This document shows, in pieces, positions 1-32,223 of a stretch of DNA of 32,223 nt. Under the pieces are notes generated by a model. The model was not told where the DNA came from. It saw only the letters and a program-made list of their open reading frames with translations, and did no database searches. Source of the DNA: Pseudomonadota bacterium. Lineage in GTDB: Bacteria > Desulfobacterota > Syntrophorhabdia > Syntrophorhabdales > Syntrophorhabdaceae. The stretch is taken from contig JAPLKF010000009.1 in assembly GCA_026388215.1 (NCBI GenBank), positions 1 through 32,223 on the forward strand, read 5' to 3'. The position numbers were made by a program, and so were the translations under genes. Positions within the stretch are counted from its first letter, which is position 1, and each line of letters begins with the position of its first letter.

Positions 1-489
1 CTTTATACTCAAAATTTCCGCCCTCACGAGCCGTGCAATCCCCATCCAGTTTGTAAGTCCTATTACAATCATAATATTCCATATACTCGGTTCAAGAAGG
101 GCAATCACCGCGAGTATCAAAAAGAATGTAGGGAAACACATCATGAGGTCAACAAACCTCATAATCAGTTCGTCAATCATGCCTCCATAATAACCCGAGA
201 TAGAACCTATAAATAGCCCTATCAGGGTTGCTATCCCCACAGACACAAATCCCACAAGAAGAGAAATCCTGCTTCCATATACCACCCTGGCAAATACATC
301 CCTCCCGAGCGTGTCGGTACCAAAAGGGTGTGAAAATGATGGCGGTGAAAGCACGTTTTTCAAATCGGGTTCAATAGGGTTGTGTAACGATACAAAGGGC
401 GCAAACAGGGCACAAAAAAACATGGGAATCAGTATGATTAAGCCTATCAACGCCAGGTTGTGTTTACCGATTCTTCTTAATAATTCCAT
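1..489 (-). CDS. ABC transporter permease, DppC/OppC type (partial, runs off the window)
   Basis: I translated the minus strand from the ATG at 489; it stays open for 163 codons to the window edge. It has an N-terminal membrane segment (LALIGLIILIPMFFCALFAP), then the family signature HPFGTDTLGRDVFARVVYGS (about residues 62-81) followed by further membrane segments. This signature is characteristic of the inner-membrane permease DppC/OppC/NikC, which pairs with a DppB-type permease to import peptides or nickel-like solutes. The C-terminal half with the EAA loop lies outside the window. The usual upstream partner oppB is absent: upstream is a GT-rich repeat and a decayed gene, so this permease begins its segment. 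The substrate cannot be told. Confidence 0.9.
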   Translation of the reverse strand, partial: MELLRRIGKHNLALIGLIILIPMFFCALFAPFVSLHNPIEPDLKNVLSPPSFSHPFGTDTLGRDVFARVVYGSRISLLVGFVSVGIATLIGLFIGSISGYYGGMIDELIMRFVDLMMCFPTFFLILAVIALLEPSIWNIMIVIGLTNWMGIARLVRAEILSIK

Positions 490-628
490 TTTCCGTTTTC
501 TACTTTTAAACTATACCCTATGCCCTGTACCCTGTACTTTCTGTTTCGCTTCCTACAGTGCCCACGCCTTAAAACAGGTTGTCTGCGTATTCTTCTTCGC
601 CAGTCCCTCATTGTTTTTTTTACGTTAT

Positions 629-854
629 AGCATTACAACAAATCTCTTTCAATATTTATTTAAACCCTTCCGTTATCAGCAGGAAGGTAAAACCCTTTCC
701 CGTGCGAGGGCATTACAGAAATCCATGCTCGAACTGATTGATCATTCAAATATGACCGACACCGCCAGCGGTAAAATCATTTCAAGCTATGCCCATCCCT
801 TCTTCTTAAGCCCCTTTTATGGTAGTCGGTGATCCAGGTAGTAATCTGAAGTAA
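629..854 (+). pseudogene. Remnant of a CHAT-domain (caspase-like) protein C-terminus, frameshifted
   Basis: The plus strand from 629 reads ITTNLFQYLFKPFRYQQEG, then KTLSRARALQKSMLELID and YAHPFFLSPF. This resembles the last part of CHAT-domain peptidases, which end in a helix of the type SKAEALRxAQLxLI followed by YxHPFxWAPFxxVGD. The frame then ends at GSR-stop. Dropping one T from the TTTT at about 817-820 restores FMVVGDPGSNLK and a stop at 852-854, the expected family ending. No catalytic His/Cys part is recognisable upstream. I read it as a decayed 3' fragment, though one base could be a sequencing error. The rest of the 490-897 gap holds only a short repeat of the type cctgtaccctgtac. 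Confidence 0.6.
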
Positions 855-897
855 AGGAATTATTCAATTCATGTAAATCAGCCCGTATCCTCTCAAT

Positions 898-2064
898 TTA
901 AGAATCCTGCTTTTTTGCCAGGAGCTTCATTTCAATGGCTATTTTGAAGAGGATTGTCAGGATTAAGAATCCTATTGCGTATATGCCAAGTGTAATGAGA
1001 ACTTCTGGTAAGGTGGGCCGGTATTTAAAAATCTCATTTAATGGTGATGGAGTAAATCCTGGAATTAGTAGGTTGAGCCCCTTGTCAATCCATATGGATA
1101 AAAATACCATCAAGCACGCCGTTACGAGAATATTTTCATTTTTTCGTGTGCCTGGATTGATTAAAAGAATCAGAGAGATGAACATCAATATAATTGAAAC
1201 CCACATGTATGGAACAAGCGTCATGTGTCCCTCCAGACCGAACAGGAGGTAATCAGAATGAGCAATATGTTCAGGGATCTTGCTGTAATAGACAGTGAAA
1301 AATTCAACCATCAAGAAAAAAACATTTATTAGCATTGCATAGGTTACTATCTGTGCCACTTTTTGAATGGCTTCTTTTCCAGGGTCGAACCTGGTGACCT
1401 TTTTTATAATAATACATATGATTATGAGGAGTGCCGGGCCTGAAGCAAATGCTGAGGCAAGGAAACGGGGTGCGAGAAGGGCGGTGAGCCAGAATGCTCT
1501 TGCACCAAGGCCTGAATATATGAAGGCTGTTACTGTATGTATACTTATAGCCCAGGGAATGGACAGAATTATCAAAGGTTTAACCCATGCAGGGACTGGT
1601 TCTTCCTTGTGTTCAGCGTCAAGTGTATACCATCCGATAAGCAGGTTAAGAATGAGATAAACGGTTAAAACAATCATATCCCAGAACAAAAGCGAACTGG
1701 GTGATGGATAGAAAATAACATTGAAGACCCGTGATGGCTGACCGAGGTCTACAAATATAAACATAATGGACATTATCACGGCTGAGACGGCTAAGAATTC
1801 GCCCAGAACCGTGATTTTGCCAAACTGTTTGTAATTATGAAGATAGTATGGGAGGACTACCATGACTGCAGATGCTGCAACCCCTACAAGGAAGGTAAAA
1901 TTTGCAATGTAGAGACCCCATGATACATCTCTGCTCATACCTGTAATACCCAGACCTTCCCGCAATTGTACAAGGTAGGAGATAAAACCGGCAATAACTA
2001 TAAGGAGTAGCAGGGCTATCCATCCCCAGTATCTTCGAGCACCATGAAGGGCCTTCTCAAGCAT
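898..2064 (-). CDS. dsrP: DsrP, NrfD-like integral membrane subunit of the DsrMKJOP complex
   Basis: This 388-aa polytopic membrane protein has about ten hydrophobic helices and no cofactor motifs, as in the NrfD/PsrC family. It starts with a membrane helix at residues 14-32, and the family-like stretch GLYIANFTFLVGVAASAVM follows. In sulfate and sulfite reducers DsrP is the quinone-interacting subunit that exchanges electrons with DsrO and DsrJ. It lies 6 bp after dsrO and is the last gene of the dsrMKJOP run. Length and order agree with known DsrP. No clear terminator hairpin is seen beyond its stop. Confidence 0.95.
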   Translation of the reverse strand: MLEKALHGARRYWGWIALLLLIVIAGFISYLVQLREGLGITGMSRDVSWGLYIANFTFLVGVAASAVMVVLPYYLHNYKQFGKITVLGEFLAVSAVIMSIMFIFVDLGQPSRVFNVIFYPSPSSLLFWDMIVLTVYLILNLLIGWYTLDAEHKEEPVPAWVKPLIILSIPWAISIHTVTAFIYSGLGARAFWLTALLAPRFLASAFASGPALLIIICIIIKKVTRFDPGKEAIQKVAQIVTYAMLINVFFLMVEFFTVYYSKIPEHIAHSDYLLFGLEGHMTLVPYMWVSIILMFISLILLINPGTRKNENILVTACLMVFLSIWIDKGLNLLIPGFTPSPLNEIFKYRPTLPEVLITLGIYAIGFLILTILFKIAIEMKLLAKKQDS

Positions 2065-2070
2065 ATATCC

Positions 2071-2808
2071 TCACAAGATATAGTAGACTTTCGGTTCAGT
2101 TCCCAAATGCGGCTTTCGCAATATGCTGAATTTAGATTTCAGGATTTTTCTCACATCTGAATCTGTTGCATTGAGGTCGCCAAAAATGAGCCCTTTCTCT
2201 TTACATGCTTCAACGCATGCAGGCAGAAGATTTTTAGCGAGTCTCTCTTCGCAGAAATTGCACTTCTCCACAACGCCTTTCATCCGGGTGGGAAAATCCA
2301 TATTGATTTCATTAATAGATGGCCTCGGGTCCTTCCAGTTGAAACTCCTGGCTCCATAAGGACACGCCGCCATACAGTACCTGCACCCGATACACCTGTG
2401 GTAATCCATCATTACTATACCGTCTTCCCTTTTCCATGTAGCCTTTGTGGGACATACTTTTACACAGGGCGGGTTTTCACAGTGATTGCATAATACAAGG
2501 ACACTTCTATTCTTTAATACCTCGTTGAGGGTAGTATATCCCTGCCCACCAAATACCCTCTCAAATGGGGCGTTCCATATCCACTTGACCTCATCCTTCG
2601 GATTTGCCAAATCAGGGACATTATGGAGGCGGTGGCATGCATCAATACAATCCCTGCACCCATCCTTTTTTGAACAGGCATTGAGGTTTATGACCATAGC
2701 CCATCTTTTTTGTTCCGGTTTTGAAAAGAGACGGAATGCAGGCTGGATCGTCAATCCTGCCAGTGAGAGTCCGGTAATCTTAAGAAATTTTCTCCTGTCC
2801 ATGCTCAC
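2071..2808 (-). CDS. dsrO: DsrO, periplasmic ferredoxin-like subunit with Tat signal
   Basis: This 245-aa protein opens with a twin-arginine signal (MDRRKFLKITGLSLAGL, Arg5-Arg6), so it should be exported folded to the periplasm. It has cysteine clusters for several [4Fe-4S] centres: a CxxxxxCxxC group near residue 45, CNHCENPPCVKVCP, CIGCRYCMAACPYG, and CNFCEERLAKNLLPACVEAC. It is the electron-transfer subunit between the cytochrome DsrJ and membrane DsrP. It sits between dsrJ and dsrP as usual. The 80-bp gap before it (2809-2888) holds an AT-rich repeat of tcattc/attcttc units. Confidence 0.95.
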   Translation of the reverse strand: MSMDRRKFLKITGLSLAGLTIQPAFRLFSKPEQKRWAMVINLNACSKKDGCRDCIDACHRLHNVPDLANPKDEVKWIWNAPFERVFGGQGYTTLNEVLKNRSVLVLCNHCENPPCVKVCPTKATWKREDGIVMMDYHRCIGCRYCMAACPYGARSFNWKDPRPSINEINMDFPTRMKGVVEKCNFCEERLAKNLLPACVEACKEKGLIFGDLNATDSDVRKILKSKFSILRKPHLGTEPKVYYIL

Positions 2809-2888
2809 CTAAAGATACGATGCATCATTTGTCTTTCGCCCCTCATCCCTCATTATTGTAAAATTATTCATTCTCAATTCTTCATTCA

Positions 2889-3275
2889 TCATTTAGCGGT
2901 TACCCTCGGATAGTTATGGCAGTCCCAGCAATGGGGTTTTACCCCTGCATAGTTGTGGCACTTATCGCAAAACCCCTCTTTATCAGAGTGACACTTTATG
3001 CACGTTCCTGTAAGGCCTATCGTATGGATCTTCCCATCTTTCGCCACATACGTTCTGACACCCTGCCTTACAGCTACTTCTTTCCATTTATCAAGCAGTT
3101 CCATATGGCGTGTTTTCATGTAAGGTGTAGATTCCACACACTGTTTTTCTGTGACAGGGACTTTTAATTCCGGTACGTATGCCGCCTTTCCTGTAAGCCC
3201 GTTATACCAGAGAGGGAACAGTATCAAGATGAGGAAGATTGTAATACCTGTTATTACTTTGACAGTATCATGCAT
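2889..3275 (-). CDS. dsrJ: DsrJ, periplasmic triheme cytochrome c
   Basis: This 128-aa protein has an N-terminal membrane anchor/signal (ITGITIFLILILFPLW) and exactly three CXXCH heme-binding motifs near the C-terminus (CIKCH, CDKCH, CWDCH). Cys46 in the segment VTEKQCVESTPYMKTRHMEL matches the conserved cysteine of DsrJ, known in Allochromatium as a ligand of the unusual His/Cys heme. It is the triheme subunit of DsrMKJOP facing the periplasm. It is separated from dsrK by a 175-bp repeat-bearing gap, unusual inside this complex operon. Confidence 0.95.
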   Translation of the reverse strand: MHDTVKVITGITIFLILILFPLWYNGLTGKAAYVPELKVPVTEKQCVESTPYMKTRHMELLDKWKEVAVRQGVRTYVAKDGKIHTIGLTGTCIKCHSDKEGFCDKCHNYAGVKPHCWDCHNYPRVTAK

Positions 3276-3288
3276 AAATATTCACCCA

Positions 3289-3465
3289 GAATATCCAATA
3301 ACCAAATTCCAAGCTCCAGACTTTACATAATTAAATTCTAATAACCACATCTCAATGACCAGACTTCTAACAATTAGATTGCTCTTTGAACGTATTCGTC
3401 TTGTGGTTGGTGCATGATCATTTGTTTGGTTATTGGAATTTGGTAATTGGTTATTCACCAAGTGG
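3289..3465. repeat. AT-rich inverted repeat of the AATAACCAAATTCC family between dsrK and dsrJ
   Basis: The left side contains aataaccaaattccaa and the right side ttggaatttggtaattgg followed by ttatt, so the ends are imperfect reverse complements around a less conserved centre. The right end overlaps the last codons and stop of dsrK. A related sequence lies between dsrA and dsrB (13021-13134). Such elements could form RNA hairpins that tune expression of downstream genes; that is inference. Confidence 0.7.
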
Positions 3466-5049
3466 TTCACCTCTCAGATTCGTCTTTCTCTCAGTCTCTC
3501 CCTTCATAACAAGGGCATTCCCCACAAGTTCATGGACACCAGCAACTTCCACACCAGGAACCCAGTATTCAAAAAGGGGTGGTAAAGAGGCCTTGTCAAT
3601 AGCACACATACAGGCCACCATATTTACCCCGTATGTTTCCTTAACATACTTTACCGCATTCGCCCTCGGGAATCCTCCCCTTAGCCTCATCTCTATATTC
3701 TCATCCGCCCCCAATCCTGCTCCACTTCCGCAGCAAAAGGTCCTCTCTTTTATCGTGTTTTCCGGCATTTCATAAAAGGAATTGCACACATTATTTATAA
3801 TGAACCTCGGTTCCTCAAAAAGACCCATAGCCCTGGCAGGGTTACAGGAGTCATGGAAGGTTACCTTCCACTTATCGTTTCTATGGGGGGCAAGCTTTAG
3901 TTTATTATGTTTTATCAGGTCAGCGGTAAACTCTGCTATGTGAACCATCTTTGTGGATTTTGTATTTTCAAACCTTGTCCCTGTTATCGGGGAAACAGGT
4001 TCTTCCAGAAAATCTGCAGGCCCATTAAACGTGTCCATGTACTGGTGAATAGTCCTCCACATATGGCCGCATTCCCCTCCGAGAATCCACTTAACCCCCA
4101 ACCTTTTCGCCTCAGCATATATCTTGTCGTTAAGACGTTTTGCCAGTTCCATCGAATGAAAGAGACCGAAGTTTCCCCCTTCAGAGGCATAGGCACTCCA
4201 GGTATAATCGAGACCGATTTCATGGAAAAGCATAAGGTAGCCAAGCAGTGTAAACCAGTGGGGGCTTGCAAAATAGTCCGCTGATGGAGCGATAAAGAGA
4301 ATTTCCGCACCTTTTTTGTTTATAGGCAGATCAACCCTGATACCCGTCAGATCTTCTATCTCATCAACTGCAAATTCCAGGGTCTTTTTAAAGGCGTGGG
4401 GTGGAACGCCGAGGTGATTACCTGTCCTGAAGCAGTTGGATGCGGGCTCGATAACCCACTGGATATTGCAGCCGACAAGGTTCAGGAGTTCCCTTGCCAT
4501 CATGGTAATCTCACAGGTATCGATGCCGAAAGGGCAATACACCGAGCAGCGCCTGCACTCCGTGCACTGAAAAAAATAATAAAACCATTCCTTCAACACA
4601 TCCACTGTGAGTTCTCTCCCACCGGCAAGTTTTCCAAAGAGCTTCCCTCCAAGGGTAAAATATCTCCGGTAGACCGACCTTAAGAGTTCTGCCCGCAATA
4701 CAGGCATATTTTTAGGGTCTCCTGAGCCAATAAAGAAATGACACTTGTCAGCGCATGCACCACACCGGACACAGATATCGAGAAAGAGCCGGAAGGAGCG
4801 ATGTTTTTTTAGAAGCTTCTCCATTCCGTCGAGTATGATTTCTTTCCAGTTTGCAGGAAGTTTCCAGTCTGCATCGTGAGGCTGCCATTCCCTCTGGTTC
4901 GGTAGTTCCAGATATTGCTGATGTTTTAAAGGGGCACTGTAACAGTAAGTTCCTTTTCTAAAGGTAGGGGTGGTCTCCATCCAGCCCTGTGCCGGCGGGG
5001 ATAGATTTATATCTAAGAGGTCATCCGGTTTTTTCAGTTCCTCAGCCAT
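3451..5049 (-). CDS. dsrK: DsrK, HdrD-like Fe-S subunit of DsrMKJOP
   Basis: This 532-aa protein has two [4Fe-4S] motifs: CVRCGACADKC (C93, C96, C99, C103) and CTECRRCSVYCP (C162, C165, C168, C172). A C-terminal half follows with FHDSCNPARAMG and FCCGSGAGLG, matching the cysteine-rich CCG-type module that holds the catalytic noncubane cluster in HdrB/HdrD proteins. DsrK is the cytoplasmic subunit thought to act on the DsrC disulfide/trisulfide and pass electrons to or from DsrM. It follows dsrM by 25 bp. Its final residues (GETERKTNLRGEPLGE) run up to the repeat, and the stop lies at the repeat edge. Confidence 0.95.
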   Translation of the reverse strand: MAEELKKPDDLLDINLSPPAQGWMETTPTFRKGTYCYSAPLKHQQYLELPNQREWQPHDADWKLPANWKEIILDGMEKLLKKHRSFRLFLDICVRCGACADKCHFFIGSGDPKNMPVLRAELLRSVYRRYFTLGGKLFGKLAGGRELTVDVLKEWFYYFFQCTECRRCSVYCPFGIDTCEITMMARELLNLVGCNIQWVIEPASNCFRTGNHLGVPPHAFKKTLEFAVDEIEDLTGIRVDLPINKKGAEILFIAPSADYFASPHWFTLLGYLMLFHEIGLDYTWSAYASEGGNFGLFHSMELAKRLNDKIYAEAKRLGVKWILGGECGHMWRTIHQYMDTFNGPADFLEEPVSPITGTRFENTKSTKMVHIAEFTADLIKHNKLKLAPHRNDKWKVTFHDSCNPARAMGLFEEPRFIINNVCNSFYEMPENTIKERTFCCGSGAGLGADENIEMRLRGGFPRANAVKYVKETYGVNMVACMCAIDKASLPPLFEYWVPGVEVAGVHELVGNALVMKGETERKTNLRGEPLGE

Positions 5050-5074
5050 TACAACTCCCGTCCTCCCTCGTGTT

Positions 5075-6070
5075 TCATTCGTTTTTCTCTAAAGGCAGTC
5101 CAGCTTCTTTCATGGCGTCCCTGAAGTCATTCTCCCATTCCTCATAGGTGTGTAGCTTTACAGGATAGTTCCAGGGATTGACATGTCTCACCATACGGTT
5201 ATTGTTCATCTGGTTGCGTGTGGGGCTGAAGAACACTCCAGCCATATGTATAATCTTGCTCACGGGTAAATACGCAAGGAAAACGCTCACGAGAAAGAGA
5301 TGGAGGTAAAAAGCCAATCTTATCCCGGGAGGCACAACAGGATGGAAACTTACGAGCCCGAGGCTCAATCTTTTTATCTCAAGGAGGTCTACCTTGAAAA
5401 TGTGTCGCATGAGGATCCCTGTTGATACGATACCTGCAATGAGAAAAAGGGTAAAGTAGTCAGAAGGGATAGAGATATATCGGATCTGTGGATAAATGAC
5501 CCTTCTCAGGAAAAGGTACGTGAGGGCAACAATAATCAGTCCATCAGTGATAAAGAGGGCAGGAATGGTTAATTCAAAAATACCGTCAACACCTTGAAGA
5601 AAAAGTACGAAGGCAGGAATGGGTTCTGTAAAAAACCGCAAATGTTTCATCAGTATGAAAAGCAATGACCAGTGAAATAACAGCCCTCCCAGCCAGAGGA
5701 ATTTATTTCCAGAAAAAACAAGCCTTCCCCCGTCTCTCAGTTCAACCCTGTCATTCCTGAAAAGTGAACGGAAGAGGAGCACCTCGAGGGCCATCCTCCC
5801 TATAACCCCTGCTCGGGTATAAGGACTTTCAATGTTATCAGCCTTTATCCAGGGGAGTGACTTCTGCTGGCCGCAGACAGTAGGGATGCAGAAAGGTTGC
5901 GGGGTTTTTGCCCACACAATGACACGGTAAATAATTCCACAAATGAATAAAAGAAAGGCTGTATAAGGTATCACGGCACCAAAAAGGGCATACATCCCGA
6001 ATATCCCGACCCCGGCATACGCGATTGATAACAGGGATATAACTGCAAGGAAAGGATAGAAAGCCTTCAT
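5075..6070 (-). CDS. dsrM: DsrM, membrane cytochrome b subunit
   Basis: This 331-aa protein has about six membrane helices and belongs to the NarI/DsrM cytochrome b family. Histidines placed in helices are candidate heme b ligands: LLFHWSLLFILMKHLRF, GILMRHIF, FYLHLFLVSV and SKIIHMAG. It oxidises or reduces menaquinone and is tightly partnered with DsrK, which follows. The C-terminal tail (NPWNYPVKLHTYEEWENDF) is typical of true DsrM. It starts 4 bp after the RsbRD-type gene, suggesting co-translation. Confidence 0.94.
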   Translation of the reverse strand: MKAFYPFLAVISLLSIAYAGVGIFGMYALFGAVIPYTAFLLFICGIIYRVIVWAKTPQPFCIPTVCGQQKSLPWIKADNIESPYTRAGVIGRMALEVLLFRSLFRNDRVELRDGGRLVFSGNKFLWLGGLLFHWSLLFILMKHLRFFTEPIPAFVLFLQGVDGIFELTIPALFITDGLIIVALTYLFLRRVIYPQIRYISIPSDYFTLFLIAGIVSTGILMRHIFKVDLLEIKRLSLGLVSFHPVVPPGIRLAFYLHLFLVSVFLAYLPVSKIIHMAGVFFSPTRNQMNNNRMVRHVNPWNYPVKLHTYEEWENDFRDAMKEAGLPLEKNE

Positions 6071-6074
6071 TTTT

Positions 6075-6632
6075 TTAGTCTACCTGTTTCATGATTTTAA
6101 GGAGTCTTAAGGCCATGTCTTTGCTGACCTTTGCCTCATTTACCCTTATCTCATAAATTTCTTCCCTGCATTTTAGATAAATATCAAAGGCAAGGGAGGC
6201 AAGCATGTCAATCTTTGTCTCAAACTGTAATAATTCAAATAGCATCTTGCTTTTATCATCCATCATCCATCGTCCCCTGGCCTCGCGCTGCGAAGCAGGG
6301 CAGGCCTCGTCCCTCGTCACTTCTTCCCTTACCGCCTTCTTAAGCAAAGAGACAAAAGAAATCGCCTGAGAGGGCATTAAATCCTGAACAGCCCTGATTC
6401 TTATAATACTGTCGAGAGCCGAAATAACCCTGTCAGAATCTCTCTCATATACCAGTTCATCAAAGAGGATTTCTGTCCCCTCAGAAATTATATGCCCAAC
6501 GGGATTTGCAAATCTGTTCTTCTCCTGTTTTAAAAAATTTGAAGTAACGGGCTGGTAGCTCTCAAGTATTAAATCAAACCACTTTTCTAATATAACCTTT
6601 TTCTTCTTTAAAAGAAGTTCTTTTAAGTTCAT
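6075..6632 (-). CDS. RsbRD N-terminal-like domain protein linked to dsrM
   Basis: This 185-aa soluble, mostly helical protein begins with the pattern LLLKKKKVILEKWFDLILESY and continues with KNRFANPVGHIISEGTEILFDELV. It resembles the RsbRD N-terminal (stress-response sensor-like) domain often found as a stand-alone gene directly before dsrM in sulfate reducers. Its biochemical role is unknown; a sensing or assembly role for DsrMK is inference. Residues about 102-126 (TRDEACPASQREARGRW and following) look out of place. They are encoded by a GC-rich repeat with gacgaggga and atggatgatggatgat units, probably an in-frame insertion. Confidence 0.72.
   Translation of the reverse strand: MNLKELLLKKKKVILEKWFDLILESYQPVTSNFLKQEKNRFANPVGHIISEGTEILFDELVYERDSDRVISALDSIIRIRAVQDLMPSQAISFVSLLKKAVREEVTRDEACPASQREARGRWMMDDKSKMLFELLQFETKIDMLASLAFDIYLKCREEIYEIRVNEAKVSKDMALRLLKIMKQVD
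6257..6326. repeat. Repeat-like insertion inside the RsbRD-type gene
   Basis: On the minus strand this stretch reads gtgacgagggacgag, then a GC-rich centre with a small hairpin (ctgc-ttcg-cag), then atggatgatggatgat. Base use differs strongly from the surrounding AT-rich gene, and the encoded peptide is unlike the rest of the domain. It keeps the frame open. Confidence 0.55.
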
Positions 6633-6653
6633 AAAAATCTCTAAATCACAGTT

Positions 6654-6749
6654 TTAAACTGATTTCTTGCTTCTCTTTTTCGGTCGTTTTTTTCCGTGCG
6701 TTCCCCTCCATACTTTACCACGCCTGGAGCGTTTGTCGCCTTTCCCCAT
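6654..6749 (-). CDS. Small ribosomal protein THX (31 aa)
   Basis: Between the YedF-like and RsbRD-type genes the minus strand encodes a 31-aa, extremely basic peptide that starts MGKGDKRSRRGKVWRGTHGK and ends KKRSKKSV. This matches 30S subunit protein Thx of Thermus (MGKGDRRTRRGKIWRG...) and its bacterial homologues, which bind a cavity in 16S rRNA of the small-subunit head. A good ribosome-binding site (aggagggcag) lies just before the ATG at 6749. It is too short for usual gene callers. Its location inside a dsr run is unexpected; it may be transcribed with the cluster. Confidence 0.85.
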   Translation of the reverse strand: MGKGDKRSRRGKVWRGTHGKKRPKKRSKKSV

Positions 6750-6806
6750 ACCTGCCCTCCTATGATCTCTAAAATTTATCAGTATAAACGAACAGATTCC
6801 CGTCCG

Positions 6807-7151
6807 TTACAAACTTATTACCTCATTATGGAGGACAAAATCCAGAATCTCATCCATCGTTGCAATGTTACCAACAGCGATACTATCTGTGAGACGCAAA
6901 TCCTGTACACATAACTTTCCTGCAAGAATTGTTACGCCTTTCTCTTCAAGGGCTTTCAGACGGGGAACTGCAGGCGAACCCTCTGCAAGGAGTTTCACTG
7001 CCATATTCCAGAATATCATCGCCTTCGGTCTATCTTCTCTTTTTGCAAGGGTTTCCAAGAGGTTCATGAGTATTGCGAATCCGAGGGTTTCGTCACCGCT
7101 GCCGACATACTCAGAACCAAAGACTATTACCTTGTCGCTGGTCTTATCCAT
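6807..7151 (-). CDS. YedF/DsrE-family protein (sulfurtransferase-like)
   Basis: This protein of about 114 aa has the pattern VIVFGSEYVGSGDETLGFAI at its start and MIFWNMAVKLLAEGSPAV later, like the DsrE-fold domain of YedF (the selenium-metabolism-associated sulfurtransferase-like family). The middle cysteine region, CGTC in many YedF proteins, reads AGKLCVQDLRL here, so one cysteine remains. There is no N-terminal TusA-like domain. It probably handles sulfur or selenium near DsrC, but this is inference. The start is ambiguous: GTG at 7160 or ATG at 7151; I chose the ATG. It follows the first dsrK-like gene. Confidence 0.72.
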   Translation of the reverse strand: MDKTSDKVIVFGSEYVGSGDETLGFAILMNLLETLAKREDRPKAMIFWNMAVKLLAEGSPAVPRLKALEEKGVTILAGKLCVQDLRLTDSIAVGNIATMDEILDFVLHNEVISL

Positions 7152-7189
7152 TCCACACACCGATATAGCAGGTAATTTTTATTATTGTC

Positions 7190-7222
7190 ACTCTTTCGCT
7201 CTCTGCTCCACGCTCTCTGCTG
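7190..7222. repeat. Short gctctctgctcca-type repeat between dsrK-like and yedF-like genes
   Basis: The plus strand reads ctctttcgctctctgctcc then acgctctctgctg, a run of degenerate gctctctgctcc units. A sequence of the same kind (ctttgctctatgctccttg) lies at 9724-9790 between dsrC and the dsrM-like gene. Low-complexity spacer repeats; no function is evident. Confidence 0.5.
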
Positions 7223-7224
7223 AT

Positions 7225-8823
7225 TTAATGCCATTCCCAGTCTATAAACGGCTTCTTGACTTCCTCCATCCCGTTGACAATCAGTTCCGCAAGTCCGCCA
7301 TAATATATACCGCATTCCTCCCAAACATTATAATAACTAAAGAGGTCCCGTATCTGTCCCTTACAGTTTGAGCACGGGGCACACACGTATTTTTTGATAT
7401 CCGGCGCAATGACATCCTGAAAGGTCTCCAATATCTGTTTGAGTTTTACCCTCCCTGACACAACACTTCGCCAGTCAGGAAAATTCATTGATTGCATAAT
7501 AGCAAATCCGCTCCCTCCACCGCAACAGTAATTCTCAACACCATGGGGTTCCATTTCCACAAATTGTGGACAAATTTTTCTGAGAATCCTCCTCTGGGGT
7601 TCCACAATACCCATGAGTCTCACCATGTTACATGGGTCATGAAGGGTGACGGGAAAGTTATTTTTGTTGGGATCTATCTTGATCCTTTCATTGCATACCA
7701 GATCTTCCAGTAATGGGAGGACACTTTCTCTCGGGATATTCAGGTCTCCTGTCAATACCCTATCGGCAACTACTATCATTGCCTTATGGGAGTGTCCGCA
7801 CTCACCAACGTTAATCTTTTTTACCTTCAATTTTTTTGCAATCTCAGCATGTCGTATGGCAATTCTGGCAAGCTGAAAGTCATCGTACCAGACACCGTAA
7901 TTGACCGCATCATATCCGACCAGCTCGCTCGAAAGCGTCCAGTCAATACCTGCCGCATCAAAAATGATTGCGAATGCTTCGGGATTTTCGGGCCATGAAA
8001 GAAATTCTCCTGCATTATGGATAAGCAGTATTTCTGCCCCTTCCTTATCAACAGGTATTTTAATCCTTTTACCTATCTTCTCCTCGATATCGTCTTCCAT
8101 GAAACTGATAATATTGCTGAGTGCCTTCGGTGTAATACCAGTACTTGAGCCTGCCTTTAACTGCTGAACGGTTCCCTGTTCGTGTAGCTCTTTGGGTGCA
8201 ATACCCAATTCCTGACTGAAGAGCTTTCTTATTTCATGACTGATAAGGCCATTGTCAACGCCGAGGGGACATACCTGGGCGCATTTCCTGCAGAGCGTGC
8301 AACGGTAAGCAAGCTCTGCGAGCCGTGCAACGAGGGTCCAGTTCAGGTCGATATCACTTCCGGTTAACTTGGACAGGATACCTCCCCGTTTTTTCAGATA
8401 CTTGTTAATAATCCGCCGCAGTATCTCAGGGCGGTACGTGGGGCGGTAGATCTCTTTTCTGCCGCTTGCGATGTATACCGGACATGAATCATTGCAGAGC
8501 TGACATTTAACGCAGTATTCGAGGGAATGGATGAGGGGCTGCAGGAATGTCCAGTTGTTCTCCTTCGAGAGGAGTTTTTCAAGACCTGAAAGAAATTTTT
8601 CGACAAACGTCTTTTCCTCTTCTACTGTTTTTGGCCTGGGAATGCCGATTGCCACCACGCCATCAAGGGATGCTTCATACCTACTTTTCTGTTCATCCGT
8701 AAGCTCCGTGATAGCTGGGTCTTTCTTAGGGTCATCATAGGGGTATGGAAGAGGCATCAAATCGGAAGGCGTAATCTTAATCAACTGGTCATTTTTTTTA
8801 CTGATGTCTTCTATCTTCATCAT
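7225..8823 (-). CDS. dsrK: DsrK paralogue (HdrD-like Fe-S protein), second DsrMK pair
   Basis: This 532-aa protein has two [4Fe-4S] motifs, CVKCQLCNDSCP (C104, C107, C110, C114) and CTLCRKCAQVCP (C175, C178, C181, C185), then HDPCNMVRLMG and YCCGGGSGFA typical of the HdrD/DsrK catalytic module, and a further CAPCSNCKGQ. It has the same length as the other DsrK but differs widely in sequence. It starts 18 bp after a dsrM-like gene, so the two should form a second membrane-bound disulfide-type reductase. Its place directly after dsrC suggests DsrC or a related persulfide/disulfide as partner. The symbol is given for family, not for proven function. Confidence 0.88.
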   Translation of the reverse strand: MMKIEDISKKNDQLIKITPSDLMPLPYPYDDPKKDPAITELTDEQKSRYEASLDGVVAIGIPRPKTVEEEKTFVEKFLSGLEKLLSKENNWTFLQPLIHSLEYCVKCQLCNDSCPVYIASGRKEIYRPTYRPEILRRIINKYLKKRGGILSKLTGSDIDLNWTLVARLAELAYRCTLCRKCAQVCPLGVDNGLISHEIRKLFSQELGIAPKELHEQGTVQQLKAGSSTGITPKALSNIISFMEDDIEEKIGKRIKIPVDKEGAEILLIHNAGEFLSWPENPEAFAIIFDAAGIDWTLSSELVGYDAVNYGVWYDDFQLARIAIRHAEIAKKLKVKKINVGECGHSHKAMIVVADRVLTGDLNIPRESVLPLLEDLVCNERIKIDPNKNNFPVTLHDPCNMVRLMGIVEPQRRILRKICPQFVEMEPHGVENYCCGGGSGFAIMQSMNFPDWRSVVSGRVKLKQILETFQDVIAPDIKKYVCAPCSNCKGQIRDLFSYYNVWEECGIYYGGLAELIVNGMEEVKKPFIDWEWH

Positions 8824-8841
8824 TTATCCTCTCGCAACCCA

Positions 8842-9714
8842 TCATTTTTTCGCATTCTCTCCCCACGTCTTTCCTGATTTGATATGTGGTGCAGACCATG
8901 TAACCTTCCATTTAAGCTGTTCCTGGAGCTTCTTTTCGAGTTCACTTCCTTTTGTATTCGGTTCATCATCCCATCTGATTAAAAAGAAGGCAAATAACCT
9001 TGAGATATAATGCATTGAGCGTGTATATGGAAGGTATATTAAAAACAGCGCAAAGATAATGATATGCACTTCCCCTGCAGGTTCAATCCCTGTAAAATGA
9101 AAAGTAATCAGCCCTTTCCAGAATTCCCTGTATTCAGAAAAGGTTGGGTCAACAAAATACCATGCATATAGTCCGCTTAAAAAGACAGCCAGAGTAAATA
9201 TGTAATTAAAGTAAGTTAATGGCGATGCGTAAGTTTTCAAATCTTTATCCGTAAGCCTTTTTATTATCAAGCCTATGCTGCCAAAAACCCCGGTTGTAAA
9301 ACTGACAACACCGATTACAATTGTTAAATAATAAAAGATATTTACACCAATAACCTCTGCTATTGCCCCTAAGAAACATAATATGTGGAATGTAATAATC
9401 AGTATAAAACCAATATGCCACGGATATAGAACAAGCCAGTAGCTTTTATGCCTCTTGAAATATTCTCCAAGGTACAAATATTCCTTTAAAAGATATATTA
9501 ACCCTCTTAAAAACCTTTTTTGGCGTGCCTTTGTCCACCACTCAATATCTTCAAAATATGAGCCTCCATACTTATATCTCTCTTCATGGATAACCGGATA
9601 AAGATCCCACCGGAGATGAACGGGCAACCTGAGGTATTTAACAATCTTTACCGTGTACATGGTTATGATGAAGATGTAGGCAAAATAGGTGAATATGGCA
9701 AGAAAGATGCTCAT
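8842..9714 (-). CDS. dsrM: DsrM-like cytochrome b membrane subunit, second DsrMK pair
   Basis: This protein of about 290 aa belongs to the NarI-like cytochrome b family. It has around six membrane helices and possible heme b ligands in WHIGFILIITFHILCF, GEVHIIIFALFLIYLPY and RSMHYISRLF. It is much diverged from the DsrM at 5075. The frame is open up to a GTG at 9759, but the first 15 residues there (KDSLLSALISQLND) derive from a repeat. I prefer the ATG at 9714, which begins directly with MSIFLAIFTYFAYIF. Followed by its DsrK-like partner. Confidence 0.85.
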   Translation of the reverse strand: MSIFLAIFTYFAYIFIITMYTVKIVKYLRLPVHLRWDLYPVIHEERYKYGGSYFEDIEWWTKARQKRFLRGLIYLLKEYLYLGEYFKRHKSYWLVLYPWHIGFILIITFHILCFLGAIAEVIGVNIFYYLTIVIGVVSFTTGVFGSIGLIIKRLTDKDLKTYASPLTYFNYIFTLAVFLSGLYAWYFVDPTFSEYREFWKGLITFHFTGIEPAGEVHIIIFALFLIYLPYTRSMHYISRLFAFFLIRWDDEPNTKGSELEKKLQEQLKWKVTWSAPHIKSGKTWGENAKK

Positions 9715-9723
9715 GTCATTTAG

Positions 9724-9790
9724 CTGAGAGATAAGAGCTGAGAGCAGAGAATCTTTCACTCTTTGCTCTATGCTCCTTGCTCCATGCTGA
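9724..9790. repeat. Repeat of gctctatgctcc / ctgagagc units between dsrC and dsrM-like gene
   Basis: The plus strand contains ctgagagataagagctgaga and ctttgctctatgctccttg then ctccatgctg. It is related in style to 7190-7222. It fills most of the dsrC to dsrM-like spacer and would lengthen the downstream protein if the GTG at 9759 were used. Confidence 0.5.
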
Positions 9791-9792
9791 CG

Positions 9793-10110
9793 TTAAACGC
9801 ATCCCGTGGGTTTCGGTAACCCTGCTATCTTACAGGCTCCCTTGGCAGGACCGCCAGGAAAGAGCCGATAGATTGTCTTAAGATCGAGGCCTGTCTGCTT
9901 ACAGAGCATTCTGATCGGGGGAGCGATCTCGTATTTGATGTAGTAATCTCTCAGATAGTTCACAAGCTTCCAGTGATCTTCGCCCATGGGATATGCCTGC
10001 TCCACCTTTGCCAGGTCTTCTGCAACTTCCTTGTTCCACTTATCAGGTTCCTGAATAAAACCATCCTCATCAATCTCAATTTCCGTTCCACCAAGTGTAG
10101 CCTTTGGCAT
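9793..10110 (-). CDS. dsrC: DsrC, sulfur-carrier protein
   Basis: This 105-aa protein ends in GACKIAGLPKPTGCV, which has the two functional cysteines spaced C-X10-C on the C-terminal arm, so it is a true DsrC and not a TusE-type relative. DsrC takes the sulfur from sulfite at DsrAB as a trisulfide, which DsrMKJOP then reduces. The core (DHWKLVNYLRDYYIKYEIAP) is typical of the family. A strong ribosome-binding site (aggaggtaac) precedes the ATG at 10110. It lies downstream of a tiny YHS-domain gene and upstream of the second dsrMK pair. Confidence 0.97.
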   Translation of the reverse strand: MPKATLGGTEIEIDEDGFIQEPDKWNKEVAEDLAKVEQAYPMGEDHWKLVNYLRDYYIKYEIAPPIRMLCKQTGLDLKTIYRLFPGGPAKGACKIAGLPKPTGCV

Positions 10111-10123
10111 CTGTTACCTCCTG

Positions 10124-10273
10124 CTATTTTTTCTTGATATATTTTTCTGGTTCTTCATCGAACCTTTTCTTACATGCCTTACTGCAAAAATAATAATTTT
10201 GCCCTTCATATTTGCTTTGACCTCTTGCCTTCTTTTCCTCTACCTCTTCATGACATACGGGACATGTTGCCAT
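10124..10273 (-). CDS. 49-aa YHS-domain (TRASH-like) metal-binding protein
   Basis: On the minus strand an ATG at 10273 opens a 49-codon frame starting MATCPVCHEEVEEKKARG and ending YYFCSKACKKRFDEEPEKY plus IKKK. The pattern CPVC...YYFCSxxCKxxFxxxPxKY is the complete YHS domain, a small treble-clef-like metal-binding fold found with copper, heavy-metal and monooxygenase systems. A ribosome-binding site (aaggagaagcc) precedes it. The first 26 bases overlap the dsrN 3' end in another frame, and its stop lies 13 bp before dsrC, so it is probably co-translated with them. A role in metal handling or Dsr cofactor assembly is only a guess. Confidence 0.85.
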   Translation of the reverse strand: MATCPVCHEEVEEKKARGQSKYEGQNYYFCSKACKKRFDEEPEKYIKKK

Positions 10274-11711
10274 GGCTTCTCCTTTCTAAGTTATCTTTGT
10301 GGGAATGGGCATAGCGTTTCTTTTGCTTTAGTATAAGTGATACAAAACCCTCTGCCCATTGAGGTACACTTAAGGCATGCAAATGGGTATAAGCTGCAAA
10401 GAGGTTTTTAAAAAAAACACCATCAACCTTACCGTCAATCCCATGCCCTCGCTTTATTTTATAGGCAAACTTCAAATCATCCGAGTATAACAGTTTCGAA
10501 TGATGGAATTCATGACCACGTAGCACCGAACCTAAGGGAAAGAATGGGTTTTCGTTGCCAACTTCTACTTCCACATACCCGTGCCCCTGAGGTCTCTTGC
10601 ATATTTCGATATCTGCAGGGATTGCGCCTACCATTTCATAACGTCGGCCTTGCCAGCGAATTCCACGGCATAGATAAGTAAGTCCTGCACATTCTGCATA
10701 GACTGGTAAACCACCTTCGATAGCCAGAGCGATCTCATGTCGGAGACCCTTATTTGCTTCCAATTCCGCTGAAAATAATTCAGGGAAACCTCCTCCAATA
10801 TAAAGACCCTCAATCCTTGGCAGTCTAGTGTCCTTAATTGAATCAATAAATAATAATTCAGCACCCGAATTCATCAACATCTCTAAATTTTCAGGGTAAT
10901 AAAAGTTAAATACCTGATCAAAAAGCACCCCTATTCGGACATTAATCTCTTTTTTATTCTTTTCTTCCTCTCCTTTTACAAAATGCCTTTCTGCACTTCT
11001 GGCGATTGATAATATCCCGTCAATATCCATGCACCCTTCAATTACACGCAATATGTGTTCGATTGCAGAAAGACCGGATATGCTTTCCCTGAATGGTATG
11101 AGGCCCAGATGCCGTTCGGTTATATTGAGACCAGCATCCCTTGGAATGGCCCCTAAAACAGGTATTTTACAGTACCTTTCTATAGCATCAACAAGTTTAG
11201 CCTTGTGCCTTTGCCCCGATACATTGTTGAGGATAACCCCGGCAATCGGGGTATCGGGTTCAAAGTTTTTATACCCGTTTACCAACGCCGCCACACTGCG
11301 GGTTACTCTTTCAGTATTGATAACAAGGATAACCGGGGTACGAATCATCCTTGCAAGATGTGCAGAACTCCCCCTGCCGTTCTTATCAATACCGTCGTAT
11401 AACCCCATATTACCCTCAATAATCACCAAATCGGAGCCTATTGATGTCTGTTCAAAACTCTTCAATAATGTGGCTTCACTCATCAAAAAGGCATCCAGAT
11501 TACGGCAACTCTTGTTTGATGCTGCAGAAAGCCATGATGCATCAATATAGTCAGGGCCTTTTTTAAAGGGTTGTATTGATAGGCCCCTTTTTCTGAAGGC
11601 ATCACATAGTCCTACACTTACAATGGTTTTACCTGAACGCCCGCTCGGTGCTCCTACCATCACACGGGGAGGTATTTCGTAGGTGCTTTCCGTTTGCTTT
11701 ATATTACCCAT
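10248..11711 (-). CDS. dsrN: DsrN, siroheme amidase (CbiA/CobB family)
   Basis: This 487-aa protein has a P-loop GAPSGRSGKT near residues 20-29, then FKKGPDYIDASW and the IIEGNMGLYDG segment of the CbiA dethiobiotin-synthetase-like domain. A C-terminal class I glutamine amidotransferase domain follows with GGGFPELF and the nucleophile-elbow cysteine in YAECAGLTYL. Within dsr operons this enzyme is DsrN, which amidates siroheme to siroamide for DsrAB; elsewhere the same fold is cobyrinate a,c-diamide synthase. No other cobalamin genes are present here, which favours DsrN. It starts 8 bp after dsrD. Confidence 0.9.
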   Translation of the reverse strand: MGNIKQTESTYEIPPRVMVGAPSGRSGKTIVSVGLCDAFRKRGLSIQPFKKGPDYIDASWLSAASNKSCRNLDAFLMSEATLLKSFEQTSIGSDLVIIEGNMGLYDGIDKNGRGSSAHLARMIRTPVILVINTERVTRSVAALVNGYKNFEPDTPIAGVILNNVSGQRHKAKLVDAIERYCKIPVLGAIPRDAGLNITERHLGLIPFRESISGLSAIEHILRVIEGCMDIDGILSIARSAERHFVKGEEEKNKKEINVRIGVLFDQVFNFYYPENLEMLMNSGAELLFIDSIKDTRLPRIEGLYIGGGFPELFSAELEANKGLRHEIALAIEGGLPVYAECAGLTYLCRGIRWQGRRYEMVGAIPADIEICKRPQGHGYVEVEVGNENPFFPLGSVLRGHEFHHSKLLYSDDLKFAYKIKRGHGIDGKVDGVFFKNLFAAYTHLHALSVPQWAEGFVSLILKQKKRYAHSHKDNLERRSHGNMSRMS

Positions 11712-11719
11712 GCAATTAC

Positions 11720-11923
11720 TTACTTACCTTTAAGCTTTATAAATGAAGTCCCGAGGTAGATATATTCGACCTTGTTCTCCTTACTGAGTTCTGCAATTGC
11801 CTTATCAACGACATGCTTGTCAGCCCCGATACTTCGCGCCACATCCTTATTCTTTGCATGACTCACCGTGCCCAGATAATCGAGTATCTTCTGTTTCAAT
11901 TCCTCAGTTACCTCGCCGTTCAT
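11720..11923 (-). CDS. dsrD: DsrD, small activator of sulfite reductase
   Basis: This 67-aa winged-helix protein starts MNGEVTEELKQKILDYLG and ends YIYLGTSFIKLKGK. It begins at 11923, 16 bp after the dsrB stop, with a strong ribosome-binding site (aggaggtgat); the longer open frame reaching 12034 only reads through the dsrB end in another frame. DsrD is found in organisms using the reductive Dsr pathway and has been shown to stimulate DsrAB activity. Order dsrA-dsrB-dsrD is the canonical one. Confidence 0.95.
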   Translation of the reverse strand: MNGEVTEELKQKILDYLGTVSHAKNKDVARSIGADKHVVDKAIAELSKENKVEYIYLGTSFIKLKGK

Positions 11924-11939
11924 GCAATCACCTCCTCTG

Positions 11940-13004
11940 TTACCACTTGAACTGTGTGGTGGTCCTGTAAGTATCCACTGCATGTGTGAAATCGTCAATA
12001 TGCTGTTCAGTGAAAGGAATACCGGTGAGGTCAAAGAATTTCTCCCAGCCTATCCTTTCAATCCATTCGCCCATTCTTTCATACTTCCGTGCGCGTTCAG
12101 CATATATATTGACTACCTTCTTGAGTACATCAGTAACCTCCGGCCAGCGTGGTGGATGATTCGGGAGATAAGGGACAATCATTCTTGAGAACATCGGTGG
12201 TTTTCTGGCATTAGAGACCTTCCCGCCAGCATATATCGCAACACCGTCTCCTTCGGCATCTGCCAGAGGCATGGCAGGACATACGGTAAAACAGTTCGCA
12301 CAGTACATACAGAGATCATCCCTCACAATGACGCTCTTTATATTCGGGTCAGGATTCCGCCTGATCGCCCCGGTCGGGCATGACTGTATTGTGGTCGGGA
12401 TCTCGCATACAGCGGATAGTTTACTATGGTCTATCTTTGGTGGCTTTCTGTGAACCCCCACTATGGCAAGATCAGAGCAGTGTATTGCTCCGCACATGTT
12501 GATACAACAGGCTACCGAGATCCTGAGAAGGGCAGGAAGTTTCATATTGGTAAACTGGTCATAAAACTCATCCATAATTGATTTGACCAACCCTGATGCA
12601 TCAGTTGCCGCACTGTGGCAGTGTATCCATCCCTGGGTGTGGACAATGTTGGAGATGCAGTTACCGGTTCCACCCACAGGAAGTCCCAGTTTGTTCATTT
12701 CGTCAAGGAGTCCCTGTACATTTTCCTCTTTGTCCGTGAGGAATTCGATGTTGGAGCGGCTGGTAAACCTCAAGTGTCCGTCACAGTATTTATCAGCGAT
12801 ATCGCAAATATCACGGATGAAGTCTATACTTACAAGCCTCGGTGAACCTACCCTCACAGTATACAGGGTATCGCCGGTCTCTGATACATGTTTAAGTACA
12901 CCGGGACGGGGTATTTCATGATATTTCCATTTTCCATAGTTCTTCTTAATTACTTCCGGCAACATGGTACGGTAATCAGGTGGTCCAATATCTGTTGCTC
13001 CCAT
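11940..13004 (-). CDS. dsrB: DsrB, dissimilatory sulfite reductase beta subunit
   Basis: This 354-aa protein has siroheme/[4Fe-4S] coordination cysteines in the segments [13 protein letters not shown] and nearby, and an inserted ferredoxin domain with [15 protein letters not shown]. It forms the alpha2-beta2 DsrAB enzyme that reduces sulfite in the cytoplasm. I chose the ATG at 13004 ([14 protein letters not shown]), preceded by aaggaggatgtt. The frame extends to 13067, but those 21 residues come from the repeat between dsrA and dsrB. Followed by dsrD. Confidence 0.97.
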
Positions 13005-13020
13005 AACATCCTCCTTATTA

Positions 13021-13134
13021 ATCACCAATAACCAAATACCAAATTCCAAACAATAAATAAGTTTCAAATTCCAATCGCTTGGTTATTGGGAATTGGTAAT
13101 TGGAATTTTTTTTGATACTTGATAATAGGTTATT
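13021..13134. repeat. AT-rich repeat of the AATAACCAAATTCC family between dsrA and dsrB
   Basis: The plus strand contains aataaccaaataccaaattc on the left and ttggttattgggaattgg then taattggaatt on the right, an imperfect inverted arrangement. The same units occur at 3289-3465 between dsrK and dsrJ. It makes the dsrA-dsrB gap 132 bp, although these subunits are required in equal amounts. Confidence 0.7.
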
Positions 13135-13136
13135 CA

Positions 13137-14309
13137 TCATTTTTTATCAAAAAATACGTATGGGTTTGCCCGAGGCTTATACACCATTTGAGGAACAGGT
13201 TCTATGCCCATTTCACGAAGGAATGTCTTGAGCCCAACCCTTTCAATCAGCTCCGCAAGCCTTTCTCTGGTTCTTCCATTTTCATCCCACCAGTCCCATA
13301 TTTTGCGGAGAAGGTCTTTGAGTTCTTCGTACGGCGGTTCAATCTTAATGAACGGTATCAATACCCATGAAAGATACGCCCCCTTGATAATAGGCGCTTT
13401 ACCGCCAATAAGAATGGTAGCGCCTCTGTTAAGCCCAGGTCTTATCGCTTTTGGCATCTTATTTATACAGTGCATACACCTTACACAATCTTCCGGCTGA
13501 AGGATTAATTCCTTTGTCTTTTCATCCCACTCAAGTGCATTGGTAGGACACTTATCCACTATAAGTTTATGGATGTCAAATCCTCTGTCGGCGTATTCTC
13601 TGACGCTATTTTGATCAATCCTTAGGTTGTCCCTCCAGGTGCCTATTATGGTGAAATCAGCCCTTGCTATTGCCGCCACACAGTCATTTGAACAGCCTGA
13701 AGCTTTAATCTTGAATTTGTAAGGCCATCGCGGCCTGTGGATTTCGTCCTGAAATTCCATGGTCAGGTTATAGATGAGATCGAGGGTATCAATCGTAGAC
13801 CATTCACACCGTGCAGGGCCTACACATCCAGTAGGTGTCCGTAAAACTGAACCTGAACCACCGAGATCGAAGCCGACCTCTATAAGTGCATCAAAGCATG
13901 GCTGGAGATTCTCTGTAGTAGTTCCGAGGAGTATGAGGTCACCCGTTGAACCGTGGAGATTCGTCATGCCACTCCCGAACCTTTCCCATACATCACAGAT
14001 CTGTCTTAAGGCCTTTGTTGTATAAAACCAGCCACCCGGGTGGTTTACGCGCAATGTATGGAAGGATGCTGCATTGGGAAATTTTTCAGGAACATCGCAG
14101 TACCTCCCGATAACACCACCTCCATAGCCTGTAACGCCAACAATGCCTCCATGTTTCCAGTGAGTTACTCTGTCTTTATAAGATAATTCCTGAATGCCGA
14201 GCAGGTCTTTTGCGGCCTTGTTCTTTTTTGCAGCCCGTTTTATCTCTTTGACATAGCTCGGCCATGGCCCCTTATCCAGCTCATCCAGTAATGGGGTTCC
14301 TTCATCCAT
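13137..14309 (-). CDS. dsrA: DsrA, dissimilatory sulfite reductase alpha subunit
   Basis: This 390-aa protein has the siroheme-[4Fe-4S] ligand segments [16 protein letters not shown] and [17 protein letters not shown] and an inserted ferredoxin-like segment [18 protein letters not shown]. It is the catalytic partner of DsrB; siro(ama)heme coupled to an Fe-S cluster performs the six-electron chemistry on sulfite. The ATG at 14309 is preceded by taaggaggtgaaag, and a clear sigma-70-type promoter lies about 70-90 bp upstream. It is the first gene of the dsr run. Confidence 0.97.
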
Positions 14310-14374
14310 CTTTCACCTCCTTAAACATTAAGCAGATAAATATTTTTCATCCCTTCAGTATTTACCATAATTTC

Positions 14375-14402
14375 ATAATAGCATTTTATAAAATCTTGTC
14401 AA
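14375..14402 (-). promoter_or_regulatory. Sigma-70-type promoter for dsrA
   Basis: On the minus strand: TTGACA (plus-strand 14397-14402), a 16-bp spacer, and TATTAT (14375-14380). It lies in the 191-bp gap between the nifS-like gene and dsrA, so dsrA can be transcribed independently of nifUS. The stretch is very AT-rich. Confidence 0.7.
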
Positions 14403-14500
14403 CCTGTTTTATGAATAGCTATCTTTTAACTGCACAATTTGTTTTATATGAAATATCTACTCAGGACAGCTTAAATATTCAGCAGAAACAGCATAAATCT

Positions 14501-15667
14501 TTACCCTTTCTTCTTATAAAGCGGTGACATACTTCTGAGAAAATCGACACTCTTCTTGAGGGAGTCAACAGTTTTATCTATTTCTTCGAATGTGTTGTTA
14601 ATACCCAGGGAGAAAATAGCTGTTCCCTGGGCAATTGTGTAGTCGCAGCCAATAGAAGTTAAAACGTGTGATGCCCTGAGTGATCCTGTAGCACAGGCAG
14701 AGCGGGTCGATACACAGATCCCCACCTGATCGAGCATAAGCACCATTGACTCGCCCTCCACATATTTCACCGAGCATGATATTAAGTTTGGAAGACTTTT
14801 CGTTGGGTGCCCGTTTATATTGATTTCTTCAATCTCGTTCAACCGGCCTATAAGGTATTTCTTCAGTTTTAGCATATACTCCATACGTTCTTTCATCCCT
14901 TTTCTTGCCAGCTCGGCGGCCTTCCCCATACCAATAATACCGACCATATTCTGTGTTCCAGCCCGCAGATTCATCTCCTGAATACCACCATCTAAAATGG
15001 GAACAATCCTGGTGTTTGTGCGGACGTATAGCGCACCAGCCCCTGAAGGACCGTAGAACTGATTTGCAGCTAAACTCAGGAGGTCTACCCCCATTGATTC
15101 AACATCTACCGGGATTACGCCGGCTGAAGCAACAGCATCCGTATGGAGGGTTATCCCTCTCGCCCGGGTGATTTTACTTATCTCTGAAATAGGCTCAATG
15201 GTTCCAATTTCATTGTTGGCATGCATGATGCTCACAAGAATGGTTTCATCGGTGATAGCCTTTTCCACCTCTCCCGGGTCAACCAATCCAAATTTATCCA
15301 CAGGCAAAGAGGTTACATGATAACCCAGTCTCATTAATGCTCTGAGAGAACGGAGCACTGCCTGATGCTCGATGTTCGAAGTAATAATATGTTTTCTCCT
15401 GTCAGCCATGGCGAAGGCAACCCCTTTAATCGCATGGTTGATTGATTCGGTGCCTCCCGAGGTAAAGACAACCTCTTCAGGTTTAGCATTGATGAGTTGT
15501 GCTACCTCTCTCCTGGCATTTTCCAGGGCTTCCATTGCCTGATCCCCCATATGGTGCTGGCTTATCGGGTTACCAAATGAATTTTGTATATAATTGATCA
15601 TAGTCTCTTTTACTTCAGTATGAAGCGGTGTAGCAGAAATGTTGTCAAGGTAAATCATTTTTGCCAT
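14501..15667 (-). CDS. NifS/IscS-like cysteine desulfurase homologue lacking the PLP lysine
   Basis: This 388-aa protein is colinear with class I cysteine desulfurases: FTSGGTESINHAIKG, His101 in SNIEHQAVL, HTDAVASAGVIPVDV, and the persulfide loop STRSACATGS with Cys325. However, the PLP Schiff-base site reads LAANQFYGPSGAG, giving Asn202-Gln203 in place of the His-Lys of E. coli IscS (H205, K206). Ala180 replaces the PLP-contacting Gln183, and Ile351 replaces the substrate-carboxylate Arg354. I checked the codons: AAT CAG and GCT ATT. It is probably not a normal PLP cysteine desulfurase. It may be a persulfide carrier or work with another cofactor. It follows the nifU-like gene by 20 bp and precedes dsrA. 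Confidence 0.85.
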   Translation of the reverse strand: MAKMIYLDNISATPLHTEVKETMINYIQNSFGNPISQHHMGDQAMEALENARREVAQLINAKPEEVVFTSGGTESINHAIKGVAFAMADRRKHIITSNIEHQAVLRSLRALMRLGYHVTSLPVDKFGLVDPGEVEKAITDETILVSIMHANNEIGTIEPISEISKITRARGITLHTDAVASAGVIPVDVESMGVDLLSLAANQFYGPSGAGALYVRTNTRIVPILDGGIQEMNLRAGTQNMVGIIGMGKAAELARKGMKERMEYMLKLKKYLIGRLNEIEEININGHPTKSLPNLISCSVKYVEGESMVLMLDQVGICVSTRSACATGSLRASHVLTSIGCDYTIAQGTAIFSLGINNTFEEIDKTVDSLKKSVDFLRSMSPLYKKKG

Positions 15668-15687
15668 CCTTTCTTAAGAAAACTCAC

Positions 15688-16206
15688 TCAATGATTATTG
15701 AGCGTTGGCTTTCCACAGTTCGAACAGTAAGGGGCCTCTTTTGGCAGTTCAATATCACAATACGGACAGTAACAATGCTCTTTTCCCATTTGGAGGTATT
15801 CAACCTTACCGCCTCTTGTCTTCTTCGTTCGCCCCTCTTTTTTATCAAAATAATCCATAATTGCTTTGTGTAAAGCCTCTGCACCAAGATTTGTGCAGTG
15901 AAGTTCATTTTTTGGAAGTTCTCCAACTTCAGCCAATATAGTCTTATTGGTAATGTTAAGAGCCTCCTCCAGAGTCTTTCCTTTGGCCATTTCAGTTATC
16001 ATACTCGATACTGCAATTGCTGCACCACACCCGAACGTCTCAAATTTAATCTCTTCAATACGATTATCCCTGACCTTTATCGTTATGGCCATCATATCAC
16101 CGCATACAGGGTTACCAGCCTCTCCAATCCCATCAGGATTGGTAATTCTCCCAACGTTACGTGGATTTTTGAAATGTTCCATAACAATTTCCGAATATAC
16201 AGACAT
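15688..16206 (-). CDS. NifU/IscU-type Fe-S scaffold with C-terminal zinc ribbon
   Basis: This 172-aa protein begins with an IscU-like domain carrying the three scaffold cysteines: NPVCGD (Cys35, with Asp37), FGCGAA (Cys60) and HCTNLG (Cys104). Instead of the usual NifU ferredoxin and Nfu domains it has a linker (KKEGRTKKTRGGK) and a short zinc ribbon, CPYC...CSNC (C147, C150, C161, C164). It assembles and delivers Fe-S clusters with a sulfur donor, presumably the neighbouring NifS-like protein. Ribosome-binding site gaggaggtatt before the ATG at 16206; its own promoter is visible upstream. Confidence 0.9.
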   Translation of the reverse strand: MSVYSEIVMEHFKNPRNVGRITNPDGIGEAGNPVCGDMMAITIKVRDNRIEEIKFETFGCGAAIAVSSMITEMAKGKTLEEALNITNKTILAEVGELPKNELHCTNLGAEALHKAIMDYFDKKEGRTKKTRGGKVEYLQMGKEHCYCPYCDIELPKEAPYCSNCGKPTLNNH

Positions 16207-16246
16207 TGTAATACCTCCTCTGGCTTTCGCCTGAATCTATTTTAAA

Positions 16247-16274
16247 ATTATAGACATTTTATTGTCTTTTTCAA
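16247..16274 (-). promoter_or_regulatory. Promoter for the nifU-nifS-like pair, overlapping a small palindrome
   Basis: Minus strand: TTGAAA (plus 16269-16274), a 16-bp spacer, TATAAT (16247-16252). The spacer contains gacaataaaatgtc, an inverted repeat (GACA/TGTC) that could be an operator. No Rrf2/IscR gene is in the window. Confidence 0.65.
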
Positions 16275-16328
16275 TAATTCTTTCAAAAAGTTCCTGTAAA
16301 AGTTAACAGTTTTTATGTATACATATAC

Positions 16329-16356
16329 TTGACAATTCTGAAACATAGAATATAAT
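16329..16356 (+). promoter_or_regulatory. Consensus sigma-70 promoter for the YeiH-type transporter
   Basis: TTGACA at 16329-16334, a 16-bp spacer, and TATAAT at 16351-16356, both perfect consensus boxes. A strong ribosome-binding site (aagggaggtg, 16381-16390) precedes the ATG at 16396. It is divergent from the nifU promoter. Confidence 0.8.
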
Positions 16357-16395
16357 TGATTTAGATGTATATTCTCATTAAAGGGAGGTGTTGTT

Positions 16396-17931
16396 ATGGA
16401 AGAAAAAAAGCAGGGCATTGATTGGACAACGCTCTGGAAAAAAGACGACTGGATGTCGGTCTGGATAGGATTCCTCATTCTCATTATCTTTATAGCCGGA
16501 GCTACATTCAAGCTTCCTGGCTGGCAATGGATGACCGATGGTGCTTTCATTGATAAGGTGTCCGGTTTGGCGCCAAAGGTCGAAGCACTCGCAAGGGATG
16601 CAGAAGGTAAGGGTGAGGCGAATATTCAGAAAGAATCACTTGCCCTTAAGGCTGCGCTCGATGCAAAAGACAGAAAGGTAATAGGTGATGCGGCTGGTAA
16701 ACTCGAAAAGGTAGCTAAGGATGCAAAAGATAAAGATATTAAAAAGAAAGCTGAAAAATTTGGTAAGGATATCAAAGGAAATGCCGGGGCAACGATCGGA
16801 AAAGTCTTCTCTGGCAATAATATGCTCAGGGCGTTATACCTGCTGGTAGGGTTATGGATACTCGGTGCAATAGGAATGGCTTTTATGGGTGTGTCTGTGG
16901 GCAAATTTACACTCAGTTTTCCAATTGTCTACATACTTTGTGCATTGTCCTTTTTGGTTGCCGGGAACAGCACGGTTTCTTACTACGGCCTTGAGGTCGT
17001 TTTCTGGGCGTTAATCTTAGGACTCATCATAAGCAATACCGTTGGTGTGCCTGAATGGTTTAAAACTGCAGTAAAAACAGAGTTTTTTATCAAGATAGGA
17101 CTTGTTCTCCTCGGTGCAGAGGTGCTCTTTACCACTATCGCAAAAGTGGGAGCGTATGGGATGGTTCAGGCTGTCATTGTCATTGGAGCTGTTTTCTATG
17201 TCTGTTTATGGGTCTGCAGGAAGATTGGTCTTGACGATGAATTTGCAGCAATTCTTGGCACTGCAGTATCTATATGCGGTGTTTCAGCGGCTATAGCAGC
17301 TGGTGGTGCTGTAAAAGGTGACCAGAAGAAGGTAAGCCATACCATATCACTCGTACTCTTGTGCGCTATCCCAATGCTGATCTTTGAACCCCTTATCGCA
17401 AAGGCGGTAGGGATGCTTCCTGCGGTTGCCGGCGCGTGGATAGGGGGTACCATCGATACAACAGGTGCAGTTGTTGCAGCAGGCGCTATTGCCGGTGAGG
17501 AAGCAATGGCCGTAGCAGTTGTTGTGAAAATGGCACAGAATGTATTGATTGGTGCTGCTGCCTTCTTACTTGCCATCTGGTTTACCTTTAAAGGAAAAGA
17601 AGGTGCAGAAAAACCAAGTCTTATGGAAATATGGTTCAGATTCCCGAAATTTGTCGTTGGCTTCATCGTTGCCTCCATAGTTTTTTCCTTCTTTATGTCT
17701 GATGCATCAGCCAAGGCTGTCACGGGGATCACCGCCGGTTTAAGAGGCTGGTGGTTCACGCTTGCCTTTTTATGTATAGGGCTTGATACAAGGTTCAAAG
17801 AGCTTATGTCAATGGGTGGTGGCAAACCGGCTGCAGCATTCCTTATTGCCCAGGCATTTAACATCCTGTGGACGTTGATTTTTGCATATCTCATCTTCGG
17901 TGGTATACTCTTCCCGGCGCCAAAGTTCTAA
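16396..17931 (+). CDS. YeiH-family putative sulfate exporter / anion transporter with N-terminal insert
   Basis: This 511-aa membrane protein has roughly ten or eleven hydrophobic helices of the UPF0324/YeiH family. Examples include the glycine/alanine-rich stretches AILGTAVSICGVSAAIAAGG and GGTIDTTGAVVAAGAIAGEE, conserved in the family. Typical YeiH proteins are about 350 aa. Here there is one N-terminal helix, then a hydrophilic Ala/Lys/Asp-rich segment at about residues 55-135 (LAPKVEALARDAEGKG, AAGKLEKVAKDAKDK) that looks like charged amphipathic helix. Family members are named sulfate exporters by annotation, but the substrate is unproved; a location beside dsr genes supports a sulfur oxyanion. 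Strong promoter and ribosome-binding site. Confidence 0.85.
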   Translation: MEEKKQGIDWTTLWKKDDWMSVWIGFLILIIFIAGATFKLPGWQWMTDGAFIDKVSGLAPKVEALARDAEGKGEANIQKESLALKAALDAKDRKVIGDAAGKLEKVAKDAKDKDIKKKAEKFGKDIKGNAGATIGKVFSGNNMLRALYLLVGLWILGAIGMAFMGVSVGKFTLSFPIVYILCALSFLVAGNSTVSYYGLEVVFWALILGLIISNTVGVPEWFKTAVKTEFFIKIGLVLLGAEVLFTTIAKVGAYGMVQAVIVIGAVFYVCLWVCRKIGLDDEFAAILGTAVSICGVSAAIAAGGAVKGDQKKVSHTISLVLLCAIPMLIFEPLIAKAVGMLPAVAGAWIGGTIDTTGAVVAAGAIAGEEAMAVAVVVKMAQNVLIGAAAFLLAIWFTFKGKEGAEKPSLMEIWFRFPKFVVGFIVASIVFSFFMSDASAKAVTGITAGLRGWWFTLAFLCIGLDTRFKELMSMGGGKPAAAFLIAQAFNILWTLIFAYLIFGGILFPAPKF

Positions 17932-17953
17932 GATAGTAAGGGTTCAAGGGGTC

Positions 17954-17988
17954 AGGGGTTCAAGTGGGTGAAAAATCCTTGAACCCCT
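17954..17988. terminator. Hairpin between convergent transporter and radical SAM genes
   Basis: Arms aggggttcaag and cttgaacccct (11 bp, perfect) flank a 13-nt loop. Outer partial copies (agggttcaagg before, tcgaaccctt after) make a larger nested repeat across 17938-18013. It lies between convergent genes and could end transcripts from both sides, although the U-tract is weak; it may equally be a dispersed ttcaagg repeat. Confidence 0.6.
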
Positions 17989-18020
17989 TAATCCTAAAAT
18001 CCTCGAACCCTTCTTTAAAA

Positions 18021-19115
18021 TCACACACCAAGCATTTTATGACAGGTCTTGCATGGAGACGGGGGTTCTGTTAGTTCCAGGGTTTCTGGTTTTTTCATAT
18101 CAAAAAGTGCCTGGTACGTTTCTTCAATCCTTTTCTTTCTCCGGGCAAAACAATCCCTGAATTCGACATATTCCTTCCTGTTCCATATTGTCTCAAATGA
18201 CTCCCTGAAAATATTCCCAAAGCTTATCTTTTCTACAGTAAGTTCCTCCCCGCAGAAGATTCTTTTAAAAGGGGAAGGAATGGGTGGATAAAGGTACACA
18301 CAGGGAGATATTTCGCCGTCTACAGATATGTAAAGATTTCTAAGGGGGTTTTCACTGCACACCGCCACATCATGGGGTGAGAGGTACGGTGCAGTTAATT
18401 TGATTTTTAATTGCTTAGCCTTTGTTCTTGCCTCATCCATAATGTTACTATGAGATTCTTCATTTTCGCATGTAAATACCTTCTCGCTATCCTGCCAGGC
18501 ATTTGATATCTGTATAATATTTATAAGTACAACTTCCTCAATGCCAAGTGTTTTTGCAAGCTCGATGACAAGCGGGACCTCAGATATATTATCTGCAAGC
18601 ATGAGGTAGACGATATGAATCTTTGGTTTTTTTAACTTATTCTTATCGCTTAATTTCCTGAAAAGTTTTATTGAATTGATTAGCATGCCAAAATCAGAAT
18701 TTACCCTGATCGAATTGTGCGTTTTACTCGTAGCTCCTGAGAGGGAAAATCCTACAAAATCGATCCCTGCATTGACAAGTTTCATAATATAATCTTCATT
18801 CAATCCCATCCCGCTTGTTACAAAACCAACCTCAGGCCCTTCCTGTTTCGAAAGCCTTATAAATTCGATCAAATCCTTGTGGAGGAGTGATTCACCCCAC
18901 CCTTCAAGGACAACGCTCTCCACATCATTCAAGTATGGTGTGATTTTTTTAAAATCCTCAATACCCATATCTCTGCGAAGGTAATCCTTGTACTCGTCTT
19001 TTACACACATCGTACATTGTAAGGGGCACCTTGTAGTAATCTCAATCTGCCACGCAGAAAATTGTCTCTTTTTTGGTTTCTGAAGAAATCTTTGAAAAAT
19101 GGTCATATCCCTCAC
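18021..19115 (-). CDS. Radical SAM protein with SPASM-like C-terminus
   Basis: This 364-aa protein has the radical SAM cluster motif CPLQCTMC (C30, C34, C37; CxxxCxxC). A C-terminal SPASM-type cysteine region follows: a Cys in AVCSENPLRNLY, then VDGEISPCVYLYPP, FRDCFARR and PPSPCKTCHKMLG, probably binding an auxiliary Fe-S cluster. SPASM proteins commonly modify peptides or act as enzyme-maturation factors; the substrate here is unknown. It starts with GTG at 19115 overlapping the upstream stop (GTGA), with an alternative ATG at 19106. Last gene of a four-gene tight run. Confidence 0.9.
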   Translation of the reverse strand: MRDMTIFQRFLQKPKKRQFSAWQIEITTRCPLQCTMCVKDEYKDYLRRDMGIEDFKKITPYLNDVESVVLEGWGESLLHKDLIEFIRLSKQEGPEVGFVTSGMGLNEDYIMKLVNAGIDFVGFSLSGATSKTHNSIRVNSDFGMLINSIKLFRKLSDKNKLKKPKIHIVYLMLADNISEVPLVIELAKTLGIEEVVLINIIQISNAWQDSEKVFTCENEESHSNIMDEARTKAKQLKIKLTAPYLSPHDVAVCSENPLRNLYISVDGEISPCVYLYPPIPSPFKRIFCGEELTVEKISFGNIFRESFETIWNRKEYVEFRDCFARRKKRIEETYQALFDMKKPETLELTEPPSPCKTCHKMLGV

Positions 19116-19945
19116 AATTTCTGGAAAAGTGTCTCTAAAGCTATTTTTTGATTCACTTCATATAATAAAAAATTATAGGGCAGAAAAGGGACGCCACCCC
19201 ATTTCCTTTTAAAAAACCTGACCCCTTCATTAATCCCTAAACCAAGGTTGATAAATCGCTTTTCTTTTGCTGTATTGATCAATTCATAGAAAAGTAAATC
19301 CGATGCACCCGATACATAATTTTGCCTTGATGTGACATTGAACATATAGAAAGCATAATCGATGGAACCAAACTCCACAACATCAAATGCAACAAGTCTA
19401 TCATGTTTATCCCTCGCATTTAGGATGAATGCTGTTTCTGAAGATGATATATATTCAGGAATCTTCCCGAATATAAACTTCGTCTCTTCACTTACCGTAT
19501 GAGAATTCAAAAATTCTGAAATCAGATTTTTATGCTCATCAGAACAGTCATTCTTTTGATCAATTAAAAGCTCTCTCTGTGCCCGGCTTATCATATTCCT
19601 GACCTTCTGGGATATGGTGTAATTATTTAAATCCAGCCTGTAGTATTCATCGGTATTTCGTTCCAGATGACAGATGTCTTTCAATAAAATTTTCGGCTCT
19701 ATGAGTGCGATTCTTCCGGGCTTGAACTCTCTTACGGCGGCATCAAGCACCTTCTTCATGTTCTTCTCATCAAAAGATTTCTTAAACGGGTAGCCGACAA
19801 AAATCAGGGTATCATTCTTTCTATAGCAAAGATAATCTTTAAATAAATAAGGCTCTCCTCCGGAGACAGCCGCAACATACCCTATTACATGTTCGGGCAG
19901 GTAGGCGTGGGTTTTAATATATTCCGATTCCTTATCCGTAATCAT
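19112..19945 (-). CDS. GNAT/FemAB-like acyltransferase-fold protein (copy 1)
   Basis: This 277-aa protein is clearly paralogous to the product at 20802-21653: both start MIT, share AY(L/V)PEH then GEPYL..DYLCY, and end in FINLGLG(I/V)N followed by FK.KWGGVPFL. The C-terminal pattern resembles DUF2156/FemAB-type GNAT folds used in aminoacyl or acyl transfer. The substrate is unknown. Its ATG at 19945 overlaps the TraB-like stop (ATGA), and its stop overlaps the radical SAM start, so the three are translationally coupled. Confidence 0.7.
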   Translation of the reverse strand: MITDKESEYIKTHAYLPEHVIGYVAAVSGGEPYLFKDYLCYRKNDTLIFVGYPFKKSFDEKNMKKVLDAAVREFKPGRIALIEPKILLKDICHLERNTDEYYRLDLNNYTISQKVRNMISRAQRELLIDQKNDCSDEHKNLISEFLNSHTVSEETKFIFGKIPEYISSSETAFILNARDKHDRLVAFDVVEFGSIDYAFYMFNVTSRQNYVSGASDLLFYELINTAKEKRFINLGLGINEGVRFFKRKWGGVPFLPYNFLLYEVNQKIALETLFQKL

Positions 19946-20778
19946 ACGTCACATTTTGAAACTTTATAGCCAATTCCCTCAAGCATCCTGCTTATTCCCC
20001 GAATATGCGTTGTTCCTACAAATACCATCGCATTTCCCTTTTCAATAAAATGTTCCATTCGCTCAAACATAACCGGGTCCCTTTTATCTATAATGGATTC
20101 ACAGCGGGTTGGAAATTCAACCGTAACACTCATCATTGTTTCTATGTCTCCCTTAAGATAACACTTCACGTGTTGCCTTGAGAATTTTTCCCAGCTGTTA
20201 AATTCTCTGAAAAAATTAACAATCCTTTCAAAGGGTATCCCGTTCAGCGCAGCTATCTGCTCCTCAATGGTTTCAAGGAAGTGAATATTTTTGCCCAGTT
20301 GTCTGGCAACGGAAAGGGCTTCAAGGTCAACGGAATACTTCCAGCCTCTCTTCTGTAAATATTGTGACCAGATTTTTAAAAAAGCCATCCAGGGTTTCAA
20401 CCCCTCTATTTCGGAATGAAAAAGGTTACCTTTTCCTGATTTGAACATATGTAAAGAAGACATCAGAGAGCTGTCTATATTTCCCGTACCTGATCCAAGC
20501 TCTTTATTGATTTTTTCAATTGTTTTACGATCCAGTGCATCATAAAGCGACGGGGTATCTCCATCTTCCATGCCATACACCCTTACCGTGTTCATATTGC
20601 TTTCATCAAGGGGGCCTTCGAATAAGACCGTATCAGCGTTGCTTATTAGCCCGGTGAGCGATTTTTTAAAACTACAGGGAAAGAAATGTGCTGTTCCAGC
20701 AAGGTAGCTTCTCTTCCCGCCCAGTTCTATTTTCCATACCATCCTGAAAGTTTTTTCTTTCGAACTCAGGAAAAACAC
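19942..20778 (-). CDS. TraB/GumN-like protein
   Basis: This 278-aa protein begins with KIELGGKRSYLAGTAHFFP and has DTVLFEGPLDESNMN, and near its end MVFVGTTHIRGISRMLEGIG plus YKV. These match the TraB/GumN family (Tiki-like fold), with its paired GxxH motifs (GTAH near residue 33 and GTTH near residue 253) and Glu, thought to bind metal in the Tiki metalloprotease group. It has no signal peptide, so it may be cytoplasmic. It is embedded between two GNAT-like paralogues. Molecular function here is unknown. Confidence 0.75.
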   Translation of the reverse strand: MFFLSSKEKTFRMVWKIELGGKRSYLAGTAHFFPCSFKKSLTGLISNADTVLFEGPLDESNMNTVRVYGMEDGDTPSLYDALDRKTIEKINKELGSGTGNIDSSLMSSLHMFKSGKGNLFHSEIEGLKPWMAFLKIWSQYLQKRGWKYSVDLEALSVARQLGKNIHFLETIEEQIAALNGIPFERIVNFFREFNSWEKFSRQHVKCYLKGDIETMMSVTVEFPTRCESIIDKRDPVMFERMEHFIEKGNAMVFVGTTHIRGISRMLEGIGYKVSKCDV

Positions 20779-20801
20779 TGAATACCCGCCTTACGCATAT
20801 T

Positions 20802-21653
20802 TCACAGTTTTGATTCCAGCAATTTAATCAAGGTAACTGGTCTCGTATATCCTGTATCATATTCACAGAATGCATAGCGGAGAAATGGCACACCACCCCA
20901 TTTTTCCTTAAATCTTTTTATGCCGCCATTTACTCCCAATCCTAAATTGATAAACTGCTTCTTATATTCCTGTGCAACCTTTACCATCTCAAAAAAGAGG
21001 AGATCCGAGGCATGGGGTGTATAATGTTTTTTCGAATGACATCCAACGAGATATGTTACAAACCTTCTGGCAGCATTTTCCAGCACGTAAAAAGCGGATA
21101 GCCTGCCTCGGGCATCACTCGCATTCAAAACAAGGGCGGTGTTTGATCTCGATACATACTCAGGCATTGAGAGGTAAAGCTCTCTGACGAGGTCATTTGG
21201 CTTCTCCCTTCTTAGAAACTCGTCGATGAGCCTCCTGTGTTCCTTTGTAATGTTATTTGCCCGTTCAACTGTAAGGTCTTTCAGGGCCCTGTTCACTTCA
21301 CGCATTAATCTGCTCTTAATAGCAAATCCATCCAGCTCAACCTTATAGTACTCGTCATATTCTACTTTTCTAACTGATTTTAAGAAATATTCAGGGATTT
21401 CAGGGGCTATCATCCATAGATACTCGGGTTTGAACCTCGATACGACTTCCCGAACGGTTAATATGAATACCTCCGGTGAAAACACGCCTTCCAGCGGATA
21501 TCCAACAATGATTGCCCAGTTATCTTTTGCGTAACACAGGTAATCCCTTACAAGATATGGCTCCCCCTTTGATATGATCACCATAAGGCTCACGATGTGT
21601 TCTGGAACATAGGCCTTACTTAAAATGTGCTCTTCATCCCCGGTTGTTATCAT
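20802..21653 (-). CDS. GNAT/FemAB-like acyltransferase-fold protein (copy 2)
   Basis: This 283-aa paralogue of the 19112-19945 product is the first gene of the four-gene run. It has KAYVPEHIVSLMVIISKGEP and a C-terminal core INLGLGVNGGIKRFKEKWGG. A strong ribosome-binding site (aaaggaggtcg) lies before the ATG at 21653, and two tgctaaactt copies lie upstream. The retention of two diverged copies around one TraB-like gene suggests different acceptors or a heterodimer; that is inference. Confidence 0.7.
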   Translation of the reverse strand: MITTGDEEHILSKAYVPEHIVSLMVIISKGEPYLVRDYLCYAKDNWAIIVGYPLEGVFSPEVFILTVREVVSRFKPEYLWMIAPEIPEYFLKSVRKVEYDEYYKVELDGFAIKSRLMREVNRALKDLTVERANNITKEHRRLIDEFLRREKPNDLVRELYLSMPEYVSRSNTALVLNASDARGRLSAFYVLENAARRFVTYLVGCHSKKHYTPHASDLLFFEMVKVAQEYKKQFINLGLGVNGGIKRFKEKWGGVPFLRYAFCEYDTGYTRPVTLIKLLESKL

Positions 21654-21679
21654 TGACTTTTTTGACGACCTCCTTTTAA

Positions 21680-21712
21680 AAGTTTAGCACATATGCCGAT
21701 TTAAGTTTAGCA
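21680..21712 (-). promoter_or_regulatory. Two direct copies of tgctaaactt upstream of the GNAT/TraB/radical SAM run
   Basis: Plus strand aagtttagca occurs at 21680-21689 and 21703-21712, 23 bp apart start to start (about two helical turns). They lie just upstream of the ribosome-binding site of the first gene. The spacing is what a dimeric regulator would use; no regulator is identified. Confidence 0.45.
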
Positions 21713-21724
21713 TTTCGAGATATA

Positions 21725-21754
21725 TTGACAACATGCTTTGCTGACGTATACAAT
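21725..21754 (+). promoter_or_regulatory. Promoter for the siroheme decarboxylase-polA pair
   Basis: TTGACA at 21725-21730 and TACAAT at 21749-21754 (spacer 18; TATACA at 21747 gives spacer 16). It is about 100 bp before the chosen ATG at 21856; the leader contains an AT-rich repeat (21772-21850). Confidence 0.6.
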
Positions 21755-21855
21755 CAAGATAGTAATTAAGAGTGCTGAATGAAAAGTTAAAATTTGAGAA
21801 ATGTAAAATTCTTATACCGGATTTTCATTCTTCATTTTTCATTGTTGTGAAACCG

Positions 21856-22299
21856 ATGGATGAGATAGATAAAAGGATATTGAATATTATACAGGAGGAA
21901 TTCCCTCTTACCCAAAGACCGTTTAAAAGCATTGGGGAATCCATAGGCATAAGTGAGAAGAAAGCTATCGAGAGGGTAAAAAGGTTAAAAGACAAAGGTT
22001 ATATAAGAAGAATAGGGCCGGTATTAGAACCAAAAAAGCTTGAATATATGAGCACCCTCTGCGGTGCACATGTAGATGAAAACAAACTCCCTGACTTTGT
22101 AAAAGAGGTGAATAGGCACAAAGGCATAACCCATAATTATGAACGGGAAGGCGAGTTAAATCTGTGGTTTACTATTGCAGCGGAAACAGAGGAGGAGATA
22201 GAACGTTTTCTTTCAAAACTTGAAAAGAGATTCTCAATTACAATATATAAATTCCCCAAAAAAAGGGTATTCAAGATAAAAACAATTTTTCCAGTATGA
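21856..22299 (+). CDS. Siroheme decarboxylase-like protein (AhbA/AhbB family, Lrp/AsnC fold)
   Basis: This 147-aa protein has an N-terminal helix-turn-helix (DEIDKRILNIIQEEFPLTQR, SIGISEKKAIERVKRL) and a C-terminal ferredoxin-like domain with HNYEREGELNLWFTIAAE. The HNYERE..NLWFT signature marks siroheme decarboxylases AhbA/AhbB (also NirDLGH) rather than true Lrp regulators. They convert siroheme to didecarboxysiroheme in the alternative heme b pathway of sulfate reducers. AhbA and AhbB usually work as a pair, and only one is present here; which one I cannot tell. The frame extends upstream to 21772, but those 28 residues are repeat-derived; I chose the ATG at 21856, which opens the conserved part. 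Confidence 0.85.
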   Translation: MDEIDKRILNIIQEEFPLTQRPFKSIGESIGISEKKAIERVKRLKDKGYIRRIGPVLEPKKLEYMSTLCGAHVDENKLPDFVKEVNRHKGITHNYEREGELNLWFTIAAETEEEIERFLSKLEKRFSITIYKFPKKRVFKIKTIFPV

Positions 22300-22326
22300 A
22301 ACTGGTACAGTAATTAAGAATTAAGA

Positions 22327-24936
22327 ATGATAAATGAAGAATTAAAACTCAAAACTCAAAACTCAGAACTAAAAACCCGAAGGGTTTTTCTTGTAGATGG
22401 TAATTCCTATCTTTACAGGGCATTTTTTGCAACTCCTTATCTGTCTAATTCCAGGGGTATCCCGACCAACGCTACCTATGCCTTTATGAATATGCTTAAG
22501 AAACTGCTGAATGAAGAAAAACCAGACATCCTTGTGATAGTTTTTGATTCAAAAGCACCATCTTTCAGAGAAGAGATTTTAAAAACCTATAAAGCACAAA
22601 GACCACCAATGCCAGGCAACCTTTCTATCCAGATTCCCTACGTGAAGATGGTAGTTGAAGCAATGGGACTACCTATGTTCGAGAAAGAGGGGTTTGAAGC
22701 CGACGACATTATAGGCACTATAGTAGAAAAGTTAAAGGAAGAAGACGTGGCTACCTATATCATTACGAGCGACAAAGATATGATGCAACTTGTTTCAGAT
22801 AAGGTCTTTGTACTCGATACAATGAAGAATCTTTTGATAAGGGAAGAGGAGGTGGTTGAAAAGTTTGGCGTAAAGCCATCCCTGATTATTGATTATCTTG
22901 CATTATGTGGTGATGCCTCTGACAATATTCCAGGTGTATCAGGCATAGGTGAAAAAACAGCTCGTGAGCTTGTGGCGACTTTCGGGGCAATTGAAGAGAT
23001 CTATAAAAATCTCGAACACATAAAAAAGGCATCATTCAGAGAGAAACTCATTCAGTGTAAAGACCTTGCCATACTCAGTAAACAACTCGCCACTATCAGA
23101 CTGGATGTACCGATACATGCGAATATGAATGACCTTAAAATGAAGGAGCAGGATTTGAAGGCATTAAGGAACATATTTAGAGAACTCGAATTTTCCTCTT
23201 TATACAGGGAGATCAAGATAAAGGATGAGAAAAGAAAGGAATCGCATGAAGTTGAACTTTCCCGGTTAAATAAGAAAAAAATAGGGATATTAGGAACGTT
23301 TTACGGCAAAAGCTTAAGTGATATAAAATTAGAGGGCTTCGCAGCTTTTGATGGTGAAGGTGTTTTCTTCTCTCAAAAAGAGGATGAATTATTCGAAATA
23401 ATATCGAACACAAAAGAGCTTATTATCCACAATCTGAAACCACTCCTTATTATTTTACTCAAAAAGAAGGATTCAAGGATTCAAGGATTCAATCCCGCCT
23501 TAGCGGGACTCGACCTCACAAAGTGTTCCGATACTATGCTCGCAACCTATCTGATAAACCCGTTAAGAAAGGATTACGGGATAGGAGCGGTAATAGAGGA
23601 ATATCTTGATGTCGAGCTTGCATCAGGTGATGCAAAACAAACCCTTATGGACAGCATTCCATATCTGTTTGAACTGAAAGATACACTTCAAAAGAAGATG
23701 GAAGAGCTTGGCCTCCTTGACCTATTTTTTAAAACAGAAATGCCTCTCATTGAAGTCCTGGCAGATATGGAGTGCTTTGGGGTAAAGGTGGATAGAAAAA
23801 TACTCGGGATCCTGTCAAGAGATTTTGATAAAAGACTCAACAGCATCATAAAGGAAATATACGGGCATGCAGAAGGGCCATTTAATATCAACTCTCCCCA
23901 ACAACTCTCCCGCATCCTTTTTGAAACATTGAAACTTCCACCTGTGAAGAAGACAAAGACAGGCTATTCGACAGATACAGAAGTCCTTGAAAAACTTTCT
24001 TCACTCCATCCATTACCGAAAGAGATTCTCGAATACCGGACACTCACCAAGTTAAAAGGGACATATATTGATGTCTTACCTACCCTTACAGACCCCTATA
24101 CAGGGAGAATCCATGCCTCATTTAACCAGATGGTTGTCGCAACCGGAAGGTTAAGCAGCAGCGACCCCAATCTCCAGAATATACCTGTACGAGGTGAAGA
24201 GGGCAGGAAAATTCGGGAGGCATTTATCCCGGAGGATGGTTTTATTCTGTTGTCCTCAGATTATTCGCAGATAGAGCTCAGGGTGCTTGCCCATATCTCA
24301 GGGGATCAGCTTTTAATTGAGACATTTCTGAAAGATGAGGACATTCATACAAAGGTAGCGCAAGAAGTATTCAAGGTTGAGGCTGGTGGGGTGACACAAG
24401 AAATGAGAAGGACTGCAAAGGTGATAAATTTTGGAATAATTTACGGTATAAGTAGTTATGGGCTTTCAAAGGAGCTCGGTGTTTCACAGAAAGAGGCTCA
24501 GGGTTACATAGACGATTACTTTGAAAGGTATAGAGGCGTAAAAAGGTATATAGAGGAGGTATTGGAAGAAGCACGTCTAAAAGGTTTTGTGAAAACCCTC
24601 TTTGGAAGGATACGTTACATACCAGAGATTAATAACCCTGACACAGCGATAAGGCAGTTAGGGGAAAGGACTGCTATGAATACACCTATTCAGGGCACAG
24701 CGGCTGATATTATAAAGATGGCGATGGTGAACATACACAACAAGATCAAGGAAAATAATCTATCTTCAAGACTTATAATACAGATACATGACGAACTGGT
24801 ATTTGAGGTAAAAAAGGAAGAAACATATATTATGGAAAAATTGGTGAAGGAAGGGATGGAACAGGTAGTCAGTCTTCTGGTGCCTCTGAAGGTTTCTCTG
24901 GGGAAGGGGAAGAACTGGGCAGAGGCCCACGATTAG
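22327..24936 (+). CDS. polA: DNA polymerase I
   Basis: This 869-aa protein has an N-terminal 5' nuclease domain (VFLVDGNSYLYRAFFATPYL; FEADDIIGT; GDASDNIPGVSGIGEKTA), a reduced middle domain, and a family A polymerase domain. The polymerase domain shows motif A DYSQIELR (Asp645), the O-helix segment RRTAKVINFGIIYGISSYG and motif C HDELVFEV (His821-Asp822). The DxE metal-binding motif of 3'-5' proofreading is not seen (FAAFDGEGVFF), so proofreading is probably lost. The first 17 residues (INEELKLKTQNSELKTR) come from an AT-rich repeat, but no other start codon exists before the conserved RVFLVDGNS. Residues 380-395 come from another repeat. The 3' end overlaps the convergent YihY-like gene by 68 bp. 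Confidence 0.97.
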   Translation: MINEELKLKTQNSELKTRRVFLVDGNSYLYRAFFATPYLSNSRGIPTNATYAFMNMLKKLLNEEKPDILVIVFDSKAPSFREEILKTYKAQRPPMPGNLSIQIPYVKMVVEAMGLPMFEKEGFEADDIIGTIVEKLKEEDVATYIITSDKDMMQLVSDKVFVLDTMKNLLIREEEVVEKFGVKPSLIIDYLALCGDASDNIPGVSGIGEKTARELVATFGAIEEIYKNLEHIKKASFREKLIQCKDLAILSKQLATIRLDVPIHANMNDLKMKEQDLKALRNIFRELEFSSLYREIKIKDEKRKESHEVELSRLNKKKIGILGTFYGKSLSDIKLEGFAAFDGEGVFFSQKEDELFEIISNTKELIIHNLKPLLIILLKKKDSRIQGFNPALAGLDLTKCSDTMLATYLINPLRKDYGIGAVIEEYLDVELASGDAKQTLMDSIPYLFELKDTLQKKMEELGLLDLFFKTEMPLIEVLADMECFGVKVDRKILGILSRDFDKRLNSIIKEIYGHAEGPFNINSPQQLSRILFETLKLPPVKKTKTGYSTDTEVLEKLSSLHPLPKEILEYRTLTKLKGTYIDVLPTLTDPYTGRIHASFNQMVVATGRLSSSDPNLQNIPVRGEEGRKIREAFIPEDGFILLSSDYSQIELRVLAHISGDQLLIETFLKDEDIHTKVAQEVFKVEAGGVTQEMRRTAKVINFGIIYGISSYGLSKELGVSQKEAQGYIDDYFERYRGVKRYIEEVLEEARLKGFVKTLFGRIRYIPEINNPDTAIRQLGERTAMNTPIQGTAADIIKMAMVNIHNKIKENNLSSRLIIQIHDELVFEVKKEETYIMEKLVKEGMEQVVSLLVPLKVSLGKGKNWAEAHD
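23468..23508. repeat. Repeat inside polA: three aaggattc units plus a hairpin
   Basis: Three tandem aaggattc units are followed by tcccgccttagcggga (6-bp perfect arms, 4-nt loop). The element lies in frame in the degenerate exonuclease region of polA and encodes KDSRIQGFNPALAG. Related ttcaagg units occur at 17941-18010. Confidence 0.6.
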
Positions 24937-25774
24937 GTAAACCCACAAGCACTGCTTGTAACTCAGCACATGTGATAAATACAAAGACAGAGAAATAAAT
25001 CCAGAAAAGAAAGGCTACAAAGACCCCGTAGGTACCAAAAAAGGCGGTAAATTTTCCTATATGCAGTATATAGTGTTTAAAGAGGCCTTTTCCAAGGTGC
25101 CAGAGTAACGTTGCAATGATAGTGGATATAAAGATAATATGCTTTTTTCTCACCTTACTCGTAGGTGTAAGAAAATAATAGAGCAGATAGAACATGATGA
25201 AAGTAAAAAACATGTCCAGAAGCGAGAATGCGTATATAAAGATGGTTTTCGATATAAAATGGGGTAACATCTGCGTAATCTTTGTATGAAGAATCACGCT
25301 GAATATGAAACTAAAGAATAGGAGTGCCTGGATCACGGAAAAGAGAATGGTAAATAACAACTCCTTGCCCTTTCCCTTAATAAATTTTTCAGGATGCTTA
25401 CCGAATATTATGCGAAAAGAGGACCTTATCACCGTGAAAAGTCTTGTGGTAAAGAAAAAAAGGAACAGAACGCCTAAGGGTCCGGAAAGCCTCTTTGATA
25501 TGGAGATTACATTCAATTCTCTTATGACCTTCTTCACAATGATAACGTTATACGGATGAGGAATAATATTCTTAATGAACTTCTCTAAATACCCGGCTGG
25601 ATTGCTCATGTCAATAACATTACCAAGTATATAAATGGACAGAAGCGTGAATGGTATAAATGTAAGCAGGATGTAAAATGATATAGAGGAGACGATAATA
25701 TTGGCATTATCCCTTTGGTATTTCTTAAACAGAGCCTTGATAATTTGGAAAATAAAGGAAATTTTGTTTTTCAT
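24869..25774 (-). CDS. YihY/BrkB-family inner-membrane protein
   Basis: This 301-aa protein has about six hydrophobic helices typical of the YihY/UPF0761 family: NIIVSSISFYILLTFIPFTL at the first helix, RLSGPLGVLFLFFFTTRLF in the middle, and AFFGTYGVFVAFLFWIYFSV near the end followed by CAELQAVL. Family function is unknown despite old names such as ribonuclease BN. The last ~22 residues (PSSSPSPEKPSEAPED) are a low-complexity tail read antisense to the polA 3' end. It starts 24 bp after the AbiE-like toxin gene and may share its transcript. Confidence 0.88.
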   Translation of the reverse strand: MKNKISFIFQIIKALFKKYQRDNANIIVSSISFYILLTFIPFTLLSIYILGNVIDMSNPAGYLEKFIKNIIPHPYNVIIVKKVIRELNVISISKRLSGPLGVLFLFFFTTRLFTVIRSSFRIIFGKHPEKFIKGKGKELLFTILFSVIQALLFFSFIFSVILHTKITQMLPHFISKTIFIYAFSLLDMFFTFIMFYLLYYFLTPTSKVRKKHIIFISTIIATLLWHLGKGLFKHYILHIGKFTAFFGTYGVFVAFLFWIYFSVFVFITCAELQAVLVGLPNRGPLPSSSPSPEKPSEAPED

Positions 25775-25798
25775 ACCTTAATTATCAAACCTCCCCTT

Positions 25799-27031
25799 TT
25801 ACTTTATTTGTGTGGAGTTTATCTTTAAAAAATCGTTTACCCAATAGCTTACTTCTTTTAAATTCACTGGAGAAACAATTGCCCATAGTATCCTTACAGG
25901 ATGTTTTCCTTTCAGTACCTTTGCTGGCCATCGGCTATATTTCTCAAATTCGTGGGTAAAAGCATCATTAAATCTCCTGATTGCTTTTCCTCTTTCTTCA
26001 CCTTGCATCCAGTCAAACTTAAGTTTATTCTCGATTGTCTGTATAATTTCCAGTTGCTTCTTTCCTTCTGTTCCTTCATCAAGGCACCTGAGCAAAAAGC
26101 CCAATCGTGCACCGGTGATTGCCCATTCTGCCATAGGTTTAGTAATACTCCTTCGTAAATAGAGACTTTGAAAATCGTTAATCAATTTCCTTAGTTCGTC
26201 ACTTCTTTCCATATCAATTGAGGAGAGGATTTCCATCTGCCCGATCATATCTGCCAAAATAGTATCCTTATTAAACGAAATACCTCGTTGAACCGCTTCC
26301 AGCCTCGCTCTGTAAATGAAATGCTCTTTAATATCATCAAAATCTACTTCATGCCAATTGAATGTGACAAGAGAGTCAACATCATATACCTGTTTGATAT
26401 ACTCGTCTGCCCGTTCCGGTGGAATACCAATGGTATTGACTCCGAGTGTTGTCAGTTTATCTCCAATCAGGGCATTTAACGGCATAATTTGATATGTGTT
26501 GTCCGTTGTAAGGGCAAATAGGACAGGGGATGATATGTTGTGAATTGCGAGAGATTCTTTTAGCATAAAAAATTCTATTTTGATCTCTTGAATACCCGTA
26601 GATCCGCCAAATACTTCGTTTTCTCCACATACCGATGGAACATCAAGGTAATATGCAAGCAAGGGCAAATCTGTTTTTGGAGTTTTTGGTTTATGGAGCC
26701 TGAATTTAAAGAAAGTCTCCTCGCCATTGAACCGTTTTTCAATAAGCCCAAGCGTATTTTCTACTTCTTTTATGTCCGCTACGCATATCATATCAATATC
26801 AACACTTGTTCTTTGGTGTTCCACAGGTATATAAAACTGTGAGGCCGCCCCGCCTTTTAAAACAACTTTATCTTTTAGAATACTTTGAATCTGCAAAAAG
26901 ATTTCCAAATCCCACAGGAAAAGCTCCATTCTTGCCAGATTATTAAAACCCAGTTCATCGAGACGTTTCGTCAGCGTTTCTCTTGTAAAACAGCCTCTAT
27001 CGTGTATTAAAGCATTTTCGTTATATACCAT
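25799..27031 (-). CDS. AbiEii-like nucleotidyltransferase toxin
   Basis: This 410-aa protein has the nucleotidyltransferase motif VVLKGGAASQFY (Gly60-Gly61) followed by RTSVDIDM with Asp78 and Asp80. Later comes LIGDKLTTLGVNTIG, the conserved Lys/Leu region of the AbiEii/AbiGii family (PF08843 type). In AbiE systems this domain is the toxin, thought to transfer nucleotides to a cellular target and to give abortive phage defence. Most family members are near 300 aa, so the ~110-residue C-terminal part (SRWPAKVLKGKHPVRILWAI and around) is additional. Start follows the antitoxin stop by 2 bp. Confidence 0.82.
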   Translation of the reverse strand: MVYNENALIHDRGCFTRETLTKRLDELGFNNLARMELFLWDLEIFLQIQSILKDKVVLKGGAASQFYIPVEHQRTSVDIDMICVADIKEVENTLGLIEKRFNGEETFFKFRLHKPKTPKTDLPLLAYYLDVPSVCGENEVFGGSTGIQEIKIEFFMLKESLAIHNISSPVLFALTTDNTYQIMPLNALIGDKLTTLGVNTIGIPPERADEYIKQVYDVDSLVTFNWHEVDFDDIKEHFIYRARLEAVQRGISFNKDTILADMIGQMEILSSIDMERSDELRKLINDFQSLYLRRSITKPMAEWAITGARLGFLLRCLDEGTEGKKQLEIIQTIENKLKFDWMQGEERGKAIRRFNDAFTHEFEKYSRWPAKVLKGKHPVRILWAIVSPVNLKEVSYWVNDFLKINSTQIK

Positions 27032-27033
27032 CT

Positions 27034-27801
27034 TTATTCCTGCTTTTTAAGCAGCGCCACAAACTCAAGCGCTTTCTCTGATATAAGATCCCTTTCGATT
27101 ATGTACCTAATATCATAGTGGATGCTCCTCCGTGAGGCAATCTTCACCAGTCGATTTGTATCAAGGGATAGCCGCCTCTTCATGTTTATGTATATTCTTG
27201 CAAGCTCCTGGAGGGGTAAGGGGTATTCCCTTCGCGTCACCTCATAATACAGATCAATAAAGGCTTTTTCAAAAGAAGCAAGTCCATTTTCAGAGTAGCT
27301 GAACTCATTAGTGGCATAAAGCAGGACCAACCCATTAAATGAAGGCATTTGCCTCACTGGTTGATAATTCCTCATTTCTTGATGGACAACAACGGGGACA
27401 TTGTTTTTTGAAAGCAGATCGTTTATTTCATTGATGCTATACTTGCTTCCATAGAGAAGGACGGAATATGATTCAGGGACATGCTCCATAAAGACAGATA
27501 GTATATCCAGCCCCGAAACAAAAAATTCATACCCACTCTCATGGAGGATTTTAAGGACTGTATTGCCTAAGGGTGAAAGTATGGGCCTAACATTCTGTTC
27601 CTTTTCCTGAAATGAGTAGAGCCCCTTACCAATTTTATGGATGTAACCCTTTTGAGCAAGATTCCACACTGTCCAGTAAAGATTAGCCTTTTTCTCATCA
27701 AGAACAGACCCGATATCGGAAATAGTAAAAGAATCCCTGTGAGCAAGTTTATCTCTAATTATCCTGATTTTATTCTCTATGACAAAATTTTTCTGCTCCA
27801 T
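27034..27801 (-). CDS. AbiEi-like antitoxin / transcriptional regulator
   Basis: This 255-aa protein has an N-terminal winged helix (FTISDIGSVLDEKKANLYWT, LAQKGYIHKIGKGLYSF) as in AbiEi-type antitoxins, followed by an alpha/beta C-terminal domain. The gene order antitoxin then toxin and the 2-bp gap match type IV AbiE systems, in which the antitoxin represses its own operon by binding inverted repeats. A 17-bp perfect palindrome upstream (27850-27890) is the likely operator. The antitoxin neutralises the toxin without forming a stable complex in studied AbiE systems. Confidence 0.78.
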   Translation of the reverse strand: MEQKNFVIENKIRIIRDKLAHRDSFTISDIGSVLDEKKANLYWTVWNLAQKGYIHKIGKGLYSFQEKEQNVRPILSPLGNTVLKILHESGYEFFVSGLDILSVFMEHVPESYSVLLYGSKYSINEINDLLSKNNVPVVVHQEMRNYQPVRQMPSFNGLVLLYATNEFSYSENGLASFEKAFIDLYYEVTRREYPLPLQELARIYINMKRRLSLDTNRLVKIASRRSIHYDIRYIIERDLISEKALEFVALLKKQE

Positions 27802-27849
27802 GTTCTAACCCCCAATACATTGAAGACTACAACAAACAAAAATAATTGT

Positions 27850-27890
27850 CAATAAATAGTCGCAAAGTTTATATTTGCGACTATTTATTG
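27850..27890. promoter_or_regulatory. Perfect 17-bp-arm palindrome, probable operator of the AbiE-like operon
   Basis: caataaatagtcgcaaa and tttgcgactatttattg are exact reverse complements separated by gtttata. The left arm overlaps a TTGACA box (minus strand, plus 27848-27853) 47-52 bp before the antitoxin ATG, so binding would block transcription. The weak -10 (tagtct) is consistent with tight regulation. Confidence 0.75.
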
Positions 27891-27920
27891 GTGTAATCTA
27901 CCTTCATCAGAAAAATGTGC

Positions 27921-28021
27921 GGGTTTGGTATTAGCCGAAATGGCGGAGTTCTTTTTCCTTGAGGACGCGGCTGATTTCGCCAGGGGATAGTTATTTATGT
28001 TTTTATGGACGTACCTCTTTC
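27921..28021. repeat. Direct repeat copy 1 flanking the PIN/Phd module
   Basis: Contains ggtattagccgaaatggcgg and agttctttttccttgagg then, after a variable part, agttatttatgtttttatgg. The matching copy 2 lies at 28838-28952. Short inverted pieces (ggacgcgg at 27963 and ccgcgtcc at 28079) suggest a structured element. The 27802-28090 gap has no other gene. Confidence 0.7.
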
Positions 28022-28090
28022 TACTGAAGAAATCCTATAAGGAGGACTGACGAGCGAAAGGAGTGAACAACGTCCCCGCCGCGTCCTTTT

Positions 28091-28528
28091 TTATGGCTGT
28101 TCCCATTTCACTGTCTCTTCCAGGAATTCGCGGGGATTAACAATACGCGTTTGAATGCCTTCTTTTTTGAGCATATCCTGAGGAATATCCAATAAATCTT
28201 TGTCTCCGGTTATGAGAAAATCAGCCCCCACTTCCTTACACAACGAAAGGTAGTGATCATCCCTTGCATCCCTCGATAAGGCAATGTGGGTTGATACGGC
28301 AACAAGCGCTGCCATCTCAATAAGCTTATGAATTTTCTCACGGATGAAAACCTGTTGCTCTCCGGTAAGCTTTTTCGACAATTTTGAAAAGACCCCCGTT
28401 AATTCTTGCTCAATCTCTCGAGATACGTAGACCTTGTATTTACTCATTGCCCTAACGGCAGCTTCAAGCGGTTTTCCGCCGAATGCAGCCGAAATAATAA
28501 TATTGGCGTCGATAACGATCTTAGCCAT
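28091..28528 (-). CDS. PIN-domain toxin (COG1569-like)
   Basis: This 145-aa protein has the PIN acidic residues: KIVIDANIIISA at the N-terminus (Asp7), Glu near SREIEQELTG, SRDARDDHYLSLC, and DFLITGDKDLLDI. It is a predicted Mg-dependent RNase of the VapC-like class, of the COG1569 toxin type. It overlaps the upstream Phd-like antitoxin gene by 8 bp. The extreme 3' end (atggctgttcccatttca on the plus strand) resembles part of the flanking repeat. Confidence 0.88.
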   Translation of the reverse strand: MAKIVIDANIIISAAFGGKPLEAAVRAMSKYKVYVSREIEQELTGVFSKLSKKLTGEQQVFIREKIHKLIEMAALVAVSTHIALSRDARDDHYLSLCKEVGADFLITGDKDLLDIPQDMLKKEGIQTRIVNPREFLEETVKWEQP

Positions 28529-28754
28529 ATATTTCCTGTATGGCTAAGTCAAGGGCTTTCAGGGCTTCTTTTTCCGATATACCTGCATCATTGAGTACTC
28601 TTCCGATTTCGAGAAATACCATTTCAGCTGTTTTCTCTCGAACTGGGACGAGCCGGGCAATCGGCTTTTTCCGTTTCATGACAACGATTTCATTACCCTC
28701 GTTCAGATATTTTATGACATCCTGTTTAAATTCCCGAACCCCTATAAACTTCAT
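28521..28754 (-). CDS. Phd/YefM-family antitoxin
   Basis: This 77-aa protein starts MKFIGVREFKQDVIKYLNEG and continues EIVVMKRKKPIARLVPV, the typical Phd/YefM DNA-binding N-terminus, with a helical C-terminus that would bind the PIN toxin. Ribosome-binding site gaggaggtgat before the ATG at 28754. It overlaps the toxin start (8 bp), giving a type II toxin-antitoxin operon. Confidence 0.88.
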   Translation of the reverse strand: MKFIGVREFKQDVIKYLNEGNEIVVMKRKKPIARLVPVREKTAEMVFLEIGRVLNDAGISEKEALKALDLAIQEIYG

Positions 28755-28837
28755 AGTATCACCTCCTCTTTAATGTTACTACAAATGTGGGAATAATACA
28801 ATTATAAAGTGTTTCCAGGTCTCTAAAATCAACCAGC

Positions 28838-28952
28838 GGGTGTGGTATTAGCCGGATTGGCAGAGTTCTTTTTCCTTGAAGGCGCGGAGGGTGAAACCAT
28901 GCTCCGCTTCACTTGCTGAGTTATTTATAATTTTATGGCTGTCCCTCATTTC
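28838..28952. repeat. Direct repeat copy 2 flanking the PIN/Phd module
   Basis: Contains ggtattagccggattggcag and agttctttttccttgaag then gagttatttataattttatgg and ctgtccctcatttc. It shares about 44 of 50 bases with copy 1 in the first block. An internal hairpin catgctccgcttc / gcgaagcatg is seen at 28899-28966. The 28755-29006 gap holds this repeat and the antitoxin promoter region only. Confidence 0.7.
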
Positions 28953-29006
28953 CCCCAAGCGAAGCATGCGAGAGACAAAAAATCTGAATTATAACTGAGC
29001 GGTAAT

Positions 29007-30134
29007 TCACGCCTCCAGCGTCGATAGCCAGTTTCCGGCAGCAACGACAGAGATACCCTTGACGCTTTCCTCCTGCCGTAAGTTCTGCACGAGTTGAAAA
29101 GCAGCAGTATCAGACATTCTTCCATTAAAGTAGAGGAGGCCAGGAGAAGGCCTGTTGTCTGCCAGCTTCACCTCAATAAGCGTGGTAATCCGGTCTTCCT
29201 TACAAAAAGCGAAATCGACTTCCCGGCCATCCCTGGTTCTCACATAGCAGAGTGAAATATCCTCCCCGGCCGTATCCTGAAGGTACTGTATGTGCTTGAG
29301 CAGGCATACAGCGCAGGTGTTTTCCAGTCTCAACCCTTCGTCGCCCTTCACATACCCGCTGTTAAAGAAGTATGCCTTTGGTTCCTTCAATACTGCCCGG
29401 GCAATATTGACGTGAAAGGGACGAACCAGGAAGATGATGCAGAGGCTCTCCAGGATATTGACATATTTCCGTACAGTGTTTGGTGCAATCTGCAGGTCTT
29501 CAGCTATGGAGGTATAGGAAAGGGGAGATCCAACCCGTTCCCGCAAGAGCTCAACAAGAAGACGGATCGCCTTGATCTCATGAATTCTGCTGAATTCAAG
29601 GATATCTTCCCGTACCAGGTCCGTATAGTACTGGTTTCGCCAGCGCGCTGCCTCAGTTTCCGACCCTGACAGGAATGGTTCTGGAAAACCGCCAAAGTGG
29701 TTTAAAAGTCTCAGGGCTTCCGGGGGAGAAACCGAATCTCTTATTTCCCTGACGGATATGGGATGGAGGCGGTAGGAGAAGTAGCGGCCGGCGAGTGATT
29801 CACCGGTCTGGCGGAAAGTATCGAGCCGTGCGCTCCCCGTAATAAGAACCGACTGTCCCGTGCGTTTGGTATCGTAAATACCCTTGACGAATCCTTTCCA
29901 CTCTTTCATCTTGTGTATCTCATCCAGGATAAGCATATCGGCATCAAGGGACCACGTCTGATTGCGAATGATGCGGGCATCATCAATATTATCATAGTTC
30001 AGGTACTGGGCATGCTGAAATTCTTTCATTAGTTCTTTTGCCAGCCAGGTCTTGCCAACTTGTCTTGGTCCAGTCAAGATGACCATCTTTTTGGAGAGAT
30101 CCGACTTGATTGGATTATATAAATAGCGATCCAT
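29007..30134 (-). CDS. AAA-family ATPase with DUF4143 C-terminal domain
   Basis: This 375-aa protein has Walker A GPRQVGKTW (residues 22-30), Walker B MLILDEIHK and sensor-like VLITGSARLD, followed by a winged-helix segment (YTSIAEDLQIAPNTVRKYVN) and the DUF4143/restriction-nuclease-like end with EVDFAFCKEDRITTLIEVKL. Such ATPases are frequent in accessory regions and often co-occur with toxin-antitoxin genes; the function is unknown. Full length and intact. Confidence 0.9.
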   Translation of the reverse strand: MDRYLYNPIKSDLSKKMVILTGPRQVGKTWLAKELMKEFQHAQYLNYDNIDDARIIRNQTWSLDADMLILDEIHKMKEWKGFVKGIYDTKRTGQSVLITGSARLDTFRQTGESLAGRYFSYRLHPISVREIRDSVSPPEALRLLNHFGGFPEPFLSGSETEAARWRNQYYTDLVREDILEFSRIHEIKAIRLLVELLRERVGSPLSYTSIAEDLQIAPNTVRKYVNILESLCIIFLVRPFHVNIARAVLKEPKAYFFNSGYVKGDEGLRLENTCAVCLLKHIQYLQDTAGEDISLCYVRTRDGREVDFAFCKEDRITTLIEVKLADNRPSPGLLYFNGRMSDTAAFQLVQNLRQEESVKGISVVAAGNWLSTLEA

Positions 30135-30428
30135 ATTATGGCTTTATAGCATCATATTGCATAATAGTCAAGACAATAATGCAAAGTAATGCTGTTTAGC
30201 CTTATGGTGTCATTCCTACCCTGCCCCTTGTCAGTGTCTAACTCCTCGGCTTCCTCTAAGGCAAGGAAAGTGATAATTTAATGGGCGTTATATATTACCA
30301 TGCCCTTAAGCCCTACCCCAAAGTATAACAGAGAAAAAAGTTTTTTATCAGACTACCAAAAAAGAAACCTCCTGTTAAGATATATAGTGATGTACCCACA
30401 TCAAAAAATCTTAGTAAGGAGGTCTCCA

Positions 30429-31703
30429 ATGGAACAAAACGATGATAACAGGTTACAGGAGTTTCGTCAACTGAAGCATGAAATTCGTATGTCAGGCGAG
30501 TTTCTGGTTGTCGGTATGGACATCGCCAAAGAGCGACACCATGCCTTCTTCGGTACGCCCACAGGTAAAACACTCTTGCGACGGCTCGTCTTTGAAAATA
30601 CGAAAGAGGGTTTTGAAGATCTTTGTTTTCAGGCAGACACACTGAAGACCCGGCATGCTCTGAAGAAGGTGGTATTCGGTATGGAGCCTACGGCTGATTA
30701 CCATAAACCCCTGGCAGAGTATCTGATCAGACAAAGACATATGGTGGTGCTTGTGGGAGGGGCTGCGGTAAAGAAGAACCGTGAACTCCTGGATGGACGG
30801 TGGGATAAAAATGATACCAAGGATGCCGCCAATGTTGCCGATCTTATTACCCAGGGGAAATGCCTGTTCTACGACTTCCCTTCATCGGATTTAAGAGCAT
30901 TGAGGAGCCTTCTCTCTTTAAAAAGACGCCTGAAGAAACAGGAACAGGGTTACAAAGTGAGAATCAGGAATCACCTTATTGCTCAATACTTCCCCGAGAT
31001 GGATAACTACTTCGGCTACGGTGAAGGACCGGCAATTGTCAAATGGTGTTTCAATCCGGCAGAACTTGCGAACTTACCCTTTGAAGAATTTGTACGTATG
31101 GTCTCCTCCCGCAACACAGGAGAAAACCAGCGAAGACGATTATTGGAAGTCCATAAGAAGGCAGCATCCTCTATCGGATGTGAGATAACTCCAGGTGTAT
31201 CATTCGAGGCGAAGGCACTTCTTGAGGAATTGCAACAGCTTCATAGAATAATACAGGAAACCGATGAAAAGATTGCCGGGATATGTAGCCGATTCCCCGA
31301 GTATACCTTTCTTTTGAGCATCCCCGGCTTCGGACCCGATATATCAGCAAAAGTACTCGGAGCCGTTGGTAATCCCCATAGATTTGACAATGAACGACAG
31401 GTTCTTAAAATGGCAGGGTTGGATCTCAGTGCTGATCGGAGTGGAAAGAAGAGTGAAGTTACTCCTGTCATCTCGAAGAAAGGCAAAGCAGATTTCCGTT
31501 ACGGTCTCTACCAGGCGGCGTTTATTGCCTCCACGAGAAATCACCGCTTCATGACCTACTTCACCAATAAGCTCAAAGGCAGGGAGCGGGAGCGTGGGAT
31601 ACTCACCAACAGGAGGGTCAAGCTGGCAGCAAAGATGCTTGTTATTGCCTGGACACTCATGAAGAAGAAGGAGGTGTTTGATCCAGGTTATATAAAAGAG
31701 TAA
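30429..31703 (+). CDS. IS110/IS1111-family transposase (DEDD recombinase)
   Basis: This 424-aa protein has an N-terminal RuvC-like DEDD domain (VVGMDIAKERHHAF, Asp31; VFGMEPTADYH, Glu86; KNDTKDAANVADL, Asp129/Asp132). Its C-terminal transposase_20 domain has LLSIPGFGPDISAKVLGAVG and AGLDLSADRSGKKSEV, holding the serine used in recombination. I chose the ATG at 30429 with aaggaggtct just before it; the frame is open back to 30300. The full length and unbroken frame suggest an active element. Base composition is more GC-rich than the neighbours. Confidence 0.93.
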   Translation: MEQNDDNRLQEFRQLKHEIRMSGEFLVVGMDIAKERHHAFFGTPTGKTLLRRLVFENTKEGFEDLCFQADTLKTRHALKKVVFGMEPTADYHKPLAEYLIRQRHMVVLVGGAAVKKNRELLDGRWDKNDTKDAANVADLITQGKCLFYDFPSSDLRALRSLLSLKRRLKKQEQGYKVRIRNHLIAQYFPEMDNYFGYGEGPAIVKWCFNPAELANLPFEEFVRMVSSRNTGENQRRRLLEVHKKAASSIGCEITPGVSFEAKALLEELQQLHRIIQETDEKIAGICSRFPEYTFLLSIPGFGPDISAKVLGAVGNPHRFDNERQVLKMAGLDLSADRSGKKSEVTPVISKKGKADFRYGLYQAAFIASTRNHRFMTYFTNKLKGRERERGILTNRRVKLAAKMLVIAWTLMKKKEVFDPGYIKE

Positions 31704-32030
31704 GCAACTGATTACTACCGGCGAGAGAGCCCGATGAAGAGCGTAGAGGCTTATGACCTCGTGAGGGACAATTCAGGGCCTCTCACCAGAATCATGCAAC
31801 CTGGATAAAGGATGATAGGTGGCGCTTTATGCATACCGGATACTGATAACGCTGAGGTGCGGGTTCGTTTTAAAGTGAGAAGATCGCCGGACATATGAAA
31901 GGGTTCCACAAAAGAACCGACAGGAGAGGTGTGTCATGAAAAAGATATGGTTTGCAACCGATTGATATTATGGAGATGATCTTTTATGAAATATTTTCTT
32001 GACAGGAGGAATATAGGATGTCCCTGCCCT
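31704..32030 (+). ncRNA. Candidate bridge RNA region of the IS110/IS1111 element
   Basis: About 330 bp after the transposase has no credible gene but several hairpins: gagg-cttatga-cctc near 31747-31761, gtgagg...cctctcac at about 31761-31788, and ggttc-cacaaaa-gaacc near 31902-31920. IS110-family elements encode a bridge RNA in a non-coding end, and IS1111 members usually carry it downstream of the transposase. The exact RNA ends and guide loops cannot be set from one copy. Beyond 32042 to the window end nothing else is recognised. Confidence 0.5.
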
Positions 32031-32223
32031 TTTATACTTGGGAATACTCATTCTGCTGAGAGAAATTAAGATCTATGAGGTTATGCTTGTTTTAATATTG
32101 CTTAAAAATATGGGGAGATCTTTAGTGGGGAAAAGAGGCGAGTAAAACCAAACAAAGCAGACCGCAGTATACCCCTCTTCCAGGACCAGAAAGCCTTATA
32201 CAAAATGTTCGGTAAAAAACGAA

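Follow-up and report, generated by a model that had tools for sequence, protein, structure and literature searches.

We found that the IscS homologue encoded beside the dsr genes in the window (the whole stretch of DNA analysed, 32,223 nucleotides long) has lost the catalytic lysine, glutamine and arginine together, and that it belongs to a single bacterial clade of lysine-less proteins in which the gene is maintained by purifying selection and paired with iscU, the IscU of the window's own group carrying a C-terminal ribbon. The reading that we favour, with a probability of about 0.6, is that this non-catalytic IscS docks IscU and lends it Cys325, with sulfide as the source of sulfur, a mechanism that we infer from comparison with known systems.

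The translation of the iscS ORF contains LLSLAANQFYGPSG. In an alignment with E. coli K-12 IscS, five residues were replaced (K206 by Q203, H205 by N202, S203 by A200, Q183 by A180 and R354 by I351), whereas H104, D180, T76, N155, T243 and C328 were kept as H101, D177, T73, N152, T238 and C325, and N151 was also retained; the residues named in the first-pass annotation (Gln203, Ala180, Asn202 and Ile351 as changes, Cys325 and His101 as survivors) were therefore all correct. The protein has the aminotransferase class V, fold type I architecture (Aminotran_5, PF00266, 274 bits), and its AlphaFold model (pTM 0.82, with low confidence in the region of the Cys loop) matched IscS structures in Foldseek at a TM of 0.9, including 4eb7 and 4hvk from A. 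fulgidus. It scored below the cut-offs of FeS_nifS TIGR03402 (449.1 bits vs 530.75) and TIGR02006 (387 bits vs 643.2), and the only NCBIfam NifS/IscS cut-off that it passed was that of the broad subfamily NF002806 (307.3 vs 304). As a class I cysteine desulfurase, the protein thus has the fold and Cys325 but no equivalents of Lys206, Gln183 and Arg354. Because these three catalytic residues are lost together, ordinary PLP-dependent cysteine desulfuration cannot, judging from the sequence, proceed in this protein by any known mechanism, in line with what had been anticipated from the window alone. A sequencing error or pseudogene was ruled out, since the same loss is present in every orthologue from independent assemblies and pairwise dN/dS values are low (0.03-0.08 for iscS and 0.07 for iscU), indicating that both proteins are maintained under strong purifying selection.

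Table 1. Positions of the iscU-iscS pair, its diagnostic residues and nearby features in the window
Feature	Position	Strand	Evidence
Lysine-less IscS/NifS homologue, 388 aa, group A	14501..15667	(-)	ORF, profile matches, model
Codons 202-203 (Asn202-Gln203), AAT CAG; E. coli H205-K206, Schiff-base lysine	15059..15064	(-)	Alignment, codon reading
Ala180 codon; E. coli Q183	15128..15130	(-)	Alignment
Ile351 codon; E. coli R354, substrate carboxylate	14615..14617	(-)	Alignment
Cys loop RSAC, Arg322 to Cys325	14693..14704	(-)	Alignment, residue counts
IscU/NifU_N scaffold, 172 aa, directly upstream of iscS	15688..16206	(-)	Profile and PDB match, alignment
CxCPYC-x10-CxxC ribbon at IscU C-terminus; Cys 145, 147, 150, 161 and 164 invariant	15715..15774	(-)	Alignment
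Sigma-70-like promoter TTGAAA-16-TATAAT upstream of iscU	16247..16274	(-)	Pattern match only, 11/12
Sigma-70-like promoter TTGACA-16-TATTAT between iscS and dsrA	14375..14402	(-)	Pattern match only, 11/12
dsrA, 191 bp downstream of iscS, not a constant partner	13137..14309	(-)	TIGR02064, 567 bits
dsrB, neighbour	11940..13067	(-)	TIGR02066, 517 bits

Orthologues were collected from 60 relatives and by scanning 84,980 species. Those of the window IscS, which share 52-81% identity with it and come from Nitrospirota and Desulfobacterota assemblies, have the lysine in no case, and the 60-relative search placed ordinary IscS homologues clearly apart, at 40-47% identity. More than 60 orthologues have Q, P, T, A, S or R in place of the lysine. 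When the Lys/Gln/Arg triad was scored in 174 distinct IscS-type sequences, all three residues were present in 74 and none in 99, the lone exception being L094, which retained only the Gln; a further 24 copies from ten additional genome searches, several of them repeating proteins already counted, obeyed the rule without exception. At position 203, the distinct lysine-less proteins had Q (61), P (18), T (13), A (3), R (2), M (1), L (1) or S (1), in a sample biased towards [AS]ANQFYGP, on which one of the two scan patterns had been modelled. Asn-Gln as a fixed new motif was thereby ruled out. Five loci (L138, L140, L156, L202 and L204) contained more diverged variants of the lysine site (SSQMLHGP, SGPALGAP, SSHLIHGP and SGPSLGAP), mostly with iscU alongside.

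The nucleophilic Cys, Cys325, was found in 109/109 lysine-less proteins with an intact loop, and Asp177 (111/111), His101 (110/110) and Arg235 (111/111) were kept throughout. In active enzymes, the equivalents of Asp177 and His101 hold PLP, and since both are invariant, the pocket of the lysine-less IscS may still bind a PLP-like ligand. The same conserved residues would suit a PLP enzyme of unusual mechanism, with PLP held non-covalently by Asp177 and His101; however, the protein has lost the gem-diamine lysine as well as the Gln and the substrate Arg, residue 203 accepts P, T, A, S, R, M or L, so that no new catalytic residue has been fixed there, and the A. fulgidus IscS, in which the same three residues are lost, was reported to be inactive (PMC7585200), making such an enzyme highly improbable. 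Position 322 in the Cys loop was Arg in 70, Gly in 31 and Lys in eight of the lysine-less proteins vs Gly in 75/75 lysine-bearing ones, and Arg or Lys at this site is a mark typical of the group A IscS. Two records of a fairly closely related Nitrospirota copy, L026 and its duplicate L041 (G006/G062), were left out of the counts that need the Cys loop; they represent a group A IscS in which an in-frame deletion removes the Cys325 segment while iscU and its ribbon are intact, which points either to faulty assembly or to a group member that lacks this Cys.

In a tree computed after removal of the trait columns, all 53 rows of bacterial lysine-less proteins fell on one side of a single branch (support 100/97), which was present in every bootstrap tree. 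This clade consists of group A, which includes the window protein and has a support of 100, group B (Chloroflexota, Planctomycetota, Omnitrophota and others) and group C (Nitrospirota). The first-pass annotation had raised the possibility of a clade of the Asn-Gln variant; a clade does exist, but its mark is Asn202, invariant in the window's own clade, together with the missing lysine, and not the Asn-Gln pair. IscS-2 of A. fulgidus grouped with lysine-bearing archaeal IscS proteins, and holding it inside the bacterial clade cost 25 log units (p-AU 0.029, moderate). A single origin shared with A. fulgidus is therefore disfavoured, at the moderate strength of that test, and the lysine has probably been lost at least twice, each time with the Gln and the Arg.

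The gene iscU lies next to iscS in nearly all group A loci and was the only constant neighbour when the loci were compared. Its cluster ligands C35, D37, C60, H103 and C104 were invariant in 25 aligned group A members, and the window IscU accordingly has the three cluster Cys and the Asp of a scaffold (C35, D37, C60 and C104). Its best PDB match was the IscU of A. fulgidus (4eb5_C), whose structure was determined together with a lysine-less IscS. The ribbon tail, whose match to Zn_Ribbon_1 was slightly below the cut-off of that profile and which was modelled at lower confidence than the well-predicted scaffold domain, was found in 68/68 intact group A IscU proteins (two more were cut by contig ends), in none of the 26 IscU partners of lysine-bearing IscS and in at least two of the 22 from groups B and C, a lower bound, as several group C sequences were truncated where the retrieved stretches ended. 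Thus, the pairing with an adjacent zinc-ribbon NifU proposed at the outset is both conserved and specific. In addition, the region of the E. coli LPPVK motif reads LPKN[KE] in group A IscU, so that recognition by an HscA-type chaperone would not be expected by analogy with the E. coli system.

No recurrent sulfurtransferase partner was present among the neighbours of the pair loci. This bears on the main rival to our reading, a persulfide relay, in which sulfane sulfur from elsewhere (a lysine-bearing NifS, a rhodanese or polysulfide) would be passed to Cys325 and then to IscU as persulfide. Cys325 and the SAC around it show the same conservation as in active enzymes, a lysine-bearing NifS is encoded in the window genome and in 9/10 other genomes checked, and the Arg or Lys at position 322, near Cys325 in group A, could aid the binding of an anionic persulfide. 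However, the pair has no conserved sulfurtransferase gene beside it, and the A. fulgidus precedent is that of a cluster ligand and not of a sulfur carrier (PMC7585200), so that we consider the relay unlikely. Compared with the persulfide carrier suggested in the first-pass annotation, a cluster-ligand and docking role fits this precedent, by analogy, at least as well.

The genome (2.39 Mb, 96.8% complete) was also surveyed for homologues of IscS, IscU and SufB/D. There are three other IscS homologues, namely a lysine-bearing NifS (contig C36), a SufS-like protein (C13) and a second lysine-less IscS (C18), whereas IscU genes number only two, both beside a lysine-less iscS. SufB/D was not found in this genome by a search that was positive in 14/14 control genomes. 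The same state, with no SufB/D found and every IscU beside a lysine-less IscS, was seen in G002, G037, G038, G040 and G049, giving six genomes in which every IscU is paired with an IscS devoid of the catalytic residues; all six are metagenome-assembled and about 97-99% complete, so that a SUF or IscU gene may have been missed. The pairing of every IscU in these genomes with a lysine-less IscS is the strongest argument that the pair would be the working Fe-S machine and not an accessory. It is also conceivable that a lysine-bearing NifS, being present in the window genome and most others, could feed IscU in trans, or that scaffolds such as Nfu or ApbC contribute. A protein that is catalytically dead through residue loss might instead be a pseudoenzyme with a purely regulatory or inhibitory effect on IscU or the lysine-bearing NifS, but pure inhibition is unlikely where no IscU has any other kind of IscS next to it and SUF was not found, as in these six genomes, and we give this explanation hardly any credence.

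The second pair, on contig C18 (L036:361-1977), reads SPHQFYGP in its lysine-less IscS and also contains DGAGT; it adjoins a YjbQ-like gene, with dnaJ-, grpE- and hrcA-like genes a few kb away, and related pairs were observed in many Nitrospirota. The lysine-bearing NifS on C36 (L037:6247-9846) has neighbours whose ORFs read as UPF0280-like, ferredoxin-like and MtaB-like (tRNA thiotransferase) genes, with no iscU, and is possibly a desulfurase for tRNA thiolation.

On the minus strand of the window, the gene order is iscU, iscS, a 191-bp gap, dsrA, dsrB, a gene of the cobyrinate a,c-diamide synthase (CobB/CbiA) family, dsrC, a dsrM-like gene and dsrK. Since one of the promoter-like sites (Table 1) precedes dsrA, transcription of this gene may start separately. 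A role dedicated to Dsr, one of the options in the first-pass annotation, would have the pair build the siroheme-[4Fe-4S] and other clusters of DsrAB and DsrMK, or take sulfur directly from the Dsr pathway. In favour of this role, dsrA lies within 5 kb of the group A iscS, always downstream and on the same strand, in the window and in four other Nitrospirota genomes (G002, G005, G012 and G016), and in the window's family the group A IscS was present in 15/15 genomes with dsrA vs 3/22 without (Fisher p=9e-8, a value that ignores shared ancestry). In the species scan, 21/26 group A loci were in dsrA genomes vs 2/14 for groups B and C, some of these genomes overlapping with the family set. However, the five adjacent cases are drawn from about 21 Nitrospirota genomes with both genes, so that the two are apart in about 16, and no dsrA adjacency was seen in the non-Nitrospirota loci examined. 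Of 147 Desulfobacteria genomes, 37 had group A, 35 of them with dsrA, but dsrA was also present in 98 of the 110 others (p=0.52). Furthermore, group A occurs in some dsrA-negative genomes, the lysine-less pair on C18 has no link to dsr, and the promoter-like site ahead of dsrA is separate from that of iscU. The dsr operon was therefore rejected as a constant context, and dedication to Dsr was not borne out and appears quite improbable; the association with Dsr is loose and lies in a common lifestyle more than in a common operon.

Other genes of the window were noted in passing. In the region 898-9759, DsrM/DsrK-like genes form two modules (8842-9759/7225-8823 and 5075-6070/3451-5049), and a gene encoding an RsbRD N-terminal domain lies between these (6075-6632). 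The region also has an ORF that reads as a small protein of DsrE type (6807-7160), a DsrJ-like protein with CxxCH (2889-3275) and DsrO/DsrP-like genes; the DsrD search gave no match in any control. A YeiH-like transporter gene (16396-17931) and a gene for a radical SAM/SPASM protein related to maturases of tungsten-cofactor oxidoreductases (18021-19115) were also found near the pair in several Nitrospirota genomes. A protein like NirDL/AhbAB-type siroheme decarboxylases (21772-22299) hints at a siroheme-based heme route. Further along, a gene for an AbiEii-type nucleotidyltransferase adjoins one for a DUF6577 protein (25799-27801), an arrangement like that of type IV toxin-antitoxin pairs, and an IS110-family transposase is encoded at 30300-31703.

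According to the docking mechanism that we propose, a former class I cysteine desulfurase, in which the PLP-lysine Schiff base would no longer be formed, serves as a fixed, probably dimeric partner onto which the neighbouring IscU would dock. The Cys325 loop would be offered to the cluster site of IscU, either as a cluster ligand or as a landing site for sulfur, which would enter as free sulfide, plentiful in such anaerobes; the Fe-S cluster would then be assembled on IscU, and the CxCPYC ribbon may help metal loading, thiol transfer or handover to clients. This is the most economical reading: the A. fulgidus IscS provides a precedent, and in an E. coli that lacks iscS, Fe-S proteins are recovered when H2S is supplied under anaerobic conditions, with IscU being required (PMC13015791). 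Together, these considerations suggest that sulfide, and not cysteine, is the source of Fe-S sulfur in such anaerobes. A broader and more tentative proposal is that a large, ancient branch of bacterial IscS abandoned cysteine chemistry to become an obligate, non-catalytic partner in Fe-S assembly fed by sulfide, possibly the sole Fe-S system in some anaerobes without SUF or an iscU beside a lysine-bearing IscS, and that its dsr-linked branch may couple, through the ribbon-tailed IscU, to dissimilatory sulfide.

In the textbook account, Fe-S biogenesis begins with cysteine desulfuration. If whole lineages operate all the IscU scaffolds they have with an inactive desulfurase, IscS would be essential there for its structure and the sulfur would come from sulfide; such assembly, if true, is what would be expected of early anaerobic life, and the H2S rescue in E. 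coli hints at it. In practical terms, many anaerobe proteins annotated as "cysteine desulfurase" cannot have this activity, and scoring the Lys/Gln/Arg triad provides a simple rule to spot a non-catalytic IscS.

We found no report of a bacterial lysine-less IscS linked to dsr in a literature search that covered few subscription journals. The closest known system is the A. fulgidus IscS-2/IscU complex (PDB 4eb5, 4eb7 and 4hvk; D199K mutant, 4r5f), in which the lysine-less IscS is reported to be inactive as a desulfurase and to supply a Cys that ligates the IscU-bound cluster (PMC7585200). IscS-2 is 44% identical to the window IscS and, like it, has lost the lysine and the equivalents of Q183 and R354 (A176 and L347), has Asn for H205, keeps the Cys and has an IscU partner; it differs in having Asp and not Gln at the lysine site, in the absence of an Arg from the Cys loop and in its separate origin, as it was placed outside the bacterial clade (p-AU 0.029, moderate). 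IscS1 of M. acetivorans also lacks the catalytic lysine and adjoins IscU in a genome with other active copies (PMC7585200); this archaeal IscS1-IscU1 pair, compared by description alone, resembles that of the window in these two respects. E. coli IscS, also at 44% identity, shares the fold and the Cys loop, but its K206, Q183, R354, H205 and S203 have no equivalents in the window protein. The minimal iron-sulfur (MIS) system, MisS-MisU, is a two-gene IscS-IscU unit whose MisS is described as a cysteine desulfurase (PMC12442378); the window pair is similar in consisting of IscS and IscU without hscAB, fdx or iscA alongside, but, compared by description only, differs in that its IscS lacks the catalytic residues and its IscU bears a C-terminal ribbon. 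The window pair is thus one that probably works like the lysine-less IscS-IscU of A. fulgidus, yet belongs to a separate, large bacterial clade.
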